Assembly (NCBI GenBank): GCA_025655455.1
Contig: JAHXIV010000042.1
Location: 1 to 60,931 of the forward strand
From: a gamma proteobacterium symbiont of Taylorina sp.
Lineage (GTDB): Bacteria; Pseudomonadota; Gammaproteobacteria; GRL18
Direction of reading: 5' to 3'
DNA: 60,931 nucleotides
Below, in pieces: positions 1 to 60,931 of this stretch. The notes beneath the pieces are model-generated. The model made no database searches. It saw only the letters and a list, made by a program, of their open reading frames with translations, and was not told the origin of the DNA. A program made the translations under genes and the position numbers. The first letter of the stretch is position 1; each line of letters starts with the position of its first letter.

Positions 1-87
1 GATGTACGGACTACTCAAATTTATACTCATGTATTAAAACAAGGTGCTAATGCTGTAAAAAGTCCATTGAATGATATTTTTATATAG
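1..87 (+). CDS. Integron-type tyrosine recombinase, C-terminal end only
   Basis: Only the last 28 codons are inside the window; the gene begins upstream. Frame 1 reads DVRTTQIYTHVLKQG and ends KSPLNDIFI before TAG. The TTQIYTHV stretch is the active-site tyrosine region of tyrosine recombinases, and the following residues (VLKQGANAVKSPL) resemble the tail of integron integrases (IntI), which commonly end VxSPLD. The Tyr in IYTH would be the nucleophile. In standard integrons attI and the cassettes lie beyond the 5' end of intI, so any array would lie outside the window to the left. A general XerC/D or phage integrase is less likely because of the VKSPL tail. Confidence 0.7.
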   Translation, partial: DVRTTQIYTHVLKQGANAVKSPLNDIFI

Positions 88-213
88 AACGTCAGCTCTT
101 GAGAAAAGTAATTAAAATTTGTCCAACAGAGTAATGTCACTATGGCAGTCATAGATGTTTTTGTGTATTTCTTCAGTATAGATATTAGATATTATTTAAT
201 CACTTTTTATAAT

Positions 214-271
214 GTCCCCTTTTTCAGAATGTAAAGCAGTATTAGAACTCTCTAAAATTCGGAAAAGGGAC
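214..271. repeat. REP-like imperfect palindrome
   Basis: The left arm (214-230) reads GTCCCCTTTTTCAGAAT. The right arm (257-271) reads ATTCGGAAAAGGGAC. They are nearly perfect complements, differing by an extra C, an extra T and one mismatch, around a 26-base loop. The GTCCC ends and the isolated position between genes resemble REP/MITE-type palindromes more than a terminator, and no T-run follows. Its link to a transposase is only inference. Confidence 0.45.
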
Positions 272-479
272 GGAACCGGACAATTTTTGATACGAGGTAT
301 GTCAGTATGATTATTTTGAACTAACTACAATTTTATGGAGAAATAAAACCTGGAGTAATTCATATAATTAATAATATACCAGTATAAAGCACCAGCAAAA
401 ACAATCCTAAAGTTACCTACACTCTAAAATAAAATATCTTAAAAAGTATACTTGGTGATAAAATACCGATATTTAGAAA

Positions 480-530
480 AATGTTTACCTGAATGTTTAC
501 CTAAAATTCATCTATAGTCTTTTAGGTAAA
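480..530. repeat. Inverted repeat TTTACCTAAAA with a direct repeat on its left
   Basis: AATGTTTACCT occurs at 480-490 and again at 492-502. The second copy leads into TTTACCTAAAA (496-506), which pairs perfectly with TTTTAGGTAAA (520-530) across a 13-base loop. It lies 40 bases beyond the 3' end of the minus-strand gene at 571-795. It could serve as a weak terminator for that gene or as a protein-binding site. The stem is AT-rich and no good T-run follows on either strand. Confidence 0.4.
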
Positions 531-570
531 TAAAACAAACCATAACCTACTGATATTAAAGTTATTATAC

Positions 571-795
571 TCAACTCTCTTTTATAGATGACTTCCATAA
601 AAAGAAAAAAGCGTGTCCTGTTAACATAAATCCGATAGTTTTCAGCATGACAGGAATACTGACATAATCCATTAAAGTTCCTGCTGCAATAAGATAAATT
701 GCAAAAGAAATCAGTACCTTAGCTATATTAAATTCTTTTTGCTTTTCCTGTTCATGCTTTTCAGCATTTATAATCATTTCTCTTATCTTACTCAT
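571..795 (-). CDS. Small two-helix membrane protein, unknown function
   Basis: I do not recognise this 74-residue protein. The chosen start is ATG at 795 (MSKIREMII), because AGGAAA lies just upstream on the minus strand. A longer reading from TTG at 834 has no such site. The N-terminus is short, charged and helical (KHEQEKQKEF). Two hydrophobic stretches follow, around residues 27-45 and 50-68, consistent with a hairpin in the inner membrane, and the tail is KSSIKES. It stands alone, divergent from the secreted protein at 1066. Confidence 0.5.
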   Translation of the reverse strand: MSKIREMIINAEKHEQEKQKEFNIAKVLISFAIYLIAAGTLMDYVSIPVMLKTIGFMLTGHAFFFLWKSSIKES

Positions 796-1065
796 AAATT
801 TCCTGTTTTTAATCCCTATAAATTTAAACGACAATGATAGCCATAGACAGGAATATAGTCAATGATCTAAAGCATAGTAAAAGCTACATAGTTAAAAAAA
901 TGATCTGCATCATCATACTCACTACTTGAGAGTGCTTGATCAAAATAGCGTAGTCAATATCCCAATTGCCCCATAAAAACGGCGGTAAATATGATGCAGG
1001 TCATAATAATTATTTTTTTAAAATGATAGTCTGACAGTGATGTTAATTTTTTTGGAGTAAAAGAC

Positions 1066-2529
1066 ATGTTAAATAAAATAAATCACCTGTTTTCTTTTTT
1101 CCTACTTACTTTTATTTTGTTTTTTTCTCTATCTTCAGCCTATTCAGCTGATCAATTAGTTGTGACTGTCGATGGTAATAATGTCAATCTTGACTGGTCA
1201 GCAATGCCGAATGCACAATCCACTACCCTTTATGTTGCACTATCTGATCATAAAGGAGGTATAGACGTCAATACCTTGGGATTCGCTAATATGGGTAAAA
1301 AAACAAGCCTCTATGCACCTGGCTTGCCCAGCGGCTTGATTATCTACTCCGCAATAATAGCCCATACCAGTCATCAGGGGGATGTTGCTTCCAATATTGC
1401 GCAGTTTATGCCCTTTGGAGGCAGTGTCACCTACCCTGAAAGCGATGGTGTATTGATGCAAATAGACGACCCAAAGGGAATAGGGTCTATTTCTCTTATT
1501 GGAACAAGCAATACGGATGGTTCAGATAATGTGATATCTAAAATCACAGGAAATAATAATTCTGGTTCATTTGTAATGTATTTAACCGATAACAAACCTG
1601 CTTCATATGTAGAAGAGGGCTTTACGCTTAACTTTATTTACAGTGCAGATAATAGTGTTGATGCTGAGTTTGTTTGGAATGAGAAGCGAATTCAAATCAA
1701 TAAAACTTCAACTGATATGTATTACCGCGCTGATAGTCAAGAACAGGGTATATGTAAGGGTAGCGCTGATGAGTACTTAAGTTCTATAGATAATCGAATT
1801 TCAGCTGATTCCAGGGAAGAATCTCGTATACAGGATATTGAGTATGATCGCATTATAGAAAAATATGAGCAGATAAAATTATTATTAATGGCCACAGCCA
1901 TATCATCTTCTCAAAATGATGCTGATTACGATTTGAAAGGCTATTTAGATAAAACAAACAAAATAAGTCAAATGCAAATATTAATCATATCGAGTCAAGC
2001 TTCATATTCCCAGATAAAAGAAGAAATCAGGCAAAAATATCTGAATAGATACAACAAACAGTGTAAAGAAGATGATACACCCAGCTCTGACATTTCAATC
2101 ACAACACCTGATAATACTATTATCACTATTGATACTTCCTGTCCTATTCCAGCAGGAGCAGAAATATCAGAACAAGAAGATCGCTATCTTGTTATAAAAT
2201 ATTTATTAAATGGAAATTACGTGGGCTCCTATCAAACATGGCGTCCTGAAGACAATGGAGAATATCACCTGATAGCTGAACAATGCTATAACGCCAGTGG
2301 TCAATGGCATGGCTGGAGTATTCAATATTTTGATAATAATAATATGCAATTTGCCGAACATTACCAAAATGGTCAATTAGATGGTCGCAGCTATGCTTTT
2401 TTTGAAGATGAAGAAGTCAGGTATGATAATTTCTGGAGCAATGGTGAAAAACTTTATTATTATAAATATGATGAAGCAGGGGAACTACAGGTATATTGGA
2501 CGAGGGAGAACGGAAGCACATATTACTAA
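1066..2529 (+). CDS. Secreted protein with C-terminal MORN-like repeats
   Basis: A 487-residue protein with a clear signal peptide (hydrophobic residues 8-22, then SSAYSA, cleavage near 28). The start is supported by GGAG nine bases before the ATG. The segment just after the signal (VTVDGNNVNLDWS) looks like the first strands of a fibronectin-III-like fold. A middle part of about residues 245-320 is charged and probably helical. The last 90 residues contain MORN/YwqK-type repeats with G-x-W-x-G and NGQLDG motifs, which often form extended beta sheets in surface proteins. The protein is probably periplasmic or extracellular. Its role is unknown and no neighbour suggests one. The flanking genes point away, so it is likely transcribed alone. 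Confidence 0.65.
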   Translation: MLNKINHLFSFFLLTFILFFSLSSAYSADQLVVTVDGNNVNLDWSAMPNAQSTTLYVALSDHKGGIDVNTLGFANMGKKTSLYAPGLPSGLIIYSAIIAHTSHQGDVASNIAQFMPFGGSVTYPESDGVLMQIDDPKGIGSISLIGTSNTDGSDNVISKITGNNNSGSFVMYLTDNKPASYVEEGFTLNFIYSADNSVDAEFVWNEKRIQINKTSTDMYYRADSQEQGICKGSADEYLSSIDNRISADSREESRIQDIEYDRIIEKYEQIKLLLMATAISSSQNDADYDLKGYLDKTNKISQMQILIISSQASYSQIKEEIRQKYLNRYNKQCKEDDTPSSDISITTPDNTIITIDTSCPIPAGAEISEQEDRYLVIKYLLNGNYVGSYQTWRPEDNGEYHLIAEQCYNASGQWHGWSIQYFDNNNMQFAEHYQNGQLDGRSYAFFEDEEVRYDNFWSNGEKLYYYKYDEAGELQVYWTRENGSTYY

Positions 2530-2556
2530 CACAACAGGGGGCGGGGTCAAAAAAAG

Positions 2557-2576
2557 TCAATCAATATATTGATTGA
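2557..2576. repeat. 20-bp perfect palindrome
   Basis: TCAATCAATA is followed directly by its reverse complement TATTGATTGA. It lies 28 bases after the stop of the MORN protein and before the convergent end of apaH. A wider imperfect pair, GGGGTCAAA (from about 2544) and TTTGACTCC (about 2609-2617), flanks it. There is no T-run, so it is a poor intrinsic terminator. A regulator site or REP-like remnant is possible. Confidence 0.4.
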
Positions 2577-2624
2577 TTGATACCGAGCCAGGTTAACCTC
2601 AGTCCCTATTTGACTCCTATCCCA

Positions 2625-3440
2625 TTAAACATCACAAACCACAGCAGTCAATTCAGGCTCAGGACTATCCAGCCGCATAGCAGTTAACCGGCCGCCCCAG
2701 AGACAGCCGGTATCCAGAGCATAAACATTGGGATGGCTGGTTTGACCAAAAAGTGTTGACCAGTGACCAAAAATGATTCTATCATTACGACTTTTTCTGC
2801 CAGGCACTTCATACCAGGGGATATTGCCCTTCTTTTGTGAGCCAATCACCCCTTTATCCTTAAAGTTTAATTTTCCTTTCGGTTTGCAATAACGCATACG
2901 GGTAAAACAATTGGTAATAAAACGTAATCTATCCCAGCCTTTAAGATTTTTTGCCCACTTTGCCGGTTGATTACCAAACATATTAGCCATAAATTCTGGA
3001 AAGTCATTACCCTGTAGAATGGCTTCCACTTCATTGGCACACTTTTTAGCTTTTTTTAAAGTCCATTGCGGTGGCAGACCAGCATGAACCATCGCATAAT
3101 TCAGCTGACTATCATGATAAAACAGGGGGCGATGACGTAACCAGCCAAGAAGTTCCTCTCTATCAGGCGCAGCAAGAATATTATACAGGGTATGATGCTT
3201 TGCCTTAGTATTTCCTTCTGACAGAGCCAATAAAGTCAGATCATGATTACCCAGAACACAAATTGCACTATCCCCCAGACTCTTGATATAGCGCAGCGTT
3301 GCTAAAGATTTATCACCACGATTGACTAAATCACCGGCAAACCAGAGTATATCTTTGTCAGGATCAAATGAAATTTTGTCCAATAATACCTGCAAAGAGT
3401 CAAAACAACCCTGAATATCACCGATGGCATAAGTGGCCAT
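2625..3440 (-). CDS. apaH: Symmetrical diadenosine tetraphosphatase ApaH
   Basis: This 271-residue enzyme hydrolyses Ap4A to two ADP in the cytoplasm. It also removes Np4 caps from RNA in E. coli. It belongs to the calcineurin-like metallophosphatases, and the metal-binding motifs are all present: GDIQGC (7-12), GDLVNRGD (36-43), GNHD (64-67) and a later HAGLPP. The C-terminus carries FGHWS and DTGC, typical of ApaH. Length matches the family (about 270-280). It is a monocistronic minus-strand gene here, not in the ksgA-apaG-apaH arrangement of enterics. Confidence 0.96.
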   Translation of the reverse strand: MATYAIGDIQGCFDSLQVLLDKISFDPDKDILWFAGDLVNRGDKSLATLRYIKSLGDSAICVLGNHDLTLLALSEGNTKAKHHTLYNILAAPDREELLGWLRHRPLFYHDSQLNYAMVHAGLPPQWTLKKAKKCANEVEAILQGNDFPEFMANMFGNQPAKWAKNLKGWDRLRFITNCFTRMRYCKPKGKLNFKDKGVIGSQKKGNIPWYEVPGRKSRNDRIIFGHWSTLFGQTSHPNVYALDTGCLWGGRLTAMRLDSPEPELTAVVCDV

Positions 3441-3573
3441 TATTGTATGCCTTTTCTATTAATACAAATGTGCTGTGATCTTAGCATGGATAGTTAATAT
3501 AATTCATTATTTTGTGCATATGACAACGGAATTCAGGATTATGCGATCATCAGTATAGACACTAAATTGATAA

Positions 3574-3602
3574 TTTTTGATTTTTTTAAAGATCTCTATA
3601 AT
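3574..3602 (+). promoter_or_regulatory. Possible sigma-70 promoter for glnE
   Basis: A perfect -10 hexamer TATAAT lies at 3597-3602 in an AT-rich run about 150 bases before glnE. At the right distance (3574-3579) the -35 is only TTTTTG, a poor match. A better hexamer, TTGATA, sits at 3567 but is too far away. The call rests on the -10 alone. Confidence 0.35.
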
Positions 3603-3633
3603 ATGATGCAGTATAGTTTGTGTAAGCCCGGGA

Positions 3634-3679
3634 GCCGTCAGCAAATAAGACAGGGGTAAAGTTTTATGTTTGATAAGAG
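3634..3679 (+). repeat. Shortened copy of the dispersed palindromic element
   Basis: GCCGTCAGCAAATAAGACAG and the downstream GTAAAGTTTTATGTTTGATAAGAG match the two ends of the elements at 59069-59164 and 37163-37265. The central part, with the left stem arm, is missing, as if by internal deletion. GACAGG and a CCTGTC just beyond the end can still form a small hairpin. It lies in the 5' region of glnE, between the candidate promoter and the start codon. Confidence 0.5.
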
Positions 3680-3752
3680 CCTGTCAGAGAATAGGATGTA
3701 AATTCACGGACGTATCCTGATTTAGCATTAAAATGGAATAAATACATTCATC

Positions 3753-6674
3753 ATGAATACTGAAATGCCAGTTGAGCTGCAAGCCGGCGCACAGCAAACG
3801 CTTAAGACTTTTCTTAACACTATTCAAGATACAGAAATGTCTGCACTGAACGACAATCACTTGCAGCAATGGTTAAAAGTATTACTCTGCAGTAATTTTG
3901 TCACTCGCCAGCTTATCCATCAAAAACAAGCCATTGTCGACCAGTGGATAGCCGGTGATTATTTTAGAGCTTTTGCAAAAAATGAAATGGCAGAGAAACT
4001 GAATAAATATTTGCAGGACATTATAACAGAAGAACAATTATTACAGGTATTACGTCATTTTCGTCAACAACAAATGGTGAGAATTTGCTGGCGTGATATT
4101 AATGATCTGGCAGATTTAGATGAAGTCATGCAGGAATTAAGTGAACTGGCAGATAGTTCTATTATCTGTGCCTTAAACTGGCTGGACAGACAGCAGCAAA
4201 AAGATTTTGGCACACCTCTGGACAAACTGGGACAGCTTATACCATTAATAGTCATTGGCATGGGGAAATTAGGTGCACGTGAACTTAATTTTTCATCCGA
4301 TATTGATTTGATCTTTGCTTTTTCAGAACATGGTGAAACTGTTAATGGCTCACATATTATCAGCCACAATGAGTATTTTATTAAATTGGGACAAAGTCTG
4401 ATTAAGGCATTGAATTTAACCACTCAGGATGGTTTTGTTTTTCGTGTTGATATGCGTTTGCGTCCATTTGGACAAAGCGGCCCTCTGGTAATGACTTTTG
4501 ATGCCCTGGAAAATTATTATGCCACCCATGGTCGTGACTGGGAACGTTATGCCATGATTAAGGCACGGGCAATCACCGGTAGTAAAACTGATCAAAACAC
4601 GATTCATAACTTACTCAAACCTTTTATCTATCGTCGTTATACTGATTTTGGGGTCTTTGAGTCTCTGCGTGGAATGAAATCTATGCTTGCCCGGGAGGTG
4701 ACACAAAAGAAAAAAGAACACAATATTAAGCTCGGTACCGGAGGCATTCGTGAAATTGAATTTCTGGCACAGACTTTTCAATTACTCAAGGGTGGACACA
4801 ATCCCAATTTACAGGATCGGCGGGTTAAAAAAATACTGACCTACCTTGGAAGTGAGCAATCACTACTGCCAGAGAGTGCAGCAGATTTATTAGAAAGTTA
4901 CAATTTTTTACGTAAGACAGAACATCGTCTACAGCAGGTTGATGATAAACAAACGCATAATTTACCAGAAAATAATTATCATTGTGCCCGGATAGCCTAT
5001 GGTATGGGCTATGCTGACTGGAATTCTTTTCTATTTAAACTGCAAAGCATCAGGGATAAGGTACAACGTCACTTTGAGCAATCCTTTCATATACCCCATA
5101 TTACAGAGAGTGAAGATATCAGTGATGATATGAAGACTATCTGGCAAGCCCGAATCGATGAAAAGGAAGCCGCCATGATACTCAATCAGTGCGGTTACCG
5201 GGATGGTTTTGCTATTATTCATTTATTGACGGCTTTTAAAAATTCCCATCGTTATCATAAAATATCCCGTGAAGGTAACCTGCGCCTGGACAGGCTCATG
5301 CCCCTGCTGTTAAATGCAGTGGCTCTGGTAGATGATAGTGAAACTGCATTTAAAAGAATTCTGGATGTTATTGAGAGTATTTGCCGCCGCTCTGTTTATA
5401 TTGCTTTATTGGTAGAAAATCCCCTTGCCCTATCACAACTGGTCAAGCTATGTGCCGCCAGCTCATGGATAGCACGTCTATTAAGACGCTTTCCAGTATT
5501 GTTTGATGAATTATTAGATGCCAGAGTTTTATATGCTCCCTTACAATATGAACAATTATTCCAAAAGCTGAAAGCTAAAATGGCAACTGTACCAAGCAAT
5601 GATTTAGAACGGACAATGGAGGGTTTACATTATTTTAAACAAAGTCACTCACTAAGAATTGCCGCTGCAGATGTTGTTCATACTATATCTGTAATGAAAG
5701 TAAGTGATTACTTAAGCTGGCTGGCCGAAGCAATTTTACACTTTGCTTTACAAACGGCATGGCATAATCTGACAATGCGCTACGGCTATCCTCAGGAGTC
5801 ATTAACAAATAAAGAGTCCTCAACCTGTAAGGAGCCTTCAACTGATAAAACTTCCCCCTATGGCTTTGCTATCATTGGTTTTGGTAAAATGGGCGGTATT
5901 GAACTAGGCTATCGTTCTGATTTGGATTTAGTCTTTATCTTTGCTGATTGTTTTAGTGGAGGTATAACTGATGCTGCAAAGCCTATTGATAATTTACAGT
6001 TTTATTCTAAACTCTCCCTGCGAATCATGCATATTCTTCAAACTCAATCCCATTCGGGAATTTTATATGAGGCTGATATGAGACTCAGACCTAATGGTCA
6101 CTCCGGTTTGATCACCACTTCATTAAAGGCATTTAGAAACTATGAGATGGAAAAAGCATGGACATGGGAACATCAGGCATTAGTTCGTGCTCGTTTTATT
6201 GCCGGTGATAAGGGGCTGAGCAAAGATTTTGTCAGAGTTCGCAAGGAGGTATTAGGTCAGTACCGTCAGCCAGAACAACTAAAAAAACAAGTCTGTGAAA
6301 TGCGCAAAAAAATGCATGAGTCCCTATTAAGCAAAAGAAAGAAACTGGTTACAAAGAAAGGCTGTTTTGATCTCAAATACGATTCTGGTGGAATTGCAGA
6401 TATTGAATTTATAGTACAGTATCTGGTACTTAAAAATTCACATAATTATCCACAATTATTAAACTGGACTGACAATATACGAATTTTAGAAACCCTGGCT
6501 CAAACTGCTTTATTAGCAGAATCTGTAGTAGAAGATTTGATCCGGTTTTATCAGAATTATAGAGAACGTTGCCATCATTTAAGCCTGCAGGAAGTCCCAT
6601 GCATTGTTGCAGAACATAAATTTAGAAAGAATCGTAAAAAAATTCAACAACATTGGCAACAGATAATGGAGTGA
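3753..6674 (+). CDS. glnE: Bifunctional glutamine synthetase adenylyltransferase/adenylyl-removing enzyme
   Basis: GlnE attaches and removes AMP on the conserved tyrosine of glutamine synthetase, under control of PII, tuning ammonia assimilation. The protein has 973 residues, against about 946 in E. coli. Two nucleotidyltransferase domains are visible. The first, near residue 169, has GMGKLGARELNFSSDIDLIF; the second, near 709, has GFGKMGG followed by SDLDLVF. Each has the paired metal-binding aspartates. Just before the second domain, residues 682-699 form a three-fold six-residue repeat (ESLTNK, ESSTCK, EPSTDK) not expected in the family. This explains most of the extra length. It is followed closely by ilvE, as in Pseudomonas. 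Confidence 0.97.
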   Translation: MNTEMPVELQAGAQQTLKTFLNTIQDTEMSALNDNHLQQWLKVLLCSNFVTRQLIHQKQAIVDQWIAGDYFRAFAKNEMAEKLNKYLQDIITEEQLLQVLRHFRQQQMVRICWRDINDLADLDEVMQELSELADSSIICALNWLDRQQQKDFGTPLDKLGQLIPLIVIGMGKLGARELNFSSDIDLIFAFSEHGETVNGSHIISHNEYFIKLGQSLIKALNLTTQDGFVFRVDMRLRPFGQSGPLVMTFDALENYYATHGRDWERYAMIKARAITGSKTDQNTIHNLLKPFIYRRYTDFGVFESLRGMKSMLAREVTQKKKEHNIKLGTGGIREIEFLAQTFQLLKGGHNPNLQDRRVKKILTYLGSEQSLLPESAADLLESYNFLRKTEHRLQQVDDKQTHNLPENNYHCARIAYGMGYADWNSFLFKLQSIRDKVQRHFEQSFHIPHITESEDISDDMKTIWQARIDEKEAAMILNQCGYRDGFAIIHLLTAFKNSHRYHKISREGNLRLDRLMPLLLNAVALVDDSETAFKRILDVIESICRRSVYIALLVENPLALSQLVKLCAASSWIARLLRRFPVLFDELLDARVLYAPLQYEQLFQKLKAKMATVPSNDLERTMEGLHYFKQSHSLRIAAADVVHTISVMKVSDYLSWLAEAILHFALQTAWHNLTMRYGYPQESLTNKESSTCKEPSTDKTSPYGFAIIGFGKMGGIELGYRSDLDLVFIFADCFSGGITDAAKPIDNLQFYSKLSLRIMHILQTQSHSGILYEADMRLRPNGHSGLITTSLKAFRNYEMEKAWTWEHQALVRARFIAGDKGLSKDFVRVRKEVLGQYRQPEQLKKQVCEMRKKMHESLLSKRKKLVTKKGCFDLKYDSGGIADIEFIVQYLVLKNSHNYPQLLNWTDNIRILETLAQTALLAESVVEDLIRFYQNYRERCHHLSLQEVPCIVAEHKFRKNRKKIQQHWQQIME
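5796..5849 (+). repeat. Three tandem 18-bp units inside glnE
   Basis: Units at 5796-5813, 5814-5831 and 5832-5849 each begin GAG and end in AAA or AAG, with TCCTCAAC or a close variant in the middle. They keep the glnE frame. The 17 bases at 5808-5824 (AATAAAGAGTCCTCAAC) are identical to 53427-53443 inside the unrelated hydantoinase gene. Confidence 0.8.
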
Positions 6675-6752
6675 AGCTTCATCATAGTGTAAAATGCCAT
6701 GTTTCTTCTTTTATTAAGAATAATTTTAAGAACAAGATTGAGGTAATTGCTT

Positions 6753-7676
6753 ATGACAATGGATGACAAAGACGGCGTCATCTGGTTTGATGGTGAAATG
6801 GTGCCCTGGCGTGATGCAAAAGTCCATGTGTTAACCCATACATTACATTATGGCATGGGTGTTTTTGAAGGTGAAAGAGCCTACCATACAGAAAAAGGGG
6901 CTGCTATTTTTCGTTTGCAGGAACATACTGACAGACTATTTCGCTCAGCGCATATATTAAATATGCCTATGCCCTTTGATAAAGAAACTATCAATGAGGC
7001 AACTAAAGCAGTAGTAGCACAAAATAATCTGGATTCCGCCTACATTCGCCCCATGGCATTTTATGGTAGTGAAGGAATGGGTTTACGTGCGGATAATTTA
7101 AAAGTGCATGTCATGATTGCAGCCTGGGAGTGGGGTGCCTATCTGGGCGCTGAAAGTCTGGAAAAAGGGATTCGAATTCGAACCTCTTCTTTCACTCGCC
7201 ATCATGTCAATATTACCATGTGTAAGGCTAAAGCTAATGGTAACTATATGAATTCCATGCTGGCTCTGCAGGAAGCTTTAACCGATGGCTATGATGAAGC
7301 ATTGTTATTAGATGTAGATGGATTTGTGGCAGAAGGCAGTGGAGAAAATATTTTTATTGTACGTAATGGTAATATTTACACACCGGATTTGACCTCAGCT
7401 CTGGAGGGCATCACCCGTGATACCATTTTCCTGATGGCTGCTGAATTGGGCTATGAAATCAAAGAAAAGCGTATTACCCGTGATGAAGTATATACTGCAG
7501 ATGAGGCTTTTTTTACCGGCTCAGCTGCTGAAGTCACACCAATTCGTGAGCTGGACAACCGTCAGATAGGTGATGGCGGTCGAGGACCAATCACAGAAAA
7601 GCTGCAAACCATGTATTTTGATCAGGTTCATGGACGCCGTGAACAAAATCCTCAATGGCAGACTTTAGTGAGGTGA
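6753..7676 (+). CDS. ilvE: Branched-chain amino acid aminotransferase
   Basis: A PLP-dependent class IV transaminase catalysing the last step of Leu, Ile and Val synthesis, with glutamate as donor. The start is ATG at 6753, nine bases after GAGG; an in-frame TTG at 6747 is less likely. This gives 307 residues (E. coli IlvE has 309). Recognisable features are WFDGEMVPW at the N-terminus, THTLHYGMGVFEG, the lysine region CKAKANGNYMNSMLA, EGSGENIF and EGITRDTI. It lies 70 bases after glnE and leads into the zinc-finger and waaF genes, an order known from Pseudomonas. Confidence 0.95.
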   Translation: MTMDDKDGVIWFDGEMVPWRDAKVHVLTHTLHYGMGVFEGERAYHTEKGAAIFRLQEHTDRLFRSAHILNMPMPFDKETINEATKAVVAQNNLDSAYIRPMAFYGSEGMGLRADNLKVHVMIAAWEWGAYLGAESLEKGIRIRTSSFTRHHVNITMCKAKANGNYMNSMLALQEALTDGYDEALLLDVDGFVAEGSGENIFIVRNGNIYTPDLTSALEGITRDTIFLMAAELGYEIKEKRITRDEVYTADEAFFTGSAAEVTPIRELDNRQIGDGGRGPITEKLQTMYFDQVHGRREQNPQWQTLVR

Positions 7677-7726
7677 GATTAAGTGTTAGGTGTTAAGTGA
7701 GAAATATTAAAAAAACAGGAAGACTA

Positions 7727-7930
7727 ATGCAAAAAGAAAATACTGAAGAACTATTAACCCCTAATACGGGCAATCATTATGAGCTTAAAGAATCTGAATT
7801 ACCTGCTCATTGTCCTATGCCGGGAATGAGTCAATGGAATTCACATCCTAAAGTCTATCTGCCTATTAAAGAAAACGGCGGTACAACCACTTGTCCTTAT
7901 TGTAGTGCCATATATAGCCTGAAAGAGTGA
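7727..7930 (+). CDS. Zinc-finger (CHCC) domain protein
   Basis: A protein of 67 residues if started at ATG 7727, which has AGGAAG just upstream. An upstream in-frame GTG at 7697 lacks this. The sequence has HCPMPGMSQWNSHPKVYLPI followed by TTTCPYCSAIYSL. The Cys, His, Cys-x-x-Cys set is that of the zf-CHCC family, related to the 13-kDa subunit of complex I. The bacterial role is unknown. Its stop overlaps the GTG start of waaF, so it belongs to the ilvE-waaF transcription unit; such a small gene next to ilvE recurs in gammaproteobacteria. Confidence 0.85.
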   Translation: MQKENTEELLTPNTGNHYELKESELPAHCPMPGMSQWNSHPKVYLPIKENGGTTTCPYCSAIYSLKE

Positions 7931-9021
7931 AACCCAGTTCTATAGCTTCACAAACAGAATCTTTAGATACCCCCTCTTTAGAGAAAGCTTCGCCGCCTAA
8001 AAAAATTCTCATCATCGGCCCCTCATGGGTGGGCGATATGATTATGGCTCAGAGTTTGTTTCTGCTGCTTAAAAAGCAAAACCCCGCAACACAAATAGAT
8101 GTGCTGGCACCACCTTGGAGTGCAGCACTGCTGGAGCGCATGCCGGAAGTAAGTCATATTATTGAGATGCCTTTTGGACATGGTCAGTTGCAATTAAAAG
8201 GTCGTTATCAATTGGCCTGTTCCTTACGCCGGACACATTATGATCAGGCCATTCTACTACCTAATTCTTTAAAATCAGCCTTAATCCCTTTCTGGGCTCA
8301 CATACCAAAACGCAGTGGATTTATCGGTGAAATGCGTTATGGTTTATTGAATGATTGTCGTAAATTGGATAAATCAGTATTAACGATGACGATACAGCGA
8401 TTTGCAGCTCTGGCCTATGCAAACTCAGAGATGAATAATATTGATAATACGCTGTTAAAAAATATCCCTGTACCAGCTCTGAAAGTTGCTTGTGACAAAG
8501 TCAGTCTGGCTCTTGAACAATTTCATCTCAATACGGAAAAGCCTGTTCTCAGCCTTTGTCCCGGAGCTGAATATGGCCCGGCCAAACAATGGCCGGCAAA
8601 GCATTATGCTGCGCTGGCACAGCAGAAAATAGAGCAAGGCTGGCAGGTATGGATTTTTGGATCAGAGAAAGATAAAACCATTGCCGAAGAGATTAAAACC
8701 AGGACAAACAATCAGGCAGCTAATTTATGCGGCAAAACAGAGCTGGCGGAAGCGATTGACTTAATGTCTGTCAGTCAAATGGTGGTTAGTAATGATTCAG
8801 GTTTGATGCACATGGCAGCGGCTTTAAGTGTCGATGTGGTCGGTATCTATGGCTCCAGTGATCCAAAATTTACTCCTCCACTGGGCAAGCAGAGTAAAAT
8901 CGTGAACTTAAATCTACACTGCAGTCCCTGCTTTAAAAGAAACTGTCCTTACGGACATACCGATTGTCTGGAAAAATTAGAACCTGAATTAGTGATTAAA
9001 ACCATGGAATCCTTCCCTTGA
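7927..9021 (+). CDS. waaF: ADP-heptose:LPS heptosyltransferase II
   Basis: A cytoplasmic GT9-family enzyme adding the second L-glycero-D-manno-heptose to the inner core of LPS. It has 364 residues, and close matches to E. coli WaaF are visible: KILIIGPSWVGDMIMAQSLF near residue 25, LPNSLKSALIPF, GEMRYGLLNDCR, CPGAEYGPAKQWP, and the ADP-heptose-binding NDSGLMHMAAAL near 290. About 20 extra residues precede the usual first strand. The GTG start overlaps the preceding stop (GTGA), implying translational coupling. Confidence 0.95.
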   Translation: MKPSSIASQTESLDTPSLEKASPPKKILIIGPSWVGDMIMAQSLFLLLKKQNPATQIDVLAPPWSAALLERMPEVSHIIEMPFGHGQLQLKGRYQLACSLRRTHYDQAILLPNSLKSALIPFWAHIPKRSGFIGEMRYGLLNDCRKLDKSVLTMTIQRFAALAYANSEMNNIDNTLLKNIPVPALKVACDKVSLALEQFHLNTEKPVLSLCPGAEYGPAKQWPAKHYAALAQQKIEQGWQVWIFGSEKDKTIAEEIKTRTNNQAANLCGKTELAEAIDLMSVSQMVVSNDSGLMHMAAALSVDVVGIYGSSDPKFTPPLGKQSKIVNLNLHCSPCFKRNCPYGHTDCLEKLEPELVIKTMESFP

Positions 9022-10076
9022 AAAAAAAGGACTTAAACAAAAACATATTGATCATTAAAACCTCTTCTCTGGGTGATATCATACATACCCTTCCTGCACT
9101 GAGTGATGCTAAAACAGCTCTTGAAAATATCCGGTTTGACTGGATTGTAGAAGAAAATTTTGCTGAAATCCCTCACTGGCATCCCGCAGTTAGAAATGTT
9201 ATTCCAGTAGCTATTCGACGCTGGCGTAAAAATATACTGAAAACTATCCGCTCTGGTGAGTGGCGACAATTTAAGCAGGATTTGCAGCAGCAAAATTATG
9301 ATGCAGTGATTGATGCCCAGGGCTTATTAAAAAGTGCCTGGATAACATATCTGGCTAATGGCAAAAGCTATGGTCTGGATAAAAACTCTGCCAGAGAATC
9401 AATGGCATGCTATTTTTATCAACATCCTCTAACAATCTCCAAAAACAAACATGCAGTAGAACGTATTAGAGAGCTTTTTGCAAAAAGTCTTAATTACTCT
9501 TTAAAAGACCTGCCCCTTGATTATGGACTCTATAATAATTTAATCCATCAGAAAAACAATCAGACCAAAGATTCAAAACAGATTTTATTTCTACATGGCA
9601 CAACCTGGTCAACAAAACACTGGCCTGAGTCATACTGGGACGAACTGGCCAGACTACTCATAGATCAGGCCTGTCATATTGTTTTACCCTGGGGAAATAA
9701 AATAGAATATCAAAGAGCACTAAGAATAAAAGAACACTGTCAACAACCATCTCAGGTACTGGTTTTAAAAAAAATGAATCTCAATGAATTGGTAAAAGAG
9801 ATCATCAATGTTGATGCTGTAGTTGCTGTTGACACAGGACTGGCACATCTATGCGCTGCTTTAGATAAACCAACCATTGCTCTATATGGACCAACCAGCC
9901 CCGGATTAACAGGTACCTATGGTAAAAATCAACAGCATATCAAAGCAGCAATATCATGCTCCCCTTGTTTTAAAAAACAATGCAATAAAATCAAAAATAA
10001 TATTAATCCGGAATGTTATACTGACATTACACCTGAAAAAGTTTTGAGTTTTCTGGACTTAGGACAAAGCAAATGA
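9018..10076 (+). CDS. waaC: ADP-heptose:LPS heptosyltransferase I
   Basis: A GT9 enzyme adding the first heptose to Kdo in the LPS inner core. It has 352 residues. The N-terminus ILIIKTSSLGDIIHTLPALSDA is diagnostic for WaaC, followed by FDWIVEENFAEIP, DAQGLLKSAW and, near residue 272, VDTGLAHLCAALDKPTIALYG. The start codon is TTG, sharing bases with the waaF stop (TTGA). Several cysteines near the C-terminus (CSPCFKKQC) are also found in the preceding WaaF, suggesting a shared ancestry of the two tails. Confidence 0.95.
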   Translation: MKKKDLNKNILIIKTSSLGDIIHTLPALSDAKTALENIRFDWIVEENFAEIPHWHPAVRNVIPVAIRRWRKNILKTIRSGEWRQFKQDLQQQNYDAVIDAQGLLKSAWITYLANGKSYGLDKNSARESMACYFYQHPLTISKNKHAVERIRELFAKSLNYSLKDLPLDYGLYNNLIHQKNNQTKDSKQILFLHGTTWSTKHWPESYWDELARLLIDQACHIVLPWGNKIEYQRALRIKEHCQQPSQVLVLKKMNLNELVKEIINVDAVVAVDTGLAHLCAALDKPTIALYGPTSPGLTGTYGKNQQHIKAAISCSPCFKKQCNKIKNNINPECYTDITPEKVLSFLDLGQSK

Positions 10077-11239
10077 AGTTAGCTTTTGTATTGTTTAAAT
10101 ATTTCCCCTATGGTGGTTTAGAACGGGACTTTTTGCGTATAGCAAAAATATGTCAAACTCGGGGACATGAAATCTTTGTGTATAGCTTTATCTGGGAAGG
10201 TGATGTACCACAAGGGTTTAATCTAACGTTAGTTCCCGTTAAAGGCATTACCAACCACCAGCGTATCAGTAATTTTTCAAATACATTATCTCAACTCTTG
10301 TTAGAAGCAAAGAAGGCTGATAGATTTGATCTACTGATTGGCTTCAATAAAATGAAAGACCTCGATCTATACTATGCAGCTGATCCCTGCTATGAGGCCA
10401 AGGTACGTGAACAACATGGCAAACTCTATCGCTTAGGCAATCGCTATAAAATCTTTCAGGCTATGGAAGAAGCTGTTTTTGCTATTGATAAAAATGTAGA
10501 ACTGCTGTTTATCTCTGAAATACAAATGGAGAACTTCAAAAAAATCTATCATACACCAGATAAATATTTTCACTCACTACCACCGGGTGTTGATCGCTCA
10601 CGTATCCGTCCAGATAATGCTGATAAAATTCGCAGTAAAATGCGTCAGATCCTATCATTAAAAGAAGATGAAAACTTATTACTGATGATTGGCACAGGTT
10701 ATAAGCGAAAAGGGGTTGACCGGGCAATGCAGGCCTTAGCCAGTCTGCCTGAACCACTAAAAAGTAAAACTTATTTATTAGTAGCTGGTGAAGATAAAAT
10801 CAAGAAATATAAAGCTCTGGCAAAAAAACTGGGAATTGAAAATCAGGTTCATCTGCCGGGAGCCAGAGATGATGTGCCTGAATTGTTATTAGCCAGTGAT
10901 TTATTTATGCATCCGGCACGTCATGAGAATACCGGAACCGTATTATTAGAGGCAATAGCTGCAGGCATTCCACAGATCATCAGCGGTGTTTGCGGCTATG
11001 CCTTTCATATTGAAGCTGCCCAGGCCGGAAAGGTATTATCCGAACCCTTTCAACAGGTACAATATAATCAGGTGTTATTGGATATGCTGACTTCAGACCA
11101 CTGGCAGCAATGGCATAACAATGCTCTGCACTATATGCGCAATAGTGATATCTTCAGTATGCCCGACAAGGTATCTGATATTATTGAAGCAACAGGCAAA
11201 CAGCGTTCTATTGCTAATATTTATAAAAATATTCAATAA
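10073..11239 (+). CDS. waaG: LPS core glycosyltransferase WaaG (GT4)
   Basis: A retaining GT4 glycosyltransferase that, in relatives, adds the first outer-core hexose (glucose in E. coli, GalN in Pseudomonas) to heptose II. It has 388 residues. Visible motifs include FVLFKYFPYGGLERDFLRIA at the N-terminus, IGFNKMKDLDLYYAADPCY, LPPGVDRSR, GTGYKRKGVDRAMQAL, and the EX7E-type donor site in HPARHENTGTVLLEAIAAG. It overlaps waaC by four bases (ATGA) and is followed one base later by the next gene's start. The donor sugar cannot be told from sequence. Confidence 0.93.
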   Translation: MKLAFVLFKYFPYGGLERDFLRIAKICQTRGHEIFVYSFIWEGDVPQGFNLTLVPVKGITNHQRISNFSNTLSQLLLEAKKADRFDLLIGFNKMKDLDLYYAADPCYEAKVREQHGKLYRLGNRYKIFQAMEEAVFAIDKNVELLFISEIQMENFKKIYHTPDKYFHSLPPGVDRSRIRPDNADKIRSKMRQILSLKEDENLLLMIGTGYKRKGVDRAMQALASLPEPLKSKTYLLVAGEDKIKKYKALAKKLGIENQVHLPGARDDVPELLLASDLFMHPARHENTGTVLLEAIAAGIPQIISGVCGYAFHIEAAQAGKVLSEPFQQVQYNQVLLDMLTSDHWQQWHNNALHYMRNSDIFSMPDKVSDIIEATGKQRSIANIYKNIQ

Positions 11240-11240
11240 A

Positions 11241-12710
11241 ATGCCCGAATCAATCAGAACGATTACATTACAGGCTCTGCAAGAAGCAAGCTTTACAATG
11301 ACTTTGCCAGTTCAAATCAGTTTTAATCAGCAGGTGGTTCTATGCCATAAATTACTGCGTATAGTGCCAGCCAAACGATTGGTCTTTTCAGGACTATTGC
11401 TTAGTAAAAAAAAGGTTGATAAAGAGGGGCTTGATAAAAAAGTAATTATCAAGCTTTTTATTCACTCAAGCAGGGCAAAAAAACATTGGCAACGAGAATG
11501 TGCCGGTGCAAAATTACTCAGTGACAAGCAAATTCTCTCCCCAGATATTATTACACAGGGATTTTCAGATGAAGGTATTTACTATCTTATTTTTCCTTTT
11601 ATTGAGGGGCAGAATCTAGCACAATTCTGGAAAAAAAATCCTCCAAATAAAAAAGAACAAAAACTTAAGGAATTGATGCCTGTTATAGAAAAACATCATC
11701 GTGCAGGTCTGACACATCAGGATTTACATTATGCAAACTTTTTGCTTTCCAGCAATCACTCTATTTATACTTTAGATGGTGAAGAAGTTAAAGTTTCTAC
11801 TGCACCATTAGCTAAGGAAACACGTCTAAAAAATCTGGCTTTGTTTTTAGCCCAGACCTTTGACTTAAACCAGTCAATCAGCTGCACATTACTGCAGGAG
11901 TATATTTCTTTAACTTCTTTAACACTGGAAAAGCCCCTGTGTAAACAATTCTGGCAATGGATCAAAATTTATCAACAACAACGTATTGTTCAATATTTAA
12001 AAAAGATGCTAAGAGAATGCACAGAGGTTATTTTTAATACAAGCTCTCAGGGATACACCTTATGTCGCAGAGAATCCCATACTCCAGCTATACAACACTT
12101 ACTGGAACAGCCAGAACAATTTTTTCAGGATAAAAATTCAGTTTACTTAAAGCAGGGCAATACCTGCACCGTTAAGTCTGTTCTGCTTGATAATGAACGT
12201 TATGTGATAAAGCGCTACAATCCTAAAGGTCTGCTATATGAGTTAAAACACAAGGGACAAATGTCCAGAGCCAGAAGATCCTGGAACAATGCCCATTTGC
12301 TGAGATTTATTGGCATTTTGACACCTGAACCAGTTGCCCTGATAGAACAACAACCTGAATTAGGAAAACGCTGCAGTTATTTTATCTGTAAATTTCAGGC
12401 AGGGCAGACCAGCTGGGACTTCTTCTCTGATAAAGAACCACCCAACAAAACATTAGTCGCAGATAAACTACTATCAATACTCAAACGTCTCAGCGAATAT
12501 AAAATTACTCATGGTGATCTTAAAGGCAGTAATTTCCTCATTCATCATAATCAGGTCTGGCTGCTGGATCTGGATGCCATGGTTCAACACAAATTTAACT
12601 GGACTTTTAATAAAAAATGGCAACGTGATAAACGCCGTTTTTTAAAAAACTGGGATAAGAAAAAAACCTATACCCCCTGGAAGAAACATTTTAATCATTA
12701 CTTACCTTAA
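11241..12710 (+). CDS. Fused double kinase of the Kdo/WaaP LPS kinase type
   Basis: The ATG at 11241, one base after the waaG stop, gives 489 residues; a longer in-frame reading from 11121 would run inside waaG. Two kinase-fold halves are visible. The first has a candidate ATP lysine in VIIKLF (about K71), a catalytic loop HQDLHYANFLL (159-169) and LDGE as the DFG counterpart. The second has YVIKRY, HGDLKGSNFLI (about 424-434) and LLDLDAM. Both keep the catalytic Asp and the metal-binding Asn, so both may be active. Such enzymes phosphorylate heptose or Kdo in the inner core. Two kinase halves in one chain is unusual among characterised LPS kinases. A similar gene at 19517 is probably a paralogue. 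Confidence 0.8.
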   Translation: MPESIRTITLQALQEASFTMTLPVQISFNQQVVLCHKLLRIVPAKRLVFSGLLLSKKKVDKEGLDKKVIIKLFIHSSRAKKHWQRECAGAKLLSDKQILSPDIITQGFSDEGIYYLIFPFIEGQNLAQFWKKNPPNKKEQKLKELMPVIEKHHRAGLTHQDLHYANFLLSSNHSIYTLDGEEVKVSTAPLAKETRLKNLALFLAQTFDLNQSISCTLLQEYISLTSLTLEKPLCKQFWQWIKIYQQQRIVQYLKKMLRECTEVIFNTSSQGYTLCRRESHTPAIQHLLEQPEQFFQDKNSVYLKQGNTCTVKSVLLDNERYVIKRYNPKGLLYELKHKGQMSRARRSWNNAHLLRFIGILTPEPVALIEQQPELGKRCSYFICKFQAGQTSWDFFSDKEPPNKTLVADKLLSILKRLSEYKITHGDLKGSNFLIHHNQVWLLDLDAMVQHKFNWTFNKKWQRDKRRFLKNWDKKKTYTPWKKHFNHYLP

Positions 12711-12730
12711 TTAGCTGGATTACTTTACCT

Positions 12731-13291
12731 ATGTCTATTACAAAGCATTTATTTTTTCTTGTTGTTATTTCCTCATTAAGTGCTTGTGCTTCACTCAATA
12801 AAGAAGAATGTCAGCAGGCTGACTGGTATGATATTGGTTATCATGACGGAAAATCAGGCTATAAGGTATCACGTCTTTCCGATCACCGTCAGGCATGTGC
12901 TGAACATCATATTTACCCTGATAAAATGCGCTACAAGCAAGGATACAATTTAGGTCTGATTCATTATTGTACACCTGAAAATGCTTTACAGACGGGTCTT
13001 GCTGGAAACACCTATCAAGGTATATGTCCACATGAAGCAGAAAAAAGTTTTTTAAAAAAATACTATCAGGGAAAAGCCATTTATGATCTTAGTAATGAAA
13101 TCGATAAACATCACAGTCGAATTTCTTCGGTAGAATATATTTTAAAACGAGATAAAAAGAAAAATAAACTGACAACAGCAGAAATCAGAGCATATAAAAA
13201 TGAACTCATAGAATTGAAAATTAGAATTGAAGAAAAGCAAAAGCATCTTTACTATATGAAAGGCAAAGCAGATAGTTCTTTATACAATTGA
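12731..13291 (+). CDS. DUF2799 lipoprotein
   Basis: A 186-residue predicted lipoprotein. A hydrophobic N-terminus (LFFLVVISSL) leads to the lipobox LSAC near residue 19. The mature part carries WYDIGYHDGKSGY, the repeat-like RYKQGYNLGLIHYCTP and NTYQGICP, which mark the DUF2799 family of unknown function. A charged, probably coiled-coil tail follows (about residues 120-180). It lies 20 bases after the double kinase and may be the last gene of the waa transcript. The lipobox has no Asp at +2, so outer-membrane sorting is likely. Confidence 0.85.
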   Translation: MSITKHLFFLVVISSLSACASLNKEECQQADWYDIGYHDGKSGYKVSRLSDHRQACAEHHIYPDKMRYKQGYNLGLIHYCTPENALQTGLAGNTYQGICPHEAEKSFLKKYYQGKAIYDLSNEIDKHHSRISSVEYILKRDKKKNKLTTAEIRAYKNELIELKIRIEEKQKHLYYMKGKADSSLYN

Positions 13292-13367
13292 ATAATGTCT
13301 ATAATTTAAAAATGAACAAAATCATCTATGACTGCAACAGTGATATGTAGTGATACAACGGACTTTT

Positions 13368-13427
13368 TGCTAACGACACTAATCAGCCGCACGGCTTTTT
13401 GTGTCGGCTGAATTAGCCTTGTTGGAT
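13368..13427 (-). other. attC-like hairpin at the 3' end of a methyltransferase gene
   Basis: On the minus strand this 60-base stretch starts ATCCAAC (fits RYYYAAC) and ends with GTTAGCA (5 of 7 for GTTRRRY). Between them CTAATCAGCCG (13379-13389) and CGGCTGAATTAG (13405-13416) pair with a single bulge. The methyltransferase stop codon falls in the stem, as often seen in integron cassettes. Size and layout suit a short attC. No matching site was found on the 5' side of the gene, so a plain hairpin cannot be excluded. Confidence 0.35.
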
Positions 13428-14149
13428 GCCTTTCTTCCTCCGAAGAGAGCCAATTCAAAAACTTTAAAAAAGCAATCAACATCGGTGTAGCCGATATGCC
13501 TCAGCCATTGGCACTGGTCTTCTACCCGAGCTAGAATATTTTCCTTCTTGTCCAAGCGTCTATAGTATTTATCAGCAATCGAATCCCGGTTTGCAGTGGT
13601 GTTGGATTTGCTATGAAAGTGATGCAGATGGTCAATGAAAAAGTCATCAAACAGTTCTTCTCCGGCTTGGGTGATAGAGGCCACGTGTTCCAGATTCAGA
13701 AATACGCCGCCGGGCGTGAGAAGATCGAATATCTCGGAGTAAAGCTCACGTTTTCGTTCGTTAGGCTGGTGGTGGATGGCGAATCCAGACACCACTATGT
13801 CAAAGGAGCCAAGTGGGTTTGTGACATCGAGCCATTGAGGGGAAGCGAAATCCCCCTTCACGACAATCGCTTTAGGAAACGTCTCAACTTTCTTGCGAGC
13901 AGCATCTAGCATCGGGTCGGAAAAATCTACAAACAGACCGTTTGAAGACGGGAATCGATTGAGGAGAAAATGTCCAAGAATTCCGTTGCCGCATCCAAGA
14001 TCAAGGATATGCTTTGGTGATGCACACCAGAGATCAACAATCTTACCGATCACAGCAAGTTGCAGATCGGCTCCAGGGATAGTTCCACGTACACCGTTAA
14101 GATAGACTTCGGTAAGTTCTGGGTTTTGCCACTCGCTCTTCTGCTCCAT
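13379..14149 (-). CDS. Class I SAM-dependent methyltransferase
   Basis: A 256-residue methyltransferase. SAM-binding motif I is ILDLGCGNGILGHFL (about residues 42-56); later come VDFSDPMLDAA, VVKGDF, and FDIVVSGFAIHHQP. A strong ribosome-binding site (AAGGAGAG) precedes ATG 14149. The substrate is unknown; the HHQP signature and overall form resemble UbiE-like or trans-aconitate-type enzymes. Base composition by eye is richer in G+C than the neighbouring genes and the 3' end lies in an attC-like hairpin, so it looks acquired. It is flanked by convergent DUF2799 and co-directional DUF1090 genes with no functional link. Confidence 0.85.
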   Translation of the reverse strand: MEQKSEWQNPELTEVYLNGVRGTIPGADLQLAVIGKIVDLWCASPKHILDLGCGNGILGHFLLNRFPSSNGLFVDFSDPMLDAARKKVETFPKAIVVKGDFASPQWLDVTNPLGSFDIVVSGFAIHHQPNERKRELYSEIFDLLTPGGVFLNLEHVASITQAGEELFDDFFIDHLHHFHSKSNTTANRDSIADKYYRRLDKKENILARVEDQCQWLRHIGYTDVDCFFKVFELALFGGRKASNKANSADTKSRAAD

Positions 14150-14204
14150 TATCTCTCCTTACGCCTGCTTTCTCTGTTCATGTGCATATTTTGGTTGGCT
14201 TTCT

Positions 14205-14624
14205 TTAATCTAAGTTGGACAGCTCATCTTCAAGATGTTTTATCTTGTTTTTCTCTTCTTCAATTTTTTCTTGGTATTTACGAACTTTATCTATTTTTCC
14301 ATATTCTTTAGCTTCCTTGAGATCGGATTCATATTCTACAATCTCGTTATTAGCTTCTTCTATTTCTTCGACCAAATCTTCCTTGAGACCTTTATCAGTA
14401 CAATGCTCCTTCGCATTTTCCAATGATCTTGTTAATCCATTGACTTTACCTTTATTCCCTTTTTCCTGAGCAATCTTAAGTTGTCTTTCAATTTCGCAAT
14501 ATTTCTTTTCACAACCTTTTAAATTGTCACAATCAGATGAAGCGAAGACTGAAACAGATATTGAAACAAATAGTACACTAATTGATGCAACGGTTAAAAA
14601 TAATGCTGTTACTTGTTTGGTCAT
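14205..14624 (-). CDS. DUF1090 (YqjC-like) periplasmic protein
   Basis: A 139-residue protein with a signal peptide (hydrophobic residues 7-26, cleavage after VFASS). The mature chain begins CDNLKGCEKKYCEIERQL and is then almost wholly charged helix, with CTDKGLKEDLVEEIEEA, matching the DUF1090 family whose E. coli member is YqjC. A long coiled coil is expected. The function of the family is unknown. It stands 55 bases upstream of the methyltransferase on the same strand; whether they share a transcript is unclear. Confidence 0.8.
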   Translation of the reverse strand: MTKQVTALFLTVASISVLFVSISVSVFASSDCDNLKGCEKKYCEIERQLKIAQEKGNKGKVNGLTRSLENAKEHCTDKGLKEDLVEEIEEANNEIVEYESDLKEAKEYGKIDKVRKYQEKIEEEKNKIKHLEDELSNLD

Positions 14625-14885
14625 AATTTACTTCCTTTTCCTTGTTAAGCTCTCACGTTTGCATCAATTTTAAAGTAGTCGTTCCACTGAACTTTCTGGC
14701 ATGGGATACCTTTATCTTCAGCTAAATCTTTATAAGAATCCCCTGAATTGTTCTATTTTGCCGATTTCTCTATCATTAGGCAAGGGAATTACTCATTAGT
14801 TAAAATGCTGCTTTTTATTAAATAGGGTCACGAAGATAGGTTAAGAGAGGAATAACGTAAAAGTTATTCGGTGTGTGATGTTATG
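14625..14885. other. Intergenic stretch with a possible gene fragment
   Basis: On the minus strand 14645-14752 is open for 36 codons and reads SYKDLAEDKGIPCQ then QWNDYFKIDANVRA before TAA. The composition is protein-like but there is no start codon, and an in-frame TAG precedes it, so it may be a decayed gene end. A 7-bp AT-rich hairpin lies at 14850-14869 just beyond the short-chain dehydrogenase stop, without a T-run. Confidence 0.3.
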
Positions 14886-15617
14886 TTAAATACTCATTCC
14901 TTTGAACTTCCATTCGGGAATATTTCTAATAATTAACATAATCCAGTACCAGATCCATTTTGTATAGAGAATATTTTTATTTTTCTGCTGTGCTCTGTAA
15001 ATATCAATGGCCACTTCTTCAGGCTGAGCAGTCAGTTTTTCAGGCAATTCCATGTCTTTAGTCATACTGGTCGCCACAAATCCGGGATTAACCGTCATTA
15101 CATGGACTTGTGAACTATACAACCGATTTCTCAGGCCGGAAAGATAGGCTGTCAACGCTGCTTTGGCAGAACCGTAAGTATAATTACTCTTACGACCTCT
15201 ATCTCCAGCCACTGAACTGATAGCCACCATAAAACCGCTTTTTCTCTTTTCAAAATCATCGGCGATGATATTAAACAAACTGACCACGCCCGTATAATTG
15301 CTATTAATAATAAGCTGAGCCTCATTAAAATCAGTCTGAGATTTTTCCTGATCGCCAAGATAACCAACAGCACAAATAACACCCAAGGGTTTTTCCTCAA
15401 GTTGCTCATAAAACAAGGAATGACTCTTATAGTTCAGAATATCCAATTCAACTGTTTTAACCTTCCTTTGACTTCTGACTATAATGTCATTGGCAAATTC
15501 TTTTAATTCATCTGCATTTCTGGCAGCCAGATAGAGATCATAGCCATGCTTGGCATATTCTCTGGCAGTTGCTTTGGCTATATCACTGCGGGCACCAATA
15601 ATTAAAACATAACTCAT
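14886..15617 (-). CDS. DprE2-like short-chain dehydrogenase
   Basis: The start MSYVLIIGARSD at 15617 is preferred because GGGGAAAA lies just upstream; a longer reading begins at 15641. This gives 243 residues. The Rossmann motif IIGARSDIAKATA, the ISSVAGDRGR strand, YGSAKAAL with the catalytic Tyr-x3-Lys, and NPGFVATSMT mark an SDR. Its place directly after a DprE1-like oxidase suggests the NADH-dependent reductase that finishes 2'-epimerisation of polyprenyl-phosphoryl ribose to arabinose. A hydrophobic C-terminal stretch (WIWYWIMLII) could anchor it to the membrane, as suits a lipid-linked substrate. The assignment is by family and context. Confidence 0.82.
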   Translation of the reverse strand: MSYVLIIGARSDIAKATAREYAKHGYDLYLAARNADELKEFANDIIVRSQRKVKTVELDILNYKSHSLFYEQLEEKPLGVICAVGYLGDQEKSQTDFNEAQLIINSNYTGVVSLFNIIADDFEKRKSGFMVAISSVAGDRGRKSNYTYGSAKAALTAYLSGLRNRLYSSQVHVMTVNPGFVATSMTKDMELPEKLTAQPEEVAIDIYRAQQKNKNILYTKWIWYWIMLIIRNIPEWKFKGMSI

Positions 15618-15630
15618 GATTTTCCCCGGA

Positions 15631-16929
15631 TTAGATTTCAACTCGCTTGGATTGTAATGACTGAAATTTTATGTCCATTTTATGCTCTTTTCTAAATTTT
15701 CTAAACGTTTCTATCTGTGGATAGCCCTGCTCAAAAACTGCTTTACTCACCCTGACATCTTTGCTCAGATAGATACGTCCCTTATATTGCAGAACGATTT
15801 CATCTAACTTATCCAGCAATTCAAAAAGACCGCTCTCTATTTTAAAATCCAGAGCCAGGCTATAGCCTTCCATAGGAAAAGAAAGATAATTCTCATTGGC
15901 CGGACCATAAAGTTTGAGTATTGCCAGAAAAGAACCTTTGCCGGAAGCAGCAATTGTTTTCAAAACAGCTTGTAATCCTTCATAACTCATTTCTTTGGGT
16001 ATAATAAACTGATATTGTGTAAATCCCTTTCTGCCATAAATTCGATTCCAGTGTCCGATTGCATCCAGTGGATAGAAAAAAGTATCAATGTCTACTTTTT
16101 GTCTGGAGATTCGCTGTTTCACTTTTCCATAATAAAGCCGGTTAAACGCACGTACACTCCAGTTATTTAAGGCAAAACCAGGAAAATCAAACGGAATAGA
16201 GAATTTCTCCGCAGGAGTATAATCCAGTTGCCCGTCATCCCTGAAATCCCCCGTCATTAACAGACACCGGCCAAGACTATCACCCTTTGCAAGACAATCA
16301 ATCCATGCCACAGAATAGGGTGAGCCCCTGTATTCTTCAAAGGCTGCAAAAGTTTCTTTTAAATTCTGAGTTTTAATCGTTGTCTGATTAATATATTGGG
16401 AGTTGATTTTTTTCAGGATGAGTTTTGCATTAAGAATAATACCAGTCAACCCCATCCCCCCACAGGTAGCCTTAAAAAGCTCCGGTATCAATTTTTTAGA
16501 GCAAGTCACAATCTGTCCATCAGTAAGCATAATTTCAAATTCTTCAACGCACTCACTGAAACAACCTTCAATATGATGATTTTTACCATGTACATCTGAG
16601 GCAATAGCACCACCCACTGTAATTAACTTAGTCCCGGGTGTCACCTTAAGAAACCATCCTCTGGGAACAAAGGAGTTTAGTATTTCCGCAAGAAGCACAC
16701 CTGACTGGACATGTAATATGCCTTTTTTCTCATCAAAATTAATAAAATAATCATGCATTTTCATATGAATAATGCTCTCACTTAAAGCACTATCACCATA
16801 GCTTCTACCATTACCATAGGGAATAATTTCACCTTGTGAGTCAATAACAGGCACCAGTTGTTCCTCACTCTCAAAGGGATAAACAATATTATTAACAATA
16901 GGATAACGCCCCCAACTCTTAAGACTCAT
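15631..16929 (-). CDS. DprE1-like FAD-linked polyprenyl-phosphoribose oxidase
   Basis: A 432-residue member of the vanillyl-alcohol-oxidase/PCMH flavoenzyme family. The FAD-binding segment PYGNGRSYGDSAL (37-49) and GGAIASDVHGKNHH (106-119) closely match the mycobacterial DprE1 signatures. YLSKDVR near the C-terminus corresponds to the DprE1 segment holding an active-site lysine. In mycobacteria the enzyme oxidises C2' of decaprenylphosphoryl-ribose, and DprE2 then reduces the keto intermediate. The gene lies between the ubiA-like and dprE2-like genes, with its 3' end close to or overlapping the dprE2-like start, giving a three-gene operon. The polyprenol here is probably undecaprenol; that is inference. 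Confidence 0.88.
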   Translation of the reverse strand: MSLKSWGRYPIVNNIVYPFESEEQLVPVIDSQGEIIPYGNGRSYGDSALSESIIHMKMHDYFINFDEKKGILHVQSGVLLAEILNSFVPRGWFLKVTPGTKLITVGGAIASDVHGKNHHIEGCFSECVEEFEIMLTDGQIVTCSKKLIPELFKATCGGMGLTGIILNAKLILKKINSQYINQTTIKTQNLKETFAAFEEYRGSPYSVAWIDCLAKGDSLGRCLLMTGDFRDDGQLDYTPAEKFSIPFDFPGFALNNWSVRAFNRLYYGKVKQRISRQKVDIDTFFYPLDAIGHWNRIYGRKGFTQYQFIIPKEMSYEGLQAVLKTIAASGKGSFLAILKLYGPANENYLSFPMEGYSLALDFKIESGLFELLDKLDEIVLQYKGRIYLSKDVRVSKAVFEQGYPQIETFRKFRKEHKMDIKFQSLQSKRVEI

Positions 16930-16962
16930 AAAGTGATTCCCTTTTGAAGTGCAAGGCAGGCA

Positions 16963-17832
16963 TTAATAAATAATCCAGGCAAACGAACTGATCCAGCCTA
17001 ATAATATTAATTGCATAAAATGATCACTGAGAACAATTCGGGTCGGTGAACCGCTATTATTTTCAACCAGAGCCATTTGTAAATAACGCAGAACACCAAC
17101 TATCACAAAAATAGCCGTAAGATAGAGATATTCACTTTGTACTCGCTCAATAATTTCCGATGTAGTGGTATAAATAGTATAAGCAACAATAACAACAGAG
17201 GCCATAATCATCATAGCACTATCCAGAAATGGTAAATTATAACCATCAATAACTTTACGCATTTTTTTCCCTGTTTCCAGATAAATGACAACATCATCCC
17301 TGCGCTTGGCCAAAGCCATAAAAAGAGCCAGCAGAAAGGTCATAATAACAATCCACATGGAAAGATGGATACCACTCACGGCAGAACCAACAAAGAGGCG
17401 AATGACAAAGCCAGTGGCGATAATAGTAACATCCAGAATCGCAATATGTTTAAGATAGAGGCTGTAAGCAATATTCATCAACACATAGCATGCAAGAATC
17501 ACTGTTGCCTGAATAGAAAGAAGTGTCATCAGGAAAAATCCCGCGACAAACAACAGCATCATAATTATAATTGCCTGTGGCTTACCAATAAGCCCTGATG
17601 CTAAAGGACGATTCTTTTTTTGGGGATGCTGTCTATCTTCTTCAATGTCATAGTAGTCATTGAAAATATAGATCGCACTGGCTGAGATTGAAAAAGCAAT
17701 AAAAGCAATAAAAGTAGTAAATAACAGCTCAGTTTCAGTAATTTTTAATGCGAAAAAAAGTGGCATGAATATAAAGAGATTTTTTATATATTGATGCGGC
17801 CGCATGAGCTGAATAATGGCAGATAGTTTCAA
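16963..17832 (-). CDS. UbiA-family polyprenyl-phosphate phosphoribosyltransferase-like protein
   Basis: A 289-residue multi-span membrane enzyme. The first Asp-rich motif is NDYYDIEEDRQHP then KKNRPLASG (58-80), which fits the phosphoribosyltransferase branch of the UbiA family (mycobacterial Rv3806c). The second conserved region reads YLKHIAILDVTIIATGFVIR. Rv3806c transfers 5-phosphoribose from PRPP to decaprenyl phosphate, the entry step for arabinofuranose donors. The start is TTG at 17832 with an AGAGA site upstream. It heads the ubiA-dprE1-dprE2 operon and is divergent from waaP across 84 bases. No separate phosphatase gene for the intermediate is seen in the operon. Confidence 0.85.
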   Translation of the reverse strand: MKLSAIIQLMRPHQYIKNLFIFMPLFFALKITETELLFTTFIAFIAFSISASAIYIFNDYYDIEEDRQHPQKKNRPLASGLIGKPQAIIIMMLLFVAGFFLMTLLSIQATVILACYVLMNIAYSLYLKHIAILDVTIIATGFVIRLFVGSAVSGIHLSMWIVIMTFLLALFMALAKRRDDVVIYLETGKKMRKVIDGYNLPFLDSAMMIMASVVIVAYTIYTTTSEIIERVQSEYLYLTAIFVIVGVLRYLQMALVENNSGSPTRIVLSDHFMQLILLGWISSFAWIIY

Positions 17833-17916
17833 TATAATTTCTCTTTTGTTATATTTTTTCTTATATTATACTAAACTGAGACATTGAATAAAATCATAAA
17901 TAATGACAATCAGACC

Positions 17917-18753
17917 ATGCGCTTAGAATTAAGCAAAAATTTTGCTCAACTATGGGGAAAAAAAGATCCTTTTACTGAAGCAGAAAAACTCCAGGGAGAA
18001 GTCTTTCGTGCTTTAGAAGCACGTAGAACACTCCGATTTAGGTTGCATAATCAAAGCTATTTCATAAAAATTCACCGCGGCATCGGCTGGTTTGAAATTA
18101 TTGAAAATCTGTTGCGTTTACGTTTACCTGTTCTTGGTGCAAAAAATGAATATCTGGCTATTAAAAAACTTGAAGAACTGCATATAGATACTATGCACAT
18201 TGCCGGGTATGCTCTTAAAGGTGTCAATCCGGCTCAACAACAATCCTTTATTATTACCGAAGACCTGATTAATACCATCAGTCTGGAAGATTTTTGTGCT
18301 AACTGGAATGAGATACCCCCAGCTTTCAAACTGAAACAAACTCTTATCAGCAAGCTGGCCTCTATTAGTCGTACCCTGCATGAGAATGGCATCAATCACA
18401 GAGATTATTATCTCTGTCACTTCCTTTTAGATAAAAGTTTTTTATATAAAAAGCTGAAGAATAACTCTCAAGACCTGAACAATCAACAATTTAAAGTATC
18501 ACTCATTGATTTACATCGTGCACAAATACGCAATCAGACGCCGGAGCGATGGCGGGTAAAAGACATTGCCAGTCTCTATTTTTCTGCCATGCACATCGGC
18601 ATGACACAACGGGATTTTTTACGCTTTATGAAAATTTATCATCAGACTTCATTACATGATATTTATAAACAACATTATGACTTTTGGGAAAAAGTGAAAC
18701 AACAGGGACACAAACTATGGAAAAGAAAGCAGCGTAAAGGAGATGCTATATAG
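17917..18753 (+). CDS. waaP: LPS core heptose(I) kinase WaaP
   Basis: An inner-core kinase that phosphorylates O4 of heptose I, needed for outer-membrane stability. ATG 17917 (MRLELSKNFAQLW) aligns with the known WaaP N-terminus; an upstream in-frame TTG at 17884 is less likely. It has 278 residues. Signatures include DPFTEAEKLQGEVFRALEAR, FIKIHRGIGWFEIIENLL, SFIITEDL, HRDYYLCHFLL with the catalytic Asp near 163, and LIDLHRAQIR, all close to E. coli WaaP. The stop shares one base with the GTG of the next kinase (TAGTG), implying coupled translation. Confidence 0.94.
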   Translation: MRLELSKNFAQLWGKKDPFTEAEKLQGEVFRALEARRTLRFRLHNQSYFIKIHRGIGWFEIIENLLRLRLPVLGAKNEYLAIKKLEELHIDTMHIAGYALKGVNPAQQQSFIITEDLINTISLEDFCANWNEIPPAFKLKQTLISKLASISRTLHENGINHRDYYLCHFLLDKSFLYKKLKNNSQDLNNQQFKVSLIDLHRAQIRNQTPERWRVKDIASLYFSAMHIGMTQRDFLRFMKIYHQTSLHDIYKQHYDFWEKVKQQGHKLWKRKQRKGDAI

Positions 18754-19508
18754 TGGATCTCTGGTCAAAAAAACTATTTTGGCATATTATGCCTGAATAT
18801 AGAGATACAAGTTTGGGGAAGCTGTTTAAGAATTTTAATAATGCCTATCATTACGAGGGAGAATTTGTTGATGGTAATGTTTATAAGGTCTTAATTGATA
18901 ATAAAATTTATTATCTGAAAAAATATTCAAGGTTCAAAAGAATCCTGCCACGCTATTTTAGTTTTAGCAAGGTAAAAAGAGAGTGGAAAAATCTACTCTG
19001 GTTTCAAAAAATTGGGATTCCTGTTGCTAAAGTGGTGGCCTACGGACAGGAAACTCAAGGTGTAGTGGTTCAAAGAGGACTGCTGATTACAGAAGAATTG
19101 CAAGATTGTTATGATTTAAGCTATATTGTTAATAACAGGCCATCACTTATTAAACAAGCTGACTGGATTGCAGAAGTGAGTCATCAACTGGCTTGCATTG
19201 CCAGAAGATTACATACACATCACTTTGCTCATAATGATTTTAAATGGCGTAATATTATGGTTGATATTAAGGCAAAAAGCCCTAAAATCTATCTCATTGA
19301 TTGTCCTGCAGGCATGAAATGGTATCAACCATTTTTAGGCTATCGAATTATTAAAGATCTGGCCTGTCTGGATAAACTGGCTAAATATCATCTCAGTCAA
19401 AGCCGAAGAATGGCATTCTATAAAGATTATACACAATGTAAAAAACTAACATCCACACACAAAAAACAAATACGACAGATTTTAAAATTTTTTCATAATC
19501 GCGAATAA
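18753..19508 (+). CDS. WaaP/InaA-type LPS kinase
   Basis: A 251-residue kinase-fold protein with a GTG start preceded by AAAGGAGA. It has an ATP-lysine region (IYYLKKYSRF), LLITEEL, the catalytic loop HNDFKWRNIMV (about 159-169) and LIDCPAG in place of DFG. The HNDFKWRNI loop is that of Pseudomonas-type accessory LPS kinases (InaA/WapP-like). It probably phosphorylates a second position of the heptose region. It lies between waaP and another kinase gene, eight bases from the latter. Confidence 0.83.
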   Translation: MDLWSKKLFWHIMPEYRDTSLGKLFKNFNNAYHYEGEFVDGNVYKVLIDNKIYYLKKYSRFKRILPRYFSFSKVKREWKNLLWFQKIGIPVAKVVAYGQETQGVVVQRGLLITEELQDCYDLSYIVNNRPSLIKQADWIAEVSHQLACIARRLHTHHFAHNDFKWRNIMVDIKAKSPKIYLIDCPAGMKWYQPFLGYRIIKDLACLDKLAKYHLSQSRRMAFYKDYTQCKKLTSTHKKQIRQILKFFHNRE

Positions 19509-19516
19509 CAGGTTTT

Positions 19517-21001
19517 ATGATGCTTAATGGTTTGCAACTTTATCTATTGAAACGGGATGTCAGCGTTCCATTTCAAATCAATATTACCACCGATAATTTT
19601 CTTACCGGTATTGGCACTATCCTTGAGTGTGTTGAAGTCTTACGTTTATCTCCACAAAGAAAAATAGTCTGCAAGGCTGAATTTCAGGGACAAGTAGTGG
19701 TGGCTAAGCTGTTTTTACATCCTGACAAGGCAAAAAAAGATCAGGCAACAGAACTTTCAAGTTATGAAGATTTAATCAAAGCTCAAATCAACACACCAAA
19801 AAGACTGAGCTATGGCACACTCAATGAGTCTGGTTTTTATGTTTTATATGAATATATCGCTGATACCAGTGCCCTGGAAAAGCATATCTCTTTAAGGCCG
19901 GATGAACATTCTTTAAAGCGCATTAAAGATCTAATGCCTGTTATTGCACAAATGCATAATAGCAGAATTCAACAAATTGATATCCACCTGAATAATTTTG
20001 TATTAAACAAAACCCTCCAGTCTATTTGTATTGATTGTGGTGATATTGCAGGCCTACCTTCCTCAGCGGAAGATCGCCTGATACAAATACATAAAAATCT
20101 GGCCCATATCTTTTCACAATTACCCATCATTTATGATCAATCTATTAAAGATTTTCTTATGTCGTATCAGCTTGGAACCGTCTTAAGCAAGAAACTTTCT
20201 CATTCTGTTATCTGCCGTGAAATCAATCAGTGGAGACAATTGAGAATACAAACCGTGCTTGATGAAGCCTCTGGAAACGGCAGAAAATTTATCTATAAGA
20301 AAAACCGGCTGGAATTACAAATTTATAATAAAGAATTTTCCAATACACACTGGCAAACATTTTATCAGCAACTGGATAAACTGGTAGAAAATTCTCCCCG
20401 CTTAAAATCAGGCAAAACCACTACGGTTGCTCTGGCTCAATGCGGCAACACAAAAGTTGTCATAAAACATTATCATACTAAGGGTTTACTGCATTGGCTA
20501 AGAAGTTTCCAGCAATCTGATCCTGCCTGGAAAAGCTGGAAAAATGCTCATCAACTGATGGCATTAGGGATTAAAACACCAAAACCAATCGCCATTATAG
20601 TACAACACTCAGAGCAATTAAAAAACCAGGCTTTTTACCTCAGTGAATATGAACCTTCAGAAGATGCACTACTGCAATATAATAAAAAAACCAGCATTTC
20701 AAAAGAGCACCTGGATGATTTTGAACAACTTTTCTATTGTATGATCGCATCAAGAATGAGTCATGGTGAACTAAAGGCTGATAATATTCTATTAACTAAA
20801 GAGGGGCTGTCTCTTGTTGATTTAGACTGCATGAATTTCTATTCTCCTCTGACACAAGGGACAAAGAAAAAATCAACCGGATTTAAAAAAGCATTGCGTA
20901 AAGATTTACAGCAATTTATGAAAAGTTGGCCATTAAATTCAACCATGTACCAGCAATTTAAACAATTATTAAAACAATTACCTGAAAAACCAGCTTGTTA
21001 G
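19517..21001 (+). CDS. Second fused double kinase, with altered catalytic loops
   Basis: A 494-residue paralogue of the protein at 11241: both share a KLFxH/KxFLH ATP-lysine region, a LMPVI segment before the first loop, and a similar second half (KHYHTKGLL here, KRYNPKGLL there). In the first half the loop reads QIDIHLNNFVL, keeping Asp and Asn but losing the usual leading His, followed by DCGD. In the second half the loop is HGELKADNILL, with Glu where the catalytic Asp is expected, then LVDLDCM. The second half may thus be weak or non-catalytic. The first or both halves could act on core sugars. It ends the plus-strand kinase group and is followed at once by a long inverted repeat. Confidence 0.78.
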   Translation: MMLNGLQLYLLKRDVSVPFQINITTDNFLTGIGTILECVEVLRLSPQRKIVCKAEFQGQVVVAKLFLHPDKAKKDQATELSSYEDLIKAQINTPKRLSYGTLNESGFYVLYEYIADTSALEKHISLRPDEHSLKRIKDLMPVIAQMHNSRIQQIDIHLNNFVLNKTLQSICIDCGDIAGLPSSAEDRLIQIHKNLAHIFSQLPIIYDQSIKDFLMSYQLGTVLSKKLSHSVICREINQWRQLRIQTVLDEASGNGRKFIYKKNRLELQIYNKEFSNTHWQTFYQQLDKLVENSPRLKSGKTTTVALAQCGNTKVVIKHYHTKGLLHWLRSFQQSDPAWKSWKNAHQLMALGIKTPKPIAIIVQHSEQLKNQAFYLSEYEPSEDALLQYNKKTSISKEHLDDFEQLFYCMIASRMSHGELKADNILLTKEGLSLVDLDCMNFYSPLTQGTKKKSTGFKKALRKDLQQFMKSWPLNSTMYQQFKQLLKQLPEKPAC

Positions 21002-21083
21002 AGGTACTTGCAAAACTCCAGATTGCTTGATCTTTACCTCCCCCTTCAAAAAAGGGTGAAGCTGAGCAGTTTTGCAAGTACCT
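21002..21083. repeat. Element with 16-bp perfect terminal inverted repeats
   Basis: AGGTACTTGCAAAACT (21002-21017) and AGTTTTGCAAGTACCT (21068-21083) are perfect complements around 50 bases that include a second small pair (CCCCCTTC and GAAGC region). It starts one base after the kinase stop. It may act as a terminator between the kinase group and the carbamoyltransferase, but the sharp ends and C-rich core also look like a small MITE. No second copy was found in the window. Confidence 0.55.
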
Positions 21084-21175
21084 TGTTAATTTTATATTAC
21101 TCAATAGAAATACTTGTTAAAATGTTTCGTTATTTTTAATCAATCAACAAATTCTATACTAAGAAGGACATATCA

Positions 21176-22942
21176 GTGCCGCTGATCACGCTCGGGCTTT
21201 CAGGCTCTCTTAATCATGATCCCTCTGCCGCTCTTTTTATTGATGGCAAACTGGTAGCTGCTGCAGAGGAAGAGCGTTTTATCCGGGATAAACATGCCAA
21301 AGGCAAGATGCCTGTTGAAGCGACAAAGTTTTGTCTTGAATATGCAGGTATTACAGTTGCTGACATTGATATTGTTGCTGTACCCTATGCTGAAATTAAT
21401 CTGTCCACACCTGCTCGCTGGCATTATGCCAAACGCTACTGGTATGCCCCTGATCGAGCTTTGGATGCTTTATTTAACGGCAATCGTCGTTATCGTCGCT
21501 ATATCGGACGTATTAAAGCAATGTGTGAATCACTTGGCATTAACTGGTCCAAAATTCAATTCAAATCAGTTGAACATCATCTGGCTCACGCCAGCAGTGC
21601 CTATCATTTAAGCGGCTTTAAAGAAAAAACAGCGATTATGGGCATTGACGGCAAGGGTGAATATGCCACGACATTTTTCGGCTATGGTGAAAATGGTAAA
21701 ATTCATAAAATTAAAGAATTTTATGATCCAGATTCTCTGGGTGGTGTCTATGGCGCAATGACTGAATACCTGGGTTTTGAAATGCTCGATGGTGAATTCA
21801 AGGTCATGGGAATGGCACCCTATGGTAACCCGGATAAATATGATTTTTCACGCTTAATTTCTCTTGAAGAGAAAGCTGATGGTCTTAGTTTTAAGGTCAA
21901 TACCGATCTGGTCAATGTCATTGGTACACGACGCTATAAAGAAGAGGGCAGGGGATATTATTTTTCACCTGAATTAATTGACTGGCTGGGACCAAAACGT
22001 CAGGGTGATGAAATTGATGATCCCTATATTGACTATGCCGCCTCTATGCAGAAACTTTTTGAAGAAATTTCTCTGCAGTTAATGGATTATTATCTGGGTG
22101 ATATTATTGCAGAAACAGGAAAAATTGCATTCGCCGGTGGTGCCGCCCTCAATGTTAAATTAAATCAGAAAATCATTGCCCGTGAAGAAGTCAAAGAGTT
22201 ATTTGTCCAGCCTGCTGCATCGGATGCAGGTACTGCCATTGGCGCAGCTTCCTATGTTATTGCTGCCCGGGGTATTGAGCTGGAAAAAATGGAGCATGTC
22301 TTCCTGGGACCTGAATTTAGTAATGAGCAATGTATAGCCGCCTGTCAGACTTATCGGATAGAAGGCCAGGCAAATACTGCTCAAAACACAGTTCACTTTA
22401 AAAAAATTGATAATGTCCCCAAACAAATAGCGCAAATTCTGGCTGATGGCAATCCTGTCTCCTGGTTTCAGGGACGTATGGAATTTGGCCCCAGAGCATT
22501 GGGAGGTCGCAGCATTTTAGGTTGTCCCAGTGTGCCGGGTGTTGCCGATCGCATCAATGAACAAATCAAGTTTCGTGAACGCTGGCGTCCGTTTTGTCCC
22601 AGTATGCTGGATACAGTGGCACCTGTTATGTTGAAAACTGATCATCCCGCACCGTTTATGACATTTACCTTTGAAGTAAATGACGGCTGGGCTGAACGGG
22701 TTCCTGAGGTTGTACATGAGGACGGTACCGCCAGAGCACATGCAGTAAAAGAAGCCATTAATCCTCGTTATTATGCTTTATTAAAGGAAGTCGAAACATT
22801 AACAGGCAATGGTGTGGTATTGAATACCTCACTCAATCGTCGTGGTGAACCTGTGGTCTGTACACCGCAAGACGCACTGAATATGTTTTATGGATCTGAT
22901 TTACAATATCTGATTATGCAGGACATTCTGGTGACAAAATAG
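21176..22942 (+). CDS. Carbamoyltransferase, NodU/CmcH family
   Basis: A 588-residue O-carbamoyltransferase that moves the carbamoyl group from carbamoyl phosphate, through carbamoyl-AMP, to a hydroxyl group. It has the N-terminal ASKHA-like part: GLSGSLNHDPSAAL, AAAEEERFIRDKH, the metal-binding HHLAHASSAYH and DGKGEYATT. The C-terminal YrdC-like part has WFQGRMEFGPRALGGRSILG and LNTSLNRRGEPVVCTP. The start is GTG with AAGGA eight bases upstream. In Pseudomonas a carbamoyltransferase in the same place modifies heptose II of the LPS core, so that role is likely here by synteny. Confidence 0.9.
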   Translation: MPLITLGLSGSLNHDPSAALFIDGKLVAAAEEERFIRDKHAKGKMPVEATKFCLEYAGITVADIDIVAVPYAEINLSTPARWHYAKRYWYAPDRALDALFNGNRRYRRYIGRIKAMCESLGINWSKIQFKSVEHHLAHASSAYHLSGFKEKTAIMGIDGKGEYATTFFGYGENGKIHKIKEFYDPDSLGGVYGAMTEYLGFEMLDGEFKVMGMAPYGNPDKYDFSRLISLEEKADGLSFKVNTDLVNVIGTRRYKEEGRGYYFSPELIDWLGPKRQGDEIDDPYIDYAASMQKLFEEISLQLMDYYLGDIIAETGKIAFAGGAALNVKLNQKIIAREEVKELFVQPAASDAGTAIGAASYVIAARGIELEKMEHVFLGPEFSNEQCIAACQTYRIEGQANTAQNTVHFKKIDNVPKQIAQILADGNPVSWFQGRMEFGPRALGGRSILGCPSVPGVADRINEQIKFRERWRPFCPSMLDTVAPVMLKTDHPAPFMTFTFEVNDGWAERVPEVVHEDGTARAHAVKEAINPRYYALLKEVETLTGNGVVLNTSLNRRGEPVVCTPQDALNMFYGSDLQYLIMQDILVTK

Positions 22943-22999
22943 TAATAATAATTTACAGACATTGAGCATAAAGAAAAGTACCTTTTATACAATATCAGA

Positions 23000-24514
23000 T
23001 CAATCTTTTATTTTAAAAACCAGAGCAACATCATTTTTTTTATTTTTAAAGCTCTTTAATAATATTAAATTATCATCATGTTCCAGTGCACTCAACATAA
23101 TCGTATTTTTATGTTTAACCCACAATAAAAGGTATGAAAAATTATTATCTTTAAGGTACTCAATGTCAAATTGATCATAACTTTCATAGAAGCGTTTCTT
23201 CTCTAACTTACATTTTTGCTTAGTATAATAACTAAGCCGTTTCTCATTACAGGCAATTCTATCATCGGGTTTGATATATTGAGTTAACCATTCTCCACTT
23301 TGCTGCATTGGAAATTTTTTTGTTCCAATTTTAATAATGCTATCAAGAAATTGGATTGCAATAAATAGACTGAGAGTAAGCAACCATATTTTCTTTTTCT
23401 GCTGGCTTAAACGGGACATTGCATAATCTAAATACTGCACAAAAACTAGTCCAATTAATAATAATAATAAAACAGTATATCGTGTTGAGACAAACAATCT
23501 GCTGGTAATAAAAATAAGCAATATGAGTAATGCAATTGAGGAAAAATAATAAATAACATGAGACTCTTTCTTAATATTGACCCAGCCTTTATAGCTGCCG
23601 GTTAACCATATTCCAAAATAAACAAGATTGAAGTTATTGATGAGCTTGAATATGAGCATAGTCAATAAACCAGAGCCAATTATTAAGTGACTATAAGCTT
23701 CAGAATATTTGAATGGCAGGACATATTTAACAAAATTATCCGCTGCTAAATTAAAATTGCCAAAAATTTCATTTGCTGAAAAATAAACAATTTGGCTTGG
23801 AAGGTTATTAAAAATAATATATTGTAATTGCCTGGAAAATAGAATAACAATAATGGACATAAGACCAACAGAATAAAAAACAGAATTAAGTGCTAGTATT
23901 TTTTTTATTCTTTCAGCAATAGAATTGTTCTGGATGAATAGAAAATAAAATGGTGCAAGGACTGCAAATACAACCGCCTCAATTCTAAATAATGTCGCTG
24001 TAAATATACAACACTGCCATAACAGAGCATTTACTTTTTTATGATTTTGAAAATATAGAATAAATTGATAAATTGCCATTAAACTAAAGGCCCAAAATCC
24101 ATATTCTCTCCATATATCTCCTTTATAGTCATTTAAGGTCACAAAGGTAAGAATAAAAAGCATTGCAACCCATAGTCGAGCCCCATCAAATGCAATTTTT
24201 GAATAGAGTTTTACAAATATAACACTAATAATTGTTTCAAAAACTATAGTTAGAAAATATGCGGAATTTTCAAGGCTAAAGCCAGTGAGCTGATGAATGA
24301 ATGCAATAACAAAGGAATAAAAAGGCCATCCCCAAACTTTAAAGGCGGCACTAATACCACCATCAAGAAATGCCTTGGCAATATCTATGTATAAAATAGC
24401 ATCACGGGAAATAATATCTCTGGATATGAATAACCATAACGAGATAAGCACGCTTAAGAAAGCTGTAGTTACATATATATGTCTTTCAACCATTTCTATA
24501 ATTGTTTTGAACAT
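23000..24514 (-). CDS. GT-C-type integral membrane glycosyltransferase
   Basis: A 504-residue protein with about ten or more membrane spans. An early loop reads SRDIISRDAILYIDIAKAF, where the acidic residue before a Tyr resembles the catalytic loop of lipid-linked-sugar-dependent GT-C enzymes (ArnT, PMT and mycobacterial arabinosyl- and mannosyltransferases). A second loop has DYKGDIWREYGFW. The C-terminal 100 residues look soluble and periplasmic. It would use a polyprenyl-phosphate sugar in the periplasm. The nearby polyprenyl-pentose operon makes it the best candidate user of that donor. Its ATG directly follows the stop of the kinase-like gene (TAGATG), so the two are coupled. Confidence 0.75.
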   Translation of the reverse strand: MFKTIIEMVERHIYVTTAFLSVLISLWLFISRDIISRDAILYIDIAKAFLDGGISAAFKVWGWPFYSFVIAFIHQLTGFSLENSAYFLTIVFETIISVIFVKLYSKIAFDGARLWVAMLFILTFVTLNDYKGDIWREYGFWAFSLMAIYQFILYFQNHKKVNALLWQCCIFTATLFRIEAVVFAVLAPFYFLFIQNNSIAERIKKILALNSVFYSVGLMSIIVILFSRQLQYIIFNNLPSQIVYFSANEIFGNFNLAADNFVKYVLPFKYSEAYSHLIIGSGLLTMLIFKLINNFNLVYFGIWLTGSYKGWVNIKKESHVIYYFSSIALLILLIFITSRLFVSTRYTVLLLLLIGLVFVQYLDYAMSRLSQQKKKIWLLTLSLFIAIQFLDSIIKIGTKKFPMQQSGEWLTQYIKPDDRIACNEKRLSYYTKQKCKLEKKRFYESYDQFDIEYLKDNNFSYLLLWVKHKNTIMLSALEHDDNLILLKSFKNKKNDVALVFKIKD

Positions 24515-25180
24515 CTAGGATTCCCACCTCTGTTTCAGATTTTGGCAAGTCTGTAAAAAATCTTGTTGGAAATTTTTTTTATGGATACCGCATTGGCTAA
24601 GGTAACCTTGCTCAATTAACTGGTTGTTTTTCACTAGCCGTATATCTTCAGGAAGTCTAAAAATGTGCTTTAAATTCCTGATACGTTTAAAGTGGCTCAA
24701 TGAAGAACAACTAATACTCATATCTGAAATATCTATTAAACCAAATTTTTTCTCAGGGGTGACAATAATATTACCAAAATGGGCTGAACGGAAGAATATG
24801 CCTTTAGCATGTAATTCTGCCAAAAACCCCCCTAATCTAAGTAGAAACTCATCTTCAATTGACTTAGATTGCAGAAACTCTCTGACAGTGAGGCCATCCA
24901 GTTGTTGATAATGGACAGCTGTTCGTTTGATACTATTAATCTTGTACAAATCAATCAATGTGACGGTTGGAATATTGAGCTGCTTTAAGCGTTTGGCATT
25001 TTTAGCAAAACGCCGTGCAGGGGAATAAAGAGTAGCTTGTGAAATAAATCGCTTAACTCGAAATAGCTTGATAATGGAATGATCAACCAGCTCTAATACT
25101 TTTTTTCCATACTCATCATCAGCTAAAACAATAGAGCTTTGTGTGAGTTCATTAAACTCTGTTAGGCTAATCTTACGCAT
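24515..25180 (-). CDS. Divergent kinase-like LPS protein lacking the usual catalytic Asp
   Basis: A 221-residue kinase-fold protein, small for the family. Recognisable parts are IIKLFRVKRFIS (ATP-lysine region), YQQLDGLTVREFL, LGGFLAELHAKGI and the loop FFRSAHFGNIIVTPEKKFGLIDISDM. In that loop RS replaces the expected Asp pair, while the metal-binding Asn and a DFG-like Asp (LIDISD) stay. I recall a similar form in kinase-like proteins near Pseudomonas msbA, sometimes labelled toluene tolerance proteins. It could be an unusual kinase or a pseudokinase. It is first in a two-gene unit with the GT-C enzyme. Confidence 0.7.
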   Translation of the reverse strand: MRKISLTEFNELTQSSIVLADDEYGKKVLELVDHSIIKLFRVKRFISQATLYSPARRFAKNAKRLKQLNIPTVTLIDLYKINSIKRTAVHYQQLDGLTVREFLQSKSIEDEFLLRLGGFLAELHAKGIFFRSAHFGNIIVTPEKKFGLIDISDMSISCSSLSHFKRIRNLKHIFRLPEDIRLVKNNQLIEQGYLSQCGIHKKNFQQDFLQTCQNLKQRWES

Positions 25181-25252
25181 TGAGTGGCTATTATTCTATA
25201 TCTGTTGATTATAAAAGCATTAATTTTCCCATAAACAGCATAATAAATCAGC

Positions 25253-25284
25253 AAAAAACTCTCTAAAAAATTATACCCGTTATT
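25253..25284 (+). repeat. 32-bp sequence repeated at 42635
   Basis: AAAAAACTCTCTAAAAAA followed by TTATACCCG, then T/CTATT. It matches 42635-42666 at 31 of 32 positions. In both places it can be read in one frame as KKLSKKLYPL, and at 42635 it is the end of a decayed open frame. It is probably a piece of a once duplicated sequence. Confidence 0.6.
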
Positions 25285-25515
25285 GTACAATTGATACATG
25301 GAAACTTTATTAAATAATAGAGGTGTAGTTTGTTTATGAAAAAGCACATAAAAAAATAAGTTTGATGGTTTTTAAAAAATCTAAAAGCAACTGCGATACA
25401 GAGTAATCACACTGAAAAATTTAATATTGGTGTTATAAAAATCAATATTGGAATCAGAATCATAAAAGCAATATAATAGGAAAATTATAATTATTAAAAC
25501 ATCTTTATCTTTTTG

Positions 25516-25542
25516 TTGACAGAAAATTGTATCAATTATAAT
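25516..25542 (+). promoter_or_regulatory. Sigma-70 promoter for the alpha/beta hydrolase gene
   Basis: A consensus -35 TTGACA (25516-25521) and a consensus -10 TATAAT (25537-25542) are separated by 15 bases, two short of the optimum. They lie 40 bases before the ATG at 25582. Confidence 0.5.
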
Positions 25543-25581
25543 TAAAGACAATCTAGCTTTGTTTCTTTTCGGGAATAAACA

Positions 25582-27246
25582 ATGATATTAGTAAAAAACA
25601 AAATACAGAAACTCTTTTTCCTTTTAGATCGATACCGAATATCAGCTTTAGGAATTTGTTTAGGTCTTCTCTTTTTTTCTGCATCAATGACACCCTCACT
25701 AATACCAAGATCTGCGCTTGTACAAGGCGTGTTAGGTGGAATAGTGATGGCTCTTGGTTATCTCCTGGCTATTATCATGATCGGAACCTGGAGATATATT
25801 CAACTCCCAAATTTTACCAATAGTCTTCGTAAGGCAATAAGTGGATTACTTTTCTTAGTCAGTTTTTCAATATTTTTATTGGCACTTTTCAATTTACGTG
25901 GCAGTCAGAATGAGCTTCGAGCTTTAATGACTATGAAACCCCTTGAAGCAAACCATGAGGTTGTTGTAGTTGGGGTAGTATTTGTGTCGTTTCTTACTCT
26001 CTTCCTGCTTGGTCGGTTTATTGCGACAATTACGATATTTCTACGAAATAGGATCCATGGCCGGGTTCAGCCACGCCTGTCACTGGTAATCAGTCTTTTA
26101 CTGGTTACTACTATTAGTTGGAATCTTGGTAATGGTGTGATTGCACGTACCATACTTAACACTGCAGATGATGCATTTCGTGAAGTTGACTCAAGAATTG
26201 ATATTGAATTACCAGTGCCCTCTGACAACTTGCGCTCTGGAAGTACATCTTCACTTATACCCTGGGAAACCTTAGGGGCTCAGGGTCGTAAATTCATAGC
26301 AGGGGGTCGCTCTATTGAAGAAATCTCCGAATTTAATGGAAGCAAGCCTGCAAAAAAACCAATCCGGGTTTATGCTGGACTTAATTCGGGTAAAAACATA
26401 AAGGAACGTGCCAATCTTGTTCTTGAGGAAATGAAACGTGTAGGTGTTTTTGACCGATCGTTTATAGTCATCGTTACGCCAACTGGCACAGGTTGGATCG
26501 ATCCAGCAGCTGTTGATCCATTTGAAATAATGCATCTCGGTGATACGGCAATTGTCGGAATGCAGTATTCTTATTTGATGAGCCCTTTGGCTTTGCTGGT
26601 AGAGCCTGATCTGGTTCCAGAATCTGCAAAAATTCTTTTTGATACTATTTATAAGTATTGGAGACAATTACCTGATAACTCGCGTTCCCGGCTTTATCTT
26701 TATGGACTCAGCCTTGGTTCCTACGGCTCAGAGAAAGCATTATCACCGCTTAAAATGGTCGACAATCCAATTAGCGGCATTCTCTGGTCGGGGCCAACAT
26801 TTATGAATCCTATCTGGAATAATTTAACTAAAAATCGCAATCCCGGTTCATCTGCATGGTTACCACAAATTGACGACGGTCGATTGGCACGTTTTACAAA
26901 TCAGCAGAATACACTTGATAAAGCCGTAAGTGCATGTTCGCGGATGCGCCTGGTCTATCTACAGTATGCCAGCGATCCCATAACCTTTTTTGAAGTTGCC
27001 TCAGCATTCAGGCCACCAGAGTGGATGGCTGATGATCGTGCTCCCGATGTATTCGTCAAATTACGTTGGTACCCTCTGATAACAATGCTTCAACAGGCAG
27101 TAGACATGCTTATTGCTACCGAAGTGCCTAAAGGGTTTGGCCATGTATTTTCTGCTGAACATTATATTAATGCATGGTTTGCACTGACTGATCCAAAAGA
27201 TTGGCAAGTTGAGGATACTGAACGTTTAAAAAATTCGTTTCGCTAA
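25582..27246 (+). CDS. Membrane alpha/beta-hydrolase (Abhydrolase_9 family)
   Basis: A 554-residue protein with four or five N-terminal membrane spans (about residues 15-165) and a C-terminal hydrolase domain. SMTPSLIPRSALVQG near residue 33 is the mark of the Abhydrolase_9 N-terminal region. The putative nucleophile lies in YGLSLGSYGSE (GLSLG, near residue 378). Late GFGHVFSAEHY may hold the catalytic His. The family is common in actinobacteria and scattered in proteobacteria; its substrate is unknown, though a membrane lipid or ester is plausible. GGGAA precedes the ATG and a good promoter lies 40 bases upstream. It is probably monocistronic. Confidence 0.78.
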   Translation: MILVKNKIQKLFFLLDRYRISALGICLGLLFFSASMTPSLIPRSALVQGVLGGIVMALGYLLAIIMIGTWRYIQLPNFTNSLRKAISGLLFLVSFSIFLLALFNLRGSQNELRALMTMKPLEANHEVVVVGVVFVSFLTLFLLGRFIATITIFLRNRIHGRVQPRLSLVISLLLVTTISWNLGNGVIARTILNTADDAFREVDSRIDIELPVPSDNLRSGSTSSLIPWETLGAQGRKFIAGGRSIEEISEFNGSKPAKKPIRVYAGLNSGKNIKERANLVLEEMKRVGVFDRSFIVIVTPTGTGWIDPAAVDPFEIMHLGDTAIVGMQYSYLMSPLALLVEPDLVPESAKILFDTIYKYWRQLPDNSRSRLYLYGLSLGSYGSEKALSPLKMVDNPISGILWSGPTFMNPIWNNLTKNRNPGSSAWLPQIDDGRLARFTNQQNTLDKAVSACSRMRLVYLQYASDPITFFEVASAFRPPEWMADDRAPDVFVKLRWYPLITMLQQAVDMLIATEVPKGFGHVFSAEHYINAWFALTDPKDWQVEDTERLKNSFR

Positions 27247-27334
27247 TGCTCTTAGTCTGCTGCAAAAATTATAATTGTGCAGAAGAGAGAGAATCTCAAC
27301 TTACTATTAGCAGGCAAAATATTGGGATGCATAT

Positions 27335-28054
27335 TTGAAATCAATGAGTATACTAAAATGGAGTTTTTTTGTGATGTTGACTCTTTCACCACCATTACAC
27401 GCAAAAGAATGCGTCATTCTTTTGCATGGCTTAGCCAGAAATGATAACTCATTAAAAAAGCTTGAACTTGTCCTAAAAAACAAAGATTATCATACTGTTA
27501 ATTATAATTATCCATCAACAATGTATCATGTTGCTAAATTAGCAGAAGACACAATATCTGATGCATTATCACGATGTATAAAGGGGAGTAAGATAAACTT
27601 TGTAACTCATTCAATGGGTGGTATTCTTGTTCGTCAGTATTTAAGTACAAAATCAATAGAAAATATGGGGCGTGTAGTAATGCTTGGCCCTCCTAATCAA
27701 GGAAGTCAGGTTGTTGATACTTTGAAAAATATACCTGGCTTTAAGCTCATGAATGGTCCAGCAGGTATGCAACTTGGTACGGGAAAAATGGATATTCCAA
27801 GGAAACTTGGAACAGCCAATTTTGATGTAGGCATCATCGCAGGCTCTCGCAGTATAAACCTGGTTTTATCTGCCATGCTACCAAATCCAGATGATGGCAA
27901 GGTATCCGTAGAAAATACAAAACTTGAAGGCATGAAAGATCACATTACCTTACCAGTGACTCACCCTTTTATGATGAAAAATGATGTTGTTATTAATCAG
28001 GTTGTACATTATCTTAAATATGGCAAGTTTAAACGAAGAAAAATATCCATTTAA
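27335..28054 (+). CDS. Secreted alpha/beta-hydrolase, lipase-like
   Basis: A 239-residue protein with a signal peptide (LKWSFFVMLTLSPPLHA). The mature part has the oxyanion segment ILLHGLARND, the nucleophile motif THSMGGILVRQYL and GPPNQGSQVVD, as in small triacylglycerol lipase or PGAP1-like esterases. THPFMM near the C-terminus may hold the catalytic His. The start is either TTG 27335 (GGGA at the right distance) or ATG 27344. It lies 88 bases after the other hydrolase and may share its transcript. It should act in the periplasm or outside the cell. Confidence 0.8.
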   Translation: MKSMSILKWSFFVMLTLSPPLHAKECVILLHGLARNDNSLKKLELVLKNKDYHTVNYNYPSTMYHVAKLAEDTISDALSRCIKGSKINFVTHSMGGILVRQYLSTKSIENMGRVVMLGPPNQGSQVVDTLKNIPGFKLMNGPAGMQLGTGKMDIPRKLGTANFDVGIIAGSRSINLVLSAMLPNPDDGKVSVENTKLEGMKDHITLPVTHPFMMKNDVVINQVVHYLKYGKFKRRKISI

Positions 28055-28100
28055 AATATTGGTTGCTGTGGATACAGTTTGTAAATCATCTTTCTTTATT

Positions 28101-28490
28101 TTAATCATTCAGCCGACACGGAAAAGCATCCCTTAATGCTTCAATAACAACAAGTGCAGCAGGCTTAGAAAGTTCGGTTGTTTTTCTTGATGCATACTGC
28201 ATATAAATATCTCTATACTGACTGGAAGTTTTTCCATTGGGTAAACATATTTTTGGGGCAATAGCTGCTTTAACCTGCAATCGTGTAGACTCTTCTACAC
28301 CACTGATAAAGCCTGAACAATATGTTTGTCTCTGCCTGCCTGTGCTCGTCATATAGCTTGATGAACAGGTAGTCAAGAGTTTTTGAGCCGTCATTTGTTG
28401 TGGAAAATGGCTTTCCCGGGTACTTTTTTCATCAGCAAAGACAATGTTTACAAGAGTAAACACACATAAAACATAAAAAATAATTTTCAT
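28101..28490 (-). CDS. Rap1a/Tai-type protein (T6SS immunity fold)
   Basis: A 129-residue protein with a signal peptide (FYVLCVFTLVNIVFA). Four conserved cysteines are spread as TTCSS, TYCSGFISGVEES, KICLP and AFPC, and the last helix is ALVVIEALRDAFPC. This pattern matches the Rap1a/Tai family, some of whose members neutralise type VI amidase effectors in the periplasm. No T6SS gene or effector is seen nearby, so it may be an orphan immunity protein or a family member with another task. It lies convergent to the lipase gene. Confidence 0.65.
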   Translation of the reverse strand: MKIIFYVLCVFTLVNIVFADEKSTRESHFPQQMTAQKLLTTCSSSYMTSTGRQRQTYCSGFISGVEESTRLQVKAAIAPKICLPNGKTSSQYRDIYMQYASRKTTELSKPAALVVIEALRDAFPCRLND

Positions 28491-28520
28491 AGCTATCTCC
28501 GATTTTTGGTTATGTGTTTC

Positions 28521-29084
28521 TTATTTTATACGCTCTGATAAAGATCGACCGGTGCTTTTAAAAAAAACATTATTGTTGCTATTTCCAACCATAATCGCTT
28601 CAATTACCGGTTCATACACAGGAAGATCTGAAACCCACTCAACAATAAAATTAGCACCTGAACCACCGCGTGTATCTTTCATTTCAATCAGTATTTCAGT
28701 TGATTGTAATGGTTTTAAAAGCATTGGCTTCTTATAGTAATTCTGAAGCTGCTTGCCTTCTGTATCATAATATCATGCTGAAGTCAGTGTAATATTGTTT
28801 TTTGGATCTGAATTTCGAATACTTAAGGTAGCTTCCAATAACCAAGGCTCTCCTGATGAGCGATTAATATGTGAATATATTGGTACATAAACTGTCTGTG
28901 AATTTATAATGTTGATAGTCTGGCTTCCCAAACCATAGCGGTTGGTAAAAGAAAAAGCTCGATTATTATCTTCTAACTCATTAATTCTAGCTGTGTTATA
29001 AATTAAAGCAAACAATAGAGCTAAAAAAATGAGTGCAGGTATAAATACTGAGAATAGTGATCGTTTCTTATTTGGTTGTTCCAT
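28521..29084 (-). pseudogene. DUF3124 membrane protein interrupted by an in-frame TGA
   Basis: The frame from ATG 29084 gives 103 residues with an N-terminal membrane span (SVFIPALIFLALLFALIY), then YVPIYSHINRSSGEPWLLEATLSIRNSDPKN, up to a TGA at 28773-28775. Directly after it the same frame continues YYDTEGKQLQNYYKKP and later KDTRGGSGANFIVEW to a stop at 28521. Both halves belong to one DUF3124 domain. In relatives I recall Arg before YYD, so a single CGA to TGA change would explain the break. The downstream part could restart at an internal ATG but lacks a full domain. A sequencing error is possible. The function of the family is unknown. Confidence 0.8.
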
Positions 29085-29349
29085 ATTACTTCCTTAATTC
29101 GTAGCAGTTTAGTTTTATACTGAATTATTTTCATGACTTTTATTACGAATGGTGATCAAATAAGCTCACAACCACTATGACCTATTTGGATAATGCCATG
29201 TAGATACCTAATTATTGCATAAAATAAAATTAACTACATTTTCTTTCCTGATATGTATAGGATCAGATTAAATACTTTAACTGTAGAATAAATTGTTTGT
29301 TATGCACATTAACAGACGGTCAGTCCCTGTTGAGCTCATCTCTACTGAG
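29085..29349. other. Intergenic stretch, nothing recognised
   Basis: AT-rich DNA between the DUF3124 gene start and the polyphosphate kinase remnant. No open frame, hairpin or clear promoter stands out. The rightmost part may contain further decayed codons of the kinase remnant, but the similarity is too weak to place. Confidence 0.5.
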
Positions 29350-29640
29350 GGTTTGTACTGCATCAGAAACAAGCACAAAAAAACAATATAAACGGTTTTT
29401 AAAAACATTCCAAGTTTTGAGAATTATTTAATTAAAGACGGCATTATTTTGCTTAAGTACTGGTTTGAAGGCAGTATGGAAGAACAAACCCGTCGCTTTG
29501 AGAGTCGTATTGAAGATCTTCGTAAACATTGGAAACAAAATCCAATGGATTTAGAATCTCATCGTCGCTGGTATGATTACTCACGCACTAAAGTTCGTAT
29601 GTTCGAGGCCTCTAACACTCAATGGGCTACAAGGAACTGA
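29350..29640 (+). pseudogene. Polyphosphate kinase 2 (PPK2) remnant
   Basis: Only a C-terminal piece survives. In one frame TKKQYKRFLK is followed, after a frameshift near 29405, by NIPSFENYLIKDGIILLKYW, then EEQTRRFESRIEDLRKHWK and NPMDLESHRRWYDYSR, ending WATRN before TGA. These are hallmark PPK2 blocks (in relatives FKYWF, ERRFxxRxxDPxKxWKxSPMD and RWYDYTxA). The N-terminal half with the Walker A motif and the final conserved segment are gone. An ATG at 29476 with AAGG upstream could yield 54 residues, but such a peptide would lack the active site. It is best read as a decayed gene. Confidence 0.8.
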
Positions 29641-29845
29641 ATTACCCTTATAAATGGGTTCCTTTAAAATATTAATACCTAGCTTATGAGCTACTGTATT
29701 ATACAATAGTCTTGGAATATTTAATTGAACCATGTCTATTGTTTTAACTGTTTCTTCTGTATACTTTTTATGTAGTCTTTAGAAAAAATATTACTTGGAC
29801 AATTTTAAGTTGCATAGAAGGTTGCAATACGATGAGGAAAATAAA

Positions 29846-30211
29846 ATGTCGTTGACTGGAATTTGGGTTTTTGAGGTTTCCGGAATTTATGGATGGGAAC
29901 GTATTTCTACAGTATTTTTAGAAAAAGGACGTTATCTTGGTGGCGGAGCCATTATGTTTAGTAAAGGCACCTACGTTCGTGATGGTAAGAAGATCAAGAT
30001 TGAAATTGATGTCACCCAGCACGGTGAAAAACAGACTATTTTTGGTGAAAAACGAAAACACTTTTCCACGACTATGACTGGTAAGAAGAGTGGAGATACA
30101 ATTACAGGACTCGCTCGTCTTAAAGGATCCCATTCAACAACAGCTGAGTACCATTTTCGTTTAAATAGATTAGCAGATATACCAAAACTTCCCAAAGCGG
30201 CAAAAAAATAA
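29846..30211 (+). CDS. Small conserved-looking cytoplasmic protein, unknown
   Basis: ATG 29846 is chosen because GAGG lies eight bases upstream; the frame is open further left without such a site. The product of 121 residues has no signal peptide or membrane span. It begins MSLTGIWVFEVSGIYGWE, has GRYLGGGAIMFSKGTYVRDG, ITGLARLKG and ends in a Lys/Pro-rich tail. The Gly-rich beta pattern (ylGGG, kGtY, tGk) recalls GrlR-like small beta-barrel proteins, but I am not sure. It lies 80 bases before the aaeX-like gene. Confidence 0.5.
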   Translation: MSLTGIWVFEVSGIYGWERISTVFLEKGRYLGGGAIMFSKGTYVRDGKKIKIEIDVTQHGEKQTIFGEKRKHFSTTMTGKKSGDTITGLARLKGSHSTTAEYHFRLNRLADIPKLPKAAKK

Positions 30212-30290
30212 GCCTGTGAGTAATAATACATAGAAACCTTATCTCTGTAGTTTTGTATTAAAATTTTTTCTCCAAGGACGTTATATTACT

Positions 30291-30485
30291 ATGCAGGAAA
30301 TTCAGTTTTTTGGACTCTATTTTCCACCGCTGCTAGTCGCAATCTTTTTGGGTTTTATCCTGGCACGAATTCTGGTGAAAGTTCTGAATCGTCTTAGTGG
30401 TAATATACCTTGTTGCGGTGCTTTCGTCTCCCTTACTTTAACGATTACTCTTAGCAGTACGGTTTTCTACATAATGTATCTCTGA
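30291..30485 (+). CDS. aaeX: DUF1656 small inner-membrane protein (AaeX-like)
   Basis: A 64-residue protein with two membrane helices (about residues 10-30 and 43-63). FFGLYFPPLLVAIFLGF matches the FGLxFPP signature of DUF1656/AaeX proteins, always found beside AaeA-AaeB type efflux pumps. AAGGA precedes the ATG at 12 bases. It is first of a three-gene operon, 26 bases before the membrane-fusion gene. Its precise role in the pump is unknown. Confidence 0.85.
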   Translation: MQEIQFFGLYFPPLLVAIFLGFILARILVKVLNRLSGNIPCCGAFVSLTLTITLSSTVFYIMYL

Positions 30486-30511
30486 TTTAAAAATTCTTAC
30501 TGGACAAAACA

Positions 30512-31510
30512 ATGGACACGAATCGTAAACGAAAAATAGTCAGTATTTTACTTCTTCTGATTTCTATTATAGCAGTCTTAACTGCTTATTACCGATATGT
30601 CAGCACACCCTGGACCCGTCATGGCGAAGTGCAGGCAGACATTATCAAAGTTGCACCGCGAATCAGCGGAATGGTCAATAAGATAATGATAAAAGATAAT
30701 CAGGCGGTAAAACAAGACGATGTCTTATTTATCATCGATCCTGAACCCTTCCAACTTGAAGTTGAAAAAGCTAAAGTCGGTCTTAAACAGACCCAACTTG
30801 AAATTAAACAACTCAGAGCCAGTGTTATTGTGGCACGCAAGGAATTACTACAGGCAACAGAAAACCTGCAATACAACAGAAAAAATGCTGCACGTATTGA
30901 GAAACTACGCACCTCTGACAGCATTTCTCAGGATATGGCTGATCGTTCCCGCAAGAGTCTGGCAGTTGCCGTTGCAGAAGAAAAACGCGCAGAAGCTAAT
31001 TTACTCAAAGCAGAAGCGGCTCTGGGCGATCAAAAGGAAGAACATGTTCTAATCCAGGCAGCCCGGATTAAACTTAGATTTGCTGAACTGGATCTCAGCT
31101 ATACCCAGGTAAAATCAGTTGTTGACGGTTATGTGGTTAAGGTTAACATCGCTGCTGGCGATTATGGCAAAAAGGGGATTCCTCTGGTCGCCGTCGTAGA
31201 TGAAAACAGCCTGCGTATCTCTGCAATGTTTCGGGAAAATCAACTGCATAATATTGCGGTTGGAGATACAGTTGAGGTCGTGTTAATGTCAGCACCAGGG
31301 GAAAAACTGCACGGACAAGTCAGCAGCCTCGGGACTGCCATTGCACCACCTGAAACAATTCAGGCAAATGCGCTGATTCCCAGTATTCCTGCAATCTTTG
31401 ACTGGATCCGTCTGCCACAACGAGTGCCCGTGAATATCAAACTGGAAACGGGACAAAATACTGCTCATATGATACCGGGTATGACCGCTTCTGTTACTGT
31501 ACGTCGCTGA
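30512..31510 (+). CDS. aaeA: HlyD-family membrane fusion protein (AaeA/EmrA-like)
   Basis: A 332-residue periplasmic adaptor anchored by one N-terminal helix (about 10-27). A lipoyl-type half (VAPRISGMVNKIMIKDNQ AVKQDDVLFIIDP) is followed by a long alpha hairpin (about residues 85-185) and the second half FAELDLSYTQVKSVVDGYV. The beta-barrel part has ISAMFRENQL and the end has MIPGMTASVTV. It links the inner-membrane FUSC protein to an outer-membrane channel. In E. coli the pair exports hydroxybenzoic acids; the substrate here is not shown. No LysR regulator lies next to it. Confidence 0.85.
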   Translation: MDTNRKRKIVSILLLLISIIAVLTAYYRYVSTPWTRHGEVQADIIKVAPRISGMVNKIMIKDNQAVKQDDVLFIIDPEPFQLEVEKAKVGLKQTQLEIKQLRASVIVARKELLQATENLQYNRKNAARIEKLRTSDSISQDMADRSRKSLAVAVAEEKRAEANLLKAEAALGDQKEEHVLIQAARIKLRFAELDLSYTQVKSVVDGYVVKVNIAAGDYGKKGIPLVAVVDENSLRISAMFRENQLHNIAVGDTVEVVLMSAPGEKLHGQVSSLGTAIAPPETIQANALIPSIPAIFDWIRLPQRVPVNIKLETGQNTAHMIPGMTASVTVRR

Positions 31511-31520
31511 GATTTTATCG

Positions 31521-33206
31521 ATGTCCAAAGCTATCTTGATTCAGTTATTCTCAGCTCTCAGGCTCAGTCTTGCCGCTGTTTGCTCCATCTATATTGCAAT
31601 GAGTATTGGCCTGGAAAATCCCTATTGGGCCCCTGTTACAGTACTGGTTATTGAAGCGGGTTTTCAGGGTGCAGTGCAACAGCGCATCAGGGATCGGATA
31701 TGGGGAACAATACTGGGAGTTATTACTGGACTTTCAGTTTTGTTTATTGCAGGTGATATGCGTTTTGTCCTGATTGCCTTAAGCTTCTCACTGGTCACTC
31801 TGACAAGCTATTTGAGTCTTGAATACCGTAATCAATTATTGCTCTGGCGCTGGACTGCACTGACTATCATGCTGATGATCGTTATTGGTTTGAGTTTTGA
31901 TTATGATACATTTTTTATGACAAACTTAAGCCGTATCTGGAGTATTCTTGTGGGAATTTCAGTGGCATGGGTGTTTCATGTCCTGTTTTTTCCCCTGGCT
32001 TCAGCAGTCGGCATTTTTTCTACATTAAAAAAAATTATTGCTTTGCTGCGCTCCATATCCCCTGATACTGATGTAAATAGTAAAGTCACTGCATTGTCAG
32101 GATTTTATGTCCTGATGGGAGAATTATCTCCTTTAATTGCTTCTCATGCCTTAGAAAAATATGGGACAACTTTGCGTGCCAGACAAGCTCAAAGTATAGT
32201 TGATGCCCTGGAAATCATAGGTGAACAAATCATTACCGAAGACAGCAAGACACCAGAATTTGTTAGCTCTGTGTTAAATATTCTGGACTCCATCAATCCA
32301 TTTGTTATCACCAGTCTGCAAACAACAGGCAATCAGCTACAAATGCTTTGCGCTGAAGTTTCAACTGATATTCCCGTTAAGCTGCTGCATGCAACCCAAA
32401 CTATGGGACAAGAACTGGCTACTATGGATATGTCAGTGGATATTAATAAAGATCAGCGAGTAAAAGTCGAATCGCGGGTCTATTTTTTTGATGCCTGGTA
32501 TGACGATACATTTACCAATGCCTATAAATCACTGGTTATTGGTATAGGCACGAGCACCGGACTCTGGTTATGGAGTGAAGTTGACTGGCCTGGAGGACTA
32601 TTTTTAGTGGTTCTTATCATGATCATTGGCCAGTTTACTGCATTTAGCCACATTTTTTCTATCAAGGCTTTGGGGATCCTGGTGATTTTGAGTCTGATTA
32701 TAACCAATCTACTGATGATTTTTATTATTCCTCTTTTTGATGCATCGGGTTCATTTTTTACCTGGCTATTTTTAATTCACCTGTTCTTTACATGGTTTGC
32801 ATTTTCATCAAATAAAAAACTGGCCTTTGCTGCATTGCTCCTGCTTATGTTGATTAATCTGTTTGTTAATGGCTATGTAGCAACACCTTATGCGATGCAG
32901 ATCACTTTAACTTATAGCTGGGGAGTGCTCGGTGGTCTGACTCTTGGCCTTATAACAGCATCTTTGGTAAAACCTGCTTCAGCTCATCAACTGCTGCAAA
33001 AACAAAAGATCGCTTTTTCTGATGAAATATCCCAATTAGAATCAGCCTCAGAAACTGAACGACAAAACCTGCTCATTTCACTTCGCTATCGCGCACATAT
33101 GCTAACGGTATGGTGGCGTGACTTATCTGAAGTCAGTGTTCAGCAGATGGAATCACAATCTATTCTGGATTTGATAAGACAACTCCCGAGTTATAGACTA
33201 AAATAG
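31521..33206 (+). CDS. aaeB: FUSC-family efflux permease (AaeB-like)
   Basis: A 561-residue inner-membrane protein, somewhat shorter than E. coli AaeB (about 655). Two sets of membrane helices (about residues 10-160 and 345-480) flank and follow a cytoplasmic middle section, the FUSC layout. Typical motifs are NPYWAPVTVLVIEAGFQGAVQQR and, in the second half, WPGGLFLVVLIMIIGQF. It should work with the adaptor ten bases upstream to export aromatic or related acids. It ends the operon; gltS follows after 112 bases. Confidence 0.85.
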   Translation: MSKAILIQLFSALRLSLAAVCSIYIAMSIGLENPYWAPVTVLVIEAGFQGAVQQRIRDRIWGTILGVITGLSVLFIAGDMRFVLIALSFSLVTLTSYLSLEYRNQLLLWRWTALTIMLMIVIGLSFDYDTFFMTNLSRIWSILVGISVAWVFHVLFFPLASAVGIFSTLKKIIALLRSISPDTDVNSKVTALSGFYVLMGELSPLIASHALEKYGTTLRARQAQSIVDALEIIGEQIITEDSKTPEFVSSVLNILDSINPFVITSLQTTGNQLQMLCAEVSTDIPVKLLHATQTMGQELATMDMSVDINKDQRVKVESRVYFFDAWYDDTFTNAYKSLVIGIGTSTGLWLWSEVDWPGGLFLVVLIMIIGQFTAFSHIFSIKALGILVILSLIITNLLMIFIIPLFDASGSFFTWLFLIHLFFTWFAFSSNKKLAFAALLLLMLINLFVNGYVATPYAMQITLTYSWGVLGGLTLGLITASLVKPASAHQLLQKQKIAFSDEISQLESASETERQNLLISLRYRAHMLTVWWRDLSEVSVQQMESQSILDLIRQLPSYRLK

Positions 33207-33318
33207 TTATGCATAGTAATAATCTAACTGATAAAATATTGCTTGCATGTGCTACTCTCTTATAACCTGTTTCATCAGCTTAAATCATTAACAATATCAG
33301 GAAAATGGTAATCGGATT

Positions 33319-34548
33319 ATGGAATTTATAGAAAACACATTGGCATTCCAGTCTTTTTTTACAGTGACTCTGGCCATTTTAGTTTTATTTATCGGCAAAG
33401 GACTCAATTTGCGTTATGCCGTATTACGTGATTTCAATATTCCTGAACCGGTGGTGGGCGGTTTATTGTTTTCCATTATTTTTGCCATTGTGCATTTTAG
33501 TATTGGCATTACTATTGAGTTTGATTTGGCTGCAAGGGATATTATGCTGGTCTATTTTTTTACCACTATCGGCTTGAATTCCAATGTAATGGATCTGGTG
33601 AAAGGCGGCAAGCCACTGATTGTTTTGTTGTTTGCTACGGCTCTTTATATGGTGATACAAAATGTAGTGGGTATTTCGGTGGCTTCTCTATTTGGACTGG
33701 AACCTGTGGTAGGCATGCTCGGCGGCACTGTTTCACTGATTGGCGGACATGGTACTGCAATTGCCTGGGCTCCAACTTTTGCAGAAAAATTCGGTATCCA
33801 TAATGCCATGGAGATTGCGATAGCCTGTGCCACCTTTGGATTAATTTTAGCCAGTTTAATGGGAGGACCGATTGCCAGTTTCCTGATAAAAAAACATAAT
33901 CTCACCACTAATCAATCAGATAACCTGGATGTTGGTATTGCTTATGATGATAAAAATGCCAAAATTGATTATTTTTCTTTTTTACATGCTGTTTTGGCTA
34001 TTCATATCAGTGTAATTATTGGTTTGTTTCTGAATGAATTACTTGAGGAAGCAGGTTTAAAATTGCCTTTATTTGTTACCTGCTTATTTGCAGGTATTCT
34101 TATCAGTAGTTTTATTACTCCAAAAGCGGCGAAAAAATTCACCTGGCTTGACTGGAAAGCTAAGAATACGGCAATGGCACTGATTGCTGACATTTCACTG
34201 GGCATTTTTCTGGCAATGTCATTAATGAGTATGCAGTTATGGGTAATACTCGAACTTGCCGGGCCTATTCTGGCCATTATTACAGCACAATTTGTTGTAG
34301 CTATTTCTGTTACGCTGTTTGTTATTTATAATATAATGGGACGTTCCTATGATGCCGCAGTGGTTTGTTCTGGTTTCGGAGGTATTTCTCTGGGATCAAC
34401 AGCTACTGCTATGGCCAATATGACTGCTGTAACTCAGCGTTACGGCCCTTCACATCTGGCCTTTGTTATTGTTCCTCTGGTGTGTGCGTTTTTTGTTGAT
34501 TTAATCAATGTGGTTTTAATACAGTCTCTGATTAGCTACTTCAGTTAG
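33319..34548 (+). CDS. gltS: Sodium/glutamate symporter GltS
   Basis: A 409-residue Na+-coupled glutamate transporter with about ten membrane helices in two inverted halves. Marks include FNIPEPVVGGLLFSI near residue 40, GLNSNVMDLVKGGKPL, GGHGTAIAWAPTFAEKFG with a pore-loop-like Gly-rich segment, and in the second half CSGFGGISLGSTATAMANM. Length matches E. coli GltS (401). It lies 15 bases before an outer-membrane protein gene, so the two are probably cotranscribed. Confidence 0.95.
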   Translation: MEFIENTLAFQSFFTVTLAILVLFIGKGLNLRYAVLRDFNIPEPVVGGLLFSIIFAIVHFSIGITIEFDLAARDIMLVYFFTTIGLNSNVMDLVKGGKPLIVLLFATALYMVIQNVVGISVASLFGLEPVVGMLGGTVSLIGGHGTAIAWAPTFAEKFGIHNAMEIAIACATFGLILASLMGGPIASFLIKKHNLTTNQSDNLDVGIAYDDKNAKIDYFSFLHAVLAIHISVIIGLFLNELLEEAGLKLPLFVTCLFAGILISSFITPKAAKKFTWLDWKAKNTAMALIADISLGIFLAMSLMSMQLWVILELAGPILAIITAQFVVAISVTLFVIYNIMGRSYDAAVVCSGFGGISLGSTATAMANMTAVTQRYGPSHLAFVIVPLVCAFFVDLINVVLIQSLISYFS

Positions 34549-34563
34549 TGCAAGGTCATTAAT

Positions 34564-35892
34564 ATGCTTTCAAATCAAACACAAAGAAAATATATTGCTT
34601 ATTTTATTGTCGTGCTGCTACTGACTTTCCTTCCTTTTTCAGTAATAGCAGACTCTTATGATGTACTCATAGGACATGAAGATGAACCTGCAGTTAAGGG
34701 CAGCAAGTTTATCCCTTATGCGTTTTATAATGAAAATACAGAAACCGCCATTGCCGGTACCTATTTTGCTCAGGGCTATATTCAGCCACAAGTGAATATT
34801 GTCACTAATGCTTTTTACAGCACCAATAACAGCCATAATTTTTTCTATTATATTTCAGACTTGCAAATGCCCTTTAATGATCGAATATTTCTGGATGTGA
34901 TTGGTTTTAATAGTGAATGGGGAGAACTGGACTCTTACCGTGATGGCAATCCTGATTTCACTCATGAACGTGCTGGAAGCAATGATTCGGATAAGGATAA
35001 CTTTATTCAAAGTGAAGGCAGTGATAATTTATTTCGACTGGATTTTCGTTATTTATTACCCATTGGCCACGGCAAAGGAAAACCTATACATAAATATGTG
35101 GTGAGAAAAAACGGCTTATTGGTTTCAGGCAGTGAATCAGGGGCAGACTCCTGGAATCCTTTATCCAGTGGCCGTACTTTTTTTGAGTTTAAACTATTCA
35201 ACCGGGAACAGGATCTAAAAGATAATGCTAACAATAAAGTACAATTAAAAACAACCGCTTTTACTTTAGGTCTGGAATACGATAATACTGATTACTGGCG
35301 TAATCCAACTCATGGCTCAAAACAAAGCATTCTGGTTTCCAGGGACTGGGGAATGAATGATGAAGATGGTGCGCCATGGACAACAATAGAAGCAGAATAT
35401 TCTAAATTCTTTAGTCTGGGTGAATCATCATCGGCATATCAACGAGTCATTGCTTTTAATGCCTGGTGGATTGATACGCCAACCTGGGATGATTCCAGTA
35501 CCTACAATGGTAAAGAAATATTTCATCGACCACCCACTTATCAAGGGGCAACACTGGGAGGCCTGGATCGACAACGAGCCTTTCCTTCTGCTCGATTTAA
35601 TGATCGTTCTGCCGTAAACTACTCACTGGAATATCGACATATGAATAAATGGAATCCTTTTCCAAAAATTCCTTTGATTAAAAGCTTGCGTATTCCCTGG
35701 TGGCAATGGGTGGGATTTGTTGAGGCCGGCAGGGTGAATGATGAGTGGGATATGGATGAACTACATAATGACATGAAATGGACAGTGGGTGGCGGTGTAA
35801 GAATCATGGTGGAAGGGGTTATAGTACGAATTGATATGGGAACCTCAGAAGAAGACACTGGATTACAAATGTTTATCGGTCAGACTTTTTAG
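34564..35892 (+). CDS. Outer-membrane beta-barrel protein, BamA/TamA-like
   Basis: A 442-residue protein with a signal peptide (hydrophobic 12-27, cleavage after VIA). The barrel part resembles the bacterial surface antigen (Omp85) domain: YWRNPTHGSKQSILVSRDWG, GGLDRQRAFPSARFNDRSAVNYSLEYR, FVEAGRVND and a last strand ending in Phe (MFIGQTF), as needed for outer-membrane insertion. There is no visible POTRA domain, so it is a short variant. Tight linkage to gltS (15 bases) suggests an outer-membrane path for the same substrate or a co-regulated porin; this is inference. A strong terminator begins at its stop codon. Confidence 0.8.
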   Translation: MLSNQTQRKYIAYFIVVLLLTFLPFSVIADSYDVLIGHEDEPAVKGSKFIPYAFYNENTETAIAGTYFAQGYIQPQVNIVTNAFYSTNNSHNFFYYISDLQMPFNDRIFLDVIGFNSEWGELDSYRDGNPDFTHERAGSNDSDKDNFIQSEGSDNLFRLDFRYLLPIGHGKGKPIHKYVVRKNGLLVSGSESGADSWNPLSSGRTFFEFKLFNREQDLKDNANNKVQLKTTAFTLGLEYDNTDYWRNPTHGSKQSILVSRDWGMNDEDGAPWTTIEAEYSKFFSLGESSSAYQRVIAFNAWWIDTPTWDDSSTYNGKEIFHRPPTYQGATLGGLDRQRAFPSARFNDRSAVNYSLEYRHMNKWNPFPKIPLIKSLRIPWWQWVGFVEAGRVNDEWDMDELHNDMKWTVGGGVRIMVEGVIVRIDMGTSEEDTGLQMFIGQTF

Positions 35893-35926
35893 TGCCCCTT
35901 AAAAATCTTCGATTTTTTAGGGGCAC
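35892..35926 (+). terminator. Intrinsic terminator after the gltS-omp pair
   Basis: GTGCCCCTTAAAAATC (35892-35907) pairs with GATTTTTTAGGGGCAC (35911-35926) with one mismatch around a TTC loop. The stem begins at the last base of the stop codon. The following bases are T-rich (TTATGATTTTTTTA) and are part of the 44-bp repeat. Confidence 0.85.
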
Positions 35927-36101
35927 TTATGATTTTTTTATCTCAGCAAATTTATAAGATTAAAGTAAACTTATGATTTTTTTATCTCAGCATATTTATA
36001 AGATTAAAGTAAACTTATGATTTTTTTATCTCAGCATATTTATAAGATTAAAGTGAACTTATGATCTTTTTATCTCAACAAATTTATAAAATTAATGCAA
36101 A
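35926..36101 (+). repeat. Four tandem 44-bp units
   Basis: Units start at 35926, 35970, 36014 and 36058. Each begins CTTATGATTTTTTTATCTC, then CAGCA(A/T)ATTTATAAG and ATTAAAGTAAA. The first three are almost identical; the fourth has about eight changes. The array fills most of the space between the terminator and the DUF2860 gene, ending 31 bases before its ATG. There are no spacers between units, so it is not a CRISPR. It may carry repeated regulator sites or simply vary in copy number. Confidence 0.9.
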
Positions 36102-36132
36102 TAGTCATAAAATATAATTAAAGGACATAATC

Positions 36133-37149
36133 ATGCCATCCACTTTTATTAAAACTACCTGCTGTATTGGCTTAGTCAGCATTTCGGGTTTTTCATTTTC
36201 CCTGGAGCCAATTCCCACAGAGGATGGTTTTAGTGGCTATATTAATCTGGGCATTGTAGGAATCAAGGGTGAAAGTACTATGGTTGCCGGCAATAGCCTC
36301 GGTGATATTGGTCAGAGAACGATTAATTCTTTAACTGATGGTCCAGATTCTGAAAGTGATTCAATGGCATTAGTCAATGGTGAACTTTCCTATACATTTG
36401 CAGCATCTAGAACACAGGTCTATTTTGGTAATAATCTGGAAGATTTTATTCAGTTTGATTTTTCAACCTTATTAGGTGTACGCCATGAACTTGCAGATAA
36501 AAGTCTGATTGCTGCCAGTTACGTATTCTCAGCTGTTCCAACAGAAGTCTGGAAAGATCCTTATCTCACCAATCAACGCCGTTCTACAACTGATCGTAAA
36601 TCAAACGGTTTGCGCCTTGAATGGGATAAAATAGCCGGAACCCATTTAGGTATACAATATACCTATCGTGATGTTGAACTGGACGATGAATTGAGTGGTC
36701 AAGCTTTAGGATTAACGACCACTGATATGGACTTATTAGATCGGAATGGCAATATTCATAGTATCGAATTTCGTTATAAATTAAATATGGGTAATGGTCA
36801 CTCTTTACAGCCAAACTTCAGTTATATTGATCGTAATATGGATGGTCGTGCAATGAGAAGTGATACATGGGCACTAGGACTGACACATATTTATAACTCA
36901 GAGCAATATTCTTTTATTACTAATTTAGACTGGGCTGATGCTGATTATGATAAGGAAAATCCTATCTACAACAAAACTCGTAATGATGATCGCCTGGGCG
37001 GGACATTTACTGCGGTTTACAAAAAGCCTTTTGGTTATAAGGACTGGAATCTGTTAGCTAATATTGTTTATTACGATTCTGACTCCAATATCGACTTTTA
37101 TAATACCAGTATCAAGTTTTTCAGTGTGAGTACTTTGTATCGATTTTAG
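36133..37149 (+). CDS. DUF2860 outer-membrane protein
   Basis: A 338-residue protein with a signal peptide (cleavage after FSFSLE or nearby). The mature start EPIPTEDGFSGYINLGIVGI, then DFSTLLGVRHEL, KDPYLTNQRRSTTDRKSNGLRLEWDKI and the final FSVSTLYRF, all fit DUF2860, a family of predicted outer-membrane barrels frequent in Vibrio. The terminal Phe agrees with barrel insertion. An AAAGGA site precedes the ATG. Its transcription would start within or after the 44-bp repeats. The function of the family is unknown. Confidence 0.85.
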   Translation: MPSTFIKTTCCIGLVSISGFSFSLEPIPTEDGFSGYINLGIVGIKGESTMVAGNSLGDIGQRTINSLTDGPDSESDSMALVNGELSYTFAASRTQVYFGNNLEDFIQFDFSTLLGVRHELADKSLIAASYVFSAVPTEVWKDPYLTNQRRSTTDRKSNGLRLEWDKIAGTHLGIQYTYRDVELDDELSGQALGLTTTDMDLLDRNGNIHSIEFRYKLNMGNGHSLQPNFSYIDRNMDGRAMRSDTWALGLTHIYNSEQYSFITNLDWADADYDKENPIYNKTRNDDRLGGTFTAVYKKPFGYKDWNLLANIVYYDSDSNIDFYNTSIKFFSVSTLYRF

Positions 37150-37162
37150 TTAATAGATATAA

Positions 37163-37265
37163 GTCCTCAGCAAATAAAATTATGCCGCTGTCGCTTTGCA
37201 AACCTTTTTTACGAAAGAAGAAATTGCAAATAAGACAGCTGAACAATTTTATGTTTAATAAGAGA
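37163..37265 (+). repeat. Dispersed palindromic element, full copy
   Basis: GTCCTCAGCAAATAAAATT opens it, and TTGCAAATAAGACAG then TTTTATGTTTAATAAGAGA closes it. Stem arms TAAAATTATGCCGCTGTC (37175-37192) and GACAGCTGAACAATTTTA (37234-37251) pair at both ends with an unpaired middle. Compared with the copy at 59069 the arms differ by a matched change (AAATT/AATTT here, AAACT/AGTTT there). It lies ten bases before the Na/Pi cotransporter start. Confidence 0.75.
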
Positions 37266-37275
37266 TATAGATGAA

Positions 37276-39087
37276 ATGTATAGCATTAGAGGGAATACGA
37301 TTAAAATGATGAATTCTCAATTGTTTAGATCAGGTCTGGGCTTGTGTTTAATGTTTATCACCTTCATGGTGTTTGCATCAGACGTTGATATTGCATCAAA
37401 AGTAGAATCTCCCGACTGGTTACAAGTTAATTTAGGATTATTTGGCGGCCTGGCACTCTTTCTTGCAGGTTTACAACTCCTGTCGGAGGGAATGAAAAAA
37501 GCAGCCGGTCAGGCAATGACCACGGTATTAGCAAAACTAACCACTAACCGGTTTATGGGAGCGGTGACAGGGGCTTTTGTGACCGGCATACTCAACTCAT
37601 CTACTGTAACCACCTTGCTGGTGGTTGGTTTTATCTCCGGTGGTATGATGACTCTGGCTCAGTCTGTCGGAGTCATTATGGGAGCCAATATTGGCAGCAC
37701 CGTGACGGCTCAGTTACTGGCATTTAACCTTTCTGCTTATTCACTGGGACCCGTTGCTATTGGCTTTTTTATGCTTTTTACGGCCAAACGAGACAAGACA
37801 AAATATTATGGCATGATGATTATGGGCATTGGCCTGGTCTTTTATGGTATGGGGTTGATGAGTGAGGCAATGGTGCCCCTGCGCAGCTATGAGCCCTTTA
37901 TTGAAATATTAAAAGAGCTTGAACATCCTCTGGCAGGTATTCTTGCAGGAGCGGTATTTACTGCAATTGTACAGTCATCTGCTGCAACGGTGGGCATTGC
38001 TATTGCCATGGCTAGTGAGGGCTTACTGGGATTATCTGCAGGCATTGCTTTAGCCCTGGGTGCAAATATTGGTACAGCAGTAACAACAGCCATTATGGGG
38101 GTGCTCAGCAGCAAATCTGTGGATGCAGTGAGAGCATCGGTTGTTCATGTGAGTTTTAATGTTATCGGAGTCCTTATCTGGCTGCCGTTTATTGGCTTGC
38201 TGGTTGATACTGCAGTCTGGTTATCACCTTCCAGCCCTGAATTAGAGGGAATGGCTCGAGCTGCCTCAGAAGTTCCACGTCAGATAGCCAATGCAAATAC
38301 CTTCTTCAATATTATTAATACCGTGTTATTTATTGGTTTTACCACCTGGTTTGCCCGTATGGCAGAATGGTTAATTGCTGATAAAGCTCCCCCAAAAGGG
38401 ATTATTATCGAGCCTAAGTATCTGGATGAAAACCTGTTAATCACCCCCAATATTGCACTGCAGCAAGTGCGTCTGGAACTGGCCAGACTGGGTAACATTT
38501 CCATGGAAATGTTGCGGGACATTGCACCTGCGTTTCAAGAACGGGATTTACCAAGTGTCAGGGAAATTGCTAAACGTTATAATGAAGTCGAAATTTTAGA
38601 GGCAGAAATTCTCAGATATCTTACCTTACTGCGCCAGAATACTCTTTCTGAGGAAGATAGTCGAGAATTCCAGGCGATTATGATGGCGGTAGATAATTTT
38701 GAGAGTTTAACTGGAATTATAGAAAGCAATCTAGTCTCTTTGGCTGAAAAAGTAGTGGCTTTAGATTCAAAAACAAGTGAAAAAACAAGGGCTATGATGG
38801 TTGAGGTGTATAGTTCTGTTTTGAAATCAGTTGAACAAACGGTGCAGGCAATAAAGGAAAAGGATGAACTGGCGGCTGAGTCTGTACTAATGCTGAAAGA
38901 ACCCATTAGACAACAATCTGAGCTCATCTTAAGCCGCAAAGCAGATCGACTGGCAAATAATGAAAGCGACTATCTTGCATTGATCAGGCTTGAAATGTCA
39001 TTTGTGGAAAATATGCGACATATTTATTCCTTATCCAGACGTATTGCCAAGGTAGTATTACCTTCTGTGCTGGCACAACGAGAATAA
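37276..39087 (+). CDS. Na+/phosphate cotransporter family protein (NptA/YjbB-like)
   Basis: A 603-residue protein. After an N-terminal hydrophobic segment (ATG 37276, or the pair at 37306-37309 which follows GAGGG) the transporter core has two inverted repeats with QSS-type motifs: GAFVTGILNSSTVTTLLVVGF near residue 97 and GAVFTAIVQSSAATVGIAIA near 235, plus GANIGSTVTAQ and GANIGTAVTTA. The last 220 residues are a helical PhoU-like domain. It probably moves phosphate with Na+, in or out. It is followed 82 bases later by nhaA. The start codon lies just after a palindromic element. Confidence 0.88.
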   Translation: MYSIRGNTIKMMNSQLFRSGLGLCLMFITFMVFASDVDIASKVESPDWLQVNLGLFGGLALFLAGLQLLSEGMKKAAGQAMTTVLAKLTTNRFMGAVTGAFVTGILNSSTVTTLLVVGFISGGMMTLAQSVGVIMGANIGSTVTAQLLAFNLSAYSLGPVAIGFFMLFTAKRDKTKYYGMMIMGIGLVFYGMGLMSEAMVPLRSYEPFIEILKELEHPLAGILAGAVFTAIVQSSAATVGIAIAMASEGLLGLSAGIALALGANIGTAVTTAIMGVLSSKSVDAVRASVVHVSFNVIGVLIWLPFIGLLVDTAVWLSPSSPELEGMARAASEVPRQIANANTFFNIINTVLFIGFTTWFARMAEWLIADKAPPKGIIIEPKYLDENLLITPNIALQQVRLELARLGNISMEMLRDIAPAFQERDLPSVREIAKRYNEVEILEAEILRYLTLLRQNTLSEEDSREFQAIMMAVDNFESLTGIIESNLVSLAEKVVALDSKTSEKTRAMMVEVYSSVLKSVEQTVQAIKEKDELAAESVLMLKEPIRQQSELILSRKADRLANNESDYLALIRLEMSFVENMRHIYSLSRRIAKVVLPSVLAQRE

Positions 39088-39168
39088 AACTGGCTCTTCA
39101 AATTATTATCAGCTTAATATGATCAGTTCTTATTCAAAAAAACTTTCTGCCAATGAGGATTCTAATGG

Positions 39169-40524
39169 ATGGCAAATATAAATCAAAGTCAAGCTGCACG
39201 CCCCTGGGAGAAATCATTCCAAAAACTGCTTGAGCCAGTGGATGAGTTTATCCATGATGAGGCCTCCGGAGGCATACTCCTTATGGTCTGTGCCATCCTG
39301 GCCATGGTGATGGCCAATACAGGGCTGGCCAGTCTCTATGAAAGTGTACTCCACACCAGACTCACAATTGATTTAGGTAATTACACCATCAGTCATACCA
39401 TACATCATTGGATTAATGATGGTTTGATGGCTCTGTTCTTTTTTGTGGTAGGTCTTGAAATTAAGCGTGAGGTTCTGGTGGGCGAACTTGCTGATTTTCG
39501 CCAGGCTGTCCTGCCTATTGCTGCAGCCATGGGAGGTGCTATAGTCCCGGCCTTATTCTTTTTTGGCATAAACAGCAGTGGTGATGCCGCAAATGGCTGG
39601 GCTATTCCTATGGCAACTGATATTGCCTTTGCGCTTGGTGTGTTAATTCTGCTTGGCAACCGTGTCCCAAAAGCCTTACTGGGAATGCTGCTTGCTATTG
39701 CCATTGTTGATGATCTCATTGCAGTACTGATAATTGCCTTCTTTTACACCAGCACCATTGTTTGGGGGGCCTTATTATTAGTTGGCCTCTCATTTGCGCT
39801 GCTTATCTGTTTTAATTTCCTGGGGATCCGCAGCCCACTTCCTTATCTCATTGTGGGTGCTGTGATGTGGCTTGCCATGATGGAGTCTGGTGTCCATGCC
39901 ACTCTTGCCGGAGTACTCACTGCAGTCACAATTCCAGCCAAATCAAAATCTCTGGCACCCATGTTTAGTCAACAGATCCGTAAACTGCTTGACCGTTTTG
40001 ACAAAATTCATGAGAGTGACAAGGGTATTATGGACAATACGGAACAACAGGTCGTACTCAGGGGCATGGAAAATAATGTGCGATTGCTGGAGTCTCCACT
40101 ACAACGCTTGGAACATGGACTGCATATCTGGGTTGCGTTTTTTGTATTACCAATTTTTGCCCTGGCCAATGCGGGCATCCCGATAGAGTTTTCCAGCTTG
40201 CCGCAAACCCTGTCCCACCCGGTTACTTTGGGTATTATAGTGGGTCTTGTTATAGGTAAATTTATTGGTATCTCTCTGACAAGCTTTCTTGTGATAAAAA
40301 GCGGTATTAGCCGTTTGCCGGAAGGAGTTAGCTACCATCATATTGGCGGACTGGCTCTTCTTGCCGGTATCGGTTTTACCATGTCAATCTTTATCGGTGA
40401 ACTGGCTTATAGTACGCAGGAAACCTACCTGCTCTATGCCAAAACAGGGGTAATTATTGCCTCATTATTGGCAGGAGTCATTGGTGCAAGCTGGCTCTAT
40501 CTTGCTGGAAACAAGAGTGCTTAG
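39169..40524 (+). CDS. nhaA: Na+/H+ antiporter NhaA
   Basis: A 451-residue antiporter that expels Na+ in exchange for protons. GAGG ten bases before ATG 39169 fixes the start; an ATG four bases earlier is out of frame. Key motifs include NDGLMALFFFVVGLEIKREVL, GWAIPMATDIAFALGVL with the Asp pair counterpart AIVDDLIAVLIIAFFYT (the two adjacent Asp residues needed for transport), and GFTMSIFIGELAY. It is longer than E. coli NhaA (388), mainly through a hydrophilic loop of about 50 residues near 265-315. With GltS and the Na/Pi carrier it points to life in a sodium-rich habitat. Confidence 0.95.
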   Translation: MANINQSQAARPWEKSFQKLLEPVDEFIHDEASGGILLMVCAILAMVMANTGLASLYESVLHTRLTIDLGNYTISHTIHHWINDGLMALFFFVVGLEIKREVLVGELADFRQAVLPIAAAMGGAIVPALFFFGINSSGDAANGWAIPMATDIAFALGVLILLGNRVPKALLGMLLAIAIVDDLIAVLIIAFFYTSTIVWGALLLVGLSFALLICFNFLGIRSPLPYLIVGAVMWLAMMESGVHATLAGVLTAVTIPAKSKSLAPMFSQQIRKLLDRFDKIHESDKGIMDNTEQQVVLRGMENNVRLLESPLQRLEHGLHIWVAFFVLPIFALANAGIPIEFSSLPQTLSHPVTLGIIVGLVIGKFIGISLTSFLVIKSGISRLPEGVSYHHIGGLALLAGIGFTMSIFIGELAYSTQETYLLYAKTGVIIASLLAGVIGASWLYLAGNKSA

Positions 40525-40974
40525 ATTTCAGGCTCTCATAAAATATGAAATTATCCACTGTCTTATATGAGAGATTTAATTTTCTCATAGCGACAGCGGC
40601 AAACTTCAAGTTGGCTGGCGGCTCCTGGCTTCATTTATCAAAATTTAATCTTCCAGCCACTGAAGCGTTCTCTTTTCAAGAAAGTCATAAAATGGGTTAT
40701 ATCTCAATCTCAACATCCAGTCAAGCGGGATTTTTCATAAGAACCATCATCCAATAAACTTACCGTTGTTATTTTGCCACAGGATAAGTTAGAGCATGAA
40801 ACAAAAACTCTAACTAAAAACATTATCACCTGTCAATAAGACAGTGGGCAGGTTTATGTTTGCTGAGAATGGATTGTTGAAAACCCCATAGGTATAATGT
40901 AGTACTTGTATTCGCACTTTAAGTCAGTAAGACTCTATCAATCAGATAATGTTAAAGGTAAATATAAAGAGATT
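40525..40974. other. Intergenic stretch with a partial palindromic element
   Basis: 450 bases between nhaA and the patatin-like gene. An open frame of 70 codons at 40545 has no family resemblance and poor coding character, so I do not call it. The right half of the dispersed palindromic element is at 40835-40870. GCGACAGCGGCA at 40590-40601 resembles its left arm in reverse, which may be chance. TATAAT at 40894-40899 could be a -10 hexamer for the next gene, with no good -35. Confidence 0.5.
40835..40870 (+). repeat. Right-half copy of the dispersed palindromic element
   Basis: AATAAGACAGTGGGCAGG followed by TTTATGTTTGCTGAGAAT matches the right end of the elements at 3634, 37163 and 59069 with several changes. 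The left arm is absent or highly diverged; CTGTC just before it pairs with the GACAG inside it to give a small hairpin. Confidence 0.5.
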
Positions 40975-42345
40975 ATGAATATATTGATAAAATGCTATTC
41001 AGTTCTTCTATTTATGCAGTTTTTATCAGGCTGTGTAAGCCAGTCAAAGATTGATAATATTTCATTGCCAGACAATTCATCTAAAATCCCGCACTCTTAT
41101 CAATTCAATCAAAAAGAAAGAGGGGATATTAGTTTTTTTATCTCATTTTCCGGTGGTGGAACCCGTGCTTCAGCATTTTCATATGGCGTCCTGGAAGCAC
41201 TACGGGACTCAATGATTGTTTCAGCTAACGGTACTAAAAGTTTACTATCCGAAGTAGATTTCATCAGCTCAGTTTCTGGTGGTAGCTTCACAGCTGCATA
41301 TTATGGTCTGTATGGCAATCAAATATTTGAGGACTATGAAGATGTTTTCTTAAAACAGAATGTCCAGAGTGTACTTATTAGTGAAATCCTAAACCCACTA
41401 AACTGGCTAAAGTTTATCGGTAGTGGTTTTAATCGTTCTGAATTAGCGATTAATTATTATGATAAATACATCTTTGACGGTAAAACATTCACTGATTTTA
41501 AAAGTGATATGCCTTTTATACAAATTAATGCAACGGATTTAAGCGCGGGTCAGCCTTTTATTTTCAGACAAGAATACTTTAACTTATTGTGTTCTGATTT
41601 ATCAACTTTTCCAGTTTCAAGAGCAGTAGCAGCCTCATCAGCAGTACCCATTGCATTTGCTCCCATTACTTTAAAAAATTATCATGGCTGCCATGAAGCC
41701 GAAATATTTGGAGACATGATAAAAATTCAACATCAGGATAATAATCGAACAGAACAAATAAAAAGCGGCCTACTACGTTATATTGAGAAAGATTATATTG
41801 ATTATGTTCATCTGGTCGATGGTGGCGTTGCTGATAATTTAGGCGTTCGAGTACTTTATGATACAGCGAATATAATTAGTAGTGTACCAAAGCTATCAGA
41901 AAAGTTATATTCTAACCCCCCGAAATACTTAGTATTGCTCCTTGTTAATGCCGCTGTATCGCCAAAGAAACGGATGGATAAAAACCCTAGAGAACCTGCA
42001 ATATTAGATCAACTTAATGCCGTTTCCACAACACAAATTAATCGCTATAATATTGAAAGCATCCAGTTGTTAAAAGATTCATTACAGATATGGGCATCCG
42101 AATTATCAATAATAGCAGGGTTTGAAGTTAAACCCTTTTTTATCCAGATTGATTTTAACGGCATACGAGATAAACAAAGAAATCGTCTGCTTAATATGAT
42201 TTCAACCAGTCTGGCATTACCTGATGAACAAGTAGATGAGTTGCGTCAGGTAGCGAGAGAATTATTAAATGAGTCCCCGGAATTTCAACGATTACTCACT
42301 GAGTTTAATTCACAATCTGGCACACCTCAAATGACTATTGAATAA
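40975..42345 (+). CDS. Patatin-like phospholipase lipoprotein
   Basis: ATG 40975 gives a 456-residue lipoprotein with the lipobox FLSGC (Cys near residue 20); an upstream in-frame TTG at 40906 would bury this signal. The patatin fold marks are the oxyanion SFSGGGTRASAFSYG, the nucleophile SVSGGSF (GxSxG form SSVSGG), and the catalytic Asp in VDGGVADNLG. It should cleave acyl chains from phospholipids in the cell envelope or outside. The residue after the lipobox Cys is Val, so outer-membrane sorting is expected. No chaperone or secretion partner lies nearby. Confidence 0.88.
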   Translation: MNILIKCYSVLLFMQFLSGCVSQSKIDNISLPDNSSKIPHSYQFNQKERGDISFFISFSGGGTRASAFSYGVLEALRDSMIVSANGTKSLLSEVDFISSVSGGSFTAAYYGLYGNQIFEDYEDVFLKQNVQSVLISEILNPLNWLKFIGSGFNRSELAINYYDKYIFDGKTFTDFKSDMPFIQINATDLSAGQPFIFRQEYFNLLCSDLSTFPVSRAVAASSAVPIAFAPITLKNYHGCHEAEIFGDMIKIQHQDNNRTEQIKSGLLRYIEKDYIDYVHLVDGGVADNLGVRVLYDTANIISSVPKLSEKLYSNPPKYLVLLLVNAAVSPKKRMDKNPREPAILDQLNAVSTTQINRYNIESIQLLKDSLQIWASELSIIAGFEVKPFFIQIDFNGIRDKQRNRLLNMISTSLALPDEQVDELRQVARELLNESPEFQRLLTEFNSQSGTPQMTIE

Positions 42346-42360
42346 AATTTATGTAAACCT

Positions 42361-42666
42361 CCAGCTCTGCTGAAGGAAGGACAATACAAATTTGACAGGA
42401 TGCTGTACCTGTATATAATGTTGAAACACCCGATAATGGTGCAGATTGGCAATTGCGCCTTCAGGTTCAGTTCTTGTGTCCAAACTTTTCTCAACTTTCA
42501 TGGTCTGGTGGCCTCTGGCTTTATGAAGTGGCTTCGCCTGAATTGGGTATGCTGAACCTCAGAATCAGCCAGCTAAAGATGTTTTAGCCGATGCTTATAA
42601 ATTACGTTCTGGAATACCTGATGGAGCATCAACAAAAAAACTCTCTAAAAAATTATACCCGCTATT
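42361..42666 (+). pseudogene. Decayed open frame of unknown family
   Basis: In one frame from about 42399 the plus strand reads DAVPVYNVETPDNGADWQLR and continues to SGGLWLYEVASPELGMLN before a TAG. In another frame the sequence goes on DVLADAYKLRSGIPDGAS then KKLSKKLYPLFLF. The protein-like composition and a shift between frames suggest a decayed gene, but I cannot name it. The last 32 bases are duplicated at 25253. No start codon or ribosome-binding site is evident. Confidence 0.4.
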
Positions 42667-42673
42667 TCTTTTT

Positions 42674-43681
42674 TTAATATATTTTTACTCTAATCCTCTT
42701 TCTCTTTGCTAACCAGCTATAAAGTTTGACAACAAACGGATTTACATCAAAAGTAAAATAAACCACATCAATTCCCTTATGTTTATCTTTTTTTCTAAAA
42801 CCCATTAACCGGTTTATACGTCTTAAACCTTTATTAAAAAATTTAACATCTAAATAAGGCAGCTTTATATCACTATTTTTTGAAACCCAATAAACTTTAA
42901 CACCATTTTTTAATCCTTCCTCTAAGTGTTCCAGGAGCTCAGATTTAAGATCAGACCATGGTATATTACCACTAAATAATAATATATTTTTATCTGCATC
43001 AGGGTAACGCCCAAAATACTTACTTTGATTTAATCTGATTAACTGATTTGTGCCTGTAATATTTTTAAATGCCCCCTGATGCTCATGTTTTAGATAAGTT
43101 CCGGGGTGCATACCAATTTCACCACCATTTTTAATAATTCTACGGGCAAGATCAGTATCCTCAAAATATCCTCTACCATAGATTGAATCAAAACCACCTA
43201 AAGCAATAAAAACACTACGTCTTACAAGAAAAGCAAAGCCCGAAAGTGAATAGCTTTGAATAAAACCTCGATGCTGATCATATTGATGCAGTTTTTTTCC
43301 AGAAAAAACATCTCCATTGACATTCAGCGCAGCAAGAACTTTATATTTATCCATAGATACAATTAATGCTGAGATAAAATCATCTTCTGCAAGGGTATCC
43401 GAGTTGAGTACCAGAACATACTCAGAGGAGGCCTGCGATATTCCATAATTAACACCTGCTCCAAACCCCAGATTAATTAATGAATGGTGAATGTGCAAAT
43501 TGGGAAAATCAAGTAAATTCAACATATCAGTGGTATCAGATGCAGACTTATCATTATGGATATAAACATGACCAATCATATGAGCTATATGTTCATAAAT
43601 CGATTCAATACATCTTTTGGTTGCCTCTTTGGCATTATAAACAGGGATAATTATATCCACTTTTTTATCTGACGTGTTCAT
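42674..43681 (-). CDS. GT2-family glycosyltransferase
   Basis: A 335-residue GT-A enzyme of the rhamnosyl/galactosyltransferase-like branch. Motifs are VDIIIPVYNAKEATKRCIES near residue 8, NLGFGAGVNYGISQA, VLVLNSDTLAEDDF (the DxD position is NSD), FLVRRSVFIALGGFD and YFEDTDLARRI (ED catalytic base). Such cytoplasmic enzymes add sugars to LPS or to polysaccharide repeat units. It is divergent from the next GT2 gene across 69 bases. The last 100 residues are basic and do not match the core domain; their role is unclear. The acceptor is unknown. Confidence 0.85.
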   Translation of the reverse strand: MNTSDKKVDIIIPVYNAKEATKRCIESIYEHIAHMIGHVYIHNDKSASDTTDMLNLLDFPNLHIHHSLINLGFGAGVNYGISQASSEYVLVLNSDTLAEDDFISALIVSMDKYKVLAALNVNGDVFSGKKLHQYDQHRGFIQSYSLSGFAFLVRRSVFIALGGFDSIYGRGYFEDTDLARRIIKNGGEIGMHPGTYLKHEHQGAFKNITGTNQLIRLNQSKYFGRYPDADKNILLFSGNIPWSDLKSELLEHLEEGLKNGVKVYWVSKNSDIKLPYLDVKFFNKGLRRINRLMGFRKKDKHKGIDVVYFTFDVNPFVVKLYSWLAKRKRIRVKIY

Positions 43682-43750
43682 TCTGGATTATATAAAATAA
43701 AGGTGATAAACTTCTCAATCGTGAACAAAAACTATAGACCCAACTAATCA

Positions 43751-44662
43751 ATGAAATTTTCCATTATTATTCCAACCTATAATTATGGGCATTTAATTAG
43801 CCGGGCAATCAATTCAATACCTGATAATAAGAATATTGAAATTATTATTATTGATGACGGCTCAACTGATGATACCAGACATATCGTTGAGCAACTTTCT
43901 CAGCAACGCAATAATGTTCATTATACTCTAAAAAATAATTCTGGTGCAGCGTCTGCAAGAAATAAAGGCATTGAAACCTCAACAGGAGACTATATCCTCT
44001 TTTTAGACGCTGATGATGAACTCCTCCCCGACCTTTTTACTGAAATAAGTAACCTGGTAACAGTCAATACAGAATTACTTATTGGAGGTCATCTATCCAT
44101 TGAAAGTGCATCATCTAATAATAAAGCCAAAATAAAACAGCATTTAACCCATCCTGTCCCTGATAAAAAAAATGCTGATAAGCCGAATGAAAAGTTTGAT
44201 CAGTTTTATGCCTATTTAAAGAAAGAAATACCTATTATGCACGGTGCTTTTATCGTAAAAAAAGAAATTATGCAAAAATATCATTACCATGAAGATTTTA
44301 AGTCAGGAGAAGATATTCCTGTTTTTGCACATTTAATAGCTAGCTGTAAAATCACATTTTCAGAAAAAATTTTTTTAAAATTAAATAAACATAATGATAG
44401 TCTAAGACATAACCCCGAACATGCCATAGCTGCAGGTTTAAAAATTGTTGACTGCATATTTGATAAAACAATTCTTTCTGAAAAGATGATGAGACTCAAA
44501 GACTGGTACTTTGCCAAACGTTGTTTATCTCTATTTAGAACATGTTATCTCAGCAATAATTGCTATCAGGCAAGGCAATATTATTTTATGGCAATAAAAA
44601 AACAGCCTGCCTGTATTTTTAAACTCTCTTATTTACGTAAATTTATACGTTGTCTTTTCTAA
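43751..44662 (+). CDS. GT2-family glycosyltransferase, probably LPS outer core
   Basis: A 303-residue GT-A enzyme. FSIIIPTYNYGHLISRAINSI is the nucleotide-binding start, IIIIDDGSTDDT follows, then NSGAASARNKGIE, and the DxD metal site is LFLDADDELLP near residue 81. GEDIPVFAHL supplies the acidic catalytic residue. The final 60 residues are rich in Cys, Tyr and Phe. Pseudomonas has a GT2 rhamnosyltransferase (WapR type) at a comparable distance from msbA, so an outer-core role is reasonable by analogy. It appears to stand alone between two minus-strand genes. Confidence 0.83.
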   Translation: MKFSIIIPTYNYGHLISRAINSIPDNKNIEIIIIDDGSTDDTRHIVEQLSQQRNNVHYTLKNNSGAASARNKGIETSTGDYILFLDADDELLPDLFTEISNLVTVNTELLIGGHLSIESASSNNKAKIKQHLTHPVPDKKNADKPNEKFDQFYAYLKKEIPIMHGAFIVKKEIMQKYHYHEDFKSGEDIPVFAHLIASCKITFSEKIFLKLNKHNDSLRHNPEHAIAAGLKIVDCIFDKTILSEKMMRLKDWYFAKRCLSLFRTCYLSNNCYQARQYYFMAIKKQPACIFKLSYLRKFIRCLF

Positions 44663-44678
44663 ATTATCCAGCTTTTAT

Positions 44679-45737
44679 CTAATTATTAAGCAGTGCCATT
44701 ATGGCTTTAGAAACCTGTTCATGCCCTGATGGATTCATGTGCTCATCCAAATTAAAATAATTATTTTGTTTAAGAATTAATGATAAATCAATAGTGCTGA
44801 TTTTTTTTGCAGAAATGCCCGTGCTATGATTCTCTATCCTTTTTTTGAGTGCGTTAATGAATAAATTATCATTTTTATTATAGCCATTTATTTCAACAAT
44901 AATCAATTCGACATCACTCAGATCAACACTGGGTTTTGCAATAGCATTTAAAAACACACTGACTTCATTAGCAGACTCATCAGCCGGGTTTATAGTAGTT
45001 TTTTCCTTATCCTCAAAAAATTCTGCCTTAATTCCCTTACGTAACATTGAAATCAGATTTCGGGTATGTTTGCCAAAGTAATAGTCTATTTTTTTCAAGT
45101 GTTTTTCCTGTATGGCATTATATTTTTGTTGTGACATAACATTGAGTTTGTCATTATTTTCAGAAAAAGCTGTATTTTCATAAAAATCATTATCACAATA
45201 CTGGATAATAAGATATTTCATATTACTGGTATTTATTCGCTCCAACATCTTCATTTCACGAACAGTACCATAAGATGAAATTGCAGCATTAAGTACACTT
45301 TTATTACTTTTTCTTTCAACTAAGTGACTGAAACCGGAATCCCTGGAAACCCCCCACCCCATAGCATGAGAATCACCAACAACGATAACTTCCGGTGCAA
45401 GCAGCGATACACCATCATCTCTTAAGCCAATTTTATTAATAGCGTAATTTATATCAAACTCCCTATTTTTAATATGACAATTTCCAGGCTTTAATGTATA
45501 ACTGAGGCTTTGATCATAGACTGCACATTGGGGAAGGTATTGAATGATTTTTCTATCTCTTTTGGCATAATATTTTTGAAAAGAGCTTAATAGATTACCT
45601 TGCAGAAGAGAACTATTATTCATTAAAAAACTACTGACTATTTCCAGTAGTACTATGGTGAACAGAATAAGGAAAATGATATATATGAGTGTAAAAATTC
45701 TGTTTTTATTCACTTCATTCATAATGTGAAAATCCAT
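44679..45737 (-). CDS. Membrane-anchored SGNH-type hydrolase-like protein
   Basis: A 352-residue protein (or 347 if started at the second Met, MNEVNKNR at 45722, which has GGA upstream). One N-terminal membrane helix (about 17-38) anchors a periplasmic SGNH fold: EVIVVGDSHAMGWGV holds the GDS(H) nucleophile, QYCDNDFYEN is like block III, and DEHMNPSGHEQVS near the end has the catalytic Asp-x-x-x-x-x-x-His pattern. Such proteins de- or O-acylate glycans. It lies downstream of the DUF5989, SxtJ-like and carbamoyltransferase genes on the same strand, and so probably acts on the same carbamoylated product. Confidence 0.75.
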   Translation of the reverse strand: MDFHIMNEVNKNRIFTLIYIIFLILFTIVLLEIVSSFLMNNSSLLQGNLLSSFQKYYAKRDRKIIQYLPQCAVYDQSLSYTLKPGNCHIKNREFDINYAINKIGLRDDGVSLLAPEVIVVGDSHAMGWGVSRDSGFSHLVERKSNKSVLNAAISSYGTVREMKMLERINTSNMKYLIIQYCDNDFYENTAFSENNDKLNVMSQQKYNAIQEKHLKKIDYYFGKHTRNLISMLRKGIKAEFFEDKEKTTINPADESANEVSVFLNAIAKPSVDLSDVELIIVEINGYNKNDNLFINALKKRIENHSTGISAKKISTIDLSLILKQNNYFNLDEHMNPSGHEQVSKAIMALLNN

Positions 45738-45770
45738 ACTAAAGGGGTGCTGAGCCTTTTTATATACCTG

Positions 45771-45923
45771 TTAAAATAAGGTATAGATAAAAGGTGCCAC
45801 TGCTGAACCCTGCGCTAATACCAAAAGAGCCCCCAATAAGACCATGACGATAATGATTGGTAAAAGCCAGAATTTCTTTCTAATTTTCAAAAATTTCCAT
45901 AAATCACTGATTAGTTCTAACAT
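45771..45923 (-). CDS. DUF5989 mini-membrane protein (SxtK-like)
   Basis: A 50-residue protein. The sequence starts MLELISDLWKFLKIRKKFW, then has a single membrane helix (PIIIVMVLLGALLVLAQGSA) and ends FIYTLF. This is the form of DUF5989, whose member SxtK is found beside SxtI and SxtJ in saxitoxin clusters. The ATG at 45923 overlaps the stop of the SxtJ-like gene (TAATG), proving tight coupling. The function is unknown; partnership with the carbamoyltransferase is implied by the repeated gene order. Confidence 0.85.
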   Translation of the reverse strand: MLELISDLWKFLKIRKKFWLLPIIIVMVLLGALLVLAQGSAVAPFIYTLF

Positions 45924-46318
45924 TAAAAAGGGTTCTCCATATTATTATTATCCTCGTTGCGTTGAATATAATAACTATTTGATATTTGTTTTTTCTTCAT
46001 AGGATCAAAACCAAAAAGACCAGCAACAAATCCTATAGGAACAAGCATAAAATAATAGATAATAAATAACAATATCCTGCTATTAATGAAGCCCAGAAAT
46101 AATGAAAATTTTAACCATAAACGATGTACAGGACGTAATGATCGAGGAACAAGTAATGCTGAAAAAACAAATAGACTTGCAATAATATAGGGGACTTTTG
46201 AGAAAGCTAAGCCATAGATCCAGGGGAACAAGAAAGCAAATAGAAACAGGATCATTACCGCCATGATAAATGCAAACTGGCGTATTTCTTTTATTGAGGT
46301 TTTTTTATTCATATCCAT
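45923..46318 (-). CDS. SxtJ-family membrane protein
   Basis: A 131-residue inner-membrane protein with three or four helices. RQFAFIMAVMILFLFAF starts the first, ALLVPRSLRPVHRLWLKFSLFLG is the most conserved stretch of the family, and FMLVPIGFVAGLFGFDPMKKK follows the third, with a hydrophilic tail containing SYYIQR. In saxitoxin clusters SxtJ stands next to the carbamoyltransferase SxtI. Here the gene follows a carbamoyltransferase by 12 bases and overlaps the DUF5989 gene. The role of the family is unknown. Confidence 0.82.
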   Translation of the reverse strand: MDMNKKTSIKEIRQFAFIMAVMILFLFAFLFPWIYGLAFSKVPYIIASLFVFSALLVPRSLRPVHRLWLKFSLFLGFINSRILLFIIYYFMLVPIGFVAGLFGFDPMKKKQISNSYYIQRNEDNNNMENPF

Positions 46319-46330
46319 ATCTGGCTTATA

Positions 46331-48181
46331 TTAATCAAGGACAAATTCTTGCTGCCAATCCTGTGTACCTTTAAAAGTTTCTTGTTCAGATTTAATTAAA
46401 ACGTAGTTTTCCAGCACCAGTATGTCCATTTCAGTACGCATAAAACACCGGTAAGCATCTTCAGGAGTACAGACAATTGGTTCACCACGAACATTAAATG
46501 AAGTATTAATCAGAACAGAACAATCAGTCAAATTCTTGAATGCTTGTAATAGTTGATGATAACGTGGATTTGTCTGCTGGTGAACCGTTTGAATTCTTGC
46601 AGAATTATCCACGTGTGTAATAGCAGGCAGGGTAGAGCGCAGCTGTTTTAATTTATCCATTCCTTTTTTATTATCATCATGACTTATCAGTAAAGAAGAA
46701 TTAAGCTGTGCAACCATTAACATGTAGGGACTGTCTTTTGCGTGTTCAAAGTAATGATGAACATCTTCTGCCAGAACTGATGGCGCAAAGGGTCTAAATG
46801 ATTCCCTATATTTAATTTTCAGATTCATAGTAGTTTGCATGTCTGAGTTTCTGGGATCGCCAAGGATAGAACGCCCCCCTAAAGCTCTGGGACCAAACTC
46901 CATACGCCCCTGAAACCACCCCATTACTTTACCCTGATTTAGATATTCTGCCAGTAAGGGATAAAGCTCTACATCATTATGGATATGATAAGGAGCAGAA
47001 ATAGAATCAAAATAAACTTTAATTTGATCGTGACTAAACTCAGGACCCAGGTAACTACCTTGCATGAGATCTTTATTATTATCTTTAGTCTCAATTTTTT
47101 GTTTATAGTGTTGATGCCAAAGAGCTAAAGCACAACCAATAGCACCACCCGCATCTCCTGCTGCTGGCTGGATCCAAATATCCTTAAATGGGCTTTTACG
47201 TAGTAATTCACCATTTGCCACACAATTTAGAGCGACACCACCCGCTAAACAGAGATAATCATTGTTACTGGTTTTATGAATGTGCCTGACCATTTTTAAT
47301 AAAATTTCTTCAGTCACAAATTGAATAGAACGTGCTATATCCATCTCTTTTTGAGAGATATCTGTTTCAGCCTGCCTTGGCGGGGCTCCGAATAGTCGAT
47401 CAAAATATTTACTGGTCATGGTCAGGCCAGTGGTATAATTAAAGTATTTCATATTTAAATGAAATGAGCCATCATCTTTAACATCTATAATGTGTTCAAG
47501 TATCCGATCTTTATAGACAGGTTCTCCATAAGGAGCAAGTCCCATGAGTTTGTATTCACCTGAATTAACTTTAAAACCACAGTAGTAGGTAAATGCCGAA
47601 TAAAGCAGCCCCAGAGAATGGGGAAAGTTAATTTCCCAGACAGGGGTTAAATTATTTTTTTCACCTTGCCATAAACTGGTTGTTGCCCACTCACCAACAC
47701 CATCAATACACAACACAGCAGCTTTATTGTACGGCGACGGAAAAAATGCTGAGGCAGCATGAGATTGGTGATGTTCCGCAAACTTTAGCTTAATCGTTTT
47801 ATTTTTATCATTTAAAAACCGTGCAAACTCCGTGCGTAAAACTTTTTTTAGATAAAGTTTCTCTTTAAGCCAGATCGGCATCGCCGTAACAAAAGAACGA
47901 AAACCTTTTGGTACATCAGCAAGATAAGTTTCAAGCAGACGTTCAAATTTTAATAAGGGTTTATCATAGAAAACAACGTCACTGACATCATCTAAAGAAA
48001 TGTCTGCACTATCCAGACAATATTGAATTGCTTTTTGCGGGAAAGAAGCATCATGTTTTTTGCGTGTAAAGCGCTCTTCCTGAGCTGCAGCTATAATTTT
48101 TCCCTGACAAAGAAGAGCTGCTGCACTATCATGATAATATGCCGAAATACCAAGAATATATTTAGGTATAGTATCTTCCAT
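46331..48181 (-). CDS. Carbamoyltransferase, SxtI/NodU type
   Basis: A 616-residue O-carbamoyltransferase, distinct from the one at 21176. YILGISAYYHDSAAALL opens the N-terminal domain, followed by AAAQEERFTRKKHD, the metal site HHQSHAASAFFPSP, DGVGEWATTS and GEYKLMGLAPYG. The C-terminal part has GGVALNCVANGELL, WFQGRMEFGPRALGGRSILGDP and LINTSFNVRGEPIVCTP. All key regions are intact. It is first in a four-gene unit with SxtJ-like, DUF5989 and SGNH proteins. The acceptor is probably a surface glycan, since the unit lies between glycosyltransferases and msbA; a small-molecule acceptor is not excluded. Confidence 0.9.
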   Translation of the reverse strand: MEDTIPKYILGISAYYHDSAAALLCQGKIIAAAQEERFTRKKHDASFPQKAIQYCLDSADISLDDVSDVVFYDKPLLKFERLLETYLADVPKGFRSFVTAMPIWLKEKLYLKKVLRTEFARFLNDKNKTIKLKFAEHHQSHAASAFFPSPYNKAAVLCIDGVGEWATTSLWQGEKNNLTPVWEINFPHSLGLLYSAFTYYCGFKVNSGEYKLMGLAPYGEPVYKDRILEHIIDVKDDGSFHLNMKYFNYTTGLTMTSKYFDRLFGAPPRQAETDISQKEMDIARSIQFVTEEILLKMVRHIHKTSNNDYLCLAGGVALNCVANGELLRKSPFKDIWIQPAAGDAGGAIGCALALWHQHYKQKIETKDNNKDLMQGSYLGPEFSHDQIKVYFDSISAPYHIHNDVELYPLLAEYLNQGKVMGWFQGRMEFGPRALGGRSILGDPRNSDMQTTMNLKIKYRESFRPFAPSVLAEDVHHYFEHAKDSPYMLMVAQLNSSLLISHDDNKKGMDKLKQLRSTLPAITHVDNSARIQTVHQQTNPRYHQLLQAFKNLTDCSVLINTSFNVRGEPIVCTPEDAYRCFMRTEMDILVLENYVLIKSEQETFKGTQDWQQEFVLD

Positions 48182-48360
48182 TATTTGTTGCCTAAACTAT
48201 TTAAATTTTGTAGCAAGGTACTGTATCATATTGGTTATTGAAATAACAGTTTGCTTATTCTGCTTGAAACTGTTCTGAAAATTAGTAAGTTATCTCTCAA
48301 ATAACACAATAAGTTCTACAAAATGATGCATTTATAAGAAATATGATATGATTCATCTTT

Positions 48361-50121
48361 TTGAAGACAAGTAAAATCATTGTGAATAGTACAAACAAAC
48401 AATCAGGTCTGCAAGTCTATCTCCGCTTATTACAATATGTCAGACCACACTGGAAAGTATTTTTAATCAGTATCTTTGGATACCTGCTTTACTCCAGTTC
48501 ACAACCTTTACTTGCAACCATTGCAGGTTGGTTAGCTGATGCAGTTTATACTCGTGAACCCAGTGCAGTTTACTTACTCCCACTGTCATTGCTGGGAATA
48601 TACTTTTTACGTGGTCTTGGCAGTTTTATCGGTAATTATTTTCTTGCCAAAGTTTCTTTATCTATTGTGCGTACCATGCGTAATGATTTATTTGATAAGC
48701 TGGTTTTATTACCTAATAGTTTTTATGAACAAAACAATTCAGGTCATCTGATTTCCCTCATCACATTCAATGTCACTCAGGTGACCGGTGCAGCCACAGA
48801 TGCTGTAAAAGTGATCATTCGTGAAGGCATTGCTGTCATTGCTTTACTGGGTTATTTGCTTTATCTGAACTGGCAACTCTCCTTTGCTTTTTTTGCAGTC
48901 GCACCTTTAATCGCCTTTGTCGTTACCTATGCCAGTAAACGCTTTAAAAAACTCAGTAAAAAAATCCAGGCTTCCATGGGTGATCTGACTCATGTTTCCT
49001 CAGAAGCAATTAATGGCTATAAAGAGGTCAAGAGTTTTGGCGGTCAGGATTATGAAAAAAATCGATTTCATATGGCCAGTGAAAATAACTACCTGCAAAA
49101 CATTAAAATGGTCTTTACCTCCTCAATTAATACCCCTGTATTACAGATGATAGTCGCCCTGGCTCTGTCGTCATTAGTCTTCGTCGCTCTTTCTTTAATG
49201 GGCGAAATGGATCCGGCAGCATTTATCACTTATATTACTGCAGCAGGTTTGTTACCCAAACCCATCCGGCAATTAAGTGAAGTCAATGCTACTATTCAAA
49301 AGGGTATTGCCGCAGCAGAGAGTATTTTTGAATTATTGGATGAAGCACAGGAAAAAGATTCTGGTGCAACACAAATTAAATGTGCCAGAGGTCATCTTGA
49401 ATTTAAAAATTTAACATTTAAATACCCTGGCACTGATAAAGAGATCATTAAAAATTTTAATCTAACCATACAGCCCGGGCAAAGTATTGCACTGGTTGGC
49501 CATTCCGGCAGCGGCAAGTCAACATTAGCTAATTTAATACCACGATTTTATGAAGTCTTAAAGGGAGAGATTCTACTCGATGGTCAGCCTTTGGATAGTT
49601 ATTCTCTAACAGGCCTGCGCAATCAAATTTCATTTGTCACACAACAGGTGACATTATTTAATGATAGTATTGAAAATAATATAGCCTATGGTGCACTGAG
49701 CAATCACAGCCGGGAAGAAGTGATTCAGGCAGCAGAATCAGCCTATGCAATGGAATTTATACAGGATCAACCTAATGGCCTGGATACTCTGGTGGGGGAA
49801 GATGGCGTACTCTTGTCCGGTGGTCAACGTCAAAGACTGGCCATTGCCCGGGCTCTATTAAAAGATGCTCCTATTCTCATTTTAGATGAAGCCACATCCT
49901 CTCTTGATACCGAATCAGAGAAAAAAATTCAGGTTGCCCTGGATAATGTAATCCAGGGAAGAACCACTCTGGTGATAGCCCATCGACTATCAACCATAGA
50001 AAATGCAGATTTAATTGTGGTCATGGAACAAGGTATTATTGTTGAACAGGGAAGCCATCAGGAGTTATTAGCTCTGAGAGGTTACTATAGTCAGCTGCAT
50101 AGTCGACAATTCAGCGATTAA
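48361..50121 (+). CDS. msbA: Lipid A flippase MsbA
   Basis: A 586-residue ABC half-transporter that flips lipid A-core across the inner membrane. Six membrane helices occupy about residues 30-310. The ATPase has Walker A GHSGSGKST (near 380), signature LSGGQRQRLAIARALL, Walker B ILILDEATSSLD and the switch His in VIAHRLSTI. Start is TTG 48361 or, 21 bases later, GTG 48382; neither has a strong ribosome site. Its place beside LPS and carbamoyl genes favours MsbA over other exporters. No lpxK follows, unlike in enterics. Confidence 0.88.
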   Translation: MKTSKIIVNSTNKQSGLQVYLRLLQYVRPHWKVFLISIFGYLLYSSSQPLLATIAGWLADAVYTREPSAVYLLPLSLLGIYFLRGLGSFIGNYFLAKVSLSIVRTMRNDLFDKLVLLPNSFYEQNNSGHLISLITFNVTQVTGAATDAVKVIIREGIAVIALLGYLLYLNWQLSFAFFAVAPLIAFVVTYASKRFKKLSKKIQASMGDLTHVSSEAINGYKEVKSFGGQDYEKNRFHMASENNYLQNIKMVFTSSINTPVLQMIVALALSSLVFVALSLMGEMDPAAFITYITAAGLLPKPIRQLSEVNATIQKGIAAAESIFELLDEAQEKDSGATQIKCARGHLEFKNLTFKYPGTDKEIIKNFNLTIQPGQSIALVGHSGSGKSTLANLIPRFYEVLKGEILLDGQPLDSYSLTGLRNQISFVTQQVTLFNDSIENNIAYGALSNHSREEVIQAAESAYAMEFIQDQPNGLDTLVGEDGVLLSGGQRQRLAIARALLKDAPILILDEATSSLDTESEKKIQVALDNVIQGRTTLVIAHRLSTIENADLIVVMEQGIIVEQGSHQELLALRGYYSQLHSRQFSD

Positions 50122-50189
50122 TATGATAAAAACTTTTTGTTAATATGCTACAATTCCTGTAATTTTTCAATACAGTCAAAAGAGTTAAT

Positions 50190-51311
50190 ATGGCTAAAAA
50201 AGCATTAATTACAGGAATTACCGGTCAGGATGGTGCCTATCTGGCTGAATTTTTATTAGCAAAAGGCTATGAAGTTCATGGCATAAAACGCCGTGCTTCT
50301 TCATTTAATACCGATAGAATTGATCATCTTTATCAAGATCCTCATGTCAATAATCAGCGTTTTATTTTGCACTATGGTGATCTCAGTGACTCAATGAACC
50401 TGGTTCGTATTATACAAAGTGTTCGTCCTGATGAAATTTATAATCTGGGTGCACAAAGTCATGTCGCAGTGTCTTTTGAAAGTCCCGAATATACAGCCGA
50501 TACGGTAGGGATTGGTGCCTTACGTCTTTTAGAAGCCATTCGAATTTCCAGCCTGGAAAAAACCACTCGTTATTACCAGGCATCTACTTCTGAATTATTC
50601 GGTAAGGTTCAGGAAATCCCACAAAAAGAAAGCACACCTTTTTATCCCCGCTCTCCCTATGCAGCAGCAAAATTATATGCCTACTGGATCACTATAAACT
50701 ATCGTGAAGCTTATGGCATCTATGCCTGTAATGGTATTTTATTCAACCATGAATCACCCGTTCGCGGAGAAACTTTTGTCACTCGCAAAATTACCCGAGC
50801 CATTGCCCGTATCAGTCTAGGACTTCAGGATTGTCTGTTTCTGGGTAATCTGGATGCAAAGCGGGACTGGGGTCATGCAAAAGATTATGTAGAAATGCAA
50901 TGGCTTATGCTGCAGCAGAAGGAGCCGGAAGATTATTGTATTGCTACCGGTGTTCAATATTCAGTTCGAGACTTTGTTAATGCTGCAGCAAACGAATTAG
51001 ACATCACTATAAACTGGACAGGTGAAGGAATCAAAGAAATAGGCACTATTGCTGATGCAGGTAACTCTGAATTACAATCTAAATTAAAACCAGGCCAGAT
51101 AGTGGTGCAGGTCGATCCTCACTATTTTCGTCCTACGGAAGTTGAAACCCTGCTGGGTGATCCCTCCAAAGCAAAAGAAAAACTGGGCTGGGTTCCAAAA
51201 ATAACACTGCAGGAAATGGTGGCAGAAATGGTCAGAGAAGACCTGTCCATTGCACAACGCGATGATCTTTGTAAAAAAGAAGGTTTTAAAACCTTTGATT
51301 ATAATGAGTAA
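50190..51311 (+). CDS. gmd: GDP-mannose 4,6-dehydratase
   Basis: A 373-residue extended SDR that turns GDP-D-mannose into GDP-4-keto-6-deoxymannose. It has [19 protein letters not shown] at the N-terminus, [15 protein letters not shown], the [12 protein letters not shown] and [13 protein letters not shown] strands, the catalytic [12 protein letters not shown] (Tyr-x3-Lys), [19 protein letters not shown] and [16 protein letters not shown]. All match Gmd closely. It is followed 12 bases later by fcl, giving the two-step GDP-L-fucose route. Confidence 0.96.
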
Positions 51312-51323
51312 AAGAACATAGCA

Positions 51324-52301
51324 ATGTTAGACAAACAATCCAGAATTTATGTAGCCGGGCATCGTGGTATGGTTGGTTCAGCAATTATCCGTCAGCTGAC
51401 CACAGGTAGCATAAGTAATATTATTACCCGGACTCATGCTGAATTAGATCTATGTGAACAGTCTGCTGTGCGTGACTTTTTACAAACCGAAAAGCCTGAT
51501 CATATTGTTTTAGCGGCAGCAAAAGTAGGGGGTATTCATGCAAATAATGAATACCCCGCCGAATTTATTTACCAGAACATGATGATGGAAGCTAATATTG
51601 TTCATGAAGCCTGGTTGGCAGGAGTTAATAAGCTATTATTTTTAGGCAGTTCCTGTATTTATCCTAAATTTGCCAGACAACCCATGAGTGAATCAGAACT
51701 ATTAAGCGGTGTGCTTGAAGAAACCAATGAACCCTATGCCATAGCAAAAATAGCTGGAATCAAATTGTGTGAATCCTATAATCGTCAATACAATACTGAT
51801 TACCGCTCCGTTATGCCAACCAATCTTTATGGTCCAGGGGATAATTATCATGGTATGAATAGTCATGTTGTTCCAGCCATGATTAAACGTTTTCATGAAG
51901 CCAAATTAAATCAGGCAAAGTCCGTTGAAGTCTGGGGAACCGGCAAAGTAAAGAGAGAATTTCTTCATGTGGATGATATGGCCGCTGCCAGTATCTTTGT
52001 CATGCAATTAAATAAAACCGAGTATCAATCCAATACCCAAGCCATGTTATCACACATAAATGTTGGTACAGGAGAGGATGTGACGATTGCAGAGCTGGCA
52101 CAAGTCATAAAGGCTGTAGTAGGCTTTAAAGGGGAATTGTTTTTCAATGCAGATAAGCCCGAAGGTACACCCAGAAAATTATTAAACGTTTCCAGATTAA
52201 ATGCCATGGGATGGACAGCAAAAATACCACTAACTGCAGGGATTAAAAATGCCTATAATGACTTTTTAAATCATAAACCTTCTAGTGTGAGTACCGGATA
52301 A
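51324..52301 (+). CDS. fcl: GDP-L-fucose synthase
   Basis: A 325-residue NADPH-dependent epimerase/reductase that completes GDP-L-fucose. Signatures are [41 protein letters not shown], the catalytic [27 protein letters not shown] and [20 protein letters not shown]. All are typical of Fcl/WcaG. With gmd it supplies fucose (or a related 6-deoxyhexose) for surface glycans. Its last 31 bases overlap the 3' end of the opposing NIF3-like gene. Confidence 0.96.
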
Positions 52302-52591
52302 AAGAAATAGGCTGGCTGCTCATAAGGGTGTTCTGCTAATAATGTCTGGATCACCTCTTTAATATTTTCATCCGCGCAGACCATTTCTACTTTATATTCA
52401 AGCAACTGCTTTAACTCTCCAACCTGACCAATAGCCGGATGACTCCCCAACATGGCACTAAATTGTCCCTGACCCTTTACTTCCCAGCAGCACTGTTCAT
52501 AACAATCAGTTTTACCTGCCCCCTTGTCAAATAAAACCTGCTTGACTCGCTCATGAGCTGATTCTGGAACATAATAACTTAAAAAATACAT
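52271..52591 (-). CDS. NIF3/YqfO-like small protein
   Basis: A 106-residue protein resembling the stand-alone version of the domain inserted in NIF3/YqfO (a PII-like/CutA-like fold). [20 protein letters not shown] opens it, a [15 protein letters not shown] strand follows, and [13 protein letters not shown] near the end matches the HPYE(x)PAY motif of the family. Its task is unknown; metal or nucleotide sensing is often guessed. It is the last gene of the ABC-HlyD-hydantoinase operon, three bases after the hydantoinase gene, and its end overlaps fcl on the other strand. Confidence 0.82.
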
Positions 52592-52594
52592 TAC

Positions 52595-54709
52595 TTAGAA
52601 GCCATTTTTTTCAAGAGATAAATTTCCAATTGCATCCACTGTGCATTGCCAATGAGGTGCTAACCAGGTTGTGGACACTTCTTCAACAATTAATGCTGGC
52701 CCTAAAATTTCTTGGCCACTCATTAATAACTCTCTTTGATAAACAGGGACTGTCTGTTCAACGCCATATATTTTTTTTTGTAATAGCATTTTTTTAGATA
52801 AGTGAATGTTGGGTGTGATTTCAGGCAAGTCAAGTTTTACAGGAACTGAACTCACCTTGATGCGGATATTGACTAACTCAACTGCATAATAATGTCTGTG
52901 TCCGTAACGTTTTTTATGTACTTTATGATATTTTTCCAGAGTATCATTAACATTAGTCCAGGGAACATTCAATGTATAGGTCTGACCAACATAACGTAAA
53001 TCCACAGAGCAATTTGTACTAATCTCTGACTCATTAATTCCCTCTGATAATAATTCTGCAATACCTGTCTGTTCTATTTCTGAGAAATATTGATTAATCA
53101 AGTCTATATTGGCTGCACAAGCTTTGTCATTTATATCCAAAATTATATTAATTGTATGTGAAATATCTCTGCTATGAGGGGCAACAACCATACCAAAGGC
53201 AGATAAAACACCTGCATTAACAGGCACCATAATTTGAGTCATTTGTAAATTTTCTGCCAGAGCACAAACATGTAATCCTCCAGCACCTCCAAAGGGAACC
53301 AATACAAGCTCTTTCGGATCAATGCCGCGTTGAATAGACATGACTCGTAATGCCCGTGTCATATGCTCATTAGCCACCTGAATAATTCCTGCTGCTGTTT
53401 TTGATATAGAGTCGTCAACTGTTTTTAATAAAGAGTCCTCAACTGTTTTTGATAAAGGGTCATGTAATTGATCTGCAATTTCAGCCACAGCATTATATGC
53501 TGACATTTCATCCAGCTGCATACGTCCGCCCAGGAAACTATCTGCAGACAATCTTCCCAATACCATATTTGCATCAGTTACTGTAGCCAGCTGACCACCC
53601 TGACCATAACAAGCAGGGCCTGGACTTGCACCAGCGGATTGCGGACCCACTTGTAATATTCCTCCCTCATCTACTCTGGCAATTGAACCGCCTCCTGCAC
53701 CAATGGTATGCATATCAACCATTGAAATAGCGACCGGATAATCACCAATTGATCCTTCGCTGGTTAATTGTAATTCACCTTCTATTAATGCCACATCTGT
53801 AGAGGTTCCCCCCATATCAAAAGTTAATAAGTTTTTTTGTTCAATCACTTCTGATAAATGCTGCAACCTGTAATCAGCAATATATTTTGCCCCGGCCAGA
53901 CCACCCGCAGGGCCTGATAACAACATACGCACAGCATTTTGGGCAGCTTGAGCAGCAGCAATAGTTCCTCCGGAACTTTGCATTACCGCTAAGGGTGCTG
54001 GCTCTACCGCCTGACTCAGACGTGTTAAATAACCCTGCACCAGTGGACCCACCCAGGCATTTAACCAGGTTGCAATACCACGTTCATATTCTTTATATTC
54101 AGGCAGTACCTGTGATGATCGGGATATAAACAAGTCTGGAAAATACTTGCGTAGATTTAACTCCAGACGCTTTTCATCAGTATCATTGAGAAAAGAGAAA
54201 ATAAAATTAATTGCTACAGCGTCTGGTTCATGCTGCTTTATAAATTTTATCAATTCCTGCAATTCATTTTCTGAAAATGATGTTAATATTTCCCCATCAG
54301 CAGCAACACGACTATTCATTTCAAAACAAAGAGATTTTTCTACTGGTGGTTTTTCCGGTTTTGGGCTGAGATTATAGAGTTCTTTACGTGCCTGTCGACC
54401 AATCGTTAAAATATCACTTAAACCTGTATTACTAACATAGACAGTTTTAACTCCTTTTTTTTCCAAAACAGCATTAGTTGCTACAGTGGAGCCATGTACA
54501 ATCGATAATTTATTTAAATAGGATTCAAGACCTAATTCTTTTATCCCCTGCAATATAGCCTGCTCAGGTGCATGGGGAGTTGATAATACTTTATGTATGA
54601 TTAACTGACCATGTCTATAATAAACAAAGTCAGTAAATGTCCCACCGGTATCAACACCTAAGACATAAACCTTATCAAAATCAATTTTATCTAATGTCAA
54701 CTTTGACAC
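52595..54709 (-). CDS. Hydantoinase/5-oxoprolinase family protein, subunit A type
   Basis: A 704-residue ATP-dependent ASKHA-fold enzyme. GVDTGGTFTDFVYYRHG is the N-terminal phosphate loop, then VHGSTVATNAVLEKKG, LSGPAGGLAGAKYIA, LTFDMGGTSTDVALIEG, GAGGGSIARVD and QSAGASPGPACYG, all typical of HyuA/OplA. Relatives open hydantoins or 5-oxoproline, usually with a B subunit; none is present here. Residues about 418-434 hold an eight-residue repeat (SKTVEDSL, LKTVDDSI), an insertion not seen in relatives. GTG 54709 or TTG 54700 (better spaced from GAGG) is the start. It overlaps the adaptor gene by up to 23 bases, so it belongs to the exporter operon. Confidence 0.88.
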   Translation of the reverse strand: MSKLTLDKIDFDKVYVLGVDTGGTFTDFVYYRHGQLIIHKVLSTPHAPEQAILQGIKELGLESYLNKLSIVHGSTVATNAVLEKKGVKTVYVSNTGLSDILTIGRQARKELYNLSPKPEKPPVEKSLCFEMNSRVAADGEILTSFSENELQELIKFIKQHEPDAVAINFIFSFLNDTDEKRLELNLRKYFPDLFISRSSQVLPEYKEYERGIATWLNAWVGPLVQGYLTRLSQAVEPAPLAVMQSSGGTIAAAQAAQNAVRMLLSGPAGGLAGAKYIADYRLQHLSEVIEQKNLLTFDMGGTSTDVALIEGELQLTSEGSIGDYPVAISMVDMHTIGAGGGSIARVDEGGILQVGPQSAGASPGPACYGQGGQLATVTDANMVLGRLSADSFLGGRMQLDEMSAYNAVAEIADQLHDPLSKTVEDSLLKTVDDSISKTAAGIIQVANEHMTRALRVMSIQRGIDPKELVLVPFGGAGGLHVCALAENLQMTQIMVPVNAGVLSAFGMVVAPHSRDISHTINIILDINDKACAANIDLINQYFSEIEQTGIAELLSEGINESEISTNCSVDLRYVGQTYTLNVPWTNVNDTLEKYHKVHKKRYGHRHYYAVELVNIRIKVSSVPVKLDLPEITPNIHLSKKMLLQKKIYGVEQTVPVYQRELLMSGQEILGPALIVEEVSTTWLAPHWQCTVDAIGNLSLEKNGF
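53409..53456 (+). repeat. 24-bp tandem units inside the hydantoinase gene
   Basis: Two full units, 53409-53432 and 53433-53456, differ at two bases and are flanked by partial units, so about three copies in all. Each begins GAGTC(G/C)TCAACTG, then TTTTT, then (A/G)ATAAA. The host gene runs on the minus strand and stays in frame because the unit length is a multiple of three. The run AATAAAGAGTCCTCAAC (53427-53443) is identical to 5808-5824 in glnE, where the coding strand is the opposite one. Confidence 0.85.
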
Positions 54710-55910
54710 CCTCTTTTAGATCATTTGAAAGATAACTGACCAGTTGATCTTTTTCTGAAAGCCCTTCAATCACTTCTGCCATCAAATTATTTTTGTGTCC
54801 TATCATCACTGATCTTTTTTCCAATCGCCCTTCTTTTATAATATAAACTGCCCACTTTTTTCGCTCACCTGAATATTGATCAACAAATAATGCACTATTT
54901 GGTATTTGTAAAACCTTGTTTGCCTGCCAGAGAATAAAACGGGCTTCCAGACGAAATGCATCTCCAATATTAACAGCCATTGTTGTTTCTGAAATCAAGT
55001 CTGAACGAATACTAACGATTACTTTAACCCTCTGTTCTTCAACACCCAAAGCAGATATTTTTGTAAAACCTGAACTTTCAATTACTTTTATCTGACCATA
55101 TAAGAGATTGTTACCACCCCAATTATCCAGCTCCACCAACATGTCTGGTTTTAATTTAATCGCAACTGATGATAATACCTCAACCTCAATTTCAAGGTGT
55201 TTAATATCTCCAATTTCCATCAGTAAATCACCTCTGTTAACCACACGCTCACTTTTTCCGAACAGTTTTAAAATCTTACCATTGCTCGTACTCAGCATTT
55301 TAAAACTTCTATGATCAAGTTCAGTATGACGAATATTTTCATAATCCAGTACTGACTGAGACATTTTGGTCAGATATTTTGAAAATATCCAGCCAAATTG
55401 AGAAGCCCTGTAAATCGCTTCTGCACGTCGTTTGTCCACTTTTGTAATATCTAATTCATGCTCTGATAAATTATTATTCTTATACAATTTATCTGCACGT
55501 TTAAAGCTGATCTCTGCCAGATCCTGATCAGCTTTTGCTGCAATACTAATTTCTCTGATAATATTTTCCATTTCCTGTGATGCTCCCAAGACTGCTTCAG
55601 CCTGGGCATGACTGCTGGGATCAAGAACAGAGGAGGGCAGGGGTTCCAGAATAATAAGAGTTTGCCCGATTTTTACATCATCTCCTGCTAATAAATCAAG
55701 CCGTTTCATATAGGCATCAATAGGGGCAGTTATTGTAAATCGTTCAACTACTCTTGTTTTTGCCTGCTCTGCAATAGTGACTTTCATAGGAGCATAAGCA
55801 GCTTGAACACTATCTACAATGATTGACTTGTTTTGTATAGTTATTAACACTAATATGCATAGAGTAATAATAATTAACCATAGTGATTTTGATTTAAAAT
55901 ATAAGTTCAT
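54687..55910 (-). CDS. HlyD/MacA-type periplasmic adaptor
   Basis: A 407-residue adaptor. One N-terminal membrane helix (about 10-25) is followed by a lipoyl-like half (FTITAPIDAYMKRLDLLAGDDVKIGQTLIIL), a long helical hairpin (about 100-190), then LMEIGDIKHLEIEVEVLSS and a beta-barrel and membrane-proximal part ending in QLVSYLSNDLKEGVKVDI. It would link the FtsX-type permease to an outer-membrane channel. It begins three bases after the permease gene and overlaps the hydantoinase start. No outer-membrane TolC gene is seen in the window. Confidence 0.82.
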   Translation of the reverse strand: MNLYFKSKSLWLIIITLCILVLITIQNKSIIVDSVQAAYAPMKVTIAEQAKTRVVERFTITAPIDAYMKRLDLLAGDDVKIGQTLIILEPLPSSVLDPSSHAQAEAVLGASQEMENIIREISIAAKADQDLAEISFKRADKLYKNNNLSEHELDITKVDKRRAEAIYRASQFGWIFSKYLTKMSQSVLDYENIRHTELDHRSFKMLSTSNGKILKLFGKSERVVNRGDLLMEIGDIKHLEIEVEVLSSVAIKLKPDMLVELDNWGGNNLLYGQIKVIESSGFTKISALGVEEQRVKVIVSIRSDLISETTMAVNIGDAFRLEARFILWQANKVLQIPNSALFVDQYSGERKKWAVYIIKEGRLEKRSVMIGHKNNLMAEVIEGLSEKDQLVSYLSNDLKEGVKVDIR

Positions 55911-55913
55911 CTA

Positions 55914-58280
55914 TTACTCCTTTATTTTCAAAACAGTCACTAAGTCTATCCGATTTAACTTATACCAGACTAATAAGCCGGAAATTACAGCCGAAAAGCC
56001 AACCACTAAAATTGATAAAGTATAGGTTGAATAGTTAATGACAAATGGAATACGAAATAATTCCTGCTGCAAGCCAAGAATAAAGCCATAACTCATCCAA
56101 TAACCAATAAACAAACCCAGAGGAATTGCAAAAAGAGTAATTAATGCTAATTCACCCAGTAAGATATATGCCACTTCTCCCTTAGTATAACCAAGCACTC
56201 TTAAACTAGCGAGTTCTCTACTTCTTTCTGCCAAACTAATTCTGGCATTATTATAAATGACACCAAAGGCAATGATAATAGACAATACACTCACAAAACT
56301 GATATAGATCAACATAAACTCACCCACTGTTTTATTAAAACTTTCTATAGCAGCCTCTTTTTCTACAACCGCCAATACATTAGGGAATTGTTTTAATAAA
56401 GACTGAACACTTTTCAGGCTGTCATTTTCTATAGATAAATAAGCACCTGAAACCAAGCTGCCTTCTGATATCAAATTATTCAGGGTTTTAATATTCATAT
56501 AGCCTGACACTCCAATATATTGTTGCGTGGTACCAACTATTTGTACCGACTTTGTCTGTCGTGTACCCTGCAGAAATTCAATACTAATCCAGTCACCTGA
56601 TTTAACTGCTAATTTTTTTGCTAAAAAGTCAGTTAACAAGAGTCCGTTATCAGGAATTTTAATCACTCTATTTTTTGTATCCAGAATTCTATGTAAAGTA
56701 TTATCTTTATCATAAGCCACAATGCTGCTATGAAATTGTTTTGAACCTGCTGTCATTTTTACAGAAGCTGTTCTATAGGGTTCTACCTTCAAAACTCCTG
56801 ACAAGCTTTCTAACTCATATAGCACTTTCCTTGAAGCCGGGTTTAATAAACTAATACTGAGATCTTCCCGTTGAGATATTTTAAATTCAGTCTCAATCAT
56901 TGCATCCATAGCATCAATAAAAAAGGTTCCTACGATCATGATTGCAACCGCAAATGCTGTGCCGCACACCGACAAAATAGACTTGATTGGATGTCCGGAA
57001 AAATAACGCAGCACCATACGATCGGCTTGACACAAAAATATTTTCAAACCTGTTGTTTCAAGAAAACTGACCTGATATTGTGTTGGTACTTCCGGTCTCA
57101 TTGCTTCTGCTGGTTGTAATTTTAATGCCTTATTAATTGAAAACCAGCTACCTGATAAAGCACAAACCAAAGTGATGATACAACTATAAATAATGACTTC
57201 AGTTTGAAAATGATAATCCAGGTATGGGAAACGGTAATACTCTCCATATAAGCCAGCTAACTTATGAGCCAAAAAAATGCCTGATAAACTCCCTGCTATT
57301 AAGCCAATCATAACCACTAAAAAAATTAATTGACTATAGTGAACTGCAATCATAATATCGCTATATCCAAAAGCCTTAAGAGTAGCAATAATATCTCTTT
57401 GACTGCTAATAATACGTCCAAGCGCCAGATTTAATAAAAAAATAGAAACACCTAAAAAAATTATAGAAAAACTACTACCCATATTGGCAAGTTGTTTAAA
57501 TTCCTCTGATAAAAAGTGATGCGATACCTGTCTTTCTCTTTTATAGCTTCCAAGACCACCATAAGCTTTCAACATATTATCCAGCTGTTTTATAATGAGG
57601 TCAGGTTTTGCATTTTCTGATAACTTTATTGACAAGTTATTAAATGATGACTGCATATCATAGACAGCCTCTAATTCTTTTTGCTGCATCCATACAATAG
57701 CATAACGTGAGAAATCCGGAATAATTGAGCCGGGTGCTATTTGATAAATATATTCCGGTGAAAGAGCAATACCCACTATTTTCAGAGTAGTTTTCTGTCC
57801 ATTGACGATAATACTTATCTGATCTCCCGGATATATTTTATGTGCTTCTGCAAATGCTTCACTGATCATCACTTCATTAAAATTATTTTTTTCCGGCAAT
57901 CTTCCCTGACTGATATAGACTCTATTAAGGGAATTTTTCAGATTATTTGAGTTTAACGTCACCAACTGTCCCTGTATAGAGTCATTAATATTTTTAATAT
58001 TAATTCTAATAGGTGCTTTAATACGTTGATCAACTTTTATAATACCCGGAATATTTTTAATTCGTTCTACAAGACTGGCTGGTGCACGTTTTAATGAAAC
58101 AAATAAATCAGCAAAACCATATTCCTGATAATAATGTATTCGTGTTTTTTGCAAGGATGCCAACGTACTATAAGACATTATAACAGTGGATAAACCCGAT
58201 GCAATAACCAGGGCTATTGCCAGAACCTGACCTTTTATCAGCCATAATTCACGAAATAATTTATGATTCAGTGCTGTCAT
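55914..58280 (-). CDS. FtsX-family ABC transporter permease, double domain
   Basis: A 788-residue permease with two FtsX-like halves. A first helix (about 17-37) precedes a large periplasmic domain, then three helices near residues 260-380; after a short loop the pattern is repeated, with a helix near 430, a second periplasmic domain and three helices at about 660-780. This is the form of LolC/DevC/MacB-related pumps with both halves in one chain. It pairs with the ATPase gene, which overlaps its ATG by one base. Such systems move lipids, peptides or siderophores out of, or within, the envelope. Confidence 0.85.
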   Translation of the reverse strand: MTALNHKLFRELWLIKGQVLAIALVIASGLSTVIMSYSTLASLQKTRIHYYQEYGFADLFVSLKRAPASLVERIKNIPGIIKVDQRIKAPIRINIKNINDSIQGQLVTLNSNNLKNSLNRVYISQGRLPEKNNFNEVMISEAFAEAHKIYPGDQISIIVNGQKTTLKIVGIALSPEYIYQIAPGSIIPDFSRYAIVWMQQKELEAVYDMQSSFNNLSIKLSENAKPDLIIKQLDNMLKAYGGLGSYKRERQVSHHFLSEEFKQLANMGSSFSIIFLGVSIFLLNLALGRIISSQRDIIATLKAFGYSDIMIAVHYSQLIFLVVMIGLIAGSLSGIFLAHKLAGLYGEYYRFPYLDYHFQTEVIIYSCIITLVCALSGSWFSINKALKLQPAEAMRPEVPTQYQVSFLETTGLKIFLCQADRMVLRYFSGHPIKSILSVCGTAFAVAIMIVGTFFIDAMDAMIETEFKISQREDLSISLLNPASRKVLYELESLSGVLKVEPYRTASVKMTAGSKQFHSSIVAYDKDNTLHRILDTKNRVIKIPDNGLLLTDFLAKKLAVKSGDWISIEFLQGTRQTKSVQIVGTTQQYIGVSGYMNIKTLNNLISEGSLVSGAYLSIENDSLKSVQSLLKQFPNVLAVVEKEAAIESFNKTVGEFMLIYISFVSVLSIIIAFGVIYNNARISLAERSRELASLRVLGYTKGEVAYILLGELALITLFAIPLGLFIGYWMSYGFILGLQQELFRIPFVINYSTYTLSILVVGFSAVISGLLVWYKLNRIDLVTVLKIKE

Positions 58281-58984
58281 TACCAGTTTAATTCATCAGC
58301 TGCTTTACGCTGTTTATTATGATTAATTTTACTAATCTGTCCATCGTTGAGAACTATTACGCGGTGTGCCATTGCCGAAATTGCAGCATTATGAGTAATA
58401 ATTGTTGTACTGGTACCCAGTTCACGGTTGACAGTTTCTAAACATTTTAAAACAGAGATACCCGTTTCTATATCTAAAGCACCTGTTGGTTCATCACAAA
58501 GCAGTACAGAAGGATTTTTAGCAATTGCTCTGGCAATTGCTACTCTTTGCTGTTCTCCACCAGATAATTGTGCTGGAAAATGATTGAGGCGATGTGTTAA
58601 ACCGACCAATTCCAAAGCCTGTTCTGCCCGCATTGGTTGCTTCACTATTTCTGTCACCACTGTGACATTTTCTAATGCAGTCAAACTGGGAATAAGGTTA
58701 TAGAATTGAAAAACAAAGCCTACATGATAACGCCGATAATCTGTCAATTGTTCTTCAGTAGCATGACTAAGTTCCAGACCTTTATAAAATACTTTTCCCT
58801 TAGAAGGTATATCAAGACCACCAAGAATATTCAAAAGAGTAGATTTTCCACTACCGGACATGCCAAGAATCACAGTAAATTCATTTGCAAAAAGTTCCAG
58901 ATCAACACCTCGCAGTGCATGGACTTCTACTTCTCCCATCTGATAGGTTCGGCTGATATTTTGAGTTTTGAAAATAATAGACAT
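58280..58984 (-). CDS. ABC transporter ATPase, LolD/MacB type
   Basis: A 234-residue ATPase. Walker A is GMSGSGKST (about 41-49), the signature [16 protein letters not shown] (about 138-153), Walker [13 protein letters not shown] and the switch His [16 protein letters not shown]. The Q-loop segment has [21 protein letters not shown], characteristic of the LolD/MacB/DevA group. It is the first gene of the operon ABC ATPase, FtsX permease, HlyD adaptor, hydantoinase, NIF3-like. No promoter hexamers stand out in the 84 bases before it and the palindromic element. Confidence 0.92.
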
Positions 58985-59068
58985 AAATATTAATCTAGCA
59001 GAAAAGCAGATTAATTGATAGGATTGTTACAGGGCAGGGCAGGGGATTGAGAAATAATTCCTAAGATA

Positions 59069-59164
59069 GCCGTCAGCTAATAAAACTTTACCGCTGTCTA
59101 TCGTTTTGCAAACATAATTATATTGCAAATAAGACAGGGCTAAAGTTTTATATTTTATAAGAGA
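59069..59164 (+). repeat. Dispersed palindromic element, full copy
   Basis: 96 bases from GCCGTCAGCTAATAA to TTTATAAGAGA. Stem arms TAAAACTTTACCGCTGTCT (59081-59099) and AGACAGGGCTAAAGTTTTA (59132-59150) pair at 17 of 19 positions, and TTGCAA blocks lie inside. Related copies are at 37163-37265 (full), 3634-3679 (shortened) and 40835-40870 (right half). It sits between the ABC operon start and the end of the TonB-dependent receptor gene. Confidence 0.8.
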
Positions 59165-59168
59165 TTAT

Positions 59169-60931
59169 TTAAAATTTAAATGCTGCATTGACATAATAAT
59201 AACGACCAGGTTCATTTATTTTCATCACATCACCATAGCCATCTGTGAGTAAAATTAAATCCTGATAGGTATTATTTACGGCATAATCCTTATCAAAGAT
59301 ATTATCAATACCTCCTGTTAATTCAAAGTTTTTATTTAGATCATGGCTCAGTTTTAAGTTCATCACAGCATAGCTGTCAATTTCCTGCTCACCATTATCT
59401 TCATCATAATTTTTCCAGGTATCTGCAGCAATCACTTCCATTTTTCCCGTAGTGCTTGGCATAAATTCATAATTAAGAGCCAGGTTCAGTTTGGCAGGTG
59501 GGATATTGGCTAAATCTTTATCCGTTTGCCCAGTTAGTGCTTCATCTTTCTTACCACGTTGATAAGCCAGACCAAAATCAAGATAAAGCTCATCAGTAAA
59601 AGAATATAGGCCGGTTATATCAAAACCATAAATAGTCGCATCTACATTTTCCTGCTTATTTTTCATCTTACTATCATTGTAATGGATATAGTCTTTTAAC
59701 CAGCTATGAAATAATTTGGTTTTAACACTCAGATTGGTAAAATTATGTTCCACACCAAAATCTATCTCATAATTATCTATTTTATCCAGATCAGGTGTAC
59801 CAGATTCCATACCATTGCTCATTTTCCAGTAAAGTTCTCTGGCATCCGGTACACGGGAGGACTTACCAAACCCTCCAAAGAAATTGGTTTCATCGGTAAA
59901 TTTATAAGTACCCCGGGCAAAACCACTAAAATAATCGTAGTCATTACTTTGCTGGCTGCCATTTGGATCAATAGAAACATCATCATAACGACCACCAAGA
60001 TTTATGGTAAAATTGTTATAACGTTTTTCTAACTCAGCAAAAATTGCCGTATTATCTGTATCCACATCATCAATACTGGCTTTACCACTAACACCGGCTT
60101 TAGCACCATAGCCAATATATTTTCCATCCCAGTTTCTCACACTGCTATCAATACCGATTATTCCTTCCATAGTACCATTGATATCAAAAGCATTTTTAAC
60201 TTTGAAACCATCCATATCAGTACTTAATTTACTAATCACTTCATTCACAGCATTGGGGCCTGATGATAGTCTGTACTTGGTTGACATAGGATGTATCACA
60301 TCAGAATGATAATATTGCAAGTCCAGTTTTTTTGAATAAGAACCCATATTTTTAATTGAATAATCCAGATTTAAAATATTTGAATCGTCATAGAGTGCAT
60401 CCATTTTACTTGATGGATATAAAACATCATCACTTCTATTAGCAGTATAACTAATACCCATTTCATGATTATCAATTAAATTAAAGTAGAATTTACCCAT
60501 GAAGGTTTTTTTATCATAAGCTTCCATATTTTTATTTGAATCTTTATATTGAACCATCGCAGCTGGCCCGGTTAAACCCAAATTCTCTATCTGATCATAA
60601 AAATTATCACCATTACCATCTTCATATTGATCACTGCTTTCACTTGAAAGACTCACCAAACCGCGAACTTTTTCATTACCTCCACTGAAACTCATTGCTT
60701 GTTTCTGGTAATTCCAGCTACCGAAGTTCACGCTGATTTCACCATGTAATTCTTCTTCCGGTTTTTTAGTAGTAACCTTCACTACACCACTGAGAGTACC
60801 AAAATTTTCCACATCATATGGACCTTCAATGATTTCAATACTTTCAATATTATTGGCTAGAACATGAGAAGTAGGGGGATCCATTCTATTAGGACAGGCA
60901 CCATAAATTTTTGCATTATCTATAGTGATAT
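59169..60931 (-). CDS. TonB-dependent receptor, probably copper-type (OprC/NosA-like), N-terminus off the window
   Basis: 587 codons are visible; the frame continues beyond 60931, so signal peptide and TonB box are missing. The visible plug part reads ITIDNAKIYGACPNRMDPPT, then IESIEIIEGPYDVENFGTLSGVVKV, and the barrel ends YYVNAAFKF with the terminal Phe. CPNRM fits the CxxxM copper-binding motif known from OprC, and MDPPT is shared by copper receptors of the OprC/NosA group. Barrel segments are normal in length. It would import copper or a copper complex across the outer membrane with TonB energy. A palindromic element lies five bases after its stop codon. Confidence 0.82.
   Translation of the reverse strand, partial: ITIDNAKIYGACPNRMDPPTSHVLANNIESIEIIEGPYDVENFGTLSGVVKVTTKKPEEELHGEISVNFGSWNYQKQAMSFSGGNEKVRGLVSLSSESSDQYEDGNGDNFYDQIENLGLTGPAAMVQYKDSNKNMEAYDKKTFMGKFYFNLIDNHEMGISYTANRSDDVLYPSSKMDALYDDSNILNLDYSIKNMGSYSKKLDLQYYHSDVIHPMSTKYRLSSGPNAVNEVISKLSTDMDGFKVKNAFDINGTMEGIIGIDSSVRNWDGKYIGYGAKAGVSGKASIDDVDTDNTAIFAELEKRYNNFTINLGGRYDDVSIDPNGSQQSNDYDYFSGFARGTYKFTDETNFFGGFGKSSRVPDARELYWKMSNGMESGTPDLDKIDNYEIDFGVEHNFTNLSVKTKLFHSWLKDYIHYNDSKMKNKQENVDATIYGFDITGLYSFTDELYLDFGLAYQRGKKDEALTGQTDKDLANIPPAKLNLALNYEFMPSTTGKMEVIAADTWKNYDEDNGEQEIDSYAVMNLKLSHDLNKNFELTGGIDNIFDKDYAVNNTYQDLILLTDGYGDVMKINEPGRYYYVNAAFKF

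What the first reader, a model, noticed from the sequence alone, without database searches (positions are those of the whole stretch)
14886..24514. DprE1/DprE2/UbiA-like pentose-lipid pathway placed in an LPS core locus, with a candidate GT-C user
Seen: a minus-strand operon ubiA-like, dprE1-like, dprE2-like (17832 to 14886) with the NDxxD, GGAIASDVHGKNHH and YxxxK motifs, plus a GT-C-type enzyme at 23000. Established: in mycobacteria these steps make decaprenyl-phosphoryl-arabinofuranose; some Pseudomonas strains decorate pilin with D-arabinofuranose by related enzymes. Inference: here the donor may modify LPS or another surface polymer.
Basis: partly seen in the sequence, partly recalled or inferred. 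Interest (0 to 1): 0.75.

Follow-up and report, generated by a model that had tools for sequence, protein, structure and literature searches.

The report
Arabinofuranose pathway split over two loci
A bacterium apparently related to symbionts of marine animals carries, inserted among its LPS-core genes, three genes closely related to genes of Campylobacterota that are predicted to make lipid-linked arabinose, while the likely phosphatase, flippase and sugar transferase that would complete the pathway lie elsewhere in its genome, beside polysaccharide-export genes.

Summary
In detail: ubiA-, dprE1- and dprE2-like genes form a minus-strand operon (17832-14886) among LPS-core genes, and 23000-24514 encodes a GT-C-fold protein. 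The interpretation needs two corrections. (1) The trio lies in a 5.2 kb insertion between two LPS kinase genes that are at most about 220 nt apart in all 9 congeners read. A strong DprE1 match occurs in 1 of 16 genomes of the genus; the closest relatives found (67-75% identity) are Campylobacterota such as Sulfurovum. (2) The window's GT-C is an unlikely user: three congeners carry it at 74-77% identity without DprE1. Campylobacterota loci usually also hold a GtrA gene and often a HAD phosphatase gene; the window has neither nearby. This genome has both on another contig, beside a wzm gene that very likely continues into wzt and a different GT-C (529 aa, RFWAEE motif) without Pfam or NCBIfam family. 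That GT-C's family was found in 5 of 369 class genomes; in 3 of the 4 others it lies within 2 kb of dprE1. Best reading: a D-arabinofuranose form of the known three-component pentofuranose system (Kelly 2024), split over two loci, likely decorating an ABC-exported glycan rather than LPS core. Chemistry, acceptor and contig junction are inferred.

The parts
16963..17832 (-). ubiA-like gene: predicted polyprenyl-phosphate phosphoribosyltransferase (PPPRS/DPPRS type), 289 aa, first gene of the trio
   Evidence: Pfam UbiA 98 bits; NF008978 219.6 bits over cut-off 207; best PDB sequence 8j8j DPPRS; 74-76% identical to L094-L097 and L102, 54% to L100
15631..16929 (-). dprE1-like gene: predicted polyprenylphosphoryl-ribose 2'-oxidase, 432 aa
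   Evidence: NF053785 379.9 bits, cut-off 500; nine best PDB sequences all DprE1, with the His of HGKNHH and the Lys of the KD-R motif kept; 67-75% identical to 11 Campylobacterota loci, two of them partial
14886..15617 (-). dprE2-like gene (ATG at 15617; the listed TTG start at 15641 overlaps dprE1): predicted 2-keto reductase, 243 aa
12711..17916 (.). insertion of 5206 nt between two LPS kinase genes, absent in 9 of 9 congeners read; holds a DUF2799 lipoprotein gene, a SAM methyltransferase gene, a DUF1090 gene and the trio
   Evidence: synteny, length and waaP start; 9 congeners read of 13 with a waaP match
12731..13291 (+). DUF2799 lipoprotein gene inside the insertion (role unknown)
   Evidence: PF10973 93 bits
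13379..14149 (-). SAM-dependent methyltransferase gene inside the insertion (role unknown)
   Evidence: Methyltransf_25 64 bits
14205..14624 (-). DUF1090 gene inside the insertion (role unknown)
   Evidence: PF06476 108 bits
17917..18753 (+). waaP/rfaP (heptose I kinase), right flank of the insertion; ATG at 17917
   Evidence: NF011703 374 bits over cut-off 170; start from conserved junction
11241..12710 (+). LPS kinase-like gene, left flank of the insertion; ends within about 220 nt of waaP in the 9 congeners read
   Evidence: PF06293 44 bits; synteny
23000..24514 (-).
   Evidence: GT-C fold; present in 3 congeners that lack a DprE1 match

Best explanation
The ubiA-dprE1-dprE2 trio, which sits in a 5.2 kb insertion between LPS-core kinase genes and whose DprE1 groups with Campylobacterota, is predicted to make polyprenyl-phosphoryl-D-arabinofuranose, and a HAD phosphatase, a GtrA protein and a GT-C enzyme encoded elsewhere in the genome, next to wzm and wzt genes, would likely dephosphorylate, flip and transfer it. 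Steps, all inferred from family membership: UbiA joins PRPP to polyprenyl phosphate; the HAD phosphatase removes the 5'-phosphate; DprE1 oxidises and DprE2 reduces C2, turning ribofuranose into arabinofuranose; GtrA moves the lipid-sugar to the periplasmic face; the GT-C (contig C5, complement of 158956-160542) adds D-Araf to a glycan whose export involves Wzm-Wzt. Shown here: the gene content, the empty site in congeners, the grouping of the trio's DprE1 with Campylobacterota, that the trio's UbiA is the only one of three UbiA-family matches of this type, the neighbours of the partner genes, and the physical linkage of this GT-C's family to dprE1 in other bacteria. Each gene group looks incomplete alone and the two together give a full set. 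The GtrA and HAD copies are more distant from Campylobacterota than most trio comparisons are, so the two groups probably did not arrive as one block.
Confidence: 0.55

Rival explanations
1. One reading: the trio makes polyprenyl-phosphoryl-Araf and the GT-C at 23000-24514 in the same window transfers it to LPS core or another LPS part.
For: Real GT-C fold, about 5 kb from the trio, in an LPS locus; a weak profile match of its family to the GT-C that follows dprE2 in L067 (E 5e-5).
Against: The gene is present at 74-77% identity in G002, G003 and G014 with no DprE1 match there; in L078 and L091 it adjoins a kinase gene and an msbA-like gene; it lies outside the insertion; beyond that one weak match its family is in none of the 29 dprE1/ubiA loci held.
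Confidence: 0.12
2. The donor is used for protein glycosylation, as proposed for D-Araf on Pseudomonas type IV pilin; the acceptor is a pilin or pseudopilin.
For: The Pseudomonas precedent is cited in PMC11127046; the C3 partner genes follow type II secretion genes (gene names by recall).
Against: The linked GT-C gene overlaps wzt, and L150 repeats the wzm-wzt association. TfpW itself was not tested.
Confidence: 0.12
3. The trio is a recent passenger that is not, or only partly, functional in this cell: it came without flippase, phosphatase and GT-C and splits a conserved LPS operon.
For: A strong DprE1 match is found in 1 of 16 genomes of the genus; the insertion interrupts an otherwise conserved order; partner genes are missing locally.
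Against: All three frames are intact with catalytic residues kept; a HAD, GtrA and GT-C exist elsewhere, each found at that strength in G000 alone of 16.
Confidence: 0.14
4. Assembly or binning artefact: Campylobacterota DNA mixed into this genome.
For: The genome is in 104 contigs; the trio resembles Campylobacterota.
Against: The trio lies inside a 90 kb contig between genes 56-94% identical to those of congeners; GC of the three genes 0.36-0.38 against 0.374 for the window; contamination listed as 0.19%.
Confidence: 0.03

Closest known systems
Three-component pentofuranose glycosylation systems (Kelly et al. 2024, PMC11127046; Citrobacter youngae O1/O2)
   Same: UbiA-type PPPRS using PRPP, HAD-type phosphoribose phosphatase, flippase, GT-C; DprE1/E2 homologues are named there for Araf-containing glycans
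   Different: Split over two places in the genome; phosphatase is a separate protein, not fused to UbiA; flippase candidate is GtrA, not MATE; whether the GT-C belongs to GT136 was not tested
Mycobacterial DPA pathway (Rv3806c, Rv3807c, DprE1, DprE2, Emb/Aft)
   Different: HAD instead of the Rv3807c-type phosphatase (unrelated to HAD by PMC11127046); Emb/Aft-type proteins were not looked for by family
Pseudomonas aeruginosa PA7 D-Araf pilin glycosylation (as cited in PMC11127046; TfpW recalled)
   Same: A UbiA homologue in a Gram-negative, proposed to lead to undP-Araf
   Different: Acceptor there is pilin; here the linked GT-C gene overlaps wzt
Campylobacterota UbiA-GtrA-DprE1-DprE2 loci (Sulfurovum, Sulfurimonas and others; L094-L104)
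   Same: DprE1 67-75%, DprE2 62-79% and UbiA 54-76% identical
   Different: They usually keep GtrA between ubiA and dprE1, and some carry a HAD and a GT-C; the window has none of these in place

Membership tests
Polyprenyl-phosphate phosphoribosyltransferase (DPPRS/PPPRS) | curated NCBIfam cut-off for decaprenyl-phosphate phosphoribosyltransferase | tested here: met
   NF008978 219.6 vs 207; sister models NF008977 232.9 vs 234 and NF008976 177 vs 474 are not reached
Polyprenyl-phosphate phosphoribosyltransferase (DPPRS/PPPRS) | N-D-x-x-D-x-x-x-D metal/PRPP motif in cytoplasmic loop II (PMC11127046, section 7) | tested here: met
   NDYYDIEED in the translation
Polyprenyl-phosphate phosphoribosyltransferase (DPPRS/PPPRS) | use of PRPP and a polyprenyl phosphate | not testable with these tools
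   needs an assay
DprE1 (decaprenylphosphoryl-ribose 2'-oxidase), equivalog sense | NCBIfam equivalog cut-off | tested here: not met
   379.9 vs 500 bits; I therefore say DprE1-like
DprE1-like oxidase | FAD-linking His (HGKNHH) and active-site Lys (KD-R motif); roles recalled | tested here: met
   alignment to 4aut and motif print
DprE2, equivalog sense | NCBIfam equivalog cut-off | tested here: not met
   168.2 vs 250 bits; SDR model NF005489 361.9 vs 267 is met
DprE2-like SDR | YxxxK catalytic motif and best solved relative DprE2 | tested here: met
   YGSAK; 21gq_C E 8e-25
Three-component pentofuranose system | PPPRS plus phosphoribose phosphatase (HAD) | tested here: met
   UbiA in the window; separate HAD (PF12710 100.6 bits) on C3
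Three-component pentofuranose system | flippase gene; MATE type in the prototype | tested here: inconclusive
   GtrA-family candidate on C3, PF04138 over cut-off; MATE not searched
Three-component pentofuranose system | GT-C transferase of family GT136 | not tested
   GT-C fold by model; no GT136 sequence or model at hand
Three-component pentofuranose system | components in one gene cluster | tested here: not met
   the trio on C17 and its partner genes on C3 and C5 lie apart
Three-component pentofuranose system | extracytoplasmic pentofuranose on a glycan | not testable with these tools
   needs glycan analysis

The most novel reading that the evidence does not exclude
The GT-C family with the conserved N-terminal RFWAEE motif, without a Pfam or NCBIfam model, is an undescribed family of D-arabinofuranosyltransferases acting on ABC-exported polysaccharides; this bacterium completed the pathway by combining two separately acquired, individually incomplete modules, one of them shared with Campylobacterota and parked inside its LPS-core operon.
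Probability: 0.42. Interest if true: 0.68.

Novelty: new variant of a known kind. Interest (0 to 1): 0.5.

Why it matters
It moves the search for the enzyme that uses the sugar from the less likely gene (23000) to a specific, testable one on another contig, and names an unclassified GT-C family linked to dprE1/dprE2 in several bacteria. If right, D-arabinofuranose, best known from mycobacterial walls, decorates surface glycans of an apparent relative of marine animal symbionts, with genes shared between phyla. It would also show a lipid-sugar pathway assembled from two incomplete gene groups at distant places, which locus-by-locus annotation misses.

Tried and rejected
GT-C at 23000 as the user: rejected as first choice. 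PMT_2-type GT-C as the user: the only PMT_2 match in G000 is weak, below cut-off and elsewhere. Local GtrA or HAD: none recognised by eye among the ORFs listed; the genome-wide searches place them on C3 (and a weak HAD match on C56), and the ubiA-dprE1 gap is 33 nt. Phage carriage: no DprE1 match in the phage records, one UbiA match at 49.8%. Relationship of the two GT-C families: hhalign probability 21.7. Promoter and terminator scans gave no usable signal: 20 promoter-like sites against a mean of 18.6 in shuffles; 8 terminator-like against 3.9, sd 1.9. Weak DprE1 matches (E 1e-14 to 1e-3) were set aside as probable generic FAD oxidases, without a family test; of 29 matching genomes of 76, 14 (own included) have E at or below 1e-50. 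Rows left out of trees: DprE1 tree without L070, L073, L074, L103, L104 and L149; the DprE2 and UbiA trees use 17 and 14 rows, chosen by hand. The UbiA tree is poorly resolved and has long branches; in the DprE2 tree the window-Campylobacterota grouping has 90/91. Fold comparison used the PDB only; a fold not listed there is not excluded. Literature: searches are search listings (titles and starts of abstracts); none of the listed entries describes this trio in Sulfurovum, Sulfurimonas or Thiohalomonas, which speaks for those listings only. Only PMC11127046 was opened. My ORF picker takes the longest frames and misreads GC-rich loci such as L149, L067 and L073; one search rechecked the trio genes by tblastn. 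My notebook's '10 of 11 loci' for the empty site was a miscount; the right figure is 9 of 9 read.
Full report
What is there. The minus-strand trio is real and intact: ubiA-like 17832-16963, dprE1-like 16929-15631, dprE2-like 15617-14886 (ATG; the TTG at 15641 is an earlier in-frame start). UbiA passes one NCBIfam phosphoribosyltransferase cut-off (219.6 of 207) and its best solved relative is the decaprenyl-phosphate phosphoribosyltransferase 8j8j. The DprE1-like protein scores best to the DprE1 model and the DprE2-like protein second best to the DprE2 model, both below the equivalog cut-offs (379.9 of 500; 168.2 of 250); their best solved relatives are DprE1 and DprE2. The His of HGKNHH and the Lys of the KD-R motif are kept (roles recalled). 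The surroundings are an LPS-core locus: two GT9 heptosyltransferases, a GT4, WaaP and several WaaP-like kinases. Close homologues of the window's GT-C are named for a Thiohalomonas MAG and for gammaproteobacterial symbionts of Lucinoma and Bathyaustriella, hence my placing of the organism; it was not tested otherwise.

The trio is an insertion. The genome (G000, 4.51 Mb, 104 contigs, listed as 100% complete) was compared with 15 others of its genus. A DprE1 match at E below 1e-50 exists only in G000; two congeners have matches near E 1e-3, which I take for generic FAD oxidases. The genus members run from 64 to 100% complete, so single absences are weak, but the locus itself is informative. 14 of 16 genomes have a waaP match. 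I read the locus in 9 of the 13 others, and in all 9 the kinase gene corresponding to 11241-12710 is followed by waaP with no trio between; the gap is under 40 nt or an overlap in 8 and about 220 nt in one (L085). In the window 5206 nt lie between the kinase stop and the waaP ATG: a DUF2799 lipoprotein gene, a methyltransferase gene, a DUF1090 gene and the trio. Whether this came in one event is unknown.

Origin. One scan of named genomes with the window's DprE1 confirmed 11 loci, all Campylobacterota: Sulfurovum, Sulfurovaceae, Sulfurimonas and Sulfurospirillum MAGs or genomes, 67-75% identical. The best other copy in the relatives sample of 76 is 53%. In a tree of 23 DprE1 rows the window falls in one set with 9 Campylobacterota rows at 100/100, apart from 12 gammaproteobacterial rows (six held rows left out, see Tried and rejected). 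The DprE2 tree agrees at 90/91; the UbiA tree is weakly resolved. The direction, into this genome, is inferred from 1 carrier in 16. Because the scan's patterns came from the query, it finds close relatives only.

What is missing locally. In 9 of the 11 Campylobacterota loci the order is UbiA, a GtrA-type membrane protein, DprE1; GtrA is matched in 10 of 11 and a separate HAD phosphatase in 5 of 11, several of the others being cut by contig ends. Pfam confirms GtrA_DPMS_TM and HAD on one copy of each. In gammaproteobacterial loci the HAD can be fused to UbiA: the four long UbiA proteins tested each match UbiA plus HAD, two of the four HAD matches being over cut-off. The window has 33 nt between ubiA and dprE1 and no GtrA or HAD match.

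The missing parts are elsewhere in the genome. A Sulfurovum HAD query finds one strong match in G000 (C3:260400-261002, E 2e-61, 47%) and a weak one on C56; the other 15 genomes reach E 7e-11 at best, 27-38% identity. GtrA is over its cut-off in G000 alone of 16, at C3:259745-260113; G009 has a match below cut-off. The two genes are divergent neighbours near the end of contig C3, next to a methyltransferase gene and type II secretion genes, followed by a wzm-like gene cut by the contig end (secretion and wzm labels partly by recall, PF01061). A second piece of a wzm gene sits at the end of contig C5. The C3 piece covers residues 33-196 and the C5 piece residues 197-267 of the Wzm of L150, as far as that was fetched, so the contigs very likely adjoin there (inferred; not joined). 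On C5 follow wzt with a Wzt_C domain and, overlapping it by 14 nt, a 529-aa membrane protein, then an acyltransferase-SGNH gene and glycan genes.

Mechanism. The established frame is Kelly et al. 2024 (PMC11127046; abstract, outline, sections 7 and 12 and found passages read; supplements not read): a UbiA-type PPPRS makes polyprenyl-phosphoribofuranose from PRPP, a HAD domain dephosphorylates it, epimerases change the sugar (DprE1/E2 homologues accompany Araf-containing glycans), a flippase moves it and a GT-C transfers it outside the cytoplasm. All these functions have a candidate in G000. Of its 3 UbiA matches one passes the UbiA and one the MenA model, which leaves the trio's as the only PPPRS type. 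The trio lacks phosphatase, flippase and GT-C; the second group lacks a PPPRS. Together they make one set. Identity levels argue against a single transfer: GtrA 54-59% to 8 Campylobacterota copies and HAD 42-48% to 4, UbiA 74-76% to five and 54% to L100.

Verdict. A D-arabinofuranose variant of a known kind of pathway, not a new kind. New here are the arrangement in two places, the interphylum insertion into an LPS-core operon and an unclassified dprE1-linked GT-C family. The acceptor is inferred from gene neighbourhood; an ABC-exported polysaccharide is favoured over LPS core and over pilin. None of the 29 other dprE1/ubiA loci held has a waaP match within the stretch held, so the waaP neighbourhood looks particular to this genome.

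Noticed in passing
window 15631-16929; L094, L095, L096, L100, L065, L066, L150: At the position of the benzothiazinone-reactive Cys of mycobacterial DprE1 (role recalled) all 8 copies printed have Ala (SLALDF or TLALDF).
   Followed up: partly
window 19517-21001: An extra LPS-kinase-like gene (Kdo/WaaP family, 40.5 bits) lies between a WaaP-like kinase and the carbamoyltransferase; it is not at that place in the congeners whose locus reaches it.
   Followed up: partly
window 11241-25180: Unusual density of WaaP/Kdo-kinase-like genes (11241, 17917, 18753, 19517; a fifth kinase-like gene at 24515 without a Pfam match).
   Followed up: no
window 21176-22942 and 46331-48181: Two carbamoyltransferases (Carbam_trans_N/C) in the surface-glycan region; the first is 85-90% identical in the congeners read.
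   Followed up: no
L085:10319-11083 (G013): In one congener two small genes, by look a nucleotidyltransferase and a partner, sit between waaP and the next kinase: the same locus seems open to insertions.
   Followed up: no
MT837543.1 (phage collection): A 6.6 kb record named Bacteriophage sp. from human faeces encodes a UbiA 49.8% identical to the window's over 99% of its length; DprE1 has no match in that collection.
   Followed up: no
G000 contig C1, L129:7160-13579: Three further proteins that look like GT-C enzymes, two of them 73% identical tandem copies.
   Followed up: partly
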